Part shown: positions 1-64,000 of the stretch, one piece after another
Numbering within the stretch: the first letter of the stretch is position 1
How the letters are laid out: every line of letters starts with the position of its first letter
Notes under the pieces: generated by a model
What the model was told of the DNA's origin: nothing
The model's input: only the letters and a program-made list of their open reading frames with translations
The model's database searches: none
Program-made: the position numbers and the translations under genes
DNA from: Aridibaculum aurantiacum
GTDB taxonomy: Bacteria > Bacteroidota > Bacteroidia > Chitinophagales > Chitinophagaceae
Length of the DNA: 64,000 nt
Reading direction: 5' to 3'
Assembly (NCBI RefSeq): GCF_017355875.1
Contig: NZ_JAFEWC010000003.1
Location: forward strand, 129,001-193,000

Positions 1-147
1 CAGCGGGTTTGACCATACCAGTTTTTGAATGTTGTCAAACTGGTGCTGACCAAAAAAGATGATAGAAAGTGCTGCGTAAAAGATCATAACAATGAGGCAA
101 CACCAAAAGAAGAAATTTAAAAGTGTGTAGGTTAGCTTAGAGCTCAT
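1..147 (-). CDS. N-terminal part of a membrane protein, cut by the window edge
   Basis: An open frame reads leftwards from an ATG at 147 and runs off the window, giving 49 residues. It begins MSSKLTYTLL and carries one strongly hydrophobic stretch (about residues 9-32, rich in F, L, I and C), followed by a polar segment, so it looks like the N-terminal anchor of a membrane protein. The fragment is too short to place in a family. The start is tentative because no clear ribosome binding site is visible. Confidence 0.5.
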   Translation of the reverse strand, partial: MSSKLTYTLLNFFFWCCLIVMIFYAALSIIFFGQHQFDNIQKLVWSNPL

Positions 148-326
148 GGATAAGGAATTTTAATGCCTTACCATTTTCAAAAAATGTGCCGTAGCAGCAG
201 GTGAGACTACTTGCGTGCCATATTGTTTTTACCAAGAAGGAACACTATGATGCAAGTGGTTGATGTATATGCCTACTTACTTCATTATTCTTTATGAATG
301 GGCAGATATCCTTTGAGCCTAGATGA

Positions 327-2759
327 TTATTGAACCACTTTAATTTCAATGGGTTGCCCGGTAAAAGTGAATTCAATATAAGCAGCCTTCATAATATCAT
401 CCCATGAAATCGTAGGTGCAGTGGTTGATTTAGATTGTTGTGCTTCTTTCTCATTTACATATACGTGTGTTGGCAATTTTTCTAAACCAGGTATTGCAAG
501 ATTGAACCTGCGTGAGGTAGGTTTCCCCGCAAATTTCCCATTGTTGCTGGTAATGGTAAACGTGCAGCTTTCACCCCATCCGCTGCTGTTAAAGCTAATA
601 AGTTCAAACGCCTTGCTCGATATAGAGTTTTTACTTTTTCCATCATCATCAAACAAAATATATGAACTTGCCCCGGCAGAAGGGAGGTAAGTGATCATCA
701 AGTTTTCAGTGGAATAATCCTGTGTATTCTTCACCTGTTTTCCAAGGTAAGGGATGAAACTTCCTTCACGTAAATAAACAGGAATGGAAGAGATCCAAAC
801 GGTGTCAGTTACCCATTGGCGGCCCTCAAAAGCAGCAAAACTTTTTGAGTCGTACCATTTGCCTTCAGGTAAATAAAGACGACGTGATGTAGCGCCTTTT
901 TGCAGTACCGGTGAAACCATCATATGTTCGCCCCACATGTATTGATCTTCTACAGAATATGCAGCTGTATCACCAGGAAAATTATAGTATAAAGGACTTA
1001 CCAATGGCTTTCCCTTGATAGCCTGTTCGTAGGCCAATGTATAAGCATAAGGCATCAAGGCATAACGCTCATCCACTGCTGCCTTTGCAAAAGTTTTATA
1101 TGGTTGCTCCCATAGTGCAGGTTCGCTCGGAAATGAAGGTGCCGTAGCATCTACCTTTGAAAGCTCGGTACCATGTGGACGAAATATAGGCGTGTACTGT
1201 GCAAACTGCAACCAGCGTACATAGAGCTCTCCATCTTTTTCACCCCCTGCAAAACCGCCTGCATCAGCATGAATATATGGTACACCACTCATGCTCATCC
1301 CCAGCATTACCGGTAGTTGTGCACGCAGCCCATCCCAACTGCGGCTTACATCGCCACTCCATGGAAAAATAGAATAGCGCTGTGTGCCTGCAAAGCCGCT
1401 CCTGTTTAGGCTAAACAAGCGCATGTTTGGATACTCTTTGGCGTACTTGTCAAACAACATCTTGGTCCAGTAATGACCATATGCATTGTGTACCTCATCA
1501 GCTTTGAACAGTCTTTTGTATCCAAGATCTTTCAGGTTATGATAAAGATCAGTAGGATGTTTTTCCGGTTCACCCAGGTCGCCCCACCAACCAACTACGC
1601 CGCGGTTCATCTGTGCTTTGTATTTGCTCCAAAACCAGTCACGGCTGTCCCTTCTGAAAATGTCGATCAAGCCTGCTTCTCCAAAATAAAAGTCCTTTAG
1701 AAGGTATGGCTTGCGCAAACTATCTACCGCATGAAACGGTCGTGAAGCTGCAAAATTCTTCGACTGCTTTACTACGAATGGTTCAGTGATAAGTATGGTT
1801 TGTGTGCCTTCTTTTTTAAAATCGCTGATCATCTTTGTGGGATTAGGCCATGCTTTTTTATTTACCCAATCAAGATTACCCATGGTTCCTTTTATGCTAT
1901 CGCCAAACCAGAAGAGATCGAAGATGACAGCATCGTAAGGGATATTACTACTACGCATTTGCTGCATGATACCTCTTACTTCCGCTTCACTTGTATAACC
2001 AAAACGGCTTAAGAAATTGCCCAGTGCCCACCGTGGCGGCAGCGGTTGTGTACCTGTAAGTTTATGGTAGGAGGTAAGGATGTCAGCATAGTTGTTTCCA
2101 AGAATGATATAAAATGTTAGTTGACCACTCATTGCACCATACTCCAGTACTTGAGGATTTGTTTTGCCAATGTCTAAATAACCTTTTGAAACATTATCGA
2201 AGAAAACGCCATAGAGATGCGAAGAGGTAATAAAGGGAACAGAGTAATTAAGATTATCGGCACCCATTCCATAGCCATACCACGGATTGTTGTACAGGTT
2301 GAATTTATAGCCTCGCCTGTCTAGGGGAAGCGCTCTCTCACCTGCACCAAAAATTTTTTCATCGCCTTGTAATAAGAACCTGAAACCCTTATAGTCCCCG
2401 GTATCATTCAATCCTATAAGTACTGCCTGCCTTTGACCAAAGATCAATGAGTCGCCCTTTGCTTCCATACGCATGCTATCCCATAGAACTACATAATCAG
2501 CGCCTTGTATAGAAGATACTTTTACCGCAGCTTTTGATGGCTTCAAAATAATAGCATCACTTATGTTCTCGTTCCTGTTATAGCCTTTGGGTTCTGCTAC
2601 TATTTGTATGATGTTAGCAGCGTAAGGTGTGATGGTCCATTTGGCCGTTGGCTTGTTGAGTATTACTGCGCCGTCGCTGGTAATAGCAGGCATTTGTGCT
2701 ACAGCAAAATTTATTAACAAGCAACATAGCAAAGAGGATATTGTATAGCGGCCAATCAT
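327..2759 (-). CDS. secreted glycoside hydrolase family 31 (alpha-glucosidase/alpha-xylosidase type)
   Basis: This 810-residue protein has an N-terminal signal peptide ending near AVAQ, a beta-sandwich domain and a GH31 TIM barrel. The catalytic nucleophile is predicted at D394 in the motif WWGDLGEPE and the acid/base at D470 in SGDVSRSWDGL. The FGAGER motif ahead of the barrel and the FRPHGTE motif after it are also typical. GH31 enzymes cleave terminal alpha-linked glucose or xylose with retention; the substrate cannot be set from the sequence. The signal peptide puts it in the periplasm or outside the cell. It stands alone, with no SusC/SusD beside it. Confidence 0.93.
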   Translation of the reverse strand: MIGRYTISSLLCCLLINFAVAQMPAITSDGAVILNKPTAKWTITPYAANIIQIVAEPKGYNRNENISDAIILKPSKAAVKVSSIQGADYVVLWDSMRMEAKGDSLIFGQRQAVLIGLNDTGDYKGFRFLLQGDEKIFGAGERALPLDRRGYKFNLYNNPWYGYGMGADNLNYSVPFITSSHLYGVFFDNVSKGYLDIGKTNPQVLEYGAMSGQLTFYIILGNNYADILTSYHKLTGTQPLPPRWALGNFLSRFGYTSEAEVRGIMQQMRSSNIPYDAVIFDLFWFGDSIKGTMGNLDWVNKKAWPNPTKMISDFKKEGTQTILITEPFVVKQSKNFAASRPFHAVDSLRKPYLLKDFYFGEAGLIDIFRRDSRDWFWSKYKAQMNRGVVGWWGDLGEPEKHPTDLYHNLKDLGYKRLFKADEVHNAYGHYWTKMLFDKYAKEYPNMRLFSLNRSGFAGTQRYSIFPWSGDVSRSWDGLRAQLPVMLGMSMSGVPYIHADAGGFAGGEKDGELYVRWLQFAQYTPIFRPHGTELSKVDATAPSFPSEPALWEQPYKTFAKAAVDERYALMPYAYTLAYEQAIKGKPLVSPLYYNFPGDTAAYSVEDQYMWGEHMMVSPVLQKGATSRRLYLPEGKWYDSKSFAAFEGRQWVTDTVWISSIPVYLREGSFIPYLGKQVKNTQDYSTENLMITYLPSAGASSYILFDDDGKSKNSISSKAFELISFNSSGWGESCTFTITSNNGKFAGKPTSRRFNLAIPGLEKLPTHVYVNEKEAQQSKSTTAPTISWDDIMKAAYIEFTFTGQPIEIKVVQ

Positions 2760-2809
2760 CTATAAAGGTTTAACCGGAAAACTACAGAAATTCAATTGGC
2801 ACACAATAA

Positions 2810-2840
2810 AAAAGGCGCATGATTAACATCAGCGCCTTTT
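2810..2840 (-). terminator. rho-independent terminator after the LolA-like gene
   Basis: AAAAGGCGC (2810-2818) pairs with GCGCCTTTT (2832-2840) across a 13-nt loop. Read on the minus strand the stem is followed by a run of T. It lies 20 bp beyond the stop of the gene at 2861-3673 and fits termination of that gene. Confidence 0.75.
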
Positions 2841-2860
2841 CCTTCATATTCAAAAATATC

Positions 2861-3673
2861 TTATTCAGCCTTGTACCATTTTGCATCGATCGGCTGGTTA
2901 ACTTTTATATTTGAGTATTCAGCTTCACTATCGCCCATAGCTGTTTTTATGGTCATCTTAGTCGGGAACTTAATCCCTTCTACGTCTATATAATTGTTGT
3001 AAAGAATGGTAGTTTCCATTTTTTCTATTCTGCCACCTGCGCCCATGCTATTCATCAAACCTCCCATGCCACTTAGGTTTGCTGCTGCAGCACCTTTGGC
3101 ATCTTGCCTTACAATCAGGTTGCTCGTTTTACTAAAATAGTAGATCGTTTCCTGGCCAGTGGCATCGGTTAGTTTGATCTTATATGTGTCTTCATTATTC
3201 ACCTTCGCATCCTGTAGCTTCTCAACTTTATTTCCTTTGGCTGCATAATTTACCAGCGCTGGAAATATTCCCTGCACATCTGTTTGCTGCAGGTTAGCCT
3301 TGCGGTCTTCAGCACTCATTTTTTGTAAACCACCTTCAGCACCTGTGAATGGATTGGCAGGAAGCATAATGTAACCTGCTGTATCATTAACAAGCGTATA
3401 AAAATTCATTGATTCAGGTCCCATCTGGATGCTTGATTGGATGCGGGCCATCTTACCTTTTTCTTTGTAGAAATCAACAGGCAGTTCAAAAGCACCCATG
3501 GGTGATTGAAGTTTTATAAGCTGGCTGTACTGCAAAGTATTGATGGCATCCAGTTTTTGCTTTCCGCCGGTAGCCTCAATAAATTTATTGATAACTTCAT
3601 CCGCTGTTTGAGCAAATCCAATGGTAGCAAACAAAACAAATGCAAAGAGGCTGGCAAGTTTTCTCATATTCAT
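2861..3673 (-). CDS. secreted LolA-like outer membrane lipoprotein-sorting family protein
   Basis: The product has 270 residues and a clear signal peptide (MNMRKLASLFAFVLFATIGFAQ). The mature part begins with TADEVINKFIEATGGKQKLDAI, the opening common to LolA/LolB-fold proteins of Bacteroidota. It continues as alternating beta strands with a Gly/Met-rich loop (about residues 195-215), and late strands read YSNIKVNQPIDAKWYKAE. These proteins are periplasmic beta half-barrels; whether this one handles lipoproteins is unknown. ATG at 3673 and ATG at 3667 are both possible starts. It is divergent from adenine deaminase and followed by its own terminator. Confidence 0.65.
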   Translation of the reverse strand: MNMRKLASLFAFVLFATIGFAQTADEVINKFIEATGGKQKLDAINTLQYSQLIKLQSPMGAFELPVDFYKEKGKMARIQSSIQMGPESMNFYTLVNDTAGYIMLPANPFTGAEGGLQKMSAEDRKANLQQTDVQGIFPALVNYAAKGNKVEKLQDAKVNNEDTYKIKLTDATGQETIYYFSKTSNLIVRQDAKGAAAANLSGMGGLMNSMGAGGRIEKMETTILYNNYIDVEGIKFPTKMTIKTAMGDSEAEYSNIKVNQPIDAKWYKAE

Positions 3674-3746
3674 TTTTTATATCTCCAAAAATAGGGGACG
3701 GGCAGCAGTTGCACTTGTTAACATTTAGCTTCTAAAAATTCTTTTA

Positions 3747-5399
3747 ATGAATACTAACATTACCCACTCTTTTTCTGTTCAAGGTAATCTTGTAGATGTT
3801 CCTAACCGGCAAATTTTTGCTGCCGCTATTCATGTAGAAGATGGACGTATTGCTTCCATAGAAAAACTTGCAGATGATGCAGTGGTAGAAGGTTTCATTC
3901 TTCCCGGGTTTGTAGATAGCCATGTGCATGTAGAAAGCAGTATGCTGGTGCCAAGCGAATTTGCACGGCTGGCAGTGGTGCATGGTACAGTGGCCACTAT
4001 TTCCGATCCACACGAAATAGGAAATGTGAATGGTGTAGAAGGAGTGGAGTTCATGATTGCAAATGGTAAGGAAACACCTTTTAAATTTTATTTTGGTGCA
4101 CCTAGCTGTGTGCCTGCTACCACATTTGAAACAGCAGGTGCTGTGATTGATGCCAAAGATGTAGCTGCTTTGCTTGAAAGGGAAGAGATCGTGTACCTGA
4201 GCGAGATGATGAATTTTCCGGGAGTATTACATGCCGATGCAGAGGTGATGGAAAAAATAGCTGCGGCGCATAAACTTGGCAAACCTGTAGATGGTCATGG
4301 ACCCGGCTTACGCGGCGAGCTGGCAAAGCAATACATCGATGCAGGCATCAGCACCGATCATGAATGTTTTACTGCTGAAGAAGCGCTGGATAAGCTGCAG
4401 TTTGGTATGAAGATCCTGATACGTGAAGGCAGTGCAGCTAAAAATTTTGAAGCACTTATTCCGCTGCTTGATGAGCACTATGAGCAGATGATGTTCTGCA
4501 GCGATGACAAGCACCCTGATAGTTTAGAAGAAGGTCATATCAACCAGCTTTGTGCAAGAGCGGTAGCAAAAGGTATCGATGTATTTAAAGTATTGCAGGT
4601 GGCATGTGTAAATCCGGTATTGCATTACAAAATGAAGGTTGGTCTACTTCGCCAGGGTGATCCTGCTGATTTTATCCTTGCTGAAGATCTTACTTCGTTC
4701 AAAATCCTTTCAACTTATATAGATGGTAAACTGGTAGCTAAAGATGGAAAGACTTTGATAGCTGCGGTGCCTGTTACTCCTATCAATAAATTCAATTGTG
4801 AGCCAATAGATGCAGCCAGTATCACAGTCCGTCGTGCTGGTCATGAACTGGTGCCAGTGATAGAGGCGCTGGATGGGCAGTTGATCACGAATAAGATAAT
4901 GGAGAACGCCAACCTGCTTACCAATAGCAATGATGAGCTGGTGAGCAATACAGAAATTGATGTACTGAAACTGGTGGTGGTAAATCGCTACAACCAGGCT
5001 GCGCCAGCAGTTTCTTTTATTAAAAATTTTGGTTTTAAAAGAGGAGCTATTGCATCATCAGTAGCACATGACAGCCACAATATAGTAGCTGTAGGTGTAG
5101 ATGATGATAGTATCACAACAGCCATCAACCTGGTAATAAACGAGCGGGGAGGAGTGAGTGTGGTAGATGGAACTGATCAGCTTGTACTTGCCTTGCCTGT
5201 TGCAGGATTAATGAGTGCAAAAGACGGTTATGCAGTAGCAAAAGAATACACAGCTATCGATGCAAAAGCAAAAGCATTGGGCTCTTCATTGTCTGCTCCA
5301 TTTATGACCTTATCATTTATGGCGCTGCTGGTAATACCACACCTAAAGCTTAGCGACAAAGGCTTGTTCGACGGAGATACCTTCAGCTTTATTAGCTGA
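3747..5399 (+). CDS. ade: adenine deaminase
   Basis: This 550-residue amidohydrolase deaminates adenine to hypoxanthine. The metal-binding motif [10 protein letters not shown] sits near residue 60 and is followed by the Ade-specific [23 protein letters not shown], the DHE in ISTDHECFT and the downstream metal ligand in CSDDKHPD are all present. The C-terminal Ade domain, including [15 protein letters not shown] and GG(V/I)SVVDG-like segments, is complete. The length is slightly below the usual 570-590. It gives the purine catabolic operon at 10-21 kb a hypoxanthine supply from adenine, but it is a separate transcription unit divergent from the LolA-like gene. Confidence 0.95.
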
Positions 5400-5407
5400 G
5401 GCAGGTC

Positions 5408-6064
5408 TTATAATGAACCAATGGTTACAGCCATACAGTCTGCACCCGCAGTTACTGCAATGCCTTTTATGGTTTTAGAAACCGTCTCTCTGCCAGAAAT
5501 GATATAACCGTTTGACTTCAGGAAACCAGCTATTTTAAAGCCATCCTGCACATTGCTGTTGGCAGTTTGCCTGATCTTTACACATTTACCGGCAAGCGCT
5601 GATTTTTCTCTTTGTGCATTAAGCTGGCTTAGTACCTGCTGCATGCGCTCTTCCGTTAGTTGAACTTTTTTAACAGGCTTCTCTACTGGTTGCTCCGCTT
5701 TCGAAGCAGGTTTTGCAGTATCCGCTTTTACAGGTTGCAGTGCAGGCTTCACCTCTGCCACAACTGGTAGTGGTGCGCTAGTAACAGGTGCATTGGTTGC
5801 AGACACTTCTACCTGTTGTTGTGGTTTTATGTCTTGTGCAGGCGCCTCAGTTACTACAGTCTTTTGTTGTTCAAATTTGCTTTGCAGGGTATCAACTTTG
5901 GCTGTGGCTATAGTAGTAGCGGCAATACCGGCAGTATCTGTATCATTCTTTTTAGAAAAGTAGAAGTAAATGATTGGTATCTCTATAGCAGCAATGATAA
6001 GTGTTACCACTGCCGCTATTTTTAAAAATTTGGCTACAGAGAATGTGTTTTTTCTAGAGTTCAT
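5408..6064 (-). CDS. membrane-anchored protein of unknown function
   Basis: The 218-residue product has a short cytoplasmic N-terminus, one transmembrane helix (about residues 12-33), and a long linker (about 40-130) rich in Ala, Pro, Lys, Gln and Val. The last ~75 residues form a compact, apparently folded domain with two cysteines (CVKIRQ and GADCMAV) and the segment DGFKIAGFLKSNGYIISGRETV. The layout resembles periplasm-facing anchor proteins with an extended linker, but I do not recognise the C-terminal domain. It converges on ade with an 8-bp gap, and no terminator is visible between them. Confidence 0.6.
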   Translation of the reverse strand: MNSRKNTFSVAKFLKIAAVVTLIIAAIEIPIIYFYFSKKNDTDTAGIAATTIATAKVDTLQSKFEQQKTVVTEAPAQDIKPQQQVEVSATNAPVTSAPLPVVAEVKPALQPVKADTAKPASKAEQPVEKPVKKVQLTEERMQQVLSQLNAQREKSALAGKCVKIRQTANSNVQDGFKIAGFLKSNGYIISGRETVSKTIKGIAVTAGADCMAVTIGSL

Positions 6065-6264
6065 GGAAGGGCAGTTGTTTAGTCTACAAAAAGGGACGCC
6101 AGTTCAAAATACAGGTATTGTATTACTAATAAACGTTTTTTCAGGCGGATATTTTACATGCTAAAAAAATCATTGAGCAGCAAAACGATAGCGACATCAG
6201 AAAACACTGGTTCTCATGTTTCTTTAAAAGTTCTGCACGATTTTGATGACGAGAAACATTTCGA

Positions 6265-7032
6265 TTAAAGCTGCCTTTTCTCCGGCAGGTACTTCCAGTA
6301 GCGCTTTGGCATGTGTTGGATATGCAATTTGGTATTCTTTCTTGCTGCAATGTTCACGCTGTCAAAATATTGTTTCCACAATACCTGGTATAGCGCTTCG
6401 TGTTCATCAAATGCATGTTGCAGCTCTTTTCCCTCGTTGCTTTCTTCGCTGAAGTGCATTTCTACCACCGATACGTTTTGCAGGTCGTAATACAGCCCAT
6501 ACTTCCTGCGGGTGTCATATAACAGCCACTGCTGGTCAGCATACCGATCTTTGAAATGCCTTTCTATAAGCGGGAGTACATTATAGTCCGGCTGGCAAAC
6601 CGCGTAGTAAAGATTGTCCTTCATTTTCTGGAAACGGATGAAAGCTTCCATCCGGTGCTTTTCCCGGTGCACCTTTTTTGCCATTTGCCATACATACAAA
6701 ACAGCTGAATGAGCAAAATCACTTTCTATGCTTTGTGGCCTACTGAAGGCATACTGAACATACTCCAGCAGCTTATTCTCTACGCCAATTTCTTCGCCTA
6801 AAAATGTTTTATACACCTGCGCTACCGCATTCGCTGAAATCTTTTGTTTCAGCCCCTTCCAAACTCTTTCAGCCTTTGCTTCATCTGTAACCACATTCTT
6901 TATAGTGGCAAAAACATTTGGCTGGTGCTGCTCTGAAGTAACAATTTGCACAGCAGCATATTTATATTCATACACTTCAAAAACAGCTGTCAGCCAGCCT
7001 TCAAAGCTGCCGTCGTACAGCATCGTTACCAT
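6265..7032 (-). CDS. TIGR03915/DUF4130-type putative DNA metabolism protein
   Basis: This 255-residue protein begins with the family hallmark YDGSFEGWLTAVFEVYE and ends with RYWKYLPEK, so it contains the whole TIGR03915 (DUF4130-containing) region. The family almost always accompanies a radical-SAM protein of type TIGR03916, and here that gene lies immediately upstream with a 1-nt gap. In many species this protein is fused to a uracil-DNA-glycosylase-like domain; here the protein stops after the conserved RYWKxLPE segment and no such domain follows. The pair is thought to act in DNA repair or modification, but the reaction is not established. The two genes very likely form one transcript. Confidence 0.85.
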   Translation of the reverse strand: MVTMLYDGSFEGWLTAVFEVYEYKYAAVQIVTSEQHQPNVFATIKNVVTDEAKAERVWKGLKQKISANAVAQVYKTFLGEEIGVENKLLEYVQYAFSRPQSIESDFAHSAVLYVWQMAKKVHREKHRMEAFIRFQKMKDNLYYAVCQPDYNVLPLIERHFKDRYADQQWLLYDTRRKYGLYYDLQNVSVVEMHFSEESNEGKELQHAFDEHEALYQVLWKQYFDSVNIAARKNTKLHIQHMPKRYWKYLPEKRQL

Positions 7033-7033
7033 T

Positions 7034-8287
7034 CTAAAACAGCTTTAACTGGGGTGAGAAATTCGGCTGGTACTTGCTCGTGGTCTGCTGCATGATCAGC
7101 GACTTTAGTTGCAGTGGCAGCAGGTCTTTGTGTGTATATGCATCGGCTGCGCAGGTGATAAAGTGGCGGGCCCTGTTCCATGCTATTCCTAACTTCTTTA
7201 CATGATCTGCCGTAAGCTGCTGGTGCTTGCGTGCCGCAACAATTTTTTTGGCCGTGCCCACACCAATGCCCGGTACACGCATGATCATATACAGGTCAGC
7301 ATAATTTATATCTACAGGAAAAAGCTGCGGGTTTCTCAGCGCCCATGCAAGCTTAGGATCTATATCCATATCAAGCACAGGGTTCTCCTGGTCCACTATC
7401 TCCTGCAGGCTAAAGCCGTAAAAGCGCAGCAGCCAGTCTGCCTGGTACAGCCGGTTTTCACGTATCATAGGTACGGGTGTACCAATAGCAGGCAGGCGGT
7501 TGTCGTTGCTAATGGGCACATAACCGGAGTAGTATACCCGCCGCATGTTCATCTTCTTGTAAAACTGGTCCGCCATCCAAAGTACCTGCAGGTCATTTTC
7601 TGGAGTAGCGCCCACCACCATCTGCGTGCTTTGGCCGGCAGGTGCAAACAGCGGAGCTTTTTTGAATAGTTTCTTTTCCTCTTTGTTGGCAATGATGGCA
7701 CCCTTCAGGTACTTCATCGGGGCAATCATATCCTTCCGGTTCTTATCGGGCGCCAGCAGCTTCAGGCTTTGCTCGGTTGGCATTTCCACATTTACGCTAA
7801 GCCTGTCGGCATACAAGCCAGCTTCCTGCAGCAGTTCGTCACTGGCGCCAGGTATGGCTTTCAGGTGTATGTATCCATGAAAATTTTCTTCAGTCCGCAG
7901 CTTCTTTGCAATGCGCACCAGCCGCTCCATGGTGTAGTCAGCGTTCTTAAAAATGCCGGAGCTCAGGAACAAACCTTCGATGTAGTTGCGACGGTAGAAA
8001 TTAATGGTCAGGTCAACCACCTCCTGCACGGTAAAAGCAGCACGTTTAATGTCGTTGCTTTTGCGGCTAACGCAGTAGGCACAGTCAAAAATGCAATGGT
8101 TCGTCAGCAGTATTTTCAGTAGCGACACACACCTGCCGTCTTCGGTGTAGGCATGGCAGATGCCATTGCTGGCGTTGCCAAGGCCTTTGTTCTCATTCTT
8201 GCGCTTGCTGCCGCTCGATGCGCACGACACATCATATTTAGCCGCATCGGCCAGTATGCTTAACTTCTCCCGTATCCTCTCGCTCAT
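7034..8287 (-). CDS. putative DNA modification/repair radical SAM protein (TIGR03916 type)
   Basis: The 417-residue product carries the radical-SAM cluster motif CX3CX2C in NHCIFDCAYC near residue 75. A short cysteine-bearing segment lies ahead of it (SCASSGSKRKNE, CHAYTEDGRC). A helix-hairpin-helix element near the C-terminus (VPGIGVGTAKKIVAAR) suggests DNA contact. The start at 8287 (MSERIREKLSILADAAKYDV) matches the usual family start; an upstream ATG at 8326 would add 13 residues. It is coupled to the TIGR03915 gene. The family is known only from genome context and its substrate is undetermined. Confidence 0.88.
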   Translation of the reverse strand: MSERIREKLSILADAAKYDVSCASSGSKRKNENKGLGNASNGICHAYTEDGRCVSLLKILLTNHCIFDCAYCVSRKSNDIKRAAFTVQEVVDLTINFYRRNYIEGLFLSSGIFKNADYTMERLVRIAKKLRTEENFHGYIHLKAIPGASDELLQEAGLYADRLSVNVEMPTEQSLKLLAPDKNRKDMIAPMKYLKGAIIANKEEKKLFKKAPLFAPAGQSTQMVVGATPENDLQVLWMADQFYKKMNMRRVYYSGYVPISNDNRLPAIGTPVPMIRENRLYQADWLLRFYGFSLQEIVDQENPVLDMDIDPKLAWALRNPQLFPVDINYADLYMIMRVPGIGVGTAKKIVAARKHQQLTADHVKKLGIAWNRARHFITCAADAYTHKDLLPLQLKSLIMQQTTSKYQPNFSPQLKLF

Positions 8288-8432
8288 TTCGTGGTGTTGC
8301 TTCAAAAATACTAAAAACTTTAGCAAGGGCTGTAGGTGGTGCTATGTTAATTTTATGGTGCCAGCATCTGTGCAATGAAGTGGCTTTTGTTGCGTCGCAC
8401 ACTTCAACAGGGGGGGATTTTTTAGCTTCGGG

Positions 8433-8928
8433 GATGCCTCCTTCGTCGGCATGACAACGACTGCTATGTCATCCCGAGGAACGAAGATCTCCATGCAAAT
8501 AAGGAACAGGGGATGCCTCCTTTGTCGGCATGACAACGAGTGCTATCTCATCCCGAGGAACAAAGATCTCCATGCAAACAAGGAACAGGAGATGCCTGCT
8601 TCGTCGGCATGACAACGAGTGCTATGTCATCCTGAGGTACAAGTGATTTATATGCAAACAAGGAACAGGGATGCCTCCTTCGTCGGCATGACAAGAAGTA
8701 TGTCATCCCGAGGTACGAGGGATCTCCATGAGAAAGATTAAGATTTAGATGCCTCCTTTATCGGCATGACAACGAGTGCTTTGTCATCCTGAGGTACAAG
8801 TGATTTATATGCAAACAAGGAACAGGGGATGCCTCCTTCGTCGGCATGACAAGAAGTATGTCGTCCCGAGGTACGAGGGATCCCTCTACAAATATAAAAA
8901 TAGGATGCCTCCTTCGTCGGCATGACAG
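8433..8928. repeat. tandem array of seven ~79-bp hairpin-forming units
   Basis: Units begin with GATGCCTCCTTCGTCGGCAT-like sequence at 8433, 8512, 8591, 8670, 8748, 8828 and 8904, spaced 76-80 bp; the seventh is truncated. Within a unit, GGCATGACA faces TGTCATCC about 10 nt later and the pairing extends imperfectly over roughly 20 bp, so each unit can fold into a hairpin. Units fall into types A,A,B,C,B,C plus a partial one: 8591-8747 and 8748-8903 are copies of the same two-unit block. Short frames inside the array translate to repetitive peptides (MPTKEAS) and are not genes. There is no unique spacer, so it is not CRISPR. Confidence 0.9.
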
Positions 8929-8977
8929 TTTACCAACATCATCAGAGGTTTAAAAGGCGATAAACTAATAGAATCAA

Positions 8978-9000
8978 AAAAGCCCCTTGCGGGGCTTAAA
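8978..9000 (-). terminator. terminator of the tRNA-Ala gene
   Basis: AAGCCCC (8980-8986) and GGGGCTT (8991-8997) pair around a 4-nt loop. On the minus strand the stem is followed by six T residues, directly after the tRNA 3' end. Confidence 0.85.
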
Positions 9001-9005
9001 GCTTG

Positions 9006-9078
<73 letters not shown>

Positions 9079-9178
9079 ATGATGGCTGCAAATGTATTGG
9101 TTGATCCCTAATGCAGCAAACATTTTTTTGTCGCTATTCTTGATATTTCGAGGGGCAGCTATCAAAGGAAAAGTATTA

Positions 9179-9493
9179 TCATAATCTTTCTTCTACGACT
9201 CCTGTAGGATGAACAACCAGAACTTTATTTGTGTATTTATGTTCATGCGGTGATCGTAAGTCGGTAATTCTGATTGTATAAACATAACTACCTTTTGCAT
9301 CTTTAAATACATAATCAACTTCTACTAAATATGCTAGTGGCACCCAACCATTTGAAATGATGTAGTCTTCAAATGCTTTTTGAACCGGCTTAGGGACCTT
9401 GGCCTCTGTGTTTGAAGTTTGTGCTGAAACATTATTCGGTGAGAGGCATGTAACTGTGCAAGTGATCACAATTAGCAGTAATAGTTTTTTCAT
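9179..9493 (-). CDS. small secreted protein of unknown function
   Basis: From the ATG at 9493 the product is 104 residues with a typical signal peptide (MKKLLLLIVITCTVTCLSPNNVSAQ). The frame stays open upstream to 9589, but those extra 32 residues lack signal-peptide character, so the internal start is preferred. The mature part (EDYIISNGWVPLAYLVEVDYVFKDAKGSYVYTIRI) looks like a small beta-rich periplasmic domain. No family is recognised. It lies 95 bp beyond the response regulator stop on the same strand and could be co-transcribed with it. Confidence 0.6.
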   Translation of the reverse strand: MKKLLLLIVITCTVTCLSPNNVSAQTSNTEAKVPKPVQKAFEDYIISNGWVPLAYLVEVDYVFKDAKGSYVYTIRITDLRSPHEHKYTNKVLVVHPTGVVEERL

Positions 9494-9588
9494 CGATTGT
9501 GTTGTGTTACAACATTGATAACAACCAAAGTAAAAAAGTTGTAGGTGGGAAATAAAAACTATAAACTTCTCATTATGGGAAACCCGCA

Positions 9589-9975
9589 TTAGGCTAACTC
9601 TATAAAACGCACCAATTGGTATCCCAGCATTTCAAGGTCGTATTGTTTTTGTACCACCTCCACTGCACCAGATGCAAGCAATACATTCTTTAATTCTTCT
9701 GTCATGGTGCCGGTGTATATGTACACCGGGATGTGCTCGTAGCGCGGGTGAAACTTTAACCGTTGCAGTAATTCCATCCCGGTCATTTCGCCCATGAAAT
9801 AGTCACAAACGATGAGGGTTGGTAATTCCTCGTCCTGCAGCGTTTCTAAATGATCAAATGCTGTAACAGGATCATTGCAGAAATAAAATTGGGTAAATCC
9901 CAGGCGTGAGAATCCTTCACTGATCATTTCAGCATCCTCCGGATCGTCTTCAACAAAAAGTATCTTTAAAACCAT
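9589..9975 (-). CDS. single-domain response regulator (CheY-like receiver)
   Basis: The 128-residue product is a lone receiver domain. It has the acidic pocket FVEDDPED near the start, the phosphoacceptor Asp in IVCDYFMGEMTG, the switch Thr in IYTGTMT and the conserved Lys in VVQKQ. No output domain follows, so it probably works as a phosphorelay shuttle or allosteric switch. The ATG at 9975 is preferred over an upstream GTG at 9990. No cognate histidine kinase is adjacent. Confidence 0.85.
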   Translation of the reverse strand: MVLKILFVEDDPEDAEMISEGFSRLGFTQFYFCNDPVTAFDHLETLQDEELPTLIVCDYFMGEMTGMELLQRLKFHPRYEHIPVYIYTGTMTEELKNVLLASGAVEVVQKQYDLEMLGYQLVRFIELA

Positions 9976-10005
9976 AAGTTTCTGTTGCACTAGATCCAGA
10001 AAAAA

Positions 10006-10989
10006 TTATTCCTGCTCTAATGAATAAGCCCTTCCTGATGACAGGTTTTTATTCTTTTCCTTTATGATTTCTGCAGCTATGCTTACTGCTATTTCTTTGG
10101 TAGTCTTACTAAAAATGTTGATGCCGATAGGCGCATGGCAATGTTTCCACTTTGCTGGATCAAATCCTTCGGCTTCCAGTTCTTGCAACAGCGTTTTGAT
10201 CTTAGCATCGCTTCCCATCAATCCGAGATAGTAGTATTCTTTATCCAATAATTGGCGAAAAACGATCTTATCATCCCTGTAGCCAAACGTCATAATCACC
10301 ACAAATTCTTCTTTATTGGACGGTAGCACTTCAACTATTCTATGATAATCTACCACATGTTTCTCGTGCGCAAACCGGTTGTTGGTAAAAGTATTCAAGC
10401 CTTCTCTGTTATCATACATCTTCACATAAAAACCAAGAAAGTGCATCAGTTCACTTAAAGCAAGACCAACATGCCCGGCACCGATGATGTGTATAACAGG
10501 CCGTTGATCTGCCTTTTCTGTATAGATCCATTCTTCATTTTGCAACTGTTGAAAACCGCAAGTCGCATCCACTGTAGAGGTTATAGTTAATCCTTCCCGT
10601 GTTAGCTGTACCATCTTTTTTTCATGGTTGCAGATCGCTTTTACAATTGCTGCTACCTGTACAAGTGAAGAGGGATTAAGCGGAACAAAAGCTATACGTT
10701 GGCTGCCGGAGCAGATCATACCTGATTGATCTTTTGCATGTTGCTTATCGTGGTACTGCTGCATGAGCGAAATCCTAGTTGCATCTTCTGTAAGCATGGC
10801 TTTGGCTTTTTCCACCAGTTTATGCTCCATAATACCACCACCTATCGTTCCTTCAAAGCTACCATCGCTTGCTACTGCCATTTTAAACCCCCGTCGGCCA
10901 GGCGAACTGCCTTCACTTTCCAGCACCCATAGCAGCAGCACCTTTACTGAAACCTGCAGCTTGTCATGTATATACTGCCATACCTCCAT
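10006..10989 (-). CDS. xdhC: XdhC/CoxI-family xanthine dehydrogenase accessory protein
   Basis: This 327-residue protein has the N-terminal XdhC/CoxI region (WVLESEGSSPGRRGFKMAV, DGSFEGTIGGGIMEHKLVE) and the C-terminal Rossmann-type domain (HIIGAGHVGLALSELMHFLGF and the later YLGLMGSDAKI). XdhC proteins bind molybdenum cofactor, support its sulfuration and insert it into xanthine dehydrogenase. Being last in the purine operon, it fits that role for XdhAB encoded upstream. The start codon overlaps the stop of the preceding gene by one base (TAATG), so the two are translationally coupled. Confidence 0.93.
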   Translation of the reverse strand: MEVWQYIHDKLQVSVKVLLLWVLESEGSSPGRRGFKMAVASDGSFEGTIGGGIMEHKLVEKAKAMLTEDATRISLMQQYHDKQHAKDQSGMICSGSQRIAFVPLNPSSLVQVAAIVKAICNHEKKMVQLTREGLTITSTVDATCGFQQLQNEEWIYTEKADQRPVIHIIGAGHVGLALSELMHFLGFYVKMYDNREGLNTFTNNRFAHEKHVVDYHRIVEVLPSNKEEFVVIMTFGYRDDKIVFRQLLDKEYYYLGLMGSDAKIKTLLQELEAEGFDPAKWKHCHAPIGINIFSKTTKEIAVSIAAEIIKEKNKNLSSGRAYSLEQE

Positions 10990-12407
10990 TACTTCGCCCG
11001 GTTCTCCAATATTTTTTTGAATGAACGACCTCTTATTTCTTCCATGGTTAAGCCTGTTCGTAATACTTCTTCTTCGGTGATAGCACCGCTGTTCAGGGCT
11101 TTTAAAAAGAAGTTGAGCAAGCCCTGCCCGGTTGCTGCGTCGTCGAATACATCGCCTATCAAAGTAGCTCTTGCTGCTTTTTCTACAAAGGTCTTCAGGC
11201 GCTCTACTGCATCTTCATAACTCTCTAAAAAGAATGCGAAGACCGCGGCATACCGCATAGGAAGTTGTGCCGGGTTCAGGTCCCAGCCCTGGTAGTAGCC
11301 ATTCCACAAAGAATGCCTGATGTGGTCATAGCCTTTCTTCCAAGCGCGGTGAACCACAGCTTTATTTTCTGCCAGTTGTTCTTCGGTCATATCACCACGA
11401 TGCGGTCCTATAGGCATTGTATTGGTTGCGCCATCAGATAACCAGATGCCGGTATGCGCAAGTGCAACTTTGGTCATATGGTGTGCGAAATCACAAACAG
11501 GATGATCCATCTCCTGGTAGCGTGCAGTGATGCCTGCAGAAGCCGTATAATCATAGGTTCCAAAATGCATAGCGATGCACCTGCCGTTGCTGGCCTGGAT
11601 GAAGCGGTATAACGGGTTGGTGCCATCAATATCCATGATGGATTGTGTCGTCTCCACCATCATCTCCATCTTCAGGCTGCCGCGTGTAATGTTCAGTTCC
11701 TCTTCCAGCACATCGAACAATGCTGCAAGTGTTTTTGGTTGTTCAGGAATGGTAACCTTTGGCAGCATCACCACAAAATTCTCCGGCAACTTGCCGCCAG
11801 TTTCTTTTACCAGTGTTGAGACAAAGAGATCAAGTGTACGCAGGCCGCGTTCTTTCATCTCTTCCGTAAAAGGCTTAATACGTATACCTATGAAAGGCGG
11901 AAGTGTATTCTCCTGCATACCACGTGCTACTTCTTTGGCTGCGGTTACTGCGGTCTCATCTTCCTCTTCATTGCTACGGTTGCCATAGCCATCTTCAAAG
12001 TCGATGCGAAAATCTTCTATGGCTTCGGTCTCTAGCTTCCGTTGCACTTTATGGTAAACCTCATAAGCAAGACGTGCAGGATGTTTGCGTTTCTCTTCTT
12101 TGCTTAGTTGTTCGTATTGTTCTTTAAGCTCCGCAGGTGTAGTGCCTGCCAGTTGTTGAACTCCATCCAGGTTGAAAATTTTACCGAAAGAAACAAAATC
12201 AGGTGCATAGGTGCTGAAGCTTTCTATAGCTCTTTCACCCAACACTTTTGCTGAATTGTACTTAAATAAATTGGCTCCACCATACACGGTGTGCACGGGC
12301 TGCCTTTCCGTTCTGTCGCCAGGATATTTTTTTTGAAAAGCAAGATTAGCCTGGCTTAAGCTGTTGAATAATTCTTCTTTTTTATTTCCTGGTATGGATG
12401 GGTTCAT
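10989..12407 (-). CDS. DUF6986-type HpcH/HpaI aldolase-fold protein in the purine operon
   Basis: The 472-residue product resembles the CitE/malate-synthase/PEP-enzyme TIM-barrel superfamily. Candidate metal ligands lie in EMMVETTQSI and HFGTYDYTAS, followed by WLSDGATNTMPIGPHRGD. Family members are often called putative phosphoenolpyruvate kinase or aldolase, and I know of no firm biochemistry. Its place between uraD-uraH and xdhC, with a 1-nt overlap to xdhC, ties it to urate breakdown. Since the operon ends at ureidoglycolate and lacks a known ureidoglycolate lyase, a role in ureidoglycolate or glyoxylate handling is a reasonable inference, not a demonstrated one. Confidence 0.75.
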   Translation of the reverse strand: MNPSIPGNKKEELFNSLSQANLAFQKKYPGDRTERQPVHTVYGGANLFKYNSAKVLGERAIESFSTYAPDFVSFGKIFNLDGVQQLAGTTPAELKEQYEQLSKEEKRKHPARLAYEVYHKVQRKLETEAIEDFRIDFEDGYGNRSNEEEDETAVTAAKEVARGMQENTLPPFIGIRIKPFTEEMKERGLRTLDLFVSTLVKETGGKLPENFVVMLPKVTIPEQPKTLAALFDVLEEELNITRGSLKMEMMVETTQSIMDIDGTNPLYRFIQASNGRCIAMHFGTYDYTASAGITARYQEMDHPVCDFAHHMTKVALAHTGIWLSDGATNTMPIGPHRGDMTEEQLAENKAVVHRAWKKGYDHIRHSLWNGYYQGWDLNPAQLPMRYAAVFAFFLESYEDAVERLKTFVEKAARATLIGDVFDDAATGQGLLNFFLKALNSGAITEEEVLRTGLTMEEIRGRSFKKILENRAK

Positions 12408-12467
12408 ATGTATGATTTCTTCTTAAAGATTGATATCTGCAGTTAAATAACTCTTCCAGCACGCAGA

Positions 12468-13334
12468 TCAGCTTCCCCTATAAGTGCTGTATCCATATGG
12501 ATTAAGGAGCAGTGGTACATGATAGTGCTGCCCATCAAACACGCTGAATTGTATCTCCACCCTTGGATAAAAACTTTGCACTTGCTGCGACTGGTGGTAA
12601 TCTGCAGTCTCAAATATCATCTTGTAATTGCCACCTTCCACAATACGGCCAGGAGGTAACAGGTCAGCTATTCTTCCATCGTGGTTGGTAACACCTTGGG
12701 CAATGGTATGGAAGCTGTTGTTCTGTTCCTGCTGTAGTGCAATGGTGATGTTTCGGGCAGGTTTACCTATGGAAGTGTCTAGCACATGTGTGGTTATTTG
12801 GCTAACAGGAAGAAAACTCCAATCAGCTTCATACAGCAATTTCTTAAGCCTGATAATCGTGATCTTCATTTGCTCGTTGGCGGCTATGTGCAATTCATCC
12901 TTGTATGTATTACGCAAACGGTCATCCATCATGCGCAACATCTCATCACCGGATTTGCCCGTAGCACATACTATAAAAGTGAAGCGATATTTTACGTGGT
13001 ACGACTTGTTAGCTTTTGCCAATGCTTCTATCAATGAAGATGAAGCAGTAGCTACACCAGCTTGTTCTGCACCAGCAAGATGTTTGGTCGATGCAAATTT
13101 TTCTTCCACTGTTTCTATGTCGCCGATCTTTGGATGTTGTGAAAATGCCTCCAGCCAGTCGTCACTGTTACACGTGTCGTACCAGGCGCTGAGGGTGTGT
13201 TGTAAGAGGTCTTTTTCAGAGGCAAATGGATAATGTTTCATCAATTCGTCTACCCAGCGATTGCTGCCACAGCAGGTGAATAATTGTTCACGTACTGTTT
13301 GTTCTTCTTGTTGATTGAATCGTTCTATTGTCAT
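12468..13334 (-). CDS. uraD-uraH: bifunctional OHCU decarboxylase / 5-hydroxyisourate hydrolase (UraD-UraH fusion)
   Basis: The 288-residue protein joins two urate-pathway enzymes. Residues 1 to about 170 are an OHCU decarboxylase domain (FTCCGSNRWVDELMKHYPF, the catalytic-His motif QHPKIGD, and FIVCATGKSGDEML). Residues from about 180 are a transthyretin-like HIU hydrolase that starts ITTHVLDTSIGKPA and ends with the signature YRGS. Together they convert HIU through OHCU to S-allantoin. The domain order matches plant allantoin synthase. The gene lies 4 bp after puuD, which makes HIU, and about 60 bp before the DUF6986 gene. Confidence 0.95.
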   Translation of the reverse strand: MTIERFNQQEEQTVREQLFTCCGSNRWVDELMKHYPFASEKDLLQHTLSAWYDTCNSDDWLEAFSQHPKIGDIETVEEKFASTKHLAGAEQAGVATASSSLIEALAKANKSYHVKYRFTFIVCATGKSGDEMLRMMDDRLRNTYKDELHIAANEQMKITIIRLKKLLYEADWSFLPVSQITTHVLDTSIGKPARNITIALQQEQNNSFHTIAQGVTNHDGRIADLLPPGRIVEGGNYKMIFETADYHQSQQVQSFYPRVEIQFSVFDGQHYHVPLLLNPYGYSTYRGS

Positions 13335-13338
13335 GTTG

Positions 13339-14745
13339 TTATTTATTTTGACCGCCTTGTTCTATCCAGCATCGTATAATGTTTCTTTCAGCTTCGGTCA
13401 TAGCTGTTTTATTGTTCTGCGGCATTGTCTTCGTTACTACTACACGCTGCATGATCTTTTCTTTCATGTTGATGATATCCTGCGGCGTATCGTACACCAC
13501 CCCGTTAGGCGGAGCTGTGAAAACATCATCTGTAGGTTGAGATGAATGACAGCTCACACATCTTTTCTGCACGATCATGTTTACTTCATTGATGCTTATG
13601 ATATCATTGCATGCTCCCGGATCTTTGGGTGGTGCTGAAATAAAAGCTGCTGCCAGTAAGATGACGATTGATACCGGTAATACGTATATGTTCAACTGCT
13701 TTTTTTCGCGCAGGTTAAGATAGTGCTTTACGCCTGCTGTGCCTATAGTTATGATCATAAGCATTAGCCAGGGATTGCTAAAGCCAAACGTGCTGGGAAA
13801 ATGATTGCTGATCATTACGAACAAAACCGGCAGCGTCAGGTAATTGTTGTGCAGCGATCTTAGGCCTGCATGTTTTCCCAGCTCAGGGTTTAGTGGCTCA
13901 CCTTCTTTGGCCGCTTTCACCATAGCTTTCTGCGATGGAATAATGATGAAGAAAACATTGCCTGCCATCAGTGTTCCCAGCATACCGCCAAAGTGAATAT
14001 ATGCAGCACGGCCACTGAAAACATTGGTATAAAAAATAGCAAATGCTGTCACAATCACCAACCCCACAAGCGCAAACAGTGCCTGCTTTTTTACTAAAGC
14101 CGTTTTACATAAAAAATGGTAAATAATCCATCCTGCCACCAGCGAAGCAATGCCTATAGCAATGCCGGCTGCAGGCGAAATGTCAAGAATGTTTGGATCT
14201 ATCAAAAATGCTCTCGCATTGAAATAGTACACTACAAACAACAAGCTGAAACCGGACAGCCAGGTGAAGTATGCTTCGTACTTAAACCAATGTAGATCCT
14301 TAGGAATTCGTTCAGGTGCAACTTTGTATTTTTCTAAATAATAAAAGCCACCACCATGTACTGCCCATAAATTACCGGCCAATTCTTCACGAACATCTTT
14401 GGTACGATTGAGTGCATTCTCCAGAAAGACAAAATAGAAAGACGCACCTATCCATGCAATGCCAAAAGTGATGTGCATGAGGCGTACAACTATGTTCAGC
14501 CATTCCATAAAATGACCTTCCCAAGGAGTGCCTTTGATAGCAAAATAAGTATTGGTAAGGGTGGCTATGGTTATAAAAATAATGGCCGCGTATACATAAC
14601 CCTGGAAACCATCCAGCATCTCCTTCCTCCTTTCTCCTTCTTCTGTTTCACCTTCCTCTTTACTAAGTGATGGAAAGAAATAAGTAAGCCGCAACAGCAT
14701 GATCAGCATGAAAGCAAGCACAACATATATAACACCAAAAATCAT
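13339..14745 (-). CDS. puuD: membrane cytochrome-c urate oxidase, PuuD type
   Basis: The 468-residue product has a long N-terminal membrane domain with about eight or nine helices and conserved His residues (for example RLMHITFGIAWIGASFY, LWAVHGGGFYYLEKY). A C-terminal cytochrome c domain follows with one haem-binding CVSCH motif (C396, C399, H400) and a likely Met ligand in VVVTKTMPQNNKT. PuuD enzymes oxidise urate to 5-hydroxyisourate and pass electrons to the respiratory chain through the haem domain instead of making peroxide. It overlaps alc by 4 bp (ATGA). No soluble uricase is present, so this is the urate oxidase of the pathway. Confidence 0.93.
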   Translation of the reverse strand: MIFGVIYVVLAFMLIMLLRLTYFFPSLSKEEGETEEGERRKEMLDGFQGYVYAAIIFITIATLTNTYFAIKGTPWEGHFMEWLNIVVRLMHITFGIAWIGASFYFVFLENALNRTKDVREELAGNLWAVHGGGFYYLEKYKVAPERIPKDLHWFKYEAYFTWLSGFSLLFVVYYFNARAFLIDPNILDISPAAGIAIGIASLVAGWIIYHFLCKTALVKKQALFALVGLVIVTAFAIFYTNVFSGRAAYIHFGGMLGTLMAGNVFFIIIPSQKAMVKAAKEGEPLNPELGKHAGLRSLHNNYLTLPVLFVMISNHFPSTFGFSNPWLMLMIITIGTAGVKHYLNLREKKQLNIYVLPVSIVILLAAAFISAPPKDPGACNDIISINEVNMIVQKRCVSCHSSQPTDDVFTAPPNGVVYDTPQDIINMKEKIMQRVVVTKTMPQNNKTAMTEAERNIIRCWIEQGGQNK

Positions 14746-15776
14746 AGGCTGCTGTTGATTGTACCATATAAGCGCAGCCTGCTAACGCCACCATCAGGAA
14801 ATATATTTATCCGTACATGCGAAATCAGCGGTGAAGCAAGTAGCTCTTTTTCGAACGTATGAACTTCATCAGCATGTAGCTTTTGTTCTGGTAATATTGT
14901 TTGCCATTCGTTGCTGTTGACAACATTGGTTTCGCCTGTGGCCATGATGCCTTCTATAGAACAACGATCAGGATAGTTGCCCTTGAAATGGCAGGTGTCT
15001 ACCACAGCTTTACATATATAACCAGGGTGCGCAAGCTTGATGATAACCCAATCGCGGTTGTTAGGTGTGCGATTTCTTTTTGTCTCCCACCCATCGCCCA
15101 TGTTTACGCCGCGGCTGGGCATCAACAGGTTACTCATATTGCTAAAGAACATGTCGTTGCAGGCAATCGCTTTGCCTCCATTGATGGCTGCTGCAAGGTC
15201 CACCACTTCACCTGGCTTTAGTGCGTTCCAGTCTTTATGAACCTCTCCATAAACCTTTAATCTTGCCACGCCACCATCGGGGTAAATATGCAGCCTGATG
15301 TGGCTGTAGATCTTAAAGCTGGTGCTCTGGTAAAAGTTCTGGCTACCAGGATCAAGTGGTGATTTGGGTAAGATGGTTTCCCATTCGATTGATGCATCAT
15401 CCCAATTGGGGATGTTGGTTGCATCTTCTATATACACAGCTTCAATAGAGGCGTGTGGCGGATGGTTGCCTAAGAAAAAGTTTGTATCAATATCAAAGCC
15501 GGTAATACGTCCGCTGGTAGCAAGTTGTACCACGCACCAATCATGTCCGGGTGTTCGTTTGCGACGGCTTTCCCAGCCATCCATCCACTTGCCCCGTTCG
15601 GTGTATTTGTCTGCTTTAAAAATGCCTCTGCCTGGCTTTAGCAGGTTTTCTTTTTCTGCAAAAAAATCATCAGTAGCATACAGCACCTTTCCACCTAATC
15701 GCTCTGCAGCAAGGTCGGTTAGTTGTGTGAAAGATGGTTGTTCTTTTATGATCTCTGTTACTTTCTCAAAAGCCAT
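14742..15776 (-). CDS. alc: allantoicase
   Basis: The 344-residue protein shows the internal two-fold repeat of allantoicases. The first half carries WMDGWESRRKRTPGHDW and FFLGNHPPHASIEAVY; the second carries MGDGWETKRNRTPNNRDW and HFKGNYPDRCSIEGI, and both end with a VxRLRLYG-like strand. It hydrolyses allantoate to ureidoglycolate and urea. The start lies 19 bp inside the 3' end of allB and the stop overlaps puuD, so translation is coupled on both sides. Confidence 0.95.
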   Translation of the reverse strand: MAFEKVTEIIKEQPSFTQLTDLAAERLGGKVLYATDDFFAEKENLLKPGRGIFKADKYTERGKWMDGWESRRKRTPGHDWCVVQLATSGRITGFDIDTNFFLGNHPPHASIEAVYIEDATNIPNWDDASIEWETILPKSPLDPGSQNFYQSTSFKIYSHIRLHIYPDGGVARLKVYGEVHKDWNALKPGEVVDLAAAINGGKAIACNDMFFSNMSNLLMPSRGVNMGDGWETKRNRTPNNRDWVIIKLAHPGYICKAVVDTCHFKGNYPDRCSIEGIMATGETNVVNSNEWQTILPEQKLHADEVHTFEKELLASPLISHVRINIFPDGGVSRLRLYGTINSSL

Positions 15777-17089
15777 TGTCCCTTGTTTTTGTTAATGATG
15801 TTTTGGTCTTTGTACACCAGTTCGCCAGCTACATAAGTAGCGTATGTTTTACCATACAATTCTTTCCCGATGTAAGGGCTCAGCTTATGCTTGTGATAAA
15901 CCTGTTCCTCCGTTATTACAAGTTGCTCTGCAGGCGACCAGATGGTAAGATCTGCATCGTAGCCTTCTTTTATCAAGCCCTTGTTGTTATTAGCAGAAAG
16001 GAACTTTGCAGGTTGTTCGGTTACTAACGGAATAAATTCTTCTAAGGTTATTTGCTGCTTTAGTGCCGTCCATGAAGAAGGCAGTAAAAACTGCAGACCT
16101 GCAATTCCGCCCCATGCTTCCAACAAATTTCCTGAAGCTATTTCTTTTATAGAAGGTGGTGCCGGAGAATGATCTGTGGTTATGAAATCGAGTATTCTAT
16201 TTTTCAGCGCTTGCTTTAACTGTTCATTGTTTTCTCTTTCTCGAATAGGAGGAGCACACTTGTACAGCGTGTTTCCATCCGGTATTTCTTCAGCATTGAA
16301 GTAGAGATACTGCGGGCATGATTCAGCAGTTAATGGTAATCCTTCGGCTTTTGCTGAAGCAATCATCGCCAATGCATCACTGCTTGATACATGTACAATA
16401 TGTGTAGGGCAATTGTGTTTGCGGCACAGGTCGATCATCATTTTGATAGAATAATTCTCCCAGTGGCGCGGCCTGCTGTTAAGATAGCTTTGGTAGCTTG
16501 TAGGATTGGCTGCAAGATCATCTCCATGTTTGTCATCGCTCAGCTCGCAATGAACAAGTAATGGAACCTTGTGCTTTGCCAGTAGCGGCATTGCTTCTTC
16601 CAGTTCTTGTATACCCACATTTGGAAATTCATCAATGCCTGAATGCGTCAGGAATGCTTTTACTCCTAGAACACCAGCGTTAATCATGCCTTCCAGCTCA
16701 TGCACATTGCCCGGTACAAGACCCGCATAAAAGCCACAGTTTACATGCAGCTTGCCCTTTGTTGCCTCCAGCTTTTCATGAAATGCAGCAAGCGTAGTTG
16801 TGACCGGTGATGCATTGAGTGGCATATCAACTATGGTGGTGATACCACCAGCTGCAGCTGCCTTTGTTGCGGTATCAAAACCTTCCCAATCTGTACGTCC
16901 CGGCTCATTCACATGTACGTGCGCATCAATTATACCGGGCATAAGTATATGATCACCTGCATCTGTTATCTCACCTGCAGGCATGGCACCTGAAATGATC
17001 TCTTCAATTTTGCCATTGTTGAAACATACAGTTGCCTCTTGCAACCGGCCACCTGTCCAGCAACGCTTACTATATATTCCTTTCCTCAT
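15758..17089 (-). CDS. allB: allantoinase
   Basis: This 443-residue cyclic amidohydrolase hydrolyses allantoin to allantoate. The metal motif DAHVHVNEPGRTDWEGF, the TTIVDMPLN segment, the bridging Lys in LGVKAFLTHSG, HCE, THIVHVSSSDAL and the late DFITTDHSPAP are all present and typical of AllB rather than dihydroorotase. Length is normal for the family. It follows xdhB with a 4-bp overlap and runs into alc with a 19-bp overlap. Confidence 0.95.
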   Translation of the reverse strand: MRKGIYSKRCWTGGRLQEATVCFNNGKIEEIISGAMPAGEITDAGDHILMPGIIDAHVHVNEPGRTDWEGFDTATKAAAAGGITTIVDMPLNASPVTTTLAAFHEKLEATKGKLHVNCGFYAGLVPGNVHELEGMINAGVLGVKAFLTHSGIDEFPNVGIQELEEAMPLLAKHKVPLLVHCELSDDKHGDDLAANPTSYQSYLNSRPRHWENYSIKMMIDLCRKHNCPTHIVHVSSSDALAMIASAKAEGLPLTAESCPQYLYFNAEEIPDGNTLYKCAPPIRERENNEQLKQALKNRILDFITTDHSPAPPSIKEIASGNLLEAWGGIAGLQFLLPSSWTALKQQITLEEFIPLVTEQPAKFLSANNNKGLIKEGYDADLTIWSPAEQLVITEEQVYHKHKLSPYIGKELYGKTYATYVAGELVYKDQNIINKNKGQWLLRK

Positions 17090-19383
17090 TTTTGCTTGGT
17101 GTATAAGGCCATCAAAACTTTTTCGTGCGTGATAGGAGCCGAGTAAGGAATATCAGCTTGCGGATTGAAAGCAAGGATGGCATTGCGAATAGCGAAATAA
17201 GCACCGATGCCATACATGAGTGGTGGCTCACCAACAGCTTTCGATTTAAAAATCGCCAGCTCAGCTCCATCCGTATGCAGGAAGTGAATGTTTAGTTCTT
17301 TAGGTACCGAATAAATGTCTGGTATTTTGTAGGTAGAAAGAGCATTCGAAAGCAGTTTGCCTTCTTCGTTATATACCACCTCTTCCATTGTCATCCAGCC
17401 AATGCCTTGCACGATGCCGCCTTCGCATTGGCCAAGGTCTATCAGCCTGTTTATGCTTGATCCAAAGTCGTGCACCACGTTGACACTGTCTATCTCGTAG
17501 GTGCCACGTATGCAATCTACTGTGGTAGTAAAAATGGCAGTGCCATAAACATGATAAGCAAAGGGATGACCTTTCTCTGTGGTCTTATCGAAATGAATAA
17601 CAGGTGAAGCATAATGGCCTTTTGCACTCAGGTTTATCCTGTGCTGGAACCCAGCTAAAACCAGTTCATTCCAAGTCTTATCCTGTTGAACACCATCAAT
17701 AAAAATCTTCTCATCAACAATTTTGATGGTTGCCTCTGCGTGGGTATTGTAAAGCTTGCGCACCAGCTGGTACAGGCGGTCATTTATTTGTTCGCATGCT
17801 ATTACTAAAGCTTTACCATTTAGGTCTGCTGTGGCGCTTGCTGCAGAAGGTGATGTATTGGCTACGCGTGTTGTATTGGTTGTTTCCAGCTTTATTTTTT
17901 TCTGCGAAATGCCAAAGGTTTGTGCTGCTACCTGCATCATCTTTGTATTGATGCCTTGCCCCATTTCTACCGCGCCGGTGCTTACACTTACGCTGCCATC
18001 CCAATACACATGCACCAATGCTCTTGCCTGGTTCATCATGGTGTTGGTAAATGAGATGCCAAAACATATAGGCATCACGGCCACACCTTTTTTATGCAGG
18101 TCGTTATTTGCATTATAAATAGCGGCTTCTTCTTTTCTTTTATCAAATTCAAAACGAAGTTTTGCATCCTCCCAGCAGTTGATTGCTTCGCTTTCCTGCA
18201 CTACCTGCCCATATGGAAATTCGCTTCCATCGTGCAGCAGGTTTTTTCTTTGCAGTAGGTCTTTATCTACACCCAATGCAGTTGCCGCATGATCAATTGC
18301 TGCTTCTATTACAAACATGCCTTGTGGCCCGCCAAAGCCACGAAATGCTGTGTTAGGTGGAAGATTGGTTCTGCATGAATTAGCTGTTAACTGTACATGC
18401 GGAATATTGTAAGTATTAGTACCATGAAATAAAGTACGCTCCAATATGGCGGGAGATAGATCTGCCGCAGCACCACCATTTTGAAAATAGGTAGCCTCGT
18501 ATGCTATAATGTTTAGTTCCTCATCAAGACCGATTTTATAATCGCTTTTATAAGGATTGCGTTTGCCACTCATGCGCATGTCTTCCATGCGGTGAGGGAT
18601 ACACTTTACAGGTCGCTTTAGATGGTGTGTGGCAAGTGCGGCCATGCTGGCCCACATTGCAGCCTGGTCTTCTTTTCCACCAAAGCCGCCACCAAGGCGG
18701 GTTACATCTACTTCTATAGCATGCATGCCTACTCCTAGCACATGCGCCACGGTTTCCTGTACGTGCCTCAATCCTTGTGTAGATGAATACAATTTGATGT
18801 TGCCATTCTCAACAGGTATGGCATAGGCACCATGTGTTTCCAGGTAAAGATGTTCTTGCCCGCCAGTCTCAGTCTTTCCTTCAAATACATACTTGCAGCT
18901 CTTGAAAGCTTCTGCAGCATTGCCTTTAGAAAAGCTTCTTGATTTTGTTAGCAGTTGTCCTTGTTTGAATGCTTCACGTGGACAGGTAATGATGGGCAGC
19001 GATTCGTATTCAACTTTTATTAGCGTGAGTGCATGTTCGGCTGCTTCTTCAGTTTCTGCAACTACTAATAAAATCGGCTGCCCACGAAACATTACTTCTT
19101 TTTCTGCAAGCAATGGCTCATCGTGAATGATGCCGCCTATTTCGTTAGCGCCGGGAATGTCGCTATAAGAAAATATACGAACAACACCTTCCGCTTTTTC
19201 TGCTGCAGATGTGTTGATGTTGGTAATGTATCCATGCGCGATGGTGGAGTCATATATTTTGGCGTACAGCGTTCCTTCCATGGCCGGTATATCATCTACA
19301 TAAATAGAACGACCGGTAACATGTCCTGCTGCATCTATATTGGCAACAGGCTTGGTGGTGGTATGTGCAGGTTGAGCTATCAT
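17086..19383 (-). CDS. xdhB: xanthine dehydrogenase, molybdopterin-binding subunit
   Basis: This 765-residue subunit of the xanthine dehydrogenase family carries the molybdenum active site. It shows RLGGGFGGKEDQAAMWA, NTAFRGFGGPQGMFVIEAA, GAVEMGQGINTKMMQVAA and, near the C-terminus, the KAVGEPPLMYG motif with the catalytic Glu. With XdhA it oxidises hypoxanthine and xanthine to urate. It overlaps xdhA and allB by 4 bp each. The cofactor would come from the molybdenum cofactor operon at 35-39.7 kb and be inserted with help from XdhC. Confidence 0.95.
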   Translation of the reverse strand: MIAQPAHTTTKPVANIDAAGHVTGRSIYVDDIPAMEGTLYAKIYDSTIAHGYITNINTSAAEKAEGVVRIFSYSDIPGANEIGGIIHDEPLLAEKEVMFRGQPILLVVAETEEAAEHALTLIKVEYESLPIITCPREAFKQGQLLTKSRSFSKGNAAEAFKSCKYVFEGKTETGGQEHLYLETHGAYAIPVENGNIKLYSSTQGLRHVQETVAHVLGVGMHAIEVDVTRLGGGFGGKEDQAAMWASMAALATHHLKRPVKCIPHRMEDMRMSGKRNPYKSDYKIGLDEELNIIAYEATYFQNGGAAADLSPAILERTLFHGTNTYNIPHVQLTANSCRTNLPPNTAFRGFGGPQGMFVIEAAIDHAATALGVDKDLLQRKNLLHDGSEFPYGQVVQESEAINCWEDAKLRFEFDKRKEEAAIYNANNDLHKKGVAVMPICFGISFTNTMMNQARALVHVYWDGSVSVSTGAVEMGQGINTKMMQVAAQTFGISQKKIKLETTNTTRVANTSPSAASATADLNGKALVIACEQINDRLYQLVRKLYNTHAEATIKIVDEKIFIDGVQQDKTWNELVLAGFQHRINLSAKGHYASPVIHFDKTTEKGHPFAYHVYGTAIFTTTVDCIRGTYEIDSVNVVHDFGSSINRLIDLGQCEGGIVQGIGWMTMEEVVYNEEGKLLSNALSTYKIPDIYSVPKELNIHFLHTDGAELAIFKSKAVGEPPLMYGIGAYFAIRNAILAFNPQADIPYSAPITHEKVLMALYTKQK

Positions 19384-20801
19384 GCCAGCAATAGTTTTTT
19401 TACTTCGTTAGCAGGAGCTTTATGTTGTAGCATGTGCGCTAAAAACAACTGCCGCAGCAGTAGTCTTTTGTATGCTTCTGTTCCCCTTGCATCACTGATG
19501 GGTGACACCTCGCCATTCATGATTTCTATAGCTGCTTTCAGTACTTCTGCTGTAGGTTGTTTGCCTTGCAAGAACTCGCAGGTTATGCTTAAATGTTTTG
19601 GAAAAGGAGCTACACCACCAGCTGATAAATGAATAGAAGAAATGATGTTATTCTTCCATTCTATCAAGCAAGCAGAATTAACGCTGGCAATATCCAGGTG
19701 CATTCGCTTCGATACTTTTTCGAAGTTGAAAACAGCTTGTGCAGGTGGCACTTTAAAGATGATCTTCTCAATGTATTCCGGAGCATGTTTATCCAGTTGC
19801 TTGTATCCTTTGTAAAAATTCTTTAGATGGATGTTGCGCTGCTGTGTTCCGTCATTCAGAATAATATTTGCATCAAGAGCCAAAAAGAAAATGGTCATAT
19901 CACCAATAGGGGAGGCGTTTACCAGGTTGCCTGCTATGGTTGCCATATTCCTGATAGGCGTAGAAGAAACGAGCTTGATGAACTTCTTTACCGAAGGAAA
20001 CATCTGGTTGATAAATGTCGATTCAACAAACTCACTTACAGTAACTGAAGCACCAATCATGCATTCACCATTCACAACTTGAATGCCTTTAAGATGAGCC
20101 GTATCTGAAAGCAATTGTACAGGTGCGTGTTTAACAGCAGATGGCTTTTGAACAACCAAGTCAGTTCCGCCACCAATGCGCAATTTATCTGTCTCGCCAT
20201 TTGAGTGTGGCGCATGTTTAAGCTGTTCTCTAATCACATGCAGTCGTTCTTCTATGCCAATAAAATAAGCAGGAAGAAAACCTTGTTTAACCAGCCAGCT
20301 TGTAGTTTTATCAACAGGCTTTTCATGTACAAGCTGTGTAATTACTTGTGCAGCGCGCTCTATAGATTTATATCCTGTGCAGCGGCAAATATTGCCATCA
20401 ATAGCTGCTATGGCTTCATCATATTTTTTAGTAGCAGGATGTAAAACAAAACCAGTAAATGACATAATAAATCCAAGGGTGCAGAAGCCGCACTGGGTAC
20501 CATTGGTATCTACCATTGCCTGCTGTACCGGCGATAGTTGATCCATATTTACACCTTCAACCGTTACAATATGTTTTCTCTGTGCATTACCTAATGGGAT
20601 CAGGCAGCTGGTCATGGAGCGGTAGATGAGCCGGTTGTTTTCTATATCGCCTACCAGCACTGTGCATGCACCGCAGTCGCCTTCGCGGCAGCCGATCTTG
20701 GTGCCTTTTAGCATTTTATGATAACGCACAAAATCAAGCACCGTGCTACCGGCAGCAAGATCAGTGGTTATCTCCTGGTTGTTGAGTATGAAGCGCAGCA
20801 T
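19380..20801 (-). CDS. xdhA: xanthine dehydrogenase, FeS/FAD subunit
   Basis: The ~473-residue protein combines an N-terminal plant-type [2Fe-2S] domain (GCREGDCGACTVLVG), a second all-helical [2Fe-2S] domain (QCGFCTLGFIMS, NICRCTGYKSI) and a C-terminal FAD domain (GGGTDLVVQ, ATIAGNLVNASPIGD). It moves electrons from the molybdenum subunit to FAD and NAD. The ATG at 20801 overlaps the guaD stop by one base; an in-frame TTG at 20804 is the less likely start. Its neighbours are guaD upstream and xdhB downstream. Confidence 0.95.
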   Translation of the reverse strand: MLRFILNNQEITTDLAAGSTVLDFVRYHKMLKGTKIGCREGDCGACTVLVGDIENNRLIYRSMTSCLIPLGNAQRKHIVTVEGVNMDQLSPVQQAMVDTNGTQCGFCTLGFIMSFTGFVLHPATKKYDEAIAAIDGNICRCTGYKSIERAAQVITQLVHEKPVDKTTSWLVKQGFLPAYFIGIEERLHVIREQLKHAPHSNGETDKLRIGGGTDLVVQKPSAVKHAPVQLLSDTAHLKGIQVVNGECMIGASVTVSEFVESTFINQMFPSVKKFIKLVSSTPIRNMATIAGNLVNASPIGDMTIFFLALDANIILNDGTQQRNIHLKNFYKGYKQLDKHAPEYIEKIIFKVPPAQAVFNFEKVSKRMHLDIASVNSACLIEWKNNIISSIHLSAGGVAPFPKHLSITCEFLQGKQPTAEVLKAAIEIMNGEVSPISDARGTEAYKRLLLRQLFLAHMLQHKAPANEVKKLLLA

Positions 20802-21280
20802 CAATATTCAATTTTAGATTCTGCATCTGCCCATTTTCTAAAAGTTTCCAATGCTTCTTCGCGTAAGATCTGTCGGGTAAACAAGCTGCGTTCTTCTACT
20901 GGTTTTGCTATTTCTTCATAGATGAACTTGTCATCGAATTTGATGTTGGCAGCATCTTCTTTGCAGTTGGCATAAAACAATTTGGCAGGTCGAGCCCAAT
21001 AAATAGCGCCAAGGCACATTGGGCAAGGTTCGCAGCTTGTATAGATCTCGCAGCCATCCAGCTGAAAAGTATTAAGTGTCTTGCATGCATTGCGGATAGC
21101 AACTACTTCGGCATGTGCAGTGGGATCGTTGGTGGCAGTTACCTGGTTGGTGCCATGCGCTATGATCTTTCCGTCCTTAACTATAACGGCACCAAAAGGT
21201 CCGCCTTTCCCGAGTTCTACATTTTCAGTTGATAAACGTATTGCTTCGCGCATGAAATCAGAACCATCCAGTTTTTCCAT
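20801..21280 (-). CDS. guaD: guanine deaminase (cytidine-deaminase fold)
   Basis: The 159-residue zinc enzyme has the HAEVVAI motif and CEPCPMCLGAIYWAR, which supply the His and two Cys ligands and the catalytic Glu. Its length and C-terminal swapped tail match the small GuaD type, which deaminates guanine to xanthine. It is the first gene of the nine-gene purine operon and is coupled to xdhA. The 180 bp upstream separates it from the divergent PAP2 gene and must hold the operon promoter; no clear TTTG/TAnnTTTG pair was found there. Confidence 0.92.
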   Translation of the reverse strand: MEKLDGSDFMREAIRLSTENVELGKGGPFGAVIVKDGKIIAHGTNQVTATNDPTAHAEVVAIRNACKTLNTFQLDGCEIYTSCEPCPMCLGAIYWARPAKLFYANCKEDAANIKFDDKFIYEEIAKPVEERSLFTRQILREEALETFRKWADAESKIEY

Positions 21281-21460
21281 AAGTCGATCGTTTAAGGTTG
21301 CTTACTTGATGCGCAATAACGTGGCCTCGTATTTTAGCAATAACAGCATCAGCAAGTGTTTCTAAAAATAGGATTATTGAAGTGCTTCACAAAAACATTT
21401 ATTGTGGTTGTCACTTTGGTAAAAGCTTTGTTTGAACTAAGTCTTATTTAAAATATAAGT

Positions 21461-22147
21461 ATGAACTTGACCCGCATACAAAATGAAAAACTGAAGAAGT
21501 TGCCGCTGCGCTTCCTGCTTTTGCTAGTGATGTTTTTAATGGCGCTGTTTGGTTTTGGCTTCATTATTCACGAAGTGCTATGGGAGCAAGAATATGTACT
21601 GGATAAACAAGTGGCTACTTATGTATCGGTTCACTTAGTAAATGATAACACCACTGCATGGATGACACGAATAAGCTTCCTTGCATCAAGAGACTTCTTA
21701 TTTCCTGCTTATGTTGTTCTAACTGCTGTCTATTTGTTTTATGTAAAAAATAAAATTCTTGCTGCTGGTATTGCTTTGGTTGGCTTGACAGGTTATTTGA
21801 TCAACCTGATACTGAAGTCGCTATTCAGGCGTGAAAGACCGGCAGATCAATTAACAGACTTTCTTGAGAACTTTAGTTTTCCAAGCGGGCATTCTATGTC
21901 TGCTTTTATCTTTTATGGGTTGCTTATTTACCTGCTATGGCAAACGCATTGGAAGCTTTCAATTAAAGCTATTGTTTCAGTACTACTATCTGTTGTAGCA
22001 TTATTGATTGGTTTTAGCAGAATATATCTTCAGGTGCATTATACTACTGATGTACTGGGAGGTTTTTGTGTAGGACTTGCATGGTTGCTGCTGGCTGTTT
22101 GGTTACTTGAACGGCAAGAAAAAAGGCGCCACAAACGGCGCCTTTAG
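21461..22147 (+). CDS. PAP2-family membrane phosphatase
   Basis: The 228-residue protein has about five or six transmembrane helices and the three phosphatase motifs in order: KSLFRRERP, SFPSGHS and SRIYLQVHYTTDVLGG. Such enzymes dephosphorylate lipid phosphates such as undecaprenyl pyrophosphate or phosphatidylglycerol phosphate; the substrate cannot be told here. The last codons (RRHKRRL) also form the stem of a terminator that serves the opposing gene. It is divergent from guaD. Confidence 0.9.
   Translation: MNLTRIQNEKLKKLPLRFLLLLVMFLMALFGFGFIIHEVLWEQEYVLDKQVATYVSVHLVNDNTTAWMTRISFLASRDFLFPAYVVLTAVYLFYVKNKILAAGIALVGLTGYLINLILKSLFRRERPADQLTDFLENFSFPSGHSMSAFIFYGLLIYLLWQTHWKLSIKAIVSVLLSVVALLIGFSRIYLQVHYTTDVLGGFCVGLAWLLLAVWLLERQEKRRHKRRL
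22119..22146 (-). terminator. terminator of the PHP-domain gene, embedded in the PAP2 coding end
   Basis: AAAGGCGCC (22122-22130) and GGCGCCTTT (22137-22145) form a perfect 9-bp stem with a 6-nt loop. Read on the minus strand it is followed by six T, so it terminates the gene at 22159-25545. It lies wholly inside the last codons of the convergent PAP2 gene. Confidence 0.8.
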
Positions 22148-22158
22148 ATGATTATATT

Positions 22159-25100
22159 TTACTGCTTGACTATCTTCTTTGATAACTTTTGATCTTTTAA
22201 TTGCAACGAGATAAAGTAAGTGCCGCCAGGAATATTATCAAGCGACAAAGGAATAACCTGTACACCTTTTCTTAAACCTATAGACCGCGCAAGTATACTT
22301 CTGCCAAATACATCTTGAATAAAAACGGTTGCAGTTTCAGCTGTTGTGCTGTTGATGTTCATTTGCAAAACACTGCTTACGGGGTTAGGATAAACATCTA
22401 AAGAAGTAACATTGGCATCTTTGAAATTAACAGCTACCACTTTAGAATAACTAACTTTTCCATCCTTGCTTATCATCTTTAACCTGTAGTAGTTTAAACC
22501 ATTCGCAGGTGTAAGATCAAGCGCTGAATATTGACCGTTTGCTGCCGTACTTGTACGGGTTGTATATATGGTTTCAAACTGGCTTCCGTTCAATGATCTT
22601 TCTACTACGTACGTTTCCAGTGTTTCTTCTTTTGCCACGTTCCAGGTAAGATTTACTGAAGGAGTTGTGGTCTTAACTGCAGTGAAAGAAATGACTTCAG
22701 CCGATAGTACGCTGCCATGCAGGCGAGTATACCAGATAGGGGCTGTAATGGTTCGTGCACCGTCCATGGTAATATCTGCATAGTAGTATCCTGTAGTGTT
22801 TGGCTGCAGGTCAAAGTCAGTGAAGTTGAGTGTGTTGCCGGTATGAGCATAAACTTCACTGGCAAGTACACCACTTCCCGGTTCTCCTTTCATTAGGCGG
22901 ATGGTTGCAACAGCGGAAATGTTTGTAGGATCTGATACATGAATGGTGATGGCAGGAGCATTGTTTCCCGATGCTTCACTTCCCATTATGTGGTGGTTGA
23001 GTGTAAAGCTGACACGTGTATCACAATCATGCGTAGCGTAAAAATTCCTGTTGCGCATTGCCTGCATAAAAGAAGCCTTGCTGATATCAGGCGCAATAAC
23101 CGCAAGTCGCGAATATGCCGTTCGGCCAAATGTGGTGTTGTGGTTGTCATGGTCCAGGCTTGGACCGATCTTATATCCTTTAGCCAGCATATTGCGGTAG
23201 TAGGAAAGGAAGCCCATAGGCGAAGCTGGATTGGAATAATTAGTAACAGTAGAGAAAGCAGGACCATTTTCTACGGTAGTGCCTATAACTGCACTATCAG
23301 CAGTAGCATTGTAAGGCTGCTGCAAAAGAGCATTGAAGTCAGAACTGCCTGGATGTGCAAGAATAGCAAAAGCATTATTTCCCCAGTTATTCAAAAAGCG
23401 GAATAAACCTGTAGTTCCTGTTGTTGCAGGTGTGCCGGTATAGTCGCTCTTGGCCACATACAAGTCGTAATTGTTGGTTTCCCAACCTACCAGTTTATCT
23501 ACACCGTATACCAGCACGTGACCGCCACTGCTGGTCACACCCCACTCCATACCATACAAAGCAAGGAAGTTGGAACTGGTAGCATTCATTGCTTGCGTAT
23601 AACCGGGCAACCAGTTCTGCTTTTTCATACCTGCACCAGCATGATTATGCTCTGATATTCCAAGAAAATCCATGCACAGCGAATTCTTAGCATAAGCATA
23701 GTTGTCTGCAGGAGTAAATGTGCTGTTGTCTTTGTTGCCATCGCTATACCTCGAGTGCGCATGCAGGTTGCCGAAATAATGATTGAAAACAGGTGCCGTA
23801 GTGGTGGTAGTGGTAGCAGTAAGCGGTTGTGGCGAAAAATATTTAGGCCCGCCTACACATCCTTGATTTACGGCAAATACAAATACGTAATAAGAAGTTC
23901 CTGGCTGCAGGTTACTAATTCTAAACCCTGTAGCAAAGCTGGAAGAAACCACGGTTCCATTTCCAAATGCGCTACCTGCAGTATAGGATGCTCCATCAAC
24001 CGGAGCGGCTGATAGAGTAGAGGATGTGCTGACGATCACCAGGTAACGATCAGCATCAAAAACCGGATCAAACAAGCCATTGATAAAGTCATTGCCCGGC
24101 GATAGCTGCAGGTTAGTAGGTTGGCTTGATGGCGTATTACAAGGTTGTAAAGCCTGTGTAGTAGCATTTGCTGTTAGAGGAGCTGCCTGTAAATAAGCAG
24201 GTCCATTATTACACATCTGGTTGTTGTAGCCAAATACATAGAAGTACCATGTAGTGGAAGATGCTAAACCGTTAGCTGTAAAGTTTGTAGCTGCTGAAGA
24301 GGAGACAACAATACCATTACCAATAGTATCGCCGGCTGCGTAAGTATTTCCTGCCACAGGCAATACAGATAAAGATGGATCACTGCTCCTTATAACCAGG
24401 TATTCATCTGTATAGCTTGCCGGTGAAAAACTTCCTGAAACTGAAGTGCTGGAAATATTGGATAAAATTAGATCAGTTGGCTGAGCCTGTGGCGCAACGC
24501 ATGGCTGATTACCAGATGGTGTCACAACATCTCCCGTTAAACTGTTCACTGTATTGTATGCAGGCCCTCCGCTACATAAAGCATTATATGCAAATACATG
24601 AAAGTAATACTGTGTGCCGGGGTTCAGGTCTGAGAAATTAAAAGATGTACCTGAAGTAGATACTACCACTGCATCGTCAATATTGTCGCCTGGATGATAA
24701 GTACTGCCATTTTCAGGAAAATCAGGTGTGCCATTGGTAGTAGCCAGCACCAGGTAACTATCTGCTCCAGGATTGGATGCGGTAACTGATCCCTGTATGC
24801 TGGTTGGTGTTACGTAGTTAAATACTAAGGCCGTTGGTTGCTGTTGCGGCGCCACACATGTAGCAGGCGGAACGGCTGTTATCTGTAAATTATCAATCGA
24901 TATTTTAGGTCGTGCGCCTGTTGTTCCCCCGGTGCCATTGTGATAGTAAAAACGAAGGATGGCAGTCTGCGCATTGTTGAAAGCAGCGGGCAGTTGAACA
25001 TTTCTTACTGATCCTGCAGTAGGATTATTATTGGTAAAGTTCAAAACCTGTGCGCCAGTTATTTCTGTAAAGGAAACATTATCTACTGAGGCATATATAC

Positions 25101-25545
25101 GAAGTGACCCATTTCGATTTCCTGAAGAGTTGTTGATGCTTTTCCAGTCAAAGTTTAGCAAGCCGGCATTCAGCGTGCTGAAATTGAGATAAAGATCTAC
25201 AGCGGCTGATGTGGTGTTATCAGTTGTGCCGGTTGAAAGAAGCACCAGGCTTTCGTTGCCTTTGTGAAGACCGCCAGAATTTTCAGAAGTGGAGAAGTTG
25301 GTGGTGGAGGTGGTGATACGTGTCCCATTGGGTATACTTCCGGATCCACCTGCAGCTACGCCTTTCCACCATTCAGCACCTGTAGTTGTCATTTGACCTG
25401 TAGAACCGCTGGCAAAACTCCAGGTGGCAATAGAGGAAAAATTTTCTGTGAAGGTAAACCGCGGCTGTACCGACATGTTTACTGGCGTTTGAGCATGCGA
25501 AAACCCTGCAATGATGCAGAAGAAAAATAAGAGGTGTTGTTTCAT
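22159..25545 (-). CDS. T9SS-secreted PHP-domain (CehA/McbA-like) protein with three fibronectin-like repeats
   Basis: The 1128-residue protein has a signal peptide (ending FSHAQ) and an N-terminal beta-sandwich to about residue 225. Three repeats of roughly 115 residues follow, each opening with C-x-x-P...QPT and containing Y(L/F)VF(A/G)(Y/V)N. From about residue 585 there is a PHP-type metallohydrolase domain with GNLHAHSRYSDG and GISEHNH, later ILAHPG and GPSLDHDNHN. The C-terminal ~75 residues (YPNPVSSVLQM... ending LSKKIVKQ) are a T9SS type A sorting domain, so the protein is exported and probably surface-bound. PHP domains usually cleave phosphoester bonds; the substrate is unknown. Confidence 0.85.
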   Translation of the reverse strand: MKQHLLFFFCIIAGFSHAQTPVNMSVQPRFTFTENFSSIATWSFASGSTGQMTTTGAEWWKGVAAGGSGSIPNGTRITTSTTNFSTSENSGGLHKGNESLVLLSTGTTDNTTSAAVDLYLNFSTLNAGLLNFDWKSINNSSGNRNGSLRIYASVDNVSFTEITGAQVLNFTNNNPTAGSVRNVQLPAAFNNAQTAILRFYYHNGTGGTTGARPKISIDNLQITAVPPATCVAPQQQPTALVFNYVTPTSIQGSVTASNPGADSYLVLATTNGTPDFPENGSTYHPGDNIDDAVVVSTSGTSFNFSDLNPGTQYYFHVFAYNALCSGGPAYNTVNSLTGDVVTPSGNQPCVAPQAQPTDLILSNISSTSVSGSFSPASYTDEYLVIRSSDPSLSVLPVAGNTYAAGDTIGNGIVVSSSAATNFTANGLASSTTWYFYVFGYNNQMCNNGPAYLQAAPLTANATTQALQPCNTPSSQPTNLQLSPGNDFINGLFDPVFDADRYLVIVSTSSTLSAAPVDGASYTAGSAFGNGTVVSSSFATGFRISNLQPGTSYYVFVFAVNQGCVGGPKYFSPQPLTATTTTTTAPVFNHYFGNLHAHSRYSDGNKDNSTFTPADNYAYAKNSLCMDFLGISEHNHAGAGMKKQNWLPGYTQAMNATSSNFLALYGMEWGVTSSGGHVLVYGVDKLVGWETNNYDLYVAKSDYTGTPATTGTTGLFRFLNNWGNNAFAILAHPGSSDFNALLQQPYNATADSAVIGTTVENGPAFSTVTNYSNPASPMGFLSYYRNMLAKGYKIGPSLDHDNHNTTFGRTAYSRLAVIAPDISKASFMQAMRNRNFYATHDCDTRVSFTLNHHIMGSEASGNNAPAITIHVSDPTNISAVATIRLMKGEPGSGVLASEVYAHTGNTLNFTDFDLQPNTTGYYYADITMDGARTITAPIWYTRLHGSVLSAEVISFTAVKTTTPSVNLTWNVAKEETLETYVVERSLNGSQFETIYTTRTSTAANGQYSALDLTPANGLNYYRLKMISKDGKVSYSKVVAVNFKDANVTSLDVYPNPVSSVLQMNINSTTAETATVFIQDVFGRSILARSIGLRKGVQVIPLSLDNIPGGTYFISLQLKDQKLSKKIVKQ

Positions 25546-25690
25546 GGCAGAACCCGTTGGGGGGATTGCGAAAGTAATGGTAATAGGGGGTTACATTTAC
25601 ATTGTAACATTGCATTTTCTTTCCATGCAGCGTTACCTTCTATCGAGGACCTTTGTAACTTTATTGCACATACTTCTAAATCAATATACT

Positions 25691-25867
25691 ATGGGTATCT
25701 GGCAGCAGATTGCAGAATATTTATATATCAAGAAAAAAGATCCGGAACAACCACATACTCAATGGATGAAGTACATGCACGGCATGAACCGGATATCAAT
25801 CCTTGTATTCCTGGCGGCTATCATCTTCATGATAGTACGTTTTGTGATTCTGCCATTGACCAGGTAA
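25691..25867 (+). CDS. DUF6728-like small membrane protein
   Basis: From the ATG at 25691 the product is 58 residues: a polar N-terminal half (GIWQQIAEYLYIKKKDPEQP) and one transmembrane helix (ISILVFLAAIIFMIVRFVIL). The pattern matches small DUF6728 proteins widespread in Bacteroidota, whose function is unknown. The frame stays open upstream to 25511, but the extra residues are not family-like. Confidence 0.65.
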   Translation: MGIWQQIAEYLYIKKKDPEQPHTQWMKYMHGMNRISILVFLAAIIFMIVRFVILPLTR

Positions 25868-25908
25868 GATGGCTTCCAATTTGCATTTATACCAGTAAAA
25901 CCAAAATT

Positions 25909-26145
25909 ATGGACATAGCTAACGATGCATTTGCAGAAGATAACAATCAATCTCATTCAACAGAATCCGGCGGCAAGGTTACACCCCAGATTCATCGCGA
26001 TAAAGCAGATGAAAAGCTGACATTGGAAGAGGAGGCAGACCTTACACCACATGAAATAGCTGAAATGGAACGGCAGCATGCTAATGAAGCATATAAAGGT
26101 TCTAAAGGAAGTTCGGGCCCTGAGGAAAAAGATATTGCGGTGTAG
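25909..26145 (+). CDS. small acidic hypothetical protein
   Basis: This 78-residue, highly charged protein has no signal peptide or membrane segment. Its centre (KLTLEEEADLTPHEIAEMERQHANEAYKG) is predicted helical; both ends are disordered and rich in Ser, Gly, Asp and Asn. The start ATG at 25909 lies 41 bp after the DUF6728-like gene, so the two may share a transcript. I do not recognise a family. Confidence 0.5.
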   Translation: MDIANDAFAEDNNQSHSTESGGKVTPQIHRDKADEKLTLEEEADLTPHEIAEMERQHANEAYKGSKGSSGPEEKDIAV

Positions 26146-26251
26146 AGGGTTAGTTAGAAGTTTTGTGTTTGATGTTCGGTACTAGATGGTAATCTTATTC
26201 CCGAATATGGTCCTGTATGCCATATACCTATTTCCATTAAACATTAAACTT

Positions 26252-26271
26252 CAAACCCCAAACCCCAAACC
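26252..26271. repeat. heptanucleotide repeat CAAACCC x3 at the lpxB 3' end
   Basis: CAAACCC occurs three times head to tail (26252-26258, 26259-26265, then CAAACC) and reaches the first base of the lpxB stop codon. A second, unrelated heptamer triplet lies inside lpxB at 26851. Confidence 0.7.
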
Positions 26272-27413
26272 TACTCCTCCATAAACTCCATAATCACCTT
26301 GGCGGCATTTGATGATGCATGTCCTCCCTGTGATAAGAGCGCTTTTAGATCTGCATAATCTTTTTGAAGATGCTTTTGTCTGGCAGGGTTCTCCAGCAGG
26401 TCTTTTAGTTCCTTTATACAATTCTCCGTTGTCAAGTCATCTTGTATCAGCTCCTTTACTACCTGCTTATCCATTATCAGGTTTACCAGCGAGATGTATT
26501 TGATCTTTACGATCCGTTTAGCAATGGCAAAAGATATCTTATTGCCTTTGTAGCAAACTACTTCGGGTACACCAAATAAGGCAGTTTCTAAAGTAGCAGT
26601 ACCACTTGTTACCAGGGCAGCAGTGCTACGGTTAAGCAGGTCGTATGTTTTACCACCAACAGCAGAGACGTTGGCAAAGGGTGCAAGAAACGGTTGATAA
26701 AATTCATCATCCATACCCGGTGCTTTGGCTACAATAAAATGATACTGCGGAAAGGCTTTACTTACTTCCAGCATGATCGGCAACTTTACGTTTATCTCTT
26801 GCTTGCGGCTTCCAGGTAATAGTGCTATGATAGGAGGAGTGATGGAAGGAGGTTCCTGGTTCCTGGTTCCTTGTTGATCGTCAGGCTTAGTATTAGCAGT
26901 ACGTTTATATTCTTCTATTACTTCCACCAGTGGATGCCCTACATACTCCACTTTGTAATCCCACTTGCTATAAAAATCTTTTTCAAAAGGAAGTATCACC
27001 AGCATCTTATCTACGTAAGCTTTGATGGTTTTTACCCGGTTTTCCTTCCATGCCCATACCTGCGGCGATATGTAGTAAATGGTTTTATAACCTTGCTGCT
27101 TTGCCCATTTCGCCAGCCTGATGTTGAAGCCGGGATAATCAATAAATATGACAACATCTGGTTTATAGGCAGCTATGTCTTGTTTGCAAAAATCAATATT
27201 CCTGAAGATGGTGCGCAGGTTCATAAGCACTTCTACAAAGCCCATAAAAGCAAGATCACGATAATGTTTTACCAGTGTTGCGCCTTGTTGTTGCATCATA
27301 TCGCCACCCCAACACCTTATGTCAGCCGAATTATCCAACTGGTGCAGGTGCTTTATAAGATTGCTTCCATGCAGATCGCCGCTTGCTTCCCCTGCAATGA
27401 TGTAATACTTCAT
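26271..27413 (-). CDS. lpxB: lipid-A-disaccharide synthase
   Basis: The ~380-residue glycosyltransferase (GT19) joins UDP-2,3-diacylglucosamine and lipid X in lipid A synthesis. Visible motifs are IIAGEASGDLHGS, CWGGDMMQQQGA, FMGFVEVL, IDYPGFNIRLAKWAK, YYISPQVWAWKENR, VGHPLVE, LLPGSRKQEI and TSGTATLET. The start at 27413 gives the conserved MKYYIIAGE; an upstream ATG at 27428 adds five residues. Between VIEEYKR and IIALLPGSR lies an extra polar segment of about 25 residues coded partly by a heptanucleotide repeat. Confidence 0.95.
   Translation of the reverse strand: MKYYIIAGEASGDLHGSNLIKHLHQLDNSADIRCWGGDMMQQQGATLVKHYRDLAFMGFVEVLMNLRTIFRNIDFCKQDIAAYKPDVVIFIDYPGFNIRLAKWAKQQGYKTIYYISPQVWAWKENRVKTIKAYVDKMLVILPFEKDFYSKWDYKVEYVGHPLVEVIEEYKRTANTKPDDQQGTRNQEPPSITPPIIALLPGSRKQEINVKLPIMLEVSKAFPQYHFIVAKAPGMDDEFYQPFLAPFANVSAVGGKTYDLLNRSTAALVTSGTATLETALFGVPEVVCYKGNKISFAIAKRIVKIKYISLVNLIMDKQVVKELIQDDLTTENCIKELKDLLENPARQKHLQKDYADLKALLSQGGHASSNAAKVIMEFMEE
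26851..26871. repeat. three perfect heptanucleotide repeats GGTTCCT inside lpxB
   Basis: GGTTCCT occurs at 26851-26857, 26858-26864 and 26865-26871. It encodes part of a polar loop (GTRNQEP) in LpxB. Because seven is not a multiple of three, gain or loss of one unit would shift the reading frame. Confidence 0.85.
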
Positions 27414-27551
27414 GTAGTGCCCATTCAATTTTGTGCAATGTACAGGAACTTAAAGAACAGGCGGAGTGGGAGCTGGCTTCTTGTACCACCGAAAGCCAAA
27501 CGTCTTCATTTACCTAATGAAGTACGATGCATATTAGTGAAGAGCATAAAC

Positions 27552-27579
27552 AAAAAAGGCTGGCAAAATGCCAGCCTTT
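27552..27579 (-). terminator. terminator of the metalloprotease gene
   Basis: GGCTGGCA (27558-27565) and TGCCAGCC (27569-27576) form a perfect 8-bp stem with a 3-nt loop, flanked by A6 on the left, which is T6 on the minus strand. It lies about 20 bp beyond the stop of the gene at 27600-30152. Confidence 0.85.
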
Positions 27580-27599
27580 AGCTTTATCTGAATAAGAAC

Positions 27600-30152
27600 T
27601 TATGCTTTTGGATCAAGTGCTCTTTTGATGCGCTCTTGCAGATCTAAAAGGTGAAGTTTACTCATGTTATCAGTTGTTCCTGCTATGGCAGCATTTACCT
27701 GTGTTCTCAGTTTCAAAAGCTGACCACGGGCAATGGCAGGCATATCATTCCTTGTAGAACTACCAGCGCTGCTGCTTCCTCCAATCATGATCACCATCCC
27801 TGATGATGAAGGTGGGTTGAGCATATTGTCCAGCTTAGTAACATAGCTTTTTTGCAATCCACGACGATAAAAGTCAATAGCTTTTTTGCTGTTCAATTCA
27901 GTAAATAAACCTGACTGTATATCGTTAAGAAGTTCAATAGCATTGTAAGCTTTGCTATCGCCGAAACGAAGAGCGGAAGCTTGTAACCTGCTCAGCCTGT
28001 CGTTACTCATCAACGAGGTTAGTATGCTTTCCTGTGCAGAACCTAAAGGATCGCTGGTGCCAAGATTGTTCAGGCGATTCATATAGTTGTTGTTGATCAG
28101 CCACTCAGGTGTTTGAAACAGTTGCTTGTGAAGAAAGTTTACAGCATCGCGCTGAATAGCCTTAGGCGTTACTTCATACACAGGCTCATCTTGCATTGAA
28201 GATTTAAAGTTCTGGTATACACCACCAACATTGTTTACAACGTGGCTCATGTACTGCCTGAACTGGCCAATAAGTGCACCATACATTTGCTGCAGGTTCT
28301 CGTACTGGTCGTTCTCCTCTTTTGTCCAGTCAGCAAGATTTTTAAGTACAACCTTCAGGTTTTTTATACCATATTCACTTGCTTTCATTGCGTTGTCGCC
28401 AAGGTCTTCACGCTGGCTACGCGGATCATTTTGGTTTCCCTGCTCATAAGTTCCAAACCACGTGCGTGGGTTGTTCTTTATGGTTTCAATGATCAGCTTG
28501 TTGCTGGCTGCTTTTTGCTCCGCTTCTGTTTCGCCCGGAATGTAACCATAGCCCCAACGGATCGCCCATTTGTCATAGTCGCCTATCCGCGGAAATAAGC
28601 CTGCATCCGCTATATTGTCTTCTGGTTGTGCTACATAATTGAAACGCGCATAATCCATGATAGAAGGCGTGTGTCCATTTTTCTCAACCCATGCCTTGTC
28701 TCTCAGTTTTTCTACAGGAACCGTACTACTGCTGCCCATATTATGTGCAAGGCCAATAGTATGTCCAACCTCGTGAGACGAAACGAAACGTATCAGTTGA
28801 CCCATCAGGTCATCATCAAACTCCATTTTACGAGCACGTGGATTAACAGCACCGGCTTGTATAAAGAACCAGTTATGAACCAGCTTCATTACGTTGTGAT
28901 ACCATCCAATATGGCTTTCCAAAATTTCTCCTGAACGCGGGTCGTGAACATTAGGACCATAAGCATTTTCAATATCGGAAGCGAAGTAGCGCAATACTGA
29001 AAAACGTGCATCTTCAAGGCTCATAGATGAGTCATTTTCAGGCCACTCTTTTCCTACAATAGCATTTTTAAAACCAGCGGCTTCAAATGCTACTTGCCAG
29101 TCGTTGATGCCTTGGATCAGGAAACTGCGCCATTTGCGTGGAGTAGCTGGATCTATATAGTATATGATCGGCTTTTTAGGTTCTACCAGTTCACCTCTTT
29201 TCCAATTATCTACATCCTCATCTTTAGGTTCCAATCTCCAGCGTACGGCAAAGTTTTTTTCCTGTACACGCTGTTGTTGGTCATTGAATGTGGTGAAATG
29301 ATCCCTGAAAAAACCTACGCGCCTGTCATAATACCTTACCTGCATTGGCACCTTAGGCAACAACATCAAAGATGTATTGAGCTCAACCGTAACAGCACCC
29401 GCTGAACTGGCAGCTGGTATTTGTGCTGCTGTTGTTAGACCTCCTGGTGATGGAGAGGCATTGAAAGTTTTAACAGTTCTTATTTCAGTATTTATAGGGA
29501 AGGTTTGAATGGTAGATATATAAGAACGATCCGTAGCCAATGAGCCTAATCCAAACATTCTTTTAGACGATGGACTGATACTTACCACCTGGTTGTCGCC
29601 TTTGAAAAAGTCAGTCACTTCTATAACCACGCTGGCTGAGTCTTTACCATAAGCTGCAATAGGAAACGCAGCTGCGATAGCATTTAGGTTACTATTGCTT
29701 ACTGCCCTGCTGATAACGTTTGATGTATCGGAAACATTTACCAGCGTTACCACCCGCATAAAAACATTATTGCTCGGACCTCTTTCGAAGGTGATGGTTT
29801 GATTGTTTGTCAATTCACCGCCAAAAGTGCTATAGCCAGACTGCTTGTTATAAGGCACCTTGATAAACCTTGTAACAGCCATGATCTCCCTGTTGAGGGT
29901 AGAGTCTGCTATTTCAAAAAAATATTTGTCTTCTACTTTATGTACTGTGAACAAACCTTTTTTAGAGACCGCTTTATCAGTTATCACCTCTTTATAAGGC
30001 TTGATAGTACTACGAGGAGTAACTGGTGCTGGTGATCCAGCAGTATTGCCCGGTGTAGGTGGGGTAGGTGGAGGGGTCGGCCTTGTTTGCGAAATTGATA
30101 AGGTATAGCAAAAGGCTAATAGAGTAGCTAATCCTAACTTTTTAATTTTCAT
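27600..30152 (-). CDS. secreted zinc-dependent metalloprotease (DUF5117/DUF5118 type)
   Basis: The 850-residue protein has a signal peptide and a Pro/Thr-rich stretch just after it. DUF5118/DUF5117-like regions are followed by a metzincin-type catalytic domain. The zinc site is HEVGHTIGLAHN, followed by SIMDYARFNYVAQPED, which supplies the Met-turn. Large proteins of this architecture are common in Bacteroidota, and their natural substrates are unknown. It has its own terminator and is divergent from exbB. Confidence 0.88.
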   Translation of the reverse strand: MKIKKLGLATLLAFCYTLSISQTRPTPPPTPPTPGNTAGSPAPVTPRSTIKPYKEVITDKAVSKKGLFTVHKVEDKYFFEIADSTLNREIMAVTRFIKVPYNKQSGYSTFGGELTNNQTITFERGPSNNVFMRVVTLVNVSDTSNVISRAVSNSNLNAIAAAFPIAAYGKDSASVVIEVTDFFKGDNQVVSISPSSKRMFGLGSLATDRSYISTIQTFPINTEIRTVKTFNASPSPGGLTTAAQIPAASSAGAVTVELNTSLMLLPKVPMQVRYYDRRVGFFRDHFTTFNDQQQRVQEKNFAVRWRLEPKDEDVDNWKRGELVEPKKPIIYYIDPATPRKWRSFLIQGINDWQVAFEAAGFKNAIVGKEWPENDSSMSLEDARFSVLRYFASDIENAYGPNVHDPRSGEILESHIGWYHNVMKLVHNWFFIQAGAVNPRARKMEFDDDLMGQLIRFVSSHEVGHTIGLAHNMGSSSTVPVEKLRDKAWVEKNGHTPSIMDYARFNYVAQPEDNIADAGLFPRIGDYDKWAIRWGYGYIPGETEAEQKAASNKLIIETIKNNPRTWFGTYEQGNQNDPRSQREDLGDNAMKASEYGIKNLKVVLKNLADWTKEENDQYENLQQMYGALIGQFRQYMSHVVNNVGGVYQNFKSSMQDEPVYEVTPKAIQRDAVNFLHKQLFQTPEWLINNNYMNRLNNLGTSDPLGSAQESILTSLMSNDRLSRLQASALRFGDSKAYNAIELLNDIQSGLFTELNSKKAIDFYRRGLQKSYVTKLDNMLNPPSSSGMVIMIGGSSSAGSSTRNDMPAIARGQLLKLRTQVNAAIAGTTDNMSKLHLLDLQERIKRALDPKA

Positions 30153-30509
30153 TCTTTAATAGGAGTTTATAAAAAAAGGTGATGAAGGTACGAATGAACG
30201 CATTTGTTTTTAGTTAAAGTAGATGAACTTACCACCACTACAGATGTATAGTAATAATCAAGAGATAATGTATAGAGCCAATAGGTGATAGGTTTACCCT
30301 GTAATACATATATTTCTAATGGCCTAAATGTTGCTATACCTTTAGAAGATGATGATAGAAGCATGCTGATCATTCTAAAATGCTTACTTTGTTGGCGTTA
30401 TAAAAAATTATGACGAAACGCATTCTTCTTTAATCATTATTTTCAGTAGAATTGCCAAAATTTGGAAGTAAACAATTAAACAAATTCTTAAATCTAAAAA
30501 CATCGAATC
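30153..30509. other. intergenic region between metalloprotease and exbB
   Basis: This 357-bp A+T-rich stretch lies between divergent genes and must contain both promoters. A minus-strand frame of 68 codons exists but has no ribosome binding site or protein-like composition and was not accepted. I found no hairpin, RNA gene or convincing Bacteroidota promoter pair. Confidence 0.5.
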
Positions 30510-31370
30510 ATGGCGGAATCTAAACCAACTGCTACAGCAAAAAGCCCAAATTCAGTTCAACCAAAGAAGTCAGGAAATGTAATTGCATGGATCGCCCCGT
30601 TTGCTTGTATACTTACGGGTTATTTAATCTGGCGTTTTGTGATGGGTAATGCAAGCGGTTTTGAAAATCCTGATACATCAGGTGCATGGTTTTGGCCTCA
30701 CCACACTGGCCCTAAATCTGCGTTGAATGGAATTTATGAAGGTGGTATAGTTGTACCTGTTCTGATAGCAAACCTTTTGGTTGTAATCGTGTTTGTGGTT
30801 GAAAGGTTGTTAACTATCTCTAAGGCTTCTGGTAAAGGAAGTATTGCAGAATTTATCAGGAAAGTACAGTTTCATCTTGCTAATAAAGATGTAGATAAAG
30901 CAATTGCTGAGTGCGACAGGCAAAAAGGTTCTGTTGGTAATGTAATGAAAGCTGGTCTGCGTAAGTACAAAGAGATGATTGCTAACACTGAACTTGAAAC
31001 AGATCAGAAAGTATTAAACATCCAAAAAGAAGTAGAAGAAGCTACAGCTCTTGAACTGCCTATGCTTGAGAAGAACCTTGTGTTCCTTTCTACTATCGCA
31101 TCTGTTGCTACTTTGATCGGTCTGTTTGGTACCGTACTTGGAATGATCAGGTCATTCGCCGCTCTTGGAGAAGCTGGTGGTGGTGATGCTGCTCGTGAAC
31201 TTTCAAAAGGTATCGCTGAAGCCCTTTACAATACCGCATTAGGTATCGGTACTTCTGCATTGGCTATCATTTTCTATAACATCTTTACTACTAAGATTGA
31301 TGCTATCACTTATGGTATTGATGAATCTGGATTTACTTTAACACAGAGCTTCGCAGCTAACTATAAATAA
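30510..31370 (+). CDS. exbB: ExbB/TolQ/MotA-family proton channel subunit
   Basis: The 286-residue inner membrane protein has three membrane segments: near residues 20-45, 75-95, and the long conserved C-terminal part (FLSTIASVATLIGLFGTVLGMIRSF and EALYNTALGIGTSALAIIFYNIF). With ExbD and TonB it uses the proton gradient to energise outer membrane transporters such as SusC. It is first in exbB-exbD1-exbD2-tonB. A perfect AT-rich inverted repeat follows the stop codon. Confidence 0.93.
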   Translation: MAESKPTATAKSPNSVQPKKSGNVIAWIAPFACILTGYLIWRFVMGNASGFENPDTSGAWFWPHHTGPKSALNGIYEGGIVVPVLIANLLVVIVFVVERLLTISKASGKGSIAEFIRKVQFHLANKDVDKAIAECDRQKGSVGNVMKAGLRKYKEMIANTELETDQKVLNIQKEVEEATALELPMLEKNLVFLSTIASVATLIGLFGTVLGMIRSFAALGEAGGGDAARELSKGIAEALYNTALGIGTSALAIIFYNIFTTKIDAITYGIDESGFTLTQSFAANYK

Positions 31371-31384
31371 TCTTTGGATTATTT
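31365..31384 (+). other. inverted repeat after exbB
   Basis: AAATAATC (31365-31372) and GATTATTT (31377-31384) pair across TTTG, spanning the exbB stop. The hairpin is weak and lacks a T run, so it is not a standard terminator; it could affect mRNA processing between exbB and exbD. Confidence 0.35.
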
Positions 31385-31433
31385 GTGGAATGCGAGAAGT
31401 TTTGAATCTAATCATTGAATTAAATAAGTAAAT

Positions 31434-32099
31434 ATGGCCAGACCCAAATTGCCACGCAAAAGCACGTCAGTGGATATGACGGCAATGTGTGACGTGGCTT
31501 TTCTCCTGTTGTCTTTCTTTATCTTGACAACAAAATTCAAACCTTCTGAAACAGTTGCAGTAACTACTCCAAGCTCAGTTTCGTCTAAAGTGGCGCCTGA
31601 AAAAGATGTAACGCTAGTAAGTTTCACCAAAGATGGCAAGGTCTTCCTTTCGCTTGATAACAAAGCAGTTAAAGAAGAAATGGCTCGTCAGATAAACTCC
31701 AGCACAAGTGTTGGACTTACACCTGAAGAAGTAGAGCTTTTTAAAGATGCCAGTCTTTTCGGTACATCTGTAGGTCAATTGAAGTCTTTTTTAAGACTAC
31801 CAAAGGAGCAACTCAATGGTCAGGCTCTGCCTGGAATTCCTGCACAGGATACTGCAAACAATGAAATGGTAGAGTGGATGCGTTACGTAGTTTTAGGACA
31901 TGCTGCTGCCGGGGAGAGAATGAACCTCCTTATCAAAGGCGACAATCTTGCTAAGTATCCAACTTTCAAGAATGTTATTGATGCATTCAAGAAGAACGAC
32001 CAATTCAAGTTTCAGATGATTACCAATCCTGAAGGCGTTCCGGAAGGAACCGATCTTTGGAAACGCTTCATGCAGGGTGGTAAGATTTCAGAGGACTAA
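31434..32099 (+). CDS. exbD: ExbD/TolR-family biopolymer transport protein (first copy)
   Basis: The 221-residue protein starts with a short basic cytoplasmic tail (ARPKLPRKSTSVDMTAMCDVAFLL) and one transmembrane helix holding the essential Asp (CDVAF). A periplasmic domain of about 170 residues follows. It pairs with ExbB in the TonB motor. It is longer than the usual ~140-residue ExbD, a common feature of this copy in Bacteroidota. Confidence 0.9.
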   Translation: MARPKLPRKSTSVDMTAMCDVAFLLLSFFILTTKFKPSETVAVTTPSSVSSKVAPEKDVTLVSFTKDGKVFLSLDNKAVKEEMARQINSSTSVGLTPEEVELFKDASLFGTSVGQLKSFLRLPKEQLNGQALPGIPAQDTANNEMVEWMRYVVLGHAAAGERMNLLIKGDNLAKYPTFKNVIDAFKKNDQFKFQMITNPEGVPEGTDLWKRFMQGGKISED

Positions 32100-32127
32100 C
32101 ATTATTAACAATAAAATCATTTGAGCC

Positions 32128-32664
32128 ATGGCAGAAATGGATACCTCCGGTGGAGGTGGACATAAGAAAGGACCCGGAGTTAAGAAGGCCAAAAAACTAT
32201 CCACACGTGTAGACCTTACACCGATGGTGGATCTTGGTTTCCTGCTTATTACTTTCTTCATCTTCACCACCACCATGAGTCAGCCAACAGCAATGAGGCT
32301 GTTCCTACCAAAGGATGCTGACAAGCCTGAAGAGCAGAACAAAGCAAAGGAAAGTGGTGCACTTACCCTGATGCTTGGAAAAAACACAGGTGTCTTTTAT
32401 TATGAAGGTCAATTGGATCCTACCGGTTCAAACTTCAAGTCGAGCACTATGAAGCAGATCCGCGATGTGATCATTGAAAAGAAAAGAAGAACGCCTGCTG
32501 ACGACCTGGTAATAGTTATCAAACCTGGACCAGAGTCTACGTATAAAGATGTAGTAGATATTCTTGATGAGATGACGATTAATGACATTAAGCGTTACGC
32601 CTTAGTGGAAATTTCTCCTGTTGAAGCACAGTTAGTTAGTTTAACTGAAGGAGCAGGCGGATAA
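32128..32664 (+). CDS. exbD: ExbD/TolR-family biopolymer transport protein (second copy)
   Basis: The 178-residue protein has a Gly/Lys-rich cytoplasmic start (SGGGGHKKGPGVKKAKK), then TRVDLTPMVDLGFLLITFFIF with the conserved membrane Asp, and a periplasmic domain ending EISPVEAQLVSLTEGAGG. It lies 28 bp after the first exbD and 53 bp before tonB. Two different ExbD proteins with one ExbB and one TonB is the usual set in Bacteroidota. Confidence 0.92.
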   Translation: MAEMDTSGGGGHKKGPGVKKAKKLSTRVDLTPMVDLGFLLITFFIFTTTMSQPTAMRLFLPKDADKPEEQNKAKESGALTLMLGKNTGVFYYEGQLDPTGSNFKSSTMKQIRDVIIEKKRRTPADDLVIVIKPGPESTYKDVVDILDEMTINDIKRYALVEISPVEAQLVSLTEGAGG

Positions 32665-32717
32665 TTTTTGTTATGGATTTCTACACCACATGCATCTAAC
32701 ATTTAAAGACATCAAAA

Positions 32718-33566
32718 ATGGATATTAATCAACTTCGAACTGCCGACATCCTCGACATCGTTTTTGAGGGTAGGAACAAGGACTACGGAGCTTACCAGCT
32801 GCGTAAGACTTACTCCCGCAGGCTTAGTATTGCCTTGGGTGTAATGCTCCTGGCAGCTTTACTTCTTATTCTAACCACTTTGTTCGCAGGTGGTCCGGAA
32901 GATGAGGGTAAGCAAATAATTGTACAGGACGTGCAATTAGAGGATATTAAAAAGCAGGAAGAGAAGAAGCCTGAGCCGCCACCACCTCCTCCGCCGCCTC
33001 CTGCTCCAGAGCCACCAAAAGTGGAGATCACCAAATTCACTCCTCCGCAAATTGTGAAGGATGAGCAGGTGAAGCCTGAAGAGCAGATTAAAGAGATAGA
33101 AAAGATGGAGGACACTAAGATCGGTACCATCAACCAGGAAGGTAAGAAAGACGAAGGTTTTGTTGCCCCTCCGGTAGAAGAAAAAGGTACTGGTGTAGTA
33201 GAAGCTCCTAAAAAGGTAGAAGAAGACTACGACAAGGTTTTCACCAAAGTGGAAAAAGAAGCAAAATTCCCTGGTGGACCTGAAGCCTGGAGAAGGTTCC
33301 TTGAAAGAAACCTGAACGCTAACGTAGCAGCTGATGATGGCGCTCCTGCAGGAAATTACACTGTACGAGTTCAATTCATCGTGGACAAAGAAGGTAGCAT
33401 CAGTAACGTGCAAGCGATTGATGTTCCAAAAGCTTGTCCTAGTTGCGGACCAGAAGCAGTAAAGGTTATCAAAAGAGGTCCTAAATGGGATCCAGCTGTA
33501 CAAAATGGTCGTAACGTAATTTACCAGGCTATACAGCACATCACATTCCAGGTGGTAGACCAATAA
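32718..33566 (+). CDS. tonB: TonB-family energy transducer
   Basis: The 282-residue protein has an N-terminal GRNKDYGAYQLRKTY segment typical of Bacteroidota TonB, one transmembrane helix (about residues 37-57) and a Pro/Lys/Glu-rich periplasmic linker (PEPPPPPPPPPAPEPPKVE). The C-terminal TonB domain is marked by VRVQFIVDKEGSISNVQ and GPKWDPAVQNGR. It links the ExbB/ExbD motor to outer membrane receptors. It is the last gene of the operon and is followed by a terminator. Confidence 0.93.
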   Translation: MDINQLRTADILDIVFEGRNKDYGAYQLRKTYSRRLSIALGVMLLAALLLILTTLFAGGPEDEGKQIIVQDVQLEDIKKQEEKKPEPPPPPPPPPAPEPPKVEITKFTPPQIVKDEQVKPEEQIKEIEKMEDTKIGTINQEGKKDEGFVAPPVEEKGTGVVEAPKKVEEDYDKVFTKVEKEAKFPGGPEAWRRFLERNLNANVAADDGAPAGNYTVRVQFIVDKEGSISNVQAIDVPKACPSCGPEAVKVIKRGPKWDPAVQNGRNVIYQAIQHITFQVVDQ

Positions 33567-33588
33567 TAATCACATTGGCTTTTTTATT

Positions 33589-33619
33589 AAGATCCTCCAA
33601 TCCGGGGGATCTTTTTTTT
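33589..33619 (+). terminator. terminator of the exbB-tonB operon
   Basis: AAGATCC(TCC) at 33589-33598 pairs with (GG)GGATCTT at 33605-33613 and is followed by a run of eight T, about 23 bp after the tonB stop. Confidence 0.85.
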
Positions 33620-33650
33620 GTACCTAACTTGCAGCCTCTAATAAATAACT

Positions 33651-35033
33651 ATGTTAGGTAAGCTGGCAGGATGGGATGATACGATTGTTGCTTTAGCTAC
33701 ACCACCAGGTGTAGGCGCCATTGGCGTTGTAAGGCTAAGTGGAAATGATGCCATCCATATCACCAATCAATTATTTCCTTCTAAAAATCTTTTAGATCAG
33801 CCATCGCATACACTGCATGTGGGACTTCTAAAGAAGGATGGTATAGCCATAGACCAGGTAGTTATTTCACTTTATAAAGCGCCAGCTTCTTATACTGGTG
33901 AGAACGTAGTAGAGATTTCATCTCACGGTTCGCCTTATGTGTTGGAAAAGATCATACAAGCGCTTACTGCAGGAGGGGCTCGACTGGCAAAAGCAGGAGA
34001 GTTCACTCAACGTGCTTTTCTAAATGGAAAACTAGATCTTACCCAGGCTGAGGCTGTTGCTGATCTAATTTCCAGCAATACCGAAGCGAGCCGCAAACAT
34101 GCGCTTCAGAATATCCGTGGCGGATTTTCTTCTGTTCTAAAACAACTGCGTGATCAGCTTCTTTCCTTCTCAGCACTTATCGAATTGGAATTGGATTTCA
34201 GCCAGGAAGATGTAGAATTTGCTGATCGTACCCAGCTATACCAACTTATCGAAACTGCAGGTATCACAACTACCCAGTTATTATCATCCTTTGCTTTGGG
34301 TAATGTTATCAAAAATGGTGTGCAGGTAGCCATTATTGGAAAACCAAATGCCGGCAAGTCTACTTTGCTGAATACTTTGCTGAATGAGAACCGTGCAATT
34401 GTAAGTGAAATTGCAGGTACCACCCGCGATACCATTGAGGAGATCCTGAATATCGACGGTATTCTGTTCAGGCTGATTGATACGGCAGGTATCAGGCAGC
34501 ATACGCACGATGTTATAGAAAGCATCGGTGTTGAAAAAAGCCTGGAGAAAATGAAGCAGGCCGACGTGGTCCTGTATCTTTTTGATGTAACAGAAATGAC
34601 TACAGCTGAACTACTGGTGCTGGTAAACGAAATGAACCAGCAGCAAATAAAATTCATACTTGTAGGAAATAAAGCAGATAAAGCAACTGATGAAGAGTTG
34701 GCTGAAAAATATTCAGAGATCCCGGTGTTGTTTATATCTGCAGCCAACAAACGCAACATAGAAACCTTAAAGCAACGGCTGGTTGACCAGGTGATATCTG
34801 AAAATTTACAACAAGAAAATACGATCATCTCCAATGCGCGACACTACGAAGCGCTTCGACTGGTTGATCAATCTTTACAAGAAATAAAAGAAGGACTTGA
34901 TAACGGTATACCGGGTGACCTGGTAGCATTGGATATTCGTCGCTGCCTGCATTACCTGGGCGAGATCACCGGTGAGATAACCAACGAAGACCAGCTCGAT
35001 TATATCTTCAGCAAGTTTTGTATCGGAAAGTAA
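33651..35033 (+). CDS. mnmE: tRNA modification GTPase MnmE
   Basis: The 460-residue protein has the N-terminal tetrahydrofolate-binding domain (IVALATPPGVGAIGVVRLSG, SYTGENVVEISSHGS, GEFTQRAFLNGKLDL). The GTPase domain shows GKPNAGKST, AGTTRDT, DTAG and NKAD, and the C-terminal FCIGK carries the catalytic Cys. With MnmG it installs the aminomethyl-type group on U34 of certain tRNAs. It lies 105 bp before moaA and is not evidently part of that operon. Confidence 0.97.
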   Translation: MLGKLAGWDDTIVALATPPGVGAIGVVRLSGNDAIHITNQLFPSKNLLDQPSHTLHVGLLKKDGIAIDQVVISLYKAPASYTGENVVEISSHGSPYVLEKIIQALTAGGARLAKAGEFTQRAFLNGKLDLTQAEAVADLISSNTEASRKHALQNIRGGFSSVLKQLRDQLLSFSALIELELDFSQEDVEFADRTQLYQLIETAGITTTQLLSSFALGNVIKNGVQVAIIGKPNAGKSTLLNTLLNENRAIVSEIAGTTRDTIEEILNIDGILFRLIDTAGIRQHTHDVIESIGVEKSLEKMKQADVVLYLFDVTEMTTAELLVLVNEMNQQQIKFILVGNKADKATDEELAEKYSEIPVLFISAANKRNIETLKQRLVDQVISENLQQENTIISNARHYEALRLVDQSLQEIKEGLDNGIPGDLVALDIRRCLHYLGEITGEITNEDQLDYIFSKFCIGK

Positions 35034-35138
35034 CTTGAAGTGGAAACCCTATAGTTTTTGAACCCATAGCGTAAGAAAAATATGTTCCTATAAAACTTGT
35101 GAAACTGCTTAGATTTATACTTACAACTTCACAACAAT

Positions 35139-36119
35139 ATGCTGGTCGACAGCTTCAATAGGATACATAATTATTTACGCATTTCTATTACAGACAACTG
35201 CAACCTGCGTTGCTTCTATTGCATGCCTGACGAAGATCATGCTGTAACCGCATCAACAAACCTGATGCAGGTGGAAGAGATAGACCAGATAGCAAAAACA
35301 TTTGTGTCGCTGGGTGTAACTAAAATCAGGCTGACAGGTGGTGAACCATTGGTGCGTAAAGATGCAGCCAAAATCATTGAGCAGCTTTCAAGGTATCCTG
35401 TTGAGCTTACTTTAACCACCAACGGAACGCGGCTTCATGAATTTATTCCTGTCCTAAAGAATGCCGGTGTCCGATCTGTGAATGTTAGTTTAGATACCCT
35501 TGATAAAGACAAGTTCCAGGTGATGACAAAGAGGGACGCGTATCAAAGGGTACTGAGCAACATCCGGCAACTATCGAAGGAGAACATTCATGTAAAGGTG
35601 AATGTGGTGATGATGAAAGGCGTGAATGATGATGAGATCAATGCTTTTGTTGCCATGACCAAAGCGCTTCCTGTTCATATCCGATTCATAGAGTTTATGC
35701 CTTTTTCCGGCAATCATTGGGAGAGCCAGAAGGTATTTGGATGGAAACAGATCTTGGAGGTAGTTGGCGAGGAGTACGATTATATTAAGTTGAAGGATGA
35801 TATCCATGATACGACGAAAAAGTATATAGTTCCGGATCATGTAGGTACGTTCGCCGTTATCAGCACCATCACTTCTCCTTTCTGCGGCAATTGCAACAGG
35901 ATGCGTATTACTGCCGATGGCAAAATGAAGAATTGCCTGTTCTCACAAAAGGAGACAGACCTTCTTTCAGCATTGCGAAGAGGTGAAGATATCGTTCCGC
36001 TCATCAGGCATTCTATTGGAAGTAAGGCTGCCGAAAGAGGTGGCCAATTTACTGGCAACATAGAAGAATTGGATACTGCTTCTTTGAAGAACAGGAGCAT
36101 GATAACCATAGGCGGTTAG
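35139..36119 (+). CDS. moaA: GTP 3',8-cyclase MoaA
   Basis: The 326-residue radical-SAM enzyme carries out the first step of molybdenum cofactor synthesis. The N-terminal cluster motif is CNLRCFYCMP, the C-terminal cluster is built from FCGNCNRMRITADG and NCLFS, and the chain ends in the conserved Gly-Gly (TIGG). It is first of the six-gene molybdenum cofactor set, with moeA starting 17 bp later. The product is needed by the xanthine dehydrogenase in this window. Confidence 0.97.
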   Translation: MLVDSFNRIHNYLRISITDNCNLRCFYCMPDEDHAVTASTNLMQVEEIDQIAKTFVSLGVTKIRLTGGEPLVRKDAAKIIEQLSRYPVELTLTTNGTRLHEFIPVLKNAGVRSVNVSLDTLDKDKFQVMTKRDAYQRVLSNIRQLSKENIHVKVNVVMMKGVNDDEINAFVAMTKALPVHIRFIEFMPFSGNHWESQKVFGWKQILEVVGEEYDYIKLKDDIHDTTKKYIVPDHVGTFAVISTITSPFCGNCNRMRITADGKMKNCLFSQKETDLLSALRRGEDIVPLIRHSIGSKAAERGGQFTGNIEELDTASLKNRSMITIGG

Positions 36120-36136
36120 TGATAAAGAACAAGTAA

Positions 36137-37318
36137 ATGATCTCCGTACAAGAAGCAAAAGACCTTATTCGCCTGCATAGCAAACAACTTCCAGCCCAGG
36201 TTTTATCGTTGAAAGATGCAACAGGCTTAGCGCTGGCAGAAGATATATATGCTCCGCAAGACTTTCCTCCTTTTATGCAATCGTCAATGGACGGTTATGC
36301 ATTCAAATTCTATGATTGGAAAGGAGAACCATTAGCTATAGTAGGCGAGGTGCAGGCAGGTTCAGCAAAAGAAATAGCGACAAGTAATAAACAAGCAGTA
36401 AGAATATTTACAGGTGCTCCCGTTCCCGCAGGACTAGATACGGTAGTGATGCAGGAGAAGGCCGTGGTAGAGAATAGGCAACTACACGTACTGGATGATG
36501 CTTTGGTAAAAGGCAGCAATGTGCGGCAAATTGGTTCTGAAATACCAAGAAGAGCATTGGCTTTAGAAATGGGAACTACATTAACTGCGGGGGCTATTGG
36601 TTTCATAGCAGGCTTAGGTATTTCCGAAGTAATAGCAGTTGCCAAACCATCAGTTGCCATTATTGTTACTGGCAAAGAACTTCAAAAGCCGGGTGAGCAA
36701 CTACAGTATGGGCAGGTTTATGAATCCAATTCTTATGCACTTACTGCAGCTTTGCAAGCAATTGGTATAACTGGAGTAAGTGTGCAGTGGGTAGACGATG
36801 ATCTTACTTCTATAACATCTGTTATTGAAACTGCTATAGGCACGGCAGATTTGGTATTGATAACAGGAGGCGTAAGTGTGGGTGATTATGATTTTGTATC
36901 GCAGGCATTAGAACATGCGCAAGTTGAACAGGTTTTTCATAAAGTAAAACAAAGACCAGGCAAACCTTTGCTCTTTGCTAAAAAGGATACTACCATAGTT
37001 TTTGGTTTGCCAGGCAATCCTTCATCAGTGCTTACGTGCTTCTACGAATATGTACTTCTTGCTATCCAGCTGATGATGGGGCTGTCAAAGCCGTTCTTGA
37101 AAACTGTACATCTTCCCCTGGCGCAGGATTATAACAAGAACACACAGCTAAGGCACTTCCTGAAGGGAATGATTGTAAACAATGAAGTGTTGCCATTAGA
37201 CGCACAGGAGTCTTATAAAATGAGATCTTTTGCTATGGCCGATTGCTTGGTTTGTTTAGTAGAAGCCAAAACGACATACAAAAAAGGTGATGTGGTTGAA
37301 GTTCATATTTTACCTTAG
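36137..37318 (+). CDS. moeA: molybdopterin molybdenumtransferase MoeA
   Basis: The 393-residue protein has the MoeA start region (LPAQVLSLKDATGLALAEDIYAP), PPFMQSSMDGYAF, IFTGAPVPAG, the MPT-binding domain (VAIIVTGKEL, YESNSYAL, ITGGVSVGDYDFV) and FGLPGNPSSVLTCFYEYV. It inserts molybdate into adenylated molybdopterin. Its TAG stop overlaps by one base the GTG start of the next gene. Confidence 0.96.
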   Translation: MISVQEAKDLIRLHSKQLPAQVLSLKDATGLALAEDIYAPQDFPPFMQSSMDGYAFKFYDWKGEPLAIVGEVQAGSAKEIATSNKQAVRIFTGAPVPAGLDTVVMQEKAVVENRQLHVLDDALVKGSNVRQIGSEIPRRALALEMGTTLTAGAIGFIAGLGISEVIAVAKPSVAIIVTGKELQKPGEQLQYGQVYESNSYALTAALQAIGITGVSVQWVDDDLTSITSVIETAIGTADLVLITGGVSVGDYDFVSQALEHAQVEQVFHKVKQRPGKPLLFAKKDTTIVFGLPGNPSSVLTCFYEYVLLAIQLMMGLSKPFLKTVHLPLAQDYNKNTQLRHFLKGMIVNNEVLPLDAQESYKMRSFAMADCLVCLVEAKTTYKKGDVVEVHILP

Positions 37319-38058
37319 TGAGCGTGATAGAGCCTGTCCTAATCTTTTATTTTGCACTGGTAGCAGTTGCTTTTTTTTATGCTTCTGTAGGGCATGGTGG
37401 AGCAAGTGGCTACCTGGCATTGATGGCTATATTCAACATGGCACCGGATGTGATGCGACCCACAGCTTTAGTATTGAACATCTTCGTTTCGCTCATCGCA
37501 TTCATACAATTTTATAAGGCCCGTCATTTCACCTGGAAGTTATTTCTGCCGCTAGCCGCAGCATCCATTCCTATGTCTTTTATCGGGGGCTTAATCAGCC
37601 TTGATCAGGATCTCTATAAAAAGATTTTAGGAGTACTACTCCTGTTTGCAGTTCTTCGATTTTTTGGTTTCCGTAAGAATGAGGAAACTGATCGAAAAAC
37701 TTATTCAACTGTAATAGCTATATTGATTGGAGGTATCATTGGTCTATTATCAGGAATGATCGGGATTGGCGGAGGCATTATCTTGTCGCCGGTGCTATTG
37801 TTGCTGAAATGGACGAACCTGAAACAAACAGCTGCTATTAGTGCATTATTCATCTTTGTCAATTCGTTAGCAGGCTTAGCAGGCCAGCTTTATCAAGGGT
37901 TAGAATTTTCCACCAACATGTATGCTTTAGTGGCAATAGCAATGGTGGGTGGAATGGCAGGTTCATACTTTGGTGCCCACAAGTTTAACCAGCTAATCTT
38001 GAAACGGGTTTTGGCAGGTGTTCTTTTTATAGCAGTGATAAAACTGCTGACAATTTAG
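37318..38058 (+). CDS. TauE/SafE-family anion permease within the molybdenum cofactor operon
   Basis: The 246-residue membrane protein has about eight helices. It shows the family features GHGGASGYLALM in the first half and LLSGMIGIGGGIILSPVLL in the second. TauE/SafE proteins export or import sulfite, sulfoacetate and related anions. It starts with GTG, overlaps moeA by one base, and ends 8 bp before the chosen moaD ATG, so it is a true operon member. A link to sulfur or oxyanion supply for the cofactor pathway is inferred from position only. Confidence 0.85.
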   Translation: MSVIEPVLIFYFALVAVAFFYASVGHGGASGYLALMAIFNMAPDVMRPTALVLNIFVSLIAFIQFYKARHFTWKLFLPLAAASIPMSFIGGLISLDQDLYKKILGVLLLFAVLRFFGFRKNEETDRKTYSTVIAILIGGIIGLLSGMIGIGGGIILSPVLLLLKWTNLKQTAAISALFIFVNSLAGLAGQLYQGLEFSTNMYALVAIAMVGGMAGSYFGAHKFNQLILKRVLAGVLFIAVIKLLTI

Positions 38059-38066
38059 TAGTGAAT

Positions 38067-38300
38067 ATGAAAGTAAACTTATTGGCTTTTGGAAAGGTTG
38101 CTGAAGTTACCGGGAACCATCTAACACTGGAGGAGGAAGTGCATGATACAGATGCCTTGAACACTTTCCTCCTAAGCCATTATCCTGCCTTACATTGCCT
38201 TACATATTTGCTGGCTGTTGATAAAGAGATCATACATTCAAATACACAACTCAAAGAAAATGTAACAGTAGCTTTGTTGCCTCCTTTTTCAGGAGGATAG
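38067..38300 (+). CDS. moaD: molybdopterin synthase sulfur carrier subunit MoaD
   Basis: The 77-residue ubiquitin-fold protein begins MKVNLLAFGKVAEVTG and ends with the functional Gly-Gly (PPFSGG), which is adenylated and thiocarboxylated. The ATG at 38067 is preferred over a GTG two codons upstream. No moeB homologue, which would activate it, is present in the window. Confidence 0.92.
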   Translation: MKVNLLAFGKVAEVTGNHLTLEEEVHDTDALNTFLLSHYPALHCLTYLLAVDKEIIHSNTQLKENVTVALLPPFSGG

Positions 38301-38332
38301 ATTATTATTATAGACTAACCAGGAGAGACAAC

Positions 38333-38779
38333 ATGAGCAACCCGCAGCCAAAGAACATATTTGTAAATGGACCTATAGATCCTGCGTTTATTGGTGATAG
38401 TATAGCAAAACATGCTAGCAAAACAGGTATAGGTGCTCATAGTATCTTCCTTGGACAAGTGCGGAAAGATGTTGTTGACAACAAGCAAGTAGCCGCCATA
38501 GATTATACCACTTATGAAGAAATGGCTTTGGAGAAAATGCACGAGATAAGGGAAGCTACTTTTAACAAATTTTCTTTAACCTGCATGCACGTGTACCACA
38601 GCCTTGGAAAAGTGGACGCTGGCCAAATATGTTTATTTGTTTTCACTTCATCTAAACACCGCAGGGCAGCAATTGACGCATGTAATGAAGTGGTGGAGCG
38701 CATAAAGGCCGAACTGCCTGTTTGGGGAAAAGAGATATTTGTAGATGAAACTTATCAATGGAAGCAGAACAATCCCTGA
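38333..38779 (+). CDS. moaE: molybdopterin synthase catalytic subunit MoaE
   Basis: The 148-residue protein has GAHSIFLGQVRKD, the YTTYEEMALEKM segment, VYHSLGKVDAGQICLFVFTSSKHRRAA and the late VWGKEIF, all typical of MoaE. It transfers sulfur from two MoaD molecules to precursor Z. A good Shine-Dalgarno sequence (AGGAG) precedes the ATG, unlike most genes here. Confidence 0.95.
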   Translation: MSNPQPKNIFVNGPIDPAFIGDSIAKHASKTGIGAHSIFLGQVRKDVVDNKQVAAIDYTTYEEMALEKMHEIREATFNKFSLTCMHVYHSLGKVDAGQICLFVFTSSKHRRAAIDACNEVVERIKAELPVWGKEIFVDETYQWKQNNP

Positions 38780-38821
38780 TCAACCTTCATTAAAAAAGTC
38801 CCGGCATCATAACAACTTTTC

Positions 38822-39739
38822 ATGGTAAATATTACACCTAAGATCAAAACCTTAAGACAAGCCGTGGCGCAGGCACTGGTAACAGTGTCGAAGCAGGAGA
38901 CAATAGATGCTATTCAAAACAGGTTGGTGCCAAAGGGTGATGTGTTTGAATTCAGCCGTGCAGCAGGCTTTTTAGCGGTTAAAAAAACAAGTGATGTGAT
39001 TCCTGACTGTCACCCGTTGCCAATTGAATTCACTTCTATCACACATGCCATTGATGGTCTTTCTATTATCATCCGCGTGGAAGTGCATACAATATACAAA
39101 ACAGGAGTAGAGGTAGAAGCCATGCATGGCGCTTCTATTACGGCTCTTACCATGTACGATATGTTGAAGCCGCTTGACAAGGAAGTGGAGATTTCCACTA
39201 TAAAACTGGTAAGCAAAAAAGGAGGGAAGTCTCAACACAAAGATTTTCCTGCAGGGCAATTGCAATGTGCAGTGGTTGTTTGTTCGGATAGTGTGGCTGC
39301 AGGAAACGCAGAGGATGTTGCCGGCAAAGCAGTTATAGAAAAACTGCAACAAAGTGGCCTTAGCACCTCCACGTATAAAGTTATTCCCGATGATTTTGAT
39401 ACCATACAACTCACTGCGCGGCAGCTTAGTGGCGAGCACTTCAATATCATCATCTTTACAGGTGGAACAGGTTTATCTAAAAGAGATGTAACACCCGACG
39501 CCATAGAACCACTGTTAGATAAACAGATACCGGGCATCATGGAAGCTGCACGAAATTATGGGCAGGAGCGCACGCCGTATGCCATGTTGTCTCGTGGCGT
39601 TGCAGGATTCATCAATCATAGTTTGGTGCTGACCTTACCCGGCTCTACCAAAGGTGCAGTAGAAACAATGGATGCACTATTTCCATACATCCTCCATGTA
39701 TTTCATGTTGCGGAGGGGCTTAGGCATAATGATGATTGA
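38822..39739 (+). CDS. MoaC-MogA/MoaB fusion, bifunctional molybdenum cofactor enzyme
   Basis: The 305-residue protein is a fusion. Residues 1 to about 145 are MoaC (PDCHPLPIEFTS, VEVEAMHGASITALTMYDM, KKGGKSQHK), which forms cyclic pyranopterin monophosphate. Residues about 150-305 are a MogA/MoaB domain (VVVCSDSVAAG, IIIFTGGTGLSKRDVTPDA, RGVAGFINHSLVLTLPGSTKG), which adenylates molybdopterin. The fusion covers two steps of one pathway, before and after molybdopterin synthase (MoaD/MoaE). It is the last gene of the operon, and no hairpin terminator is visible after it. Confidence 0.93.
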   Translation: MVNITPKIKTLRQAVAQALVTVSKQETIDAIQNRLVPKGDVFEFSRAAGFLAVKKTSDVIPDCHPLPIEFTSITHAIDGLSIIIRVEVHTIYKTGVEVEAMHGASITALTMYDMLKPLDKEVEISTIKLVSKKGGKSQHKDFPAGQLQCAVVVCSDSVAAGNAEDVAGKAVIEKLQQSGLSTSTYKVIPDDFDTIQLTARQLSGEHFNIIIFTGGTGLSKRDVTPDAIEPLLDKQIPGIMEAARNYGQERTPYAMLSRGVAGFINHSLVLTLPGSTKGAVETMDALFPYILHVFHVAEGLRHNDD

Positions 39740-39915
39740 TGATGCTGTTTTAACTAACGGCTGTATTTGCTGTAGCAGTTCTAATGGCCCATTTAACTTG
39801 CCGCAATGGTACGCGTTACCAGTTCTGATAAATTAGATGCCTGTGGTTTTGCCATCTTTCAATTAATAGCTTTAAACATATTTCTTTCTAAAAAAGAACA
39901 CTATAAAGCCTTTCC

Positions 39916-39943
39916 TGCAACAAACACAACAGTTCCTGCAACA
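39916..39943 (+). promoter_or_regulatory. paired TGCAACA half-sites, putative AraC-type operator
   Basis: TGCAACA occurs at 39916-39922 and again at 39937-39943, exactly 21 bp apart, about 60 bp before the ATG at 40001. The match extends to TTCCTGCAACAA in both copies. A TAGTTTCG sequence at 39974-39981, one mismatch from the Bacteroidota -7 element TAnnTTTG, lies about 30 bp after the second copy. Similar pairs precede the genes at 46104 and 52468. Confidence 0.6.
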
Positions 39944-40000
39944 ATAGCGACAGTCTTACTTCCTCAGGCTCAATAGTTTCGTTTGTTCTAAAACTTAACG

Positions 40001-41767
40001 ATGAAGCCATTTCAGCCTTTGTTTTTGCTGCTGCTGTTTGTGCAGCTTTGCTTCACCCAAAGCGTATTTGCACAACAAAAACTGGATCATATTCTCGATA
40101 TGGTGCATCACAATCCAGGTGAGCCGCTTACTAATTCTGCGTTCACAGATCCTGCATACCTAAAAACGAACGGCTTCAATGGGCAGGTCATCAACGATTT
40201 TACTTTTGCGCATGCTGCCGTAACTTTCGATGCGCTTCAAAAAGATATTTTCCCAAAAGGAACTAAGGAGCGTACCTGGGTAGAAAATGCTGCCGCAAAA
40301 GTACGCTCGAACATTGCCAATGCGCACAAAGCTGGTATCAAAGCTTATTATTTTACTGACCTGATAGTCCTGCCAAAAAAGCTGGTGGAGGTGTATGCCG
40401 ATGAGATTTTGGATGAAAATGGCAAGATCTCGTTAGAGCGGCCAAAGACGATCGAACTTCATCGGCTGATGCTGGATGAGCTATTCCAACAATTTCCTGA
40501 GTTAGACGGGCTGGTGATACGTACCGGCGAAACTTATCTCAATAATGTACCCTTCCATACGGGTAATAATCCCATCACCAAGGGCGAACAAAGTCATATA
40601 AAACTATTACAACTTCTTAGGGATGAGGTATGTGTAAAGCGAAACAAGAAGATTTTTTACAGAACGTGGTCATTTGGGGGAATGCACGAAGAGCCTGTTT
40701 ATTATCTGAATGTGACCAAAAACGTTGACCCTCATCCTAATCTTATTTTCTCGGTTAAGCATACGAAAGGCGACTACCATCGCACCTTTGATTTCAATCC
40801 TACGCTTGCCATTGGCAATCACCCGCAGGTGGTAGAGGTGCAGTGCCAGCGTGAGTACGAAGGCAAAGGAGCCTATCCTAATTATGTAATGAATGGAGTT
40901 ATAGAAGGCTTTGAAGAATATGCAACCTCGAAACCGCAGCAAGGGAAAAAAAGCCTGCGGGATATTGCATCCAGCCCCACTTTCAAAGGTGTATGGTCGT
41001 GGTCCCGAGGCGGCGGTTGGGTAGGTCCTTATATCTCCAACGAATTCTGGTGCAAGGTAAATGCCTTTGTATTGAGCACCTGGGCCGCTGACCCGTCAAT
41101 GTCCGAAGAAAAAGCTTTTGAACAATTTATGGATAAGGCCGGCATCACAGGCAGCAGCAGGCAAGCATTCAGAAAATTGAGCCTTTTATCTGCAACAGCT
41201 GTCTTAAAAGGTCACAACAGTGCAATGCAGCAGTTTGACCCGGAGTGGGTTTGGTGGATGCGGGATGAGTTTCTCGGCGGCATCAATCCAAACACTAATG
41301 GGGCAAAATTTGACTCGGAAGGTGTTTTGTACAAAGCATTTGTTTCTTATGACAGCATGGGCTTGCTTCAAAAAGCTGTTGATGAAAAATTTGAGGCGGT
41401 AAAACTTTGGCATCAGGTTGTCAACCTAAGCAAGCAGGTAAAAATGAAAGATAAAGCCGATGAAGAATACGTGCGGCTTTCATCTAACTATGGATTGCTG
41501 CTACACAACATTATTGCAGAAGGCTGGAAGATCATGGCGATTGGTTTCCAGGGAGATAAAAACGGAAAGTATAATACCAAAGCACTGGCCGCATCCATTG
41601 CTAATTACGACAAACTGTGGCAGCAATACAGGCAATTAAAAGCAGGTAATCCACAGGTCGCTACTCTTTATAAACCCAATGCATTTGTATACGAAGCCCC
41701 TGTTTATCATAAAGAAATGGGAATGGATGCGTCAGTTAATAAGTACAGAAAATTAATAAGCAAGTAA
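40001..41767 (+). CDS. secreted protein, probable TIM-barrel glycoside hydrolase of unrecognised family
   Basis: The 588-residue protein has a signal peptide (ending QSVFAQ). Its body reads like a glycosidase barrel: AHKAGIKAYYFTDLIV, DGLVIRTGETYLNNVPFHTGN with candidate acidic residues, KKIFYRTWSFGG, EVQCQREYEGKGAYP and GVWSWSRGGGWVGPY. The C-terminal ~170 residues are helical. Some features recall alpha-glucuronidase-type families, but I cannot assign one. It lies just before the hybrid two-component regulator and its promoter has the paired TGMAACA sites, so it is probably part of the locus regulon. Confidence 0.6.
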   Translation: MKPFQPLFLLLLFVQLCFTQSVFAQQKLDHILDMVHHNPGEPLTNSAFTDPAYLKTNGFNGQVINDFTFAHAAVTFDALQKDIFPKGTKERTWVENAAAKVRSNIANAHKAGIKAYYFTDLIVLPKKLVEVYADEILDENGKISLERPKTIELHRLMLDELFQQFPELDGLVIRTGETYLNNVPFHTGNNPITKGEQSHIKLLQLLRDEVCVKRNKKIFYRTWSFGGMHEEPVYYLNVTKNVDPHPNLIFSVKHTKGDYHRTFDFNPTLAIGNHPQVVEVQCQREYEGKGAYPNYVMNGVIEGFEEYATSKPQQGKKSLRDIASSPTFKGVWSWSRGGGWVGPYISNEFWCKVNAFVLSTWAADPSMSEEKAFEQFMDKAGITGSSRQAFRKLSLLSATAVLKGHNSAMQQFDPEWVWWMRDEFLGGINPNTNGAKFDSEGVLYKAFVSYDSMGLLQKAVDEKFEAVKLWHQVVNLSKQVKMKDKADEEYVRLSSNYGLLLHNIIAEGWKIMAIGFQGDKNGKYNTKALAASIANYDKLWQQYRQLKAGNPQVATLYKPNAFVYEAPVYHKEMGMDASVNKYRKLISK

Positions 41768-41768
41768 G

Positions 41769-41864
41769 ATGCATTATCCTAAGAAAAGGCTGAAAGTATT
41801 TGTGGGCCTGGGTTATATCATCCTGGTCATCCTGATGTTTTTGTTGATTCATCTTTTTTTATAA
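41769..41864 (+). CDS. 31-residue single-helix membrane peptide
   Basis: An ATG frame starting 1 bp after the previous stop encodes MHYPKKRLKVF followed by one hydrophobic helix (VGLGYIILVILMFLLIHLFL). The basic N-terminus and helix are typical of small inner membrane peptides. It lies between the predicted hydrolase and the sensor kinase gene, 59 bp before the latter. No ribosome binding site stands out, so coding status is uncertain. Confidence 0.4.
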   Translation: MHYPKKRLKVFVGLGYIILVILMFLLIHLFL

Positions 41865-41923
41865 CATGTTGTCGCTGCGGATTCTTACCTTCCGCATCAG
41901 AAACTGTAAAGAGGAAATTGATA

Positions 41924-44900
41924 ATGAAAACAACCTGGCGAGGCTTCTGTATACGGAGTTTCTTCCTGTTGCAGTTTTTGTTGTTAGTGTTTTCAACCAC
42001 TGCCCAAAAGCTCATCAGCCCTACACCTGTATTTGAATTGTATAACAGCAGCCACGGCTTGCCAGATATACGAATACGTAACCTATTCCAGGATAGCCAG
42101 GGCTACTTGTGGGTGGGTACTATGAACGGCACCTGTCGCTACGATGGCTATAATTTCCAGCGAAACTTCTACGACAACCAGGCGCAAAATGTGCTTAATA
42201 GCTGGGCTTATGCAATAACGGAAGACGAAGAAAAGACCATCTGGTTTGGCACACGCGAGGGCATCAGCAATTACAACAGCGTTAAAGAAGAATTTGTAAC
42301 TGTAAAAGGTCTCCAGGCGCAAGATCATCCTATTTTACAAAGAGGTATTTCCACCTTACTGAACCACGATGGACACCTATATATAGGAACTCCATTGGGT
42401 CTTGCTATTTATAATAAACGTTCTAAGAAACTGCAGGTTTTTAAAAATAAGAACCTGAACGCGCCTGTCAGTAGCATAGTTTCTTCTAAAATGGGTGGCC
42501 TATGGCTGGCAACACACGAAGGTGTCATCCGGTACAATAGCAATATTTCTTCAGCATCATTTTTCCCAATAAAGCTAAAGTCAAACCCTTATGGAGACAG
42601 GATTTGGAGCCTGCTGGAAGTTGACGATCAGCTACTGATTGCTACCGCAGGCAATGGATTGTTGAAATTGCCATTATCGGCTTCTCCGGGAAAAGAGGGA
42701 AGCGCCACCCCATTTAATCGTTTTGCAGGAAGTAGTCATCAACTGGATAATGAACAGGTTTTTGATATTCGTCGTGCACCAAATGGCGATATATGGCTGG
42801 GGATGGAGCATGGTCTTGGAAAAATATCGGGTGCAAAAGGAAGTGAGCAACTAGTCATTTATCAAAACAACCCGATCAGCAACAAGAGTATCAGCAACAA
42901 CATTACCTACAAAGTAATGATTGACCGCGACAACAATCTATGGTGTGGTACGGAAGGTGGCTTAAACAAGCTGAACCTCGACATGCTGGCCTTTAATTAC
43001 CTCACATTCACAGAAAAAGATACACGCGACCAGGTGCGCGGACTGGTTTCTGCAAATGGAAATGATATATGGCTGGGCACTGCTAACCATGGTTTGTTCC
43101 TCTTCAATACATCACAGGGTACTACTAAAAAGATACCGCAGCCACACCAAAATATCCGCAGCTTAATGGTAGATGAGGGGCAGGTATGGTCAGGCCACCT
43201 GAATGGCATTACTGCAACCAATCAAACAAGCCAAAGCATAAGTAAAACTGCAGCAACTGATCATGCTGTTTTTGCCCTGCTAAAAGACAGGAAAAGAAAT
43301 ATCTGGTTGGGAACCAATAAAGGCCTGCTTCGAATAACACCAGCTGGAGATACCATTGATTATGCACAAAAACCAAGTGTAGATGCCGCCGTTCGCCGTG
43401 GTTTTGTTCGATTTGTTTATGAAGATGCAAGCAGCCGTATTTGGTTAGGTTTCGAAAATGGGGGCTGCGGCCTTTTTGATCCTAATACTGAAAAATATGC
43501 TCCTGTTATAAGCAGCAACGGCGCATCATTACCAACCACTACTTATTATGGGATAGGCGAGTATCCAACCAATACCTTTTGGCTCGGTTCTGCCACAGGG
43601 TTGGTACGTGTACAACTGCAACAGAAACAAGGAAAGCCTGTATTTGATATAAAGAATTTCAATGAACAGGATGGCTTACCCGGTCGGTCGGTAAATAGTG
43701 TTCAAGCCGATGGTGTAGGCAACCTGTGGCTGGCGACTCTCCAGGGTGTTGTGAAATTCAATACGAAGAACAACGATTTCAACCTCTACCTGCAAGGTGT
43801 GGAGTTTGGAAGTAATGCCGGCAGTAAAACAGCTGATGGTCACCTGCTAATGGGAGCCAATGATGGCTTTGTCATTTTTGATCCATTGGCTATCAAAGAA
43901 CCTGTACATGCACCAGCTGTACGATTTACCTCTCTAAAATTGCTGAACCAGGTGGTAAACGTGAAGGAGGTGTATGAAGGTGATACTGTATTGACACAAC
44001 CTCTTTCTGCTACAAAAGAGATAGAACTGAATTACAGAAACAATTTATTCACTATTGGATTTGTAGGACTTCATTTTACCAATCCGGCTGCAAATCACTA
44101 CGCTTACCGGTTGGTTGGTTTTGATAAAGACTGGATATATACAGATGCCTCCAACCGCAACATTACCTACACCAACCTGGATGCAGGTGATTATGTTTTT
44201 GAAGTAAAGGCAGCCAATAGTTCAGGTAAATGGAGCGAAAAAGCAGAAAGCCTGAAGCTGACTATTTTACCTCCACCATGGAAAACCTGGTGGGCGAAGG
44301 TGTTATACTTCCTGTTGTTCAATGCCCTCTTGTTTGGTATTATCTGGTACTTCCAGGTACAGACACGCCAGCGTAACCAGCTACGGTTTGAGCAAATGGA
44401 GAAAGCGCAGATCCGGAAGATGAACGAGATGAAGACCACTTTCTTTACCGACATCTCACACGAGTTTCGCACGCCACTTTCGCTGATCGTAAGCCCTGTG
44501 GAGGAGCTGATAACAGCGCCTGAAATAGAGGGCGAAGCAAGAACAAAACTGCGCATGATCCATAACAACTGTAAAAAGTTGTTGTCGCTGATCAACGAGC
44601 TGATGACTTTCCAGAAGATGGAGGAGGATAAACTGCAGCTATTGCCTGCGCGGCACGATGTGGTAGAATTTACCAAAGAAGTGTTTGCCAATTTTGACCT
44701 GGTGGCGCAGCGTAACAAACTCCGGTTTTTATACAGCTGCAACGTGGAGCGGCTGGTAGTTTCTATTGATAAGCCTAAGCTGGAGATCGTGCTGAACAAC
44801 CTGCTGTCAAATGCATTTAAGTTCACACCTGCCGGTGGGGAGATCCGTTTGGATGTTGAGCTACAACAGGAGCCTGCCGCTGAAACTGCTTACCTGCAAA

Positions 44901-45985
44901 TAAAGGTTTCTGATACAGGTAGAGGCATCACAGCCGAAGAACAGGCCCGGCTTTTCGAAAGATTTTTCTCGCAGAACAATAGCCATGGAACAGGTGTAGG
45001 ATTATATCTCACCAAGAAGATCGTTGAGCTTCACAATGGACAGATATCTGCTGTTAGTCAACCCGGTGTTCGTACCATATTTACCGTTACACTGCCGGTA
45101 GAGCGGGTAATACCTGAAGAGGTAGCGCAGCCAGCAGAGCCGGTCTATCAACCAGATTTTGTGACCACGGCACAGGCAGTGGTGGTAGCAGGCGAAAAAC
45201 AACACGATGCTGACCGTCCTACCATTCTGCTTGTAGAAGATAACGTAGAGGTACTAGATTACCTGGACATGCTGTTCAGCAGCGAATACAACATTATTAA
45301 GGCTGCTAATGGGGTGGTGGCGCTGCAACACCTTGAGACAGAGCAGCCAGACCTGGTGATAAGTGATGTGATGATGCCAGAGATGGACGGCATTACCTTG
45401 TGTAAGCGGATTAAAACCGCCGTCGAGACCAGCCACATACAGGTGATACTGTTAACTGCACGTGCTACCATAGATAACAAAATGGAAGGCCTGCAAACCG
45501 GTGCAGACGATTATATAGCCAAGCCTTTCCACCCGGAGGTGCTTAAGATAAAAGCACGCAACCTTATTGAAACCCGCCGTAAGCTGGTAGACAAATACAA
45601 GACCCAGCAGGAACCGCTTCCTGTTACCATTTCCGAAAACCCGCTGGATAAAGAATTCCTGGAGAACGTGCACAACGCTATTGAAGCTAATCTTGGCGAC
45701 GACAGCTTTGGTGTGGAAGAACTGGGCAAAGCTGTTTTCATGAGCCGCAGCCATTTGTTTAGAAAGATGAAAGCGCTGACGGGGCAAAACCCGCTGGATG
45801 TCATCTACGGCCTTCGACTGAAGAAAGGTATGGAGCTGCTGCTGGAGCGCCGCAGCAGCATTTCAAATATTGCTTACGAAGTAGGATTTAAGAGCCCTTC
45901 CGCTTTTTCGGCGGCGTTCAAAAAACAATATGGCAAAACGCCTTCTGAATATGTGAATGCACTTATTCAGCAGGAAAAAGCTTGA
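41924..45985 (+). CDS. hybrid two-component system sensor/regulator (HTCS) with AraC output
   Basis: The ~1353-residue protein joins a whole phosphorelay. It has a signal peptide, a periplasmic beta-propeller of Reg_prop repeats (ending in LWVGTMNG-, IWLGTA-type motifs) and a YYY domain. One transmembrane helix (WAKVLYFLLFNALLFGIIWYF) precedes a kinase domain with H846 in DISHEFRTPLSL, NNLLSNAFKFTP and GTGVGLYLTKK. A receiver follows with D1148 in VISDVMMPEMDG, then a C-terminal AraC-type helix-turn-helix (GLRLKKGMELLL, VGFKSPSAFSAAFKKQYG). HTCS proteins sense oligosaccharide in the periplasm and switch on the neighbouring locus. The ATG at 41924 has GAGGAAA upstream; a TTG at 41918 is less likely. 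Confidence 0.95.
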   Translation: MKTTWRGFCIRSFFLLQFLLLVFSTTAQKLISPTPVFELYNSSHGLPDIRIRNLFQDSQGYLWVGTMNGTCRYDGYNFQRNFYDNQAQNVLNSWAYAITEDEEKTIWFGTREGISNYNSVKEEFVTVKGLQAQDHPILQRGISTLLNHDGHLYIGTPLGLAIYNKRSKKLQVFKNKNLNAPVSSIVSSKMGGLWLATHEGVIRYNSNISSASFFPIKLKSNPYGDRIWSLLEVDDQLLIATAGNGLLKLPLSASPGKEGSATPFNRFAGSSHQLDNEQVFDIRRAPNGDIWLGMEHGLGKISGAKGSEQLVIYQNNPISNKSISNNITYKVMIDRDNNLWCGTEGGLNKLNLDMLAFNYLTFTEKDTRDQVRGLVSANGNDIWLGTANHGLFLFNTSQGTTKKIPQPHQNIRSLMVDEGQVWSGHLNGITATNQTSQSISKTAATDHAVFALLKDRKRNIWLGTNKGLLRITPAGDTIDYAQKPSVDAAVRRGFVRFVYEDASSRIWLGFENGGCGLFDPNTEKYAPVISSNGASLPTTTYYGIGEYPTNTFWLGSATGLVRVQLQQKQGKPVFDIKNFNEQDGLPGRSVNSVQADGVGNLWLATLQGVVKFNTKNNDFNLYLQGVEFGSNAGSKTADGHLLMGANDGFVIFDPLAIKEPVHAPAVRFTSLKLLNQVVNVKEVYEGDTVLTQPLSATKEIELNYRNNLFTIGFVGLHFTNPAANHYAYRLVGFDKDWIYTDASNRNITYTNLDAGDYVFEVKAANSSGKWSEKAESLKLTILPPPWKTWWAKVLYFLLFNALLFGIIWYFQVQTRQRNQLRFEQMEKAQIRKMNEMKTTFFTDISHEFRTPLSLIVSPVEELITAPEIEGEARTKLRMIHNNCKKLLSLINELMTFQKMEEDKLQLLPARHDVVEFTKEVFANFDLVAQRNKLRFLYSCNVERLVVSIDKPKLEIVLNNLLSNAFKFTPAGGEIRLDVELQQEPAAETAYLQIKVSDTGRGITAEEQARLFERFFSQNNSHGTGVGLYLTKKIVELHNGQISAVSQPGVRTIFTVTLPVERVIPEEVAQPAEPVYQPDFVTTAQAVVVAGEKQHDADRPTILLVEDNVEVLDYLDMLFSSEYNIIKAANGVVALQHLETEQPDLVISDVMMPEMDGITLCKRIKTAVETSHIQVILLTARATIDNKMEGLQTGADDYIAKPFHPEVLKIKARNLIETRRKLVDKYKTQQEPLPVTISENPLDKEFLENVHNAIEANLGDDSFGVEELGKAVFMSRSHLFRKMKALTGQNPLDVIYGLRLKKGMELLLERRSSISNIAYEVGFKSPSAFSAAFKKQYGKTPSEYVNALIQQEKA

Positions 45986-46007
45986 TCATCATTAAAAACA
46001 TCCAATC

Positions 46008-46035
46008 TGAAACAAAATAGGGGTCATCTGCAACA
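46008..46035 (+). promoter_or_regulatory. paired TGMAACA half-sites before the beta-helix/GH3/esterase genes
   Basis: TGAAACA at 46008-46014 and TGCAACA at 46029-46035 are exactly 21 bp apart. The similarity is wider: ATCTGAAACAAAATAGGG and ATCTGCAACAAAAAGGG. The ATG of the next gene is about 70 bp downstream. The layout matches the pairs at 39916 and 52172. Confidence 0.6.
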
Positions 46036-46103
46036 AAAAGGGAGCTGCCAGTAACCTCAGAAGTCGATTTTGCAGATGAATTACAACACGATCACGATTT
46101 GCT

Positions 46104-48335
46104 ATGCCTTCTGCTAAACCATACCTGCTTCTTTTACTGCTGATGCCGCTCTTTGGGCTGGCGCAGGTAAATATTACCTGCTATGTGTCGGCCACCGGTA
46201 GCGATAAGAACAATGGCAGCATCAACCAACCTTTTGCAACAGTAGAAAAAGCCATTGCTCATATAAAGCAGCAAAAGCCAGCCGCAACGAAGGCTAACAT
46301 TATAATCAGGCAGGGCACCTACTGGTTGAAAAAATCTATTGAAGTTCCTGCTGCAGGTTTTGCACCACATCTTACCATCAAAGCTTACAATGGCGAAAAA
46401 GTAACGCTTACAGTTGCCACGCCATTACCTGCTGCACAATGGAAGCCACTTAGCAAGCAGGTTTATGCACGTTTGCATCCTTCCGTAGATGGGCGAAAGC
46501 TGTTAGAATTTGATGTTTCTAAACTTACAAACGAGCGGCTAAAAAGATTTTCTCCAGATCCTTCTTTTATGGAAGCCTGGCCTTCAATTGATCTGTACGC
46601 AAACCAAAAGCGGCAGCCAATAGCGCAGTGGCCTAATGAGCAGGAGCAACTTCGTAAACAAAATGAAACAGGCTGGGCAACCTATAACGGAGCTAAAAAT
46701 AACACCACGTTTTTATATGCAGCAGGTGGTAGACCTGAAGATAAGGACACTACAAATGAACTGGAACTGGATGGTACCAACCGCGCCACCCGTTGGATGA
46801 ACGCCTTGAACACTGGCCATGAGATCTGGCTGAAAGGCTTTTGGCGTGTGCCCTGGGGGCCTATCACCAGCAAAGTGAAGCAGATGGATAATACTTCCAT
46901 TGAGCTGGTAGAGCAACCGCGTGATGGAATGGGTTCTAAATATTCTAAAATTGCCAGCACTAGTCCATTGTGGCGTGTAGGTTCTGGTATAGAAAAATGG
47001 AAACTCATCAATGCATTGGAAGAGATAGACCAGCCAGGAGAATGGGCACTGGATGTAAAAGATCAGAAAATCTATTACTACCCATCTATTACAGCTAAGG
47101 CTTTATCAGTAGAAATTGTGGCTGATACGATGCCGGTTTTTCATTTTAAGGATGCCAGCAACATCAGCATCGAAGGGCTTACCATCAGGGGAGCACTTTC
47201 GCAAGCTGTGCGTTTAGAAGATTGCAGCAACATAACGATAGCTGGTTGTACTATTTTCAATACAGGTGGAGCAGGCATCTATGCCCGCGGCGGTATCAAC
47301 AACACCATCACCAGCAATACCATTTACGAAACAGGCGCGGCAGGCATTGTAATGGAAGACCAAGGAGATCGGAAGAAATTGATTGTCTCAAACAGCACCA
47401 TTCACAACAACCATATTTATAACATTGGCAAGCTTACGTTTAGCGAAAGCATCCAGCTGGCAAACAGTGTAGGTGTGAAAGTAAGTAACAACCTGCTGCA
47501 CGATCTGCCGAAGAGTGCTATCCGTACCGATCTAATCAACAACTGCATTTTTGAGTTTAACGAGATACACAATATTGCCCTGCAGGAAGCTGACAATGGT
47601 GCCTTTTACAACTATGGCGGCTGGTCAACCTATGGCAACGTTTTTCGCTTCAATTTTATACACCACATAAACCGCAGCAATGGCTTGTACTGCGATGATG
47701 GTGATAGCGGCGACATGTTTTACAACAACATTGTGCACGATGCTATAGAAGCCATCAAATTTGGCGGAGGCCATGATAACATTGCCCGGAACAATCTAAT
47801 CATCAACAGCAAGAGCCAGAACATTGATGACCGTGGTATAAATCGCAACTACAAGCTGAACACGCCTTATGAAGCACGACTGCAAGAGATGAAGCCGTAC
47901 GAAGAGCCATGGAAATCGTACGGTGAGCAACTAAAGCAGCAGTATGAGGTAACGCATCACTTGTGGAAGGATATTCTAAAGGAAGATTGGAAGCCGGAGT
48001 ATCCAAACGGAAGCAAGATGATACATAATGTAACCGTAGCAAGTGGACCTTTTGTAGCTCCTGAAAAAGGTGCGGTAACAGTGGAAGGAAACCTCCAGCT
48101 TCCTTCTATTGCCGATGCTGGTTTTTACAACTATGCATTGCTGGATCTGCGAACGGATAATGCAGCGATCTTGGAAAAGCTGCCTTCACTCAACACGTTT
48201 TTCCTTCAGATAGGATTGCAAAAAGATCAATACCGGCAACAACTTCCTACACGTAAAGAAACAGGAGGATTGACCAACCGGCTTCGCGCCGGCAACCTGG
48301 CCAACGAAGACCAGTTTATAGAGAAAAAGCAATAG
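46104..48335 (+). CDS. secreted right-handed parallel beta-helix protein (GH141-like carbohydrate-active enzyme)
   Basis: The 743-residue protein has a signal peptide (ending FGLAQ) and opens with CYVSATGSDKNNGSINQPFATVEKAI, the start common to beta-helix enzymes. A folded insert carries DLYANQKRQPIAQWPNE. Many helix coils follow (NISIEGLTIRG, NITIAGCTIFNTGGAGIYAR, NTITSNTIYETGAAGIV) and a conserved GLYCDDGDSGDMFYNNIVHD...GGHDNIARNNL segment. The layout resembles GH141 enzymes and some polysaccharide lyases; the assignment is tentative. It is first of a co-directed set with GH3 and esterase genes. Confidence 0.8.
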   Translation: MPSAKPYLLLLLLMPLFGLAQVNITCYVSATGSDKNNGSINQPFATVEKAIAHIKQQKPAATKANIIIRQGTYWLKKSIEVPAAGFAPHLTIKAYNGEKVTLTVATPLPAAQWKPLSKQVYARLHPSVDGRKLLEFDVSKLTNERLKRFSPDPSFMEAWPSIDLYANQKRQPIAQWPNEQEQLRKQNETGWATYNGAKNNTTFLYAAGGRPEDKDTTNELELDGTNRATRWMNALNTGHEIWLKGFWRVPWGPITSKVKQMDNTSIELVEQPRDGMGSKYSKIASTSPLWRVGSGIEKWKLINALEEIDQPGEWALDVKDQKIYYYPSITAKALSVEIVADTMPVFHFKDASNISIEGLTIRGALSQAVRLEDCSNITIAGCTIFNTGGAGIYARGGINNTITSNTIYETGAAGIVMEDQGDRKKLIVSNSTIHNNHIYNIGKLTFSESIQLANSVGVKVSNNLLHDLPKSAIRTDLINNCIFEFNEIHNIALQEADNGAFYNYGGWSTYGNVFRFNFIHHINRSNGLYCDDGDSGDMFYNNIVHDAIEAIKFGGGHDNIARNNLIINSKSQNIDDRGINRNYKLNTPYEARLQEMKPYEEPWKSYGEQLKQQYEVTHHLWKDILKEDWKPEYPNGSKMIHNVTVASGPFVAPEKGAVTVEGNLQLPSIADAGFYNYALLDLRTDNAAILEKLPSLNTFFLQIGLQKDQYRQQLPTRKETGGLTNRLRAGNLANEDQFIEKKQ

Positions 48336-48383
48336 GTATCCTGTAACCACACGCTAATACGCCATAAAAAAAACGAACTGAAA

Positions 48384-50144
48384 ATGAAACGACCTTTTTT
48401 ACTAATGCTATCACTATGCCTTGTAGTTACAGGCACACGTGTTAGTGCACAATACGATGCAGGTGCCGACGGCTGGAAAAAGCTGTCGCTCCGCGAAAAG
48501 ATAGGCCAGACTATGCTGATGCTTCCTGACAACAAGAAGGAGCTGGAGCTGGGCGGCGGCTCGTTGCAAGGCTTCTTTAAGCGCTATCCAGTCACTGGTT
48601 TTTTCATGGGCTGGAAGTTGTTTGTAGGAGTAAAAGAAGAAAATAAAGTAGCGCACCTTCGCAAGTCGGTTCATACGTACCAGCAAGCCAGCAGGATGCC
48701 GCTGTTATTTCAGCAGGATTATGAAAATGGTATTGCCTTACCGGGCATGACTACTCTGCCACGCGAAATGGCTTTAGGCGCCGCTAACTCTACCGACCTG
48801 ATGTATAAATATGGAAAGAGTTTGGCCAGTGAAGCAAGATCATTGGGTATAGAATGGGTGCTGCACCCGGTGGCTGATCTAAACATCAACCCAATGAACC
48901 CGATCGTAAACGTGCGTGGCATTTCTGACGATCCGGACAAAGCCATCAGGCTGTTGAGTAAGCAAATAAAGGGACTGCAGGATAATGGCGTTGCTGCTAC
49001 AATCAAGCACTTTCCTGGTGATGGTGCCGACTACCGCGACCAGCACCTTACTACCAGCACCAACAATCTTACATGGGATGAATGGAATAAGTATCACGGG
49101 AAAGTTTTCCAAGCATTAATTGACAGTGGTGTGGCTTCTATTATGCCAGGTCATATCACTTTGCCTTCCTATCAAAAAGAGAAGATCAACGGTTTTTATC
49201 CTCCGGCTACTTTATCAAAAGAACTGCTGACAGATCTTTTGAAAAAGAAGATGGGTTTTGATGGAGTCATTGTTTCTGATGCAATGACAATGGGTGGATT
49301 TAGAGGCTGGTACAACAACCAGCTGGAAGGCGAAGTAGCCAGTTTTGCAGCAGGCGTTGATGTTTTGCTGTGGCCTTCATACGAGTTCATGGATACTTTG
49401 GAAGCACGCATCAGGCGCAACGAAATACCGATGGAAAGGCTGGATGATGCAGTAAGCCGCATCTGGAAAATGAAGAGCCGCTTTGGGCTGCTAAAACCAA
49501 ATCGCGTCTTGGTAAAAGACATGACCGATGCGGAAAAAGCATTCTCTCGTGAAACTGCAAAAAATATTTGCGAAAGCGCTGTTACCCTTGTGCGAGACAG
49601 GGAGAATATGCTGCCATTGAACCCACAGAAAACAAAGAAAATATTGATCGTAGGCGTTACACCACAAAGCAGGAAAGGTGGAGATGGTGGATTGGCAGCA
49701 TTGAAATCACTTCAGCAGGAGTTGGGAAATAAAGGTTTTGAAGTTGATTTTCAACACGACCTGCTTTACGAGAACCAGGGATGGGAAGAGCATGTTTCTG
49801 CGAAATACGATAAGATCATTTTTGCTTTTGTACGTATACCACATGCACCTTTTGGTCCGTTGCAATTGTGGGACGACCAGGCGCAAACGGCGTGGGCCAT
49901 CAATTCGATGCCTAAAGACAAGGTGATGGTGATTTCTTTTGGCAGTCCATACCTCGCAAATGAATATTTTGAGCGGGTAAATACTTGTATCAATGCATAT
50001 TCTAATAACCCGGAAATGCATGCAGCGGTGGTGCGGGTGATGATGGGTGAGATACCTGCAAGAGGTACTTCTCCTGTAGACCTGGGCAACGATGCGCTGC
50101 ACAAGTACAAGTTTATTAACACCAGCGACCCTTACAAGCCTTAA
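48384..50144 (+). CDS. secreted glycoside hydrolase family 3
   Basis: The 586-residue protein has a signal peptide (ending TRVSAQ) and the two GH3 domains. The barrel carries TIKHFPGDGADYRDQH, the KHFPG(D/H)G motif of beta-N-acetylhexosaminidase-like members, and GVIVSDAMTMGGF with the nucleophile Asp. The C-terminal alpha/beta domain follows from about residue 390. The motif set favours the NagZ-like branch over beta-glucosidases, but the substrate is not certain. It is 48 bp after the beta-helix gene and 3 bp before the esterase gene. Confidence 0.9.
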   Translation: MKRPFLLMLSLCLVVTGTRVSAQYDAGADGWKKLSLREKIGQTMLMLPDNKKELELGGGSLQGFFKRYPVTGFFMGWKLFVGVKEENKVAHLRKSVHTYQQASRMPLLFQQDYENGIALPGMTTLPREMALGAANSTDLMYKYGKSLASEARSLGIEWVLHPVADLNINPMNPIVNVRGISDDPDKAIRLLSKQIKGLQDNGVAATIKHFPGDGADYRDQHLTTSTNNLTWDEWNKYHGKVFQALIDSGVASIMPGHITLPSYQKEKINGFYPPATLSKELLTDLLKKKMGFDGVIVSDAMTMGGFRGWYNNQLEGEVASFAAGVDVLLWPSYEFMDTLEARIRRNEIPMERLDDAVSRIWKMKSRFGLLKPNRVLVKDMTDAEKAFSRETAKNICESAVTLVRDRENMLPLNPQKTKKILIVGVTPQSRKGGDGGLAALKSLQQELGNKGFEVDFQHDLLYENQGWEEHVSAKYDKIIFAFVRIPHAPFGPLQLWDDQAQTAWAINSMPKDKVMVISFGSPYLANEYFERVNTCINAYSNNPEMHAAVVRVMMGEIPARGTSPVDLGNDALHKYKFINTSDPYKP

Positions 50145-50147
50145 AAG

Positions 50148-52136
50148 ATGACCAGGTTTCTCTTTATCTGCCTACTTTTTTTGCAGCATTCACTGCATGC
50201 GCAGGTGCGCCTGCCAAAGTATTATGCAGATCATATGATACTGCAGCGCGACCGGCCGATGCCGATAATAGGTTGGGCTGCGCCGGGAAATACAATAGAG
50301 GTTTCTTTCAATAACAAAAGTTATAAAGCGACTGCAACTGCTGACAGTTCGTGGAAAGCAGTGTTGCCTAAGACAAAAGCAGGCGGGCCTTATACCATCA
50401 GTGTTTCAGCAAATGGAGTAACTAAAACCTTTTCTGATGTGTACTTTGGCGATGTATGGTTGTGCGGCGGGCAAAGCAATATGAACTATCGCATGCGCAC
50501 CATTAAGAACCGGGATGAAGAATTGAAAGATGCAGATTACCCACTGATACGCCAACTGAACATTGACCAGGTAGCTGCTGAATATCCACAGCAGGACATT
50601 GTTAAAGGGCAGTGGGTGCCGGCGAGCAGCAAAACCATAGATGCTTTTACTGCGGTAGGTTTTCAGTTTGCCAAAGAAGTATACAAGCACGAGAAGGTGC
50701 CGATCGGTATCATTCATGCATCGTGGGGTGGCTCGCCTATACAGGCGTGGATGAGTGCAGCCGACCTGCAGGATTTCCCTAATGAAATAAAGAAGATCAA
50801 TAGAATTCACCCGGGTTTTATTGCTGCGCAACGCAAGCAGGATAGCATCAACCTGGTTCAATGGGAGAAGAATATTTATGCTGCGTCGGCTTTTGTGTCT
50901 CCTGCTAAACAATTGCAAAAGGATCCTTCCTTTTTTGCAGATGCGGGTTGGAAGCAGATTGTAGTTCCAGGTTACCTGCAAGACCAGGACATAAAAGTGA
51001 AGAAAGGGATAAGCTGGTTTAAGAGAAACTTCCATGTTGAGCCAGCTTTTCTGCAAGACACTATTGCGGCTAATTTCGGTCGCATCAATTTTGCCAGCGC
51101 GTTCTTCATCAATGGCAACTATATTGGCTCGCAGCTAAATCCTTACTACAACGCCAGCTTCAAGTTTCCTGCACAATACCTGCACGCTGGCGACAATGAG
51201 ATCATTGTCTTGTGTTTCAACGAAAGTGAGAGCACAGGTTTTCGTCCTGTTTCCAAACCACACCTAAGATCAGGAGCCAGCCAGGTAGAACTAAGCGGTA
51301 ACTGGCTTTTCAGGCAAGGAAAAACTTTTGATACTGCCGGCGCTATGGGACCAATGAATGCTGTGGATTTTGTGAATTCATATCCTACGCTTGCTTTTAA
51401 TGCTATGATACATCCGCTGCGGCAGTACCCTGTAAAAGGTTTTTTGTGGTACCAGGGTGAAGGAAATACAGGTGCAGAAGAAAGTATGCTGTATGAAAAC
51501 ATGCTTACGCGCCTCATTGGCCGCTGGCGCCAAATGTGGGGCAATGACAAACTGCCTTTCCTAATGGTGCAGATTTCCAGCTATGGTGCTGTAAAAAAAG
51601 AACCTGTAGCTACAGGCTGGCCGGTAGTGCAGGAAGCGCAGGCAAATATTGCGCGTACAATTCCTAATACCGGCATTGCTATCACCAACGATGTAGGCAA
51701 TGCCATAGATGTACACCCCGATGACAAGCAAACGGTTGGTAAAAGATTAGCTGCTGTGGCGCTCAATAAAGTTTATGGTCACAAAAAAATGGTTGCTGCC
51801 GGTCCTACCTACCACCAGATGGAGATCAAAGACGGCAAAGCGATCTTGTCTTTCAAGAACATTGGTTCGGGGATAGTTTCGAAAACCGGAACAGGCAGCC
51901 TCCGCTCTTTTGCAATAGCGGGTGCTGATAATAGGTTTTACAGGGCCGAAGCGGTAATTAGCGGCAACAAAGTAATCGTCAGCAGCAATAAAGTGCCTGC
52001 GCCTTTACATGTTCGTTATGCCTTTGAGAATACACCACCAGCTTTTGACTTTTATAATAAAGAAGGATTTCCGGCTGTGCCTTTTCGCACCGACAAGTTG
52101 CAGGACTTCCTCGTAAAAAAATCTGATGAACAATAG
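50148..52136 (+). CDS. sialate O-acetylesterase-type SGNH esterase
   Basis: The 662-residue protein has a signal peptide (ending HSLHAQ). Its SASA esterase domain has the nucleophile Ser in VWLCGGQSNMNYR, HASWGGSPIQAW, WYQGEGNTGAEES and the Asp-x-x-His dyad in NAIDVHPDDKQTVG. Between about residues 245 and 375 sits an inserted beta-sandwich, like the sugar-binding domain of beta-galactosidases. Such enzymes remove O-acetyl groups from sialic acids or from plant polysaccharides. It follows the GH3 gene by 3 bp, so the two should be co-translated. Confidence 0.9.
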   Translation: MTRFLFICLLFLQHSLHAQVRLPKYYADHMILQRDRPMPIIGWAAPGNTIEVSFNNKSYKATATADSSWKAVLPKTKAGGPYTISVSANGVTKTFSDVYFGDVWLCGGQSNMNYRMRTIKNRDEELKDADYPLIRQLNIDQVAAEYPQQDIVKGQWVPASSKTIDAFTAVGFQFAKEVYKHEKVPIGIIHASWGGSPIQAWMSAADLQDFPNEIKKINRIHPGFIAAQRKQDSINLVQWEKNIYAASAFVSPAKQLQKDPSFFADAGWKQIVVPGYLQDQDIKVKKGISWFKRNFHVEPAFLQDTIAANFGRINFASAFFINGNYIGSQLNPYYNASFKFPAQYLHAGDNEIIVLCFNESESTGFRPVSKPHLRSGASQVELSGNWLFRQGKTFDTAGAMGPMNAVDFVNSYPTLAFNAMIHPLRQYPVKGFLWYQGEGNTGAEESMLYENMLTRLIGRWRQMWGNDKLPFLMVQISSYGAVKKEPVATGWPVVQEAQANIARTIPNTGIAITNDVGNAIDVHPDDKQTVGKRLAAVALNKVYGHKKMVAAGPTYHQMEIKDGKAILSFKNIGSGIVSKTGTGSLRSFAIAGADNRFYRAEAVISGNKVIVSSNKVPAPLHVRYAFENTPPAFDFYNKEGFPAVPFRTDKLQDFLVKKSDEQ

Positions 52137-52171
52137 CTAATCAGCTGAAAAATAGCTGTTGTAGCCGAAAA

Positions 52172-52199
52172 TGAAACATTTTAAAAGGTAGATGCAACA
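52172..52199 (+). promoter_or_regulatory. paired TGMAACA half-sites before susC
   Basis: TGAAACA at 52172-52178 and TGCAACA at 52193-52199 lie exactly 21 bp apart, each inside ATGMAACAT. They are 269 bp upstream of the susC ATG at 52468, farther than the other two pairs are from their genes, which implies a long mRNA leader. Confidence 0.55.
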
Positions 52200-52467
52200 T
52201 AACAACACCTCTTTTTTTGGATTTGAGACCACTTTAGTGCTCGGATTGCCAAACAAAACAAACTTCTAATTCTAACGATTATGCCAGTTTCCATTTACCC
52301 TTTGGGTACATTATCCTCCTCCCGGGCCTGCTACAGGCTTCAAGCTTTACCCACTCCAGGAAAGGCAGGAAACAACTTCCCATTTCCAATAAAAAGATTT
52401 TCCTGTTAATACACCTAAACAAACCTTATCACCGGGTATGCCGGCTAATGATCTAAACAACTGCTGT
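52200..52467 (+). other. long 5' leader of susC
   Basis: About 240 nt between the putative promoter and the susC start hold no convincing gene. A 42-codon frame from 52281 exists but has no protein-like character. Short hairpins are possible, for example TACCC/GGGTA at 52299-52311 and GCCTG/CAGGC near 52326. A leader of this length could allow post-transcriptional control, but no known riboswitch was recognised. Confidence 0.35.
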
Positions 52468-53211
52468 ATGAAAAAACTCAATGCACGTGGACGAATACTC
52501 AACAGAGTTGCCATTCTTCTACAACCAAACATGCTCTTAAAGGTCTTACTACTCATCCTGGTAGTAGCACCAGTATTTTCTTTTGCCCAACTGCAATCTG
52601 TGGCAGGTATTGTAAGAGACGAAGATGGTAAGCCAGTAAGTGGCGTTTCCGTAACTGTTAAGTCTGCCAACCGCGGAACTTCTACTGATGAAACCGGTAG
52701 ATACACACTGGAACTAAGGGATCCACGGGCTGTACTTGTATTTAGTAATGTAGGATATGAAGCTCGTGAAGTAAGTGTTGCCGGGAAAGCAGTTGTAGAC
52801 GTAGTGCTGAAACGGACACTATCTTCTTTGGATGACGTGGTAGTAGTGGGTTACGGTACTACCAAAAGAAGAGACCTGATAGGCTCTGTTGGTAAAGCCA
52901 ACGTAGAAGATATGAAGAAGGCGCCGGTGCCTTCGTTCGACCAGATGCTGGCAGGTAGAATAGCGGGTGTTACCGTGAGCCCTGTAGATGGACAGCCAGG
53001 TGGTGCTGCTTCTATATCTATAAGAGGAAGTTCAGTAAGCCAGGAAACTTCGCCATTATTTGTAATTGATGGTTTTCCTGTAGAGAACATGGACATTAAT
53101 TCCATCAATCCAAACGATATTGAATCTTTTGAAGTACTGAAAGATCCTTCTTCAATAGCTATCTATGGTTCAAGAGGTGGTAACGGTGTTATCCTCATCA
53201 CTACTAAATAA
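52468..53211 (+). CDS. SusC-type TonB-dependent receptor, N-terminal part before in-frame stop
   Basis: This 247-residue frame holds a signal peptide (ending SFAQ), the carboxypeptidase-regulatory-like domain (VAGIVRDEDGKPVSGVSVTV), the SusC signature LDDVVVVGYGTTKRRDLIGSV as TonB box region, and the plug domain up to IYGSRGGNGVILITTK. It then stops at TAA (53209-53211), exactly where SusC proteins continue as TTKKGK. The next frame continues in the same phase. On its own this fragment could not form a transporter. An upstream in-frame ATG at 52438 is less likely as start. Confidence 0.8.
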   Translation: MKKLNARGRILNRVAILLQPNMLLKVLLLILVVAPVFSFAQLQSVAGIVRDEDGKPVSGVSVTVKSANRGTSTDETGRYTLELRDPRAVLVFSNVGYEAREVSVAGKAVVDVVLKRTLSSLDDVVVVGYGTTKRRDLIGSVGKANVEDMKKAPVPSFDQMLAGRIAGVTVSPVDGQPGGAASISIRGSSVSQETSPLFVIDGFPVENMDINSINPNDIESFEVLKDPSSIAIYGSRGGNGVILITTK

Positions 53212-53277
53212 GGTAAGGCCGGTCCTCCAAAGCTTTCTTACAACTTTTCTTATGGTATCCAAAAAGATATCAGGCGT

Positions 53278-55842
53278 GTGAAAATGATGAACGCTTACGA
53301 GTTTGTAAAGCTTCAGTTGGAGCTGGATAGCCTGGCAGGTACTGCTGGTGTTCCTAGCCGTCGCTTTCATGATATCTATTTAGATCCTGCAAAAGGAATA
53401 GACCTAGAGTCGTATAGAACAGCTAAAACACTTGACTGGCAGGATATGCTGTTGCAGACAGGTGCAGTACAAATACATTCCGTTTCTCTTTCTGGTGGAA
53501 ATGCAGACACGCGATATTCTTTATCCGGTGGATTTTACAACCAGAGAGGCATCATCCTGAACACAGGCATGAAGCGTTATGATGGTCGTTTCTCACTTGA
53601 TCAGAAACTAGGTAAGAACCTGAGAGGTGGTGTAAGTGCAAGTTTCTCCAGCACGCCTGCTTATGGTACTGTAGCTGCTACTACCAATAATGGTGGCGTG
53701 GTGCAGGGCATGTGGCAGTACAGGCCAACCACTGGTTTGTCAAACCAGGATGTTGCCAATAACCTTTTTGATAGTACGGCAATGCTAGAGTTTTACAACG
53801 GTAACTCTTCAGTGTCATTGGGCGACAACCTGATCAACCCGCTAAAGCAGGCTGAAAATGAACATAGAAAAACAACTACCAATACTGGTTTTGTAAATGC
53901 TTACCTGGATTATGCATTCCTACGGAAGTTTAGGGTAAGATTGACAGGTGGATACAATTCAACCACTGTTTCGCTTGAGCAATTTTATAACTCGCAAACA
54001 CAACAAGGTAACTTGTTTAAAAACGCTGCAGGAGCTACACCTAATACTGCTGGTATCAATGGTTCCATAGCTACTTCACTTGCGCAATCTTATTCTACAT
54101 CCAATACCATTACTTACAACAATACTTTTAGTAAGAACCATAATGTAGATGGGCTTGCAGGTTTTGAATACCAGTACGCACAGCAGCAGTCTACTTCACT
54201 TCGTTCTGTAAATATTCCACAGGCGAGTGAATACCTGGGTATACTGGCGCTTGGTTCTGGTACACCTGCACAGGCATCAAGAGGTCGTACACATAACCAA
54301 ACTGCATCCTTCTTCGGAAGAGTGAACTATAACTTTGCCCGTAAATATTACCTGACTGGTGCGTTACGTACAGATGGTTCATCTCGCTTTGCAGCAGGCA
54401 ACCAGTGGGGTTACTTCCCATCGGGTGGTGCAGCATGGACTTTCTCTGAAGAGAAATTCATGCAAAAGCTAAAGCCAATCATCAGTTATGCAAAGCTGCG
54501 CGTGAGCTATGGTAGCACCGGTAACAACCGTGTAGGTGATTTTAGTTACTCTGCCCAGTTAACAGGTATCACCAACAACTCTGGCTATGCCTGGAATAAT
54601 GTAGCTGTAGGTGGTATCATGCCTTTCTTCTATGGCAACAGCGCCCTTACATGGGAGAAAACAACTGGTTTTGATTATGGATTGAACCTGGAATTCCTTC
54701 AAGGAAGAATATCAGTAGACGCTGTTTATTACAGGAAAAAGACCACAGACTTCCTGATGGGTGTAAGGCTGCCTTTCAGTGCAGGTTATCCTAATGGAGC
54801 AAACTCTCAATATCAAAATACAGGAGCTATTGCAAATAATGGTTTCGAGTTTACGCTTAACACCACCAATGTAAAAACAAAGAACTTTAGCTGGAATTCA
54901 AACTTCAATATCAGCACTAACAGGAGCCAGATACTTGACTTCTACAGTGGATTGGAATCTATACAAACAGCATGGGGTCTTTCTGGTAATGCAAACGCAT
55001 GGATAAGTAAAGTAGGCGGACCATTATCACAGTTCTATGGCTTCCAATGGGGCGGTGTTTACCAGTTCAGCGATTTTGATCAACTGGCCAACGGTAACTA
55101 CCAGGTGAAGCCAAATGTTCCTACTTATTCAGCCAATGTTCGCCCGGGCGATCCTAAATATGTAGACCTTAATAATGATGGTGTGGTAGATGCAAACGAT
55201 CGTACAACTTTGGGTAGTCCACTGCCTATTCATACTGGTGGTTTCTCTAACAACTTCACGTATAAGAACTGGTCGCTAAATGTATTTGCACAATGGAGCT
55301 ATGGTAACGAAATACTGAACGCCAACAGGGTAGTTTTTGAAAGCACTGGAGGTTATAATTTGAACTTCAATCAATTTGCTTCTTATGCTAATCGTTGGAC
55401 ACCAAATAATCCTACCAATGATATTCCTGCGGCTCGTTTCAATATGAAAGGTGATGTAGGAAGTGCTAGTCCAAGAGTTTCTTCACGGATAATAGAAGAT
55501 GGTTCTTTCTTAAGATTGAAAACAGTTTCATTGGGATATAATCTGCCAGCTTCAGCGCTTAAGAAGATCCACATGTCAAACTTAAGATTACATGTGTCTG
55601 CTCAAAACCTGCTGACATTAACCAGGTATACAGGACAAGATCCGGAGGTGAATACTTACCGCGCATCAAACCCAGCCAACTCTCCATTCGGAGGAACGTT
55701 TGTAGGTAGTTCAACCAGTGGTGGTGCAGGCTACACCTTTGTTCAGCCAAGTAGTGGATATACAGCATTGGCCGGTGGATACGATTATACACCTTATCCA
55801 AGAGCATTTGTACTAACGTTTGGCCTAAATGCTAACTTCTAA
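53278..55842 (+). CDS. SusC-type TonB-dependent receptor, C-terminal beta-barrel part
   Basis: The 854-residue frame holds the outer membrane beta-barrel of a SusC protein (SLSGGNADTRYSLSGGFYNQRG, GALRTDGSSRFAAGNQWGYFPSGGAAW, NNDGVVDANDRTTLGSP, final strand FVLTFGLNANF). It lacks any signal peptide. The frame is already open from 53212, directly after the TAA, and begins with GKAGPPKLSYNFSYG; 53278 is a GTG with no ribosome binding site. It is therefore the continuation of the frame at 52468 rather than a separate gene. Confidence 0.8.
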   Translation: MKMMNAYEFVKLQLELDSLAGTAGVPSRRFHDIYLDPAKGIDLESYRTAKTLDWQDMLLQTGAVQIHSVSLSGGNADTRYSLSGGFYNQRGIILNTGMKRYDGRFSLDQKLGKNLRGGVSASFSSTPAYGTVAATTNNGGVVQGMWQYRPTTGLSNQDVANNLFDSTAMLEFYNGNSSVSLGDNLINPLKQAENEHRKTTTNTGFVNAYLDYAFLRKFRVRLTGGYNSTTVSLEQFYNSQTQQGNLFKNAAGATPNTAGINGSIATSLAQSYSTSNTITYNNTFSKNHNVDGLAGFEYQYAQQQSTSLRSVNIPQASEYLGILALGSGTPAQASRGRTHNQTASFFGRVNYNFARKYYLTGALRTDGSSRFAAGNQWGYFPSGGAAWTFSEEKFMQKLKPIISYAKLRVSYGSTGNNRVGDFSYSAQLTGITNNSGYAWNNVAVGGIMPFFYGNSALTWEKTTGFDYGLNLEFLQGRISVDAVYYRKKTTDFLMGVRLPFSAGYPNGANSQYQNTGAIANNGFEFTLNTTNVKTKNFSWNSNFNISTNRSQILDFYSGLESIQTAWGLSGNANAWISKVGGPLSQFYGFQWGGVYQFSDFDQLANGNYQVKPNVPTYSANVRPGDPKYVDLNNDGVVDANDRTTLGSPLPIHTGGFSNNFTYKNWSLNVFAQWSYGNEILNANRVVFESTGGYNLNFNQFASYANRWTPNNPTNDIPAARFNMKGDVGSASPRVSSRIIEDGSFLRLKTVSLGYNLPASALKKIHMSNLRLHVSAQNLLTLTRYTGQDPEVNTYRASNPANSPFGGTFVGSSTSGGAGYTFVQPSSGYTALAGGYDYTPYPRAFVLTFGLNANF

Positions 55843-55861
55843 TCTTCTAACAATTATCGCC

Positions 55862-57775
55862 ATGAAAATAAATTTCAGATATATACTCTCCCTCTCGCTA
55901 ATCATACTTACAGCAGGTGCTTGTAAGAGAGATCTTACGCTGAGCCCGGCTAATTACCCTACTTCTTTTACCGACGAAACGCAGCTGGTACACCAGCTTG
56001 CTGCTACCTACGGGCCACTGCAGCAAGATGCATTGTATGGCCAGGGTTTGTGGGGCTACCTGGAAGCAGGCGCTGATGAATCTTTCAGAAGTGGTATCAA
56101 TGCTTCTACTGTGTTTACAGAATTGTACAACATCAGTGCAGCGGAAACAAACGTTAGTAACATCTGGCGCCAGTTGTATGTAGGCATCGAAAGAGCAAAC
56201 GTAATACTGGATGCAGGTTCAAGATTTGAAATGGATGAAGCTAAAAAAGCGAACATTCTTGGACAGGCAAAATTCCTGCGTGCTTACTATTACTACTTAT
56301 TGGTAACACGTTTCGGAGGTGTAGAAGGTGTGCCTTTTAAGAAACAACTTTCTACTGAAATGGGCACCAACTTCAATGTGCCACGCACTTCATCTAGAGA
56401 GATTTATGAGTACATCATAAAAGAAATGACAGAGGCAGAAGGTATGGTTCCTTCTATCAATGCGCCACAACAATGGCAGTCTGCTACCCCTACACCAACT
56501 GTTGTAAGCAAGACTGCTGTGCAGGCTATTCTTGCACGTGTATGCTTAGCAATGGCTGGTAATCCTATCAATGATCTGTCTAAATATCCACTGGCGCTTT
56601 CATGGGCTCAGAAGGTGATCACTTCAAATGAGCACGCGTTGAATTCTACATCATTGGTAAATGGTACACCTGCGTATGCACGGTTGTTCATCAACAATAT
56701 GCAGAACAACATGAACGACAGGAATACAACTGAAGGAATATGGGATGCTGCTTTTTTATCTAAATCAAATGCTACCGGTGCTTATGCTAATACTGGTTTT
56801 GTAGTAACGCAGCAGCTGGGTGCTATCATGGGTATTTACAATTCTGATGCTTCTGCAACATCCCCTAATGGATTTGGTTCAGGCATTTACCGCGTTCATA
56901 ATAAGCTGTATCGTTTGTATGGTTCCGGCGACCAGCGCAGAGACTGGGCAATTGCGCCATATGTTTTCAAAAACAACAGTAAGTACAACACACTTACTGT
57001 AAACATAACTGGCGGTGGTGGTACGGGCGCTACAGCTACTGCTTATACCAATAGAACGGGTGGTATCACGTCTGTAGTTATTGATAATCCTGGTACAGGA
57101 TATACAAGTGCACCAACAATTACTTTTACTGGTTATGCTACATCGGCCACTGTGGCTACAGTAGGTACCGGTGCCACAGCAACTGCTACCGTAGCTGGTG
57201 GAAAACTAACAGCTATTAACGTAACAGCAGCGGGTGCTAATTATCCTACTGCATACGACAGGTGTGTTGGTAAATGGAGAAGGGAATATGAAGTGAGTGT
57301 TCCTCCTGTAAGACTACAGAATAATACATCTTCCAACTTCCCAATCATTCGTTATTCAGATGTACTGCTAATGGCTGCAGAGGCAGATATGAAAGTAAAT
57401 GGTTCACCAAGTGCTACTGCTGTTAACTACTACAACATGGTAAGAAGAAGAGCATATGGTCTTAATCCTACAGCGCCTGCACCTTCTGTTGATGTATCTA
57501 CTTTCACCTTCCAGGACCTAATGGATGAAAGAAGCCGTGAACTATGTTTTGAAGGTGTAAGAAGACAAGATCTTATCAGGTGGAATATGATGTCGACTGC
57601 TATGGAAGCAATACAGAACGATGTAAGTGCAAACGCACCAACCACGTATACTTTTGCTGCATCAGCTGCTGCTAATAATTTTCTTCGCAATCCACAGCGT
57701 TATGTATTGCTGCCTATTCCTGCCAATTTCGAACTGGCACAAAACGCAGCCATCACTCAAAACTTTGGTTGGTAA
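55862..57775 (+). CDS. SusD/RagB-family surface glycan-binding lipoprotein with an inserted repeat segment
   Basis: The ~637-residue protein has a lipoprotein signal with Cys in TAGACKRDL. SusD features are FLRAYYYYLLVTRFGGVEGVPF, TSSREIYEYIIKEMTEAE, RYSDVLLMAAEADMKV and ELCFEGVRRQDLIRW. It should cap the SusC transporter encoded just upstream and bind glycan. Residues about 381-463 are an unusual Gly/Thr/Ala-rich insertion with two imperfect repeats (TGATATAY and VVIDNPGTGYTSAPTITF). Similar beta-repeat segments occur in other Bacteroidota surface proteins, but they are not part of normal SusD. The ATG at 55862 gives a proper lipoprotein signal. Confidence 0.92.
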   Translation: MKINFRYILSLSLIILTAGACKRDLTLSPANYPTSFTDETQLVHQLAATYGPLQQDALYGQGLWGYLEAGADESFRSGINASTVFTELYNISAAETNVSNIWRQLYVGIERANVILDAGSRFEMDEAKKANILGQAKFLRAYYYYLLVTRFGGVEGVPFKKQLSTEMGTNFNVPRTSSREIYEYIIKEMTEAEGMVPSINAPQQWQSATPTPTVVSKTAVQAILARVCLAMAGNPINDLSKYPLALSWAQKVITSNEHALNSTSLVNGTPAYARLFINNMQNNMNDRNTTEGIWDAAFLSKSNATGAYANTGFVVTQQLGAIMGIYNSDASATSPNGFGSGIYRVHNKLYRLYGSGDQRRDWAIAPYVFKNNSKYNTLTVNITGGGGTGATATAYTNRTGGITSVVIDNPGTGYTSAPTITFTGYATSATVATVGTGATATATVAGGKLTAINVTAAGANYPTAYDRCVGKWRREYEVSVPPVRLQNNTSSNFPIIRYSDVLLMAAEADMKVNGSPSATAVNYYNMVRRRAYGLNPTAPAPSVDVSTFTFQDLMDERSRELCFEGVRRQDLIRWNMMSTAMEAIQNDVSANAPTTYTFAASAAANNFLRNPQRYVLLPIPANFELAQNAAITQNFGW

Positions 57776-57800
57776 TTTCTAACACCCTAATGATCTTCAT

Positions 57801-58835
57801 ATGAAAAAGAAATATCTCAATATAGGCTTGTCTATAGCAGTTGTGGCTACTATGACTGCATGTACAAAATACGATGCGCTTGTTGCGCCGGATGATTTCC
57901 AGGTAACAACAGAAAAAACAACTTACAAGGTAGGAGACAGTGTGATCTTCAACTTTAACACAGGACCAAACCAGATCACTTTCTATTCGGGTGAAATGGG
58001 AAAACGGTACGAGAACCGCGAAAGAACAATGATGGCCGGCAATCCGAAGCTGGTGTTTCAAACTTCTATGCAGCAAGGATTATTAGCTAATCCTGATTCA
58101 CTACAGTTGCTTGTTTCTACCAACTTGCGCGGGTATGATTCAGCCAATATTGTAAATGCTACCTGGACGAACATAACTAGCAGGAACACCAAGTGGCCTA
58201 CAACACTTGCTACCACTTATGTTACATCAGATTCTATCAGCCTTGCAGATTTCAATGATGCTTCTTCTGTACATATCGCCTTCAGGGTAAAGAATAACAA
58301 GTATGCTACATCAGCACAGCGTAAATGGAATGTTCAGAACTTAAACCTGACCAACTTTTTACCAGATGGTACCAATAGCTTCCTGTTCAACAATTTTGCA
58401 AATACAGGATGGGTGCAGGCAAGTTTGAAAAACAATTCAACACCTGGCTTCATGGCATGGAATGTAGGCGAGGGAGGATTTTCATCCAGCAATAATTCTG
58501 TAAATAGCCATGGTATTACTATACGTTCTGCTTATCCTATAACATTCGATCCAGGTACAGCTACCAATGTAGATGAAAACGATGACTGGCTGATCACTTC
58601 ACCGGTTGATTTAAAAACGGTTCGTAGAGATGTTGGTGTAACAATCAAGAATGACATCAATGGTGCATTCAATGGCTTTACATATGTATACAACAATGAG
58701 CCCGGCATCTATGCTAAATACCTTTACTTTTTCAGAACACCGGGTGTATACAACGTAACGTTTGTCGCAGGAAATTACAACAACGACAAACAACACCAGG
58801 TGGTTAAACATCTGCAGTTGACCATTACTCCATAG
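57801..58835 (+). CDS. DUF5017-like surface lipoprotein
   Basis: The 344-residue protein has a lipoprotein signal (MTACTKYD). Residues about 30-70 (DFQVTTEKTTYKVGDSVIFNF and TFYSGEMGKRYENRE) match the start of DUF5017 proteins, which follow SusC/SusD genes and are thought to bind glycan at the cell surface. The rest is beta-rich with a central DDWLITSPVDL segment and a C-terminal PKD-like part (GVYNVTFVAGNYNND). It starts 25 bp after susD and should be co-transcribed with it. Confidence 0.8.
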   Translation: MKKKYLNIGLSIAVVATMTACTKYDALVAPDDFQVTTEKTTYKVGDSVIFNFNTGPNQITFYSGEMGKRYENRERTMMAGNPKLVFQTSMQQGLLANPDSLQLLVSTNLRGYDSANIVNATWTNITSRNTKWPTTLATTYVTSDSISLADFNDASSVHIAFRVKNNKYATSAQRKWNVQNLNLTNFLPDGTNSFLFNNFANTGWVQASLKNNSTPGFMAWNVGEGGFSSSNNSVNSHGITIRSAYPITFDPGTATNVDENDDWLITSPVDLKTVRRDVGVTIKNDINGAFNGFTYVYNNEPGIYAKYLYFFRTPGVYNVTFVAGNYNNDKQHQVVKHLQLTITP

Positions 58836-58860
58836 TACTTTCTTTCCTCAATTTTATTCT

Positions 58861-58893
58861 ACTGCCAGCGCTAGAAATAGGGCAGCTGGCAGT
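58861..58893 (+). terminator. intercistronic hairpin after the DUF5017-like gene
   Basis: ACTGCCAGC (58861-58869) and GCTGGCAGT (58885-58893) form a perfect 9-bp stem with a 15-nt loop, 25 bp beyond the stop codon. No T run follows, so it may act as a weak terminator or mRNA 3'-end stabiliser rather than a classic terminator. Confidence 0.45.
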
Positions 58894-58941
58894 ACTATGT
58901 CCTTATTGGTTGCATAATCTTCAAACGATCACAATCTTGTC

Positions 58942-61900
58942 ATGAGAAAAATTTTATTTCTATCACTGTTGTTCGTGGCTACTACGTCGTTTAGCCAGGT
59001 CACTTATTATCTTTCTGCATCTGGTGATGATGCAAATTCCGGCACCTCTGCAGCCGCTCCCTGGAAAACAATCAGCAAGCTTAATAGCATGATGAACACG
59101 ATTGTGGCTGGAGATACTATTCGTTTCAAAAGAGGTGATGCATTTGTAGGAGAGATATTACCAGTTAATTCAGGAACAGCCTCTGCTAAAATTGTGTATG
59201 ATGCTTATGGTACGGGTGATGCCCCGGTGATAAATGCTGCTGCTGTTATTTCTAACTGGACGGTACACAGCAGTAATATTTGGGTTGCTGATTACACCGG
59301 TACATTAGCATCCTTGAATAACTTTTTCATCAATGATGCTTCGCAGCAAATAGGTCGTTTTCCTAATGCAGATTCTGCCAATGAAGGATACAGGCGTATA
59401 CAACGTGGTACCGGCAATTCACTATTAATAGACAACCAATTGATGGGTCAGAACTGGACAGGTGCTACAGCTGTTGTAAGAGTGAATTTGTTCTTGCTAC
59501 AGCGTCCTACCATCCAGTTGCACCGCAATGATTCATTAACATTCGTTTCGCCGGGTGTAGGTAATTACACCATCAATACGGGTTATGGCTACTTTATTCA
59601 AAATCATATAGGCACGCTCGATCAACAAGGAGAATGGTATTTTGACCGGACAGCAAAGAAGCTTTATATCTATTCCAGCTCTGATCCTAATAACTTGAAG
59701 ACGGAAGTTCCTGTTGCGGCCAATTGCTTTTTTGCCAGTGGCATCAGTCACTTCAGCATTCAAAACCTTGCCTTTAGGAATAGCAATGAAAACGCCATCA
59801 GGATAGACAGTACAGCGGGAATGACAACTACAGGTATAGACATCACCAATTGTTCTTTTGAAAACAACCACAATGCTATTTTGGTTAACCGTGCTTCTGT
59901 TGTTAATATATCCAACAACTTTATTACCAACACCAACAACAACGCCATCTTCATTACAGCCCGCAACTACCAGGTAACCGGTAACACGATTACGCGTACT
60001 GCACTGCGGGCAGGAATGGGTGAGCAAGCCAACAACCAATACAATGCGATCAATTTTGTTGGTAGTGATGCTATAGCAGCCAACAATATTATTGACAGTG
60101 TTGGCTACTGCGGTATCCGGTTCGAAGGCAGCAGGCTGAAAGTAATGAACAACCAGGTTTCAAGATTTGCCATGGTAAAAGCCGATGTTGGTGGCATATA
60201 TACTTTCAAGGGTTTTGCTCCCACAGTTTATGGTTATGGTAATAACGAAATAACAGGTAACATTATACGTGATGCTTACCCAAATATCTATGGAGTAAAC
60301 TCAGGTGCAGTGAATAGCAATTATTCCTGCGGTATCTACATGGACAACAGCAGTAGCGGCAATCTTATAGAAGGAAATACTGTATACAATATCATGTCCG
60401 CTGGTTTGATGATGAACATCACCACCAGCAACCATACGGTGCGGAACAATACTTTCTTCAATAACCAATATGGCTTTGGTTATTTTCCTGACAACACAAC
60501 TACGTCAAAGAACCACAGGATAATTAGCAATATCTTTTACCAGAAGCAATTGTTTCAGCAGGGCGGACTGGTACAAACGGGAAACAAAACCTTCATGACA
60601 ACGATAGGTACTATTGATAGTAATTACTACCGCCACCCGTTTGAAGAAGACTCAGCTTTTGTACAAACATCGTCTACCAGCTTTACACCCCGCATCACAG
60701 ATGGTTTGGCTATAGGTAATTGGCGCAAGCTTGGCTATGACGAAAATGGTAGCTATGAAAGCAATTACAAAGCACCCGTTACTGTTACTGCAATAGGAGC
60801 TAACAGGATCACCAACAGTAACAATAGCCAGTTTACTACAGGACTAACAGTAGGTACAACAGCATATACACTTACGCCGGCATCTGGTACCAATAGGCCC
60901 ACCTGGGATAATCACAATGTACTTGATGGCGGTAGCATGATGCTGGATCTAGCTGATACAGCCGTATCTAAATCATCTCGTGCGCATATAACCATTGGTA
61001 CGCTCAACTTCGGAAAATACTACAGGCTAAAGTTCAGCATGAAAGGCAATACAGATACTGCATATTTGAACATCGCTATTCTAGCAAATGCAAGTTCTAC
61101 ATTCGGTGTTACCAAGTTCAAAAGCGTTCCTGTGTCCACCAATAGAAAAGAAGTTGAATTATTGCTTTCTCCATATTACGACAACAACAACACTATACTT
61201 GCTTTCACACTCAATACACCCGCTAACAAGATCTGGTTGGATAACATACAGTTCAATGAACTGACGGTAACAGAAAATGATCCAGGAGATTTTGTTCGTT
61301 TTGAAGTGAATAATACGGCTACGCCAAAGGATGTTGATTTGGGTAGTGATGTGTATAAAGATGTAAAAGGCAATAGCTACTTCGGCACCGCAACTATAGC
61401 TCCTTTTAGTTCTCTTATCTTGGAAAAACAAGATCCTTCTACACTTCCTGTCTCTATCACAAGTTTTACAGGAACAACAGAAGATTGTGCAACTAAACTG
61501 CAATGGACCATTACTGGTGAAAAGAGTATAAAGCATTATGAAGTAGAGCAAAGTTTATCAGGCACAGCTTTCAAACAAGTAGCTGTTATAAAAGCAGGAG
61601 TAGGTGCAGGTGGTGCTTATAAGGCTACTTGCAAGCAACCAACAAGAGCAGCATATTACAGGCTAAAGATGGTTGACAACGATGGTAGCTATGCGTATAG
61701 CACAGTCATCAAAGTACAGAATAGCTGTATTGGAGGCGAGAGCATGCATGCTTATCCTAATCCTGTAAAAGATGTATTGAATATTTCTTACAATGCACTA
61801 CTGGCAGGTAAAGCAATGCTTACAGTTATTGATGTGCATGGCAAAACAATGCTCATGGATAGCAAGTGGTTGCAAAGCGGTATGAACAACTTGTTCATTA

Positions 61901-61983
61901 ATGCATCGTCTCTGCCAGCTGGTACTTACCTGCTGAGAGTGGTAACAGAACATAGTTCCCTGACAAGCACATTTATCAAGTAA
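58942..61983 (+). CDS. T9SS-secreted parallel beta-helix protein
   Basis: The 1013-residue protein has a signal peptide (ending TSFSQ) and begins YYLSASGDDANSGTSAAAPWKTISKLN, the usual opening of right-handed beta-helix enzymes. Helix coils run from about residue 270 to 540 (FSIQNLAFRNSNENAIRI, NVVNISNNFITNTNNNAIF-like repeats, NLIEGNTVYNIMSAGLMMN). A beta-sandwich region that may bind carbohydrate follows, then a short Fn3-like part (ITSFTGTTEDCATKLQWTI). The last ~80 residues are a T9SS type A sorting domain (AYPNPVKDVLNISY... ending TSTFIK). It is probably a surface-exposed polysaccharide-active enzyme of unknown specificity. Confidence 0.85.
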   Translation: MRKILFLSLLFVATTSFSQVTYYLSASGDDANSGTSAAAPWKTISKLNSMMNTIVAGDTIRFKRGDAFVGEILPVNSGTASAKIVYDAYGTGDAPVINAAAVISNWTVHSSNIWVADYTGTLASLNNFFINDASQQIGRFPNADSANEGYRRIQRGTGNSLLIDNQLMGQNWTGATAVVRVNLFLLQRPTIQLHRNDSLTFVSPGVGNYTINTGYGYFIQNHIGTLDQQGEWYFDRTAKKLYIYSSSDPNNLKTEVPVAANCFFASGISHFSIQNLAFRNSNENAIRIDSTAGMTTTGIDITNCSFENNHNAILVNRASVVNISNNFITNTNNNAIFITARNYQVTGNTITRTALRAGMGEQANNQYNAINFVGSDAIAANNIIDSVGYCGIRFEGSRLKVMNNQVSRFAMVKADVGGIYTFKGFAPTVYGYGNNEITGNIIRDAYPNIYGVNSGAVNSNYSCGIYMDNSSSGNLIEGNTVYNIMSAGLMMNITTSNHTVRNNTFFNNQYGFGYFPDNTTTSKNHRIISNIFYQKQLFQQGGLVQTGNKTFMTTIGTIDSNYYRHPFEEDSAFVQTSSTSFTPRITDGLAIGNWRKLGYDENGSYESNYKAPVTVTAIGANRITNSNNSQFTTGLTVGTTAYTLTPASGTNRPTWDNHNVLDGGSMMLDLADTAVSKSSRAHITIGTLNFGKYYRLKFSMKGNTDTAYLNIAILANASSTFGVTKFKSVPVSTNRKEVELLLSPYYDNNNTILAFTLNTPANKIWLDNIQFNELTVTENDPGDFVRFEVNNTATPKDVDLGSDVYKDVKGNSYFGTATIAPFSSLILEKQDPSTLPVSITSFTGTTEDCATKLQWTITGEKSIKHYEVEQSLSGTAFKQVAVIKAGVGAGGAYKATCKQPTRAAYYRLKMVDNDGSYAYSTVIKVQNSCIGGESMHAYPNPVKDVLNISYNALLAGKAMLTVIDVHGKTMLMDSKWLQSGMNNLFINASSLPAGTYLLRVVTEHSSLTSTFIK

Positions 61984-62002
61984 ATTGGCTGAACAAAATC
62001 AC

Positions 62003-62653
62003 ATGATCAACAAGATCCTAATTCTTTCTTTGCTGCTGCTACCAGTACTTGTTTTTGCGCAGGATCCATTGCGGTTCGAGAAGGAGATAAAGGTTTTCGA
62101 GAAAAACGATTCGATCAATGGTCCAAAGAAAAAAGTAAACCTGTTCATTGGTAGTTCTACCATACGCAGGTGGGATAATCTAGCTAATTATTTTCCTGGT
62201 GCAATGGTATTGAATAGGGGCTTCGGTGGCTCCCATACAAGTGATGCTATTCATTTTGCCGAACGCATAGTTGGTAAACATAAGCCAGTGCAGGTACTGG
62301 TGTATGAAGGTGATAATGACATAGCATCAGGTAAGCCGGTAGAGCAGGTTTATAATGATCTTATCACTTTCATCAGCGCATTAAGAACAATGCATAAAAA
62401 GGCGGTTATTACCTACATTGCTGTTAAGCCAAGTCCTGCACGAATGAAGTATTTGCCGCAGGTAAAAGAGCTGAATGAAAAGATGAAACAATATGCTTTA
62501 GCTAATAGGAAAATACAATATGCAGATGTCTTCACACCCATGTTGAATGAGCTGGGACGACCTATACCTTCTTTGTATGTTTCAGATAGCGTTCATCTTA
62601 CTAAACAGGGATACGATGTGTGGGCACACGCGTTAAAAGGATATATAAAATGA
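62003..62653 (+). CDS. secreted SGNH/GDSL-family esterase
   Basis: The 216-residue protein has a signal peptide (ending VLVFAQ) and the SGNH blocks: LFIGSSTIRRW with the nucleophile Ser, NRGFGGSHTSD, YEGDNDIASG and the Asp-His pair in SDSVHLTKQG. It probably removes acyl groups from a polysaccharide. The ATG at 62003 is preferred to a TTG at 61985. It follows the beta-helix gene closely and overlaps the next gene (ATGA), so the three are likely co-translated. Confidence 0.87.
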   Translation: MINKILILSLLLLPVLVFAQDPLRFEKEIKVFEKNDSINGPKKKVNLFIGSSTIRRWDNLANYFPGAMVLNRGFGGSHTSDAIHFAERIVGKHKPVQVLVYEGDNDIASGKPVEQVYNDLITFISALRTMHKKAVITYIAVKPSPARMKYLPQVKELNEKMKQYALANRKIQYADVFTPMLNELGRPIPSLYVSDSVHLTKQGYDVWAHALKGYIK

Positions 62654-64000
62654 TATTGAAGAACTGGCCAGTCAGGAAGGAGAAAGTGCAGCATCATTAT
62701 AAGCTGGTAATCATCAAGGCAATTGCTGCATGCCTGCTGCTAATGCTGCTAATGCCTCTTGGATCATTTGCTACTACATTTTATGTTTCTACAAAAGGAA
62801 ATGATAATTGGTCAGGTACAATTGCAAAAGCCAACAGAACAAATACAGATGGTCCCTTTGCCACCGTACTGGCGGCACGTAATGCTATCCGTAAAATGAA
62901 AGCGCAGGGTCCTTTGCAGGAAGCTGTTGAAGTGCTCATAGAACCAGGCACCTACTACCTGAATGCTCCGCTTGTTTTTGAAACAGTGGATGCAGGTAGT
63001 AGTAGTGCACCTATTTTATATCGTTCAAAAGGAAAAGCAGTATTTATTGGAGGCATTCCTATAAAGAACTTTATGAATGAAAACGGCAGGTGGAAAGCTG
63101 ATCTTTCAGGCATACTGCAAGCTGGTTTCAACTTTGAGCAATTGTACATTAATGGCTTTCGTGCTACACGTGCAAGAACACCTAATAAGGGATTTTATAC
63201 GCCACAAAATGTAAAGGAAACAGTTATAGAAAAAGGTACTGGTCGTGTAGCAACCAGTGCATACCAACAGGTAAAACTTGGTGGCAAAAATGATAACTGG
63301 CTGATGGCGGTAACGCCGGAAGAGAAGAAGGATGTAGTGCTTACGTTTTACCACAAATGGGATAACACTCGTAAGTATATCAGCGATATCAATCTTGATG
63401 ATACTTCACTAACCATCAGGGGCATGGGCATGAAACCTTGGAACCCGATCAATGATAAGAGTACCTATTTTGTAGAAAATTATGCAGCGGCACTCGATAC
63501 CGCAGGTGAATGGTTCTATGATAAGAAAAGCAGGCTGCTGACATATATCCCTGCCGCAAACCAGGAACTAAAAAATGTTCAGGCATATGTGCCACTGCTG
63601 GAGCAACTGGTGATCATCAAAGGAACCAAAGATGCTACGGTTGCTAACCTATCATTCCAAAACCTGTCGTTCCAGGTTTCAGGTTATAAGATGTCTTATC
63701 CAGGCCAGGAGCCTGTGCAGGCAGCTGCACCAATTGAGGCTGCTATCATGGTCGATCATGCAGACAATATTTTATTCAGTGGATGCGAAATAAAAAATAC
63801 CGGGGCCAATGCCATCTGGTTTAGGAACAACTGCTCAAACAGTGTGATTGAGAATAGCTACTTGTATGACCTGGGTGCTGGTGGAATAAAAATAGGAGCT
63901 ACAAATATTCCTGACGATGCAACAGAACTGACCAACAATATAGTAGCCCGCAACAATATCATCCAATCAGGTGGACATGTGTTCCCATGTGCTGCAGGTG
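62650..64000 (+). CDS. secreted parallel beta-helix protein (GH141-like), cut by the window end
   Basis: An open frame starts with ATG at 62650, overlapping the SGNH gene stop, and runs past the window end for 450 codons. It has a long signal region (ending PLGSFA), then FYVSTKGNDNWSGTIAKANR, PFATVLAARNAIRKMK, VLIEPGTYYLNAPL, and a domain with LYINGFRATRARTPNKGF. Beta-helix coils follow (NLSFQNLSFQ, NILFSGCEIKNTGANAIWF, SVIENSYLYDLGAGGIKIGA). The layout is like GH141 enzymes and like the gene at 46104. The C-terminus is not visible. Confidence 0.85.
   Translation, partial: MILKNWPVRKEKVQHHYKLVIIKAIAACLLLMLLMPLGSFATTFYVSTKGNDNWSGTIAKANRTNTDGPFATVLAARNAIRKMKAQGPLQEAVEVLIEPGTYYLNAPLVFETVDAGSSSAPILYRSKGKAVFIGGIPIKNFMNENGRWKADLSGILQAGFNFEQLYINGFRATRARTPNKGFYTPQNVKETVIEKGTGRVATSAYQQVKLGGKNDNWLMAVTPEEKKDVVLTFYHKWDNTRKYISDINLDDTSLTIRGMGMKPWNPINDKSTYFVENYAAALDTAGEWFYDKKSRLLTYIPAANQELKNVQAYVPLLEQLVIIKGTKDATVANLSFQNLSFQVSGYKMSYPGQEPVQAAAPIEAAIMVDHADNILFSGCEIKNTGANAIWFRNNCSNSVIENSYLYDLGAGGIKIGATNIPDDATELTNNIVARNNIIQSGGHVFPCAAG

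What the first reader, a model, noticed from the sequence alone, without database searches (positions are those of the whole stretch)
39916..52199. Three promoters share TGMAACA half-sites exactly 21 bp apart: a putative HTCS regulon
Pairs occur at 39916/39937, 46008/46029 and 52172/52193, upstream of the predicted hydrolase, the beta-helix/GH3/esterase set and susC. All six half-sites contain TGMAACA followed by A or T. The 21-bp step equals two DNA turns, the spacing seen for AraC's adjacent direct half-sites, and the HTCS gene at 41924 encodes an AraC-type output domain in the same locus. A 7-mer with one twofold position is expected about once per 8 kb per strand at equal base use, so three pairs at one exact spacing, each in an intergenic region, are unlikely by chance. 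I infer this is the operator of this regulator. I did not scan the whole window exhaustively.
Basis: partly seen in the sequence, partly recalled or inferred. Interest (0 to 1): 0.75.

Follow-up and report, generated by a model that had tools for sequence, protein, structure and literature searches.

The report
Sugar-sensor operator repeated before three operons
A DNA signature made of two copies of TGMAACA spaced 21 bases apart sits in front of three neighbouring gene groups for sugar breakdown and very probably is where the local sugar-sensing regulator binds; it is a new example of a known type of genetic switch.

Summary
TGMAACAW-N13-TGMAACAW occurs three times in the window and three times in the whole 4.86-Mb genome, each time intergenic, upstream of the three gene groups of one polysaccharide utilization locus (PUL). 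Without the final A/T there are three more exact genomic pairs, all inside ORFs. Shuffles and random promoter triples almost never reproduce it (0 of 1000; 1 of 2000). In three of three syntenic loci of a related genus, whose hybrid two-component regulator (HTCS) has a 57%-identical DNA-binding domain, the susC promoter carries TGRCACAT-N13-TGCAACAT. A -7-like word lies 36-38 bp after the proximal half-site start. In 100 other HTCS loci, intergenic TGNNACA pairs peak at 21 bp (19 rows); 9 of 19 have TTTG at +41/+42. Best reading: the operator of this HTCS, an AraC-type activator bound beside RNA polymerase. HTCS operators as direct repeats averaging 21 bp apart were already predicted in Bacteroides (PMC3878776, passages), so this is a new member of a known kind; the operator-to-promoter geometry may be less documented. 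Binding and activation are inferred, not shown.

The parts
39916..39944 (+). Operator 1: TGCAACAA-N13-TGCAACAA, upstream of the 40001 gene / HTCS group
   Evidence: exact match, intergenic
39974..39981 (+). Putative -7 element TAGTTTCG (consensus TAnnTTTG), 37 bp after the proximal half-site start
   Evidence: sequence; consensus from PMC7366714 (passage)
40001..41767 (+). 588-aa protein of unknown family with homologues in the related genus
   Evidence: no Pfam, NCBIfam or PDB hit; homologues
41769..41864 (+). 31-aa hydrophobic ORF between the 40001 gene and HTCS
   Evidence: translation; reality as a gene untested
41918..45985 (+). HTCS: Reg_prop sensor, Y_Y_Y, HisKA, HATPase_c, response receiver, AraC-type HTH_18 (alternative ATG start 41924)
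46008..46036 (+). Operator 2: TGAAACAA-N13-TGCAACAA, upstream of the beta-helix/GH3/esterase group
   Evidence: exact match, intergenic
46065..46072 (+). Putative -7 element CGATTTTG (offset 36)
   Evidence: sequence
46104..48335 (+). Right-handed beta-helix protein with GH141 insertion-domain match
   Evidence: PDB 9rx2 parallel beta-helix repeat protein, E 3.5e-19
48384..50144 (+). GH3 glycoside hydrolase
50148..52136 (+). SASA-type carbohydrate esterase with GH2 sugar-binding domain
52172..52200 (+). Operator 3: TGAAACAT-N13-TGCAACAT, upstream of susC
   Evidence: exact match, intergenic; a 21-bp pair is kept in 3 of 3 syntenic loci
52230..52237 (+). Putative weak -7 element CACTTTAG (offset 37); TTTG words also lie nearer the operator
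   Evidence: sequence
52438..55842 (+). SusC-type TonB-dependent transporter gene with one in-frame stop at 53209-53211
55829..57775 (+). SusD
57801..58835 (+). DUF5017 protein
58942..61983 (+). Beta-helix / weak GH28 protein with type IX secretion tail
61985..62653 (+). GDSL esterase/lipase

Best explanation
The three pairs are the operator of the HTCS encoded at 41918-45985. Inferred mechanism: an oligosaccharide binds the periplasmic propeller domain; the kinase phosphorylates the fused receiver; the AraC-type domains, as a dimer, bind two head-to-tail half-sites two helical turns apart on one face of the DNA. The proximal half-site (TGCAACAW in all three) starts 36-37 bp upstream of a weak -7-like element, so the protein would cover the region normally used as the -33 element and recruit RNA polymerase (class II-like activation). 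One operator precedes each of three groups: the 40001 gene plus HTCS (positive autoregulation), beta-helix/GH3/esterase, and susC-susD-DUF5017-beta-helix-GDSL, so the locus would be induced together. Shown: sequence, uniqueness in the genome, intergenic position, a conserved 21-bp pair at orthologous susC promoters, co-occurrence with the same type of DNA-binding domain. Inferred: binding, dimer geometry, activation, operon limits.
For: 3 W pairs in the genome, all in this PUL. 0 of 1000 shuffles and 1 of 2000 real promoter triples reach the observed repeat. 3 of 3 syntenic loci (G229, G341, G313; HTCS 44% identical overall, DNA-binding domain 57%) carry TGRCACAT-N13-TGCAACAT before susC; in an unguided 4-sequence alignment TGCAACAT is the longest fully invariant block. 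A further pair in G229 (TGAACTAA-N13-TGCAACAT) precedes a 2980-aa ORF, with a consensus -7 box TAACTTTG at offset 38. Recognition helices of window and orthologues are similar (MSRS[H/N]LFRK; GFKSPS[A/S]F). In 80 other HTCS loci TGNNACA pairs occur 17 times at 21 bp and 0-6 times at each other spacing from 10 to 35; in 20 HTCS loci of the same family 2 at 21 bp; in 20 random regions of the same genomes 0. In those 100 loci 9 of 19 pair rows have TTTG at +41/+42 (7 at +41); unpaired sites have TTTG at +41 in 13 of 358, against a mean of 3.9 per offset. Literature: 16 predicted HTCS motifs are direct repeats, average 21 bp (PMC3878776, passages).
Against: No binding or expression data. In the orthologues the distal half has 1-2 differences from TGMAACA, and at up to 2 mismatches no pair precedes their HTCS or 40001-gene homologue. 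The relaxed pattern gave 15 rows in 204 kb, 9 of them in ORFs, against 4 in the reversed control; it had been loosened after two of the three susC promoters were seen. In ten stretches with other 40001-gene homologues, some cut by contig ends, no intergenic pair was found at up to 2 mismatches. Five HTCS paralogues with 55-60% similar DNA-binding domains but other neighbours (G276, G366, G388, G079, G166) have no convincing pair in the stretches fetched: only a 2-mismatch intergenic match in G366, a TGCGACA pair in G079 and a tandem array in G276. The window's -7 words are imperfect (TAGTTTCG, CGATTTTG, CACTTTAG). 121 of 294 family genomes hold at least one W pair. A crude test of any 7-mer repeated at 21 bp was NOT specific: 22 in random regions against 14 in HTCS loci, 18 of the 22 in one genome.
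Confidence: 0.88

Rival explanations
1. The pairs are operators of another AraC-family or HTCS regulator encoded elsewhere in the genome, and the local HTCS uses a different, unseen site.
For: Half-sites of the TGNNACA type occur beside other HTCSs with different recognition helices, and this genome has further matches to the DNA-binding domain and to the whole HTCS.
Against: All three genomic W pairs are in the one PUL that holds this HTCS, and in the related genus a pair is found where the same HTCS type and PUL are kept.
Confidence: 0.07
2. The HTCS binds the pairs but represses, or mainly poises, transcription.
For: BT2391 of B. thetaiotaomicron, an HTCS with a deviating interdomain motif, is reported to repress its PUL (PMC11253607, passage). 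The window HTCS also deviates (SHIQ instead of SHIP; the 8 homologues of the related genus have SHIP or SHVP).
Against: The sites lie upstream of, not over, the -7-like words, the usual place of an activator; PUL HTCSs are mostly known as activators (general knowledge).
Confidence: 0.08
3. Chance similarity of three promoters, picked after the fact.
For: The motif was chosen by eye; TGMAACA words are common, and 43 one-mismatch pairs exist in the genome.
Against: 0 of 1000 shuffles, 1 of 2000 real triples, whole-genome uniqueness of the W pair, and a 21-bp pair in 3 of 3 orthologous susC promoters.
Confidence: 0.01
4. The pairs are remnants of a dispersed or tandem 21-bp repeat element rather than operators.
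For: About 21-bp tandem arrays exist between genes of the related genus, including just upstream of the orthologous susC, and 21-bp repeats are common in some family genomes.
Against: At each window site only the 7-8-bp ends repeat, the 13-bp spacers differ between sites, there are two copies, and the genome holds no other W pair.
Confidence: 0.02

Closest known systems
Predicted HTCS regulons of Bacteroides (Ravcheev et al. 2013, PMC3878776; passages seen)
   Same: HTCS with AraC-type output; operators are head-to-tail direct repeats with an average 21 bp between sites; located before PUL operons.
   Different: Different family (Chitinophagaceae, inferred), different regulon; their motif logos were not available here, so half-sites were not compared; the passages seen give no operator-to-promoter distance.
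BT4124 and BT4663 of B. thetaiotaomicron, shown by EMSA to bind bt4114 and bt4662 promoters (PMC11253607, passages)
   Same: Same domain order; binding to the promoter of the susCD homologues of the own PUL.
   Different: There the binding is experimental; their sites were not compared here. The window HTCS has SHIQ where most have S/CHIP.
E. coli AraC at araI1-I2 (recalled, no call)
   Same: Direct half-sites 21 bp apart, the proximal one next to the RNA polymerase site.
   Different: AraC is a soluble arabinose sensor that also loops DNA; no looping evidence here.

Membership tests
HTCS regulator | Periplasmic sensor, histidine kinase, receiver and AraC-type DNA-binding domain in one chain | tested here: met
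   Pfam Reg_prop, Y_Y_Y, HisKA, HATPase_c, Response_reg, HTH_18 in one 1355-aa ORF
HTCS regulator | S/CHIP motif in the receiver alpha3-beta4 loop (common, not universal) | tested here: not met
   SHIQ in the window; 8 of 8 homologues of the related genus have SHIP or SHVP. The source reports HTCSs without the full motif, so it does not exclude membership
HTCS-regulated PUL | HTCS gene next to susC/susD and carbohydrate enzymes | tested here: met
HTCS operator as described for Bacteroides | Direct repeat, about 21 bp between half-sites, upstream of the PUL operons | tested here: met
   3 sites, each 21 bp
HTCS operator as described for Bacteroides | Conserved at promoters of orthologous loci | tested here: met
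   3 of 3 syntenic susC promoters; the other two window promoters have no counterpart pair in those loci
HTCS operator as described for Bacteroides | Bound by the cognate HTCS | not testable with these tools
   needs EMSA, footprint or ChIP
Class II-type activator site | Fixed position just upstream of the promoter core | tested here: inconclusive
   -7-like words at offset 36-38 in 7 of 7 sites (3 window, 3 orthologous susC, 1 further G229), most of them imperfect; 9 of 19 pair rows in other HTCS loci support a fixed distance

The most novel reading that the evidence does not exclude
Many HTCS promoters across Bacteroidota follow one rigid grammar, TGNNACA-N14-TGNNACA-N34-TTTG: the operator is locked to the -7 element at one distance and replaces the -33 contact, while the two N bases are read by helix residues that differ between HTCSs. 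Some regulators at TGCAACA-type sites share a non-tyrosine residue in the second recognition helix (SPSAF, SPSSF, NPANF, SPAAF, SPASF), but L215, L117 and L125, whose pairs also end in TGCAACAT, have tyrosine there, so this code is only a lead. If the grammar holds, HTCS regulons could be predicted from sequence alone.
Probability: 0.4. Interest if true: 0.6.

Novelty: new member of a known kind. Interest (0 to 1): 0.4.

Why it matters
The HTCS operators met in the papers seen here are from Bacteroides. This locus gives a testable operator with three targets, an orthologous control and a predicted promoter geometry. If the geometry holds generally, the regulons of a very large family of sugar sensors could be read from genome sequence.

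Tried and rejected
Crude repeat test: any 7-mer repeated at lag 21 or 22 between genes of 80 HTCS loci looked enriched (39 and 43, against 2 to 24 at other lags from 9 to 60), but 21-22-bp tandem arrays inflate it. With arrays dropped the 80 loci still gave 30 and 27, yet a matched control of 20 random regions showed the same lag-21 peak (22, against 14 in 20 HTCS loci of the same genomes; 18 of the 22 from one genome, G018). I therefore rely only on the TGNNACA test. Some of the 19 rows count one place on both strands (L087, L125): about 16 distinct places. The +41 rule was first noticed in some of the same loci (listing: L110, L129, L130, L132), so those are not independent; L221 is from the second set, and L099 and the three L108 sites appeared later in the first set.

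The full-grammar pattern gave 48 matches against 19 for the reversed control in 294 family genomes (counted by hand from its table). The reversed control differs in word composition, so this is weak. 30 of the 48 came as loci: 13 sites intergenic, 5 of these next to an HTCS-like gene (L254, L261, L272, L275, L280; L275 known only by its propeller part; in G016 = L280 the kinase and the regulator are two ORFs); 17 in ORFs, none next to an HTCS, one (L264) with a receiver-domain hit. The window's own genome has no match to this strict pattern, because its -7 words are imperfect or shifted.

The useful relatives came from the DNA-binding-domain search in 394 family genomes. The function of the 40001 gene was not found. 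No structure prediction was run.

Literature: the listings (some capped, for example 20 of 2,025 and 10 of 16) showed no paper on a fixed HTCS operator-to-promoter distance. Only passages of PMC3878776, PMC11253607, PMC12125979, PMC7366714, PMC11501099, PMC5061871 and PMC6874557 were seen, no whole text. PMC5061871 lists a supplementary figure that marks predicted HTCS sites and -7 boxes together for arabinan promoters (legend only), so the relation may be visible there.
Full report
OBSERVATION. TGMAACAW-N13-TGMAACAW occurs at 39916, 46008 and 52172 on the + strand and nowhere else on either strand of the window. In the whole genome (4,856,584 bp; window = C3:129001-193000) these are the only three. 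Dropping the last A/T adds three exact genomic pairs, all inside ORFs; 43 further pairs have one mismatch and were not placed. Each window pair lies in an intergenic region: 39740-40000, 45986-46103 and 52137-52437. The proximal half is TGCAACAW in all three; the distal half is TGCAACAA, TGAAACAA and TGAAACAT. Single W pairs are not rare elsewhere: 121 of 294 family genomes have at least one.

CHANCE. Because the motif was chosen after looking, I asked how often three sequences share any direct repeat of that quality (six 8-mers, at least 6 invariant columns, at least 3 letters, lag 8-40). Shuffled promoters: 0 of 1000. Real promoter regions from the window's first 38 kb and from 14 of 20 random family regions: 1 of 2000 triples (the 6 regions of repeat-rich genome G018 left out).

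SETTING. The genes from 40001 to 62653 form one PUL on the + strand: a 588-aa protein of unknown family, the HTCS, a beta-helix protein, GH3, a SASA esterase, susC, susD, DUF5017, a second beta-helix protein with a type IX secretion tail, and a GDSL esterase. Upstream lie molybdenum-cofactor genes. The three operators divide the PUL into three groups: the 40001 gene with HTCS, the three enzymes, and the susC group. The family is Chitinophagaceae by inference: a contig of family genome G268 has the same length as a Terrimonas contig.

RELATIVES. No close HTCS orthologue turned up at first. Searching with the DNA-binding domain in 394 family genomes found 8 genomes of one other genus at 55-60% identity, the next genomes at 50% or less. 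Three of them (G229, G341, G313) hold a syntenic PUL susC-susD-DUF5017-HTCS-40001 homologue (G229's susC, on a separately fetched stretch, checked). All three carry TGRCACAT-N13-TGCAACAT before susC. Aligned without guidance, TGCAACAT is the longest invariant block between the window and the three. G229 has a further pair before a 2980-aa ORF without Pfam match. Against: the relaxed pattern was loosened after two of these promoters had been seen, and gave 15 rows in 204 kb (6 intergenic, 9 in ORFs) against 4 in the reversed control. The other five genomes' HTCS paralogues have different neighbours and no convincing pair in the stretches fetched. Ten stretches with other 40001-gene homologues have no intergenic pair at up to 2 mismatches. 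In the three syntenic loci the HTCS and the 40001 homologue have no pair of their own.

GEOMETRY. The Bacteroidetes -7 consensus is TAnnTTTG (PMC7366714, passage). Counting from the T of the proximal TGCAACA, an 8-mer resembling it begins at 37 in window site 1 (TAGTTTCG), 36 in site 2 (CGATTTTG), 37 in site 3 (CACTTTAG), 37 in the three orthologues (TAAATTCG) and 38 in the further G229 site (TAACTTTG). Most of these are imperfect, and alternatives exist (for example CATTTTTG 8 bp further on in the orthologues). As an outside check I used the 80 HTCS loci and 20 family HTCS loci. Intergenic TGNNACA pairs: 17 at 21 bp and 0-6 at any other spacing from 10 to 35 bp in the 80; 2 at 21 bp in the 20; 0 at 21 bp in 20 random regions of the same genomes. 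Of the 19 rows (about 16 distinct places), TTTG begins at +41 in 7 and +42 in 2; two other TTTG words occur from 0 to 60; 10 rows lack TTTG at that place. Unpaired TGNNACA sites have TTTG at +41 in 13 of 358, against a mean of 3.9 per offset. A Prevotella locus (L108) has three such operators in one HTCS locus, the same layout as the window. The crude lag-21 test without the TGNNACA requirement failed its control.

MECHANISM. The simplest reading is an AraC-type dimer on two half-sites on one DNA face, with the proximal subunit beside RNA polymerase, activating all three groups and, through operator 1, probably its own gene. Shown: sequence, position, conservation, and the geometry in about half of the comparable pairs of other loci. 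Inferred: binding, activation, ligand, autoregulation. Substrate is open; GH3, beta-helix and esterase genes point to an acetylated plant glycan (inference). The in-frame stop in susC leaves open whether the PUL works in this strain.

KNOWN OR NEW. Ravcheev et al. 2013 predicted 16 HTCS motifs in Bacteroides, all direct repeats, average step 21 bp, and proposed dimers two helix turns apart (PMC3878776, passages). EMSA evidence for HTCS fragments at susCD promoters exists (PMC11253607, passages; PMC5061871, passages). The window therefore adds a new regulon in another family. The operator-to-promoter distance is the less documented part, as far as the listings and passages seen go. A link of a non-tyrosine residue in the second recognition helix with TGCAACA-type sites is a lead only: 5 examples for it and 3 against (L215, L117, L125).

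Noticed in passing
window 53209-53211: susC has a single in-frame stop (ILITTK*GKAG); the orthologous G341 ORF is uninterrupted. Either a sequencing error or a broken transporter.
   Followed up: partly
window 40001-41767: 588-aa protein with no Pfam, NCBIfam or PDB match, yet 58-65% identical near-full-length homologues in a related genus (10 of 13 genomes have some match), in several different loci.
   Followed up: partly
window 41769-41864: 31-aa hydrophobic ORF starting 1 bp after the 40001 gene and ending 53 bp before the HTCS ORF.
   Followed up: no
window 41918-45985 (receiver domain): SHIQ replaces the conserved SHIP motif that is linked to inhibition of DNA binding in HTCSs.
   Followed up: partly
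L165 about 3340-3470 and 10250-10490; L167 about 1-125: Tandem arrays of about 21-bp units upstream of the orthologous susC and HTCS genes, unlike the operator in sequence.
   Followed up: no
L164 1-8940 (-): 2980-aa ORF with no Pfam match, preceded by an operator-like pair and a consensus -7 box.
   Followed up: partly
L108 2856, 5543, 9841 (-): Three TGNNACA pairs in one Prevotella HTCS locus, each with TTTG at +41.
   Followed up: partly
L252, L263, L273: TGTTACA/TGTAACA (L252, L263) and TGTCACA/TGTGACA (L273) mirrored sites with a third copy before TTTG; no HTCS hit within the 1.5-kb flanks. Likely another regulator.
   Followed up: no
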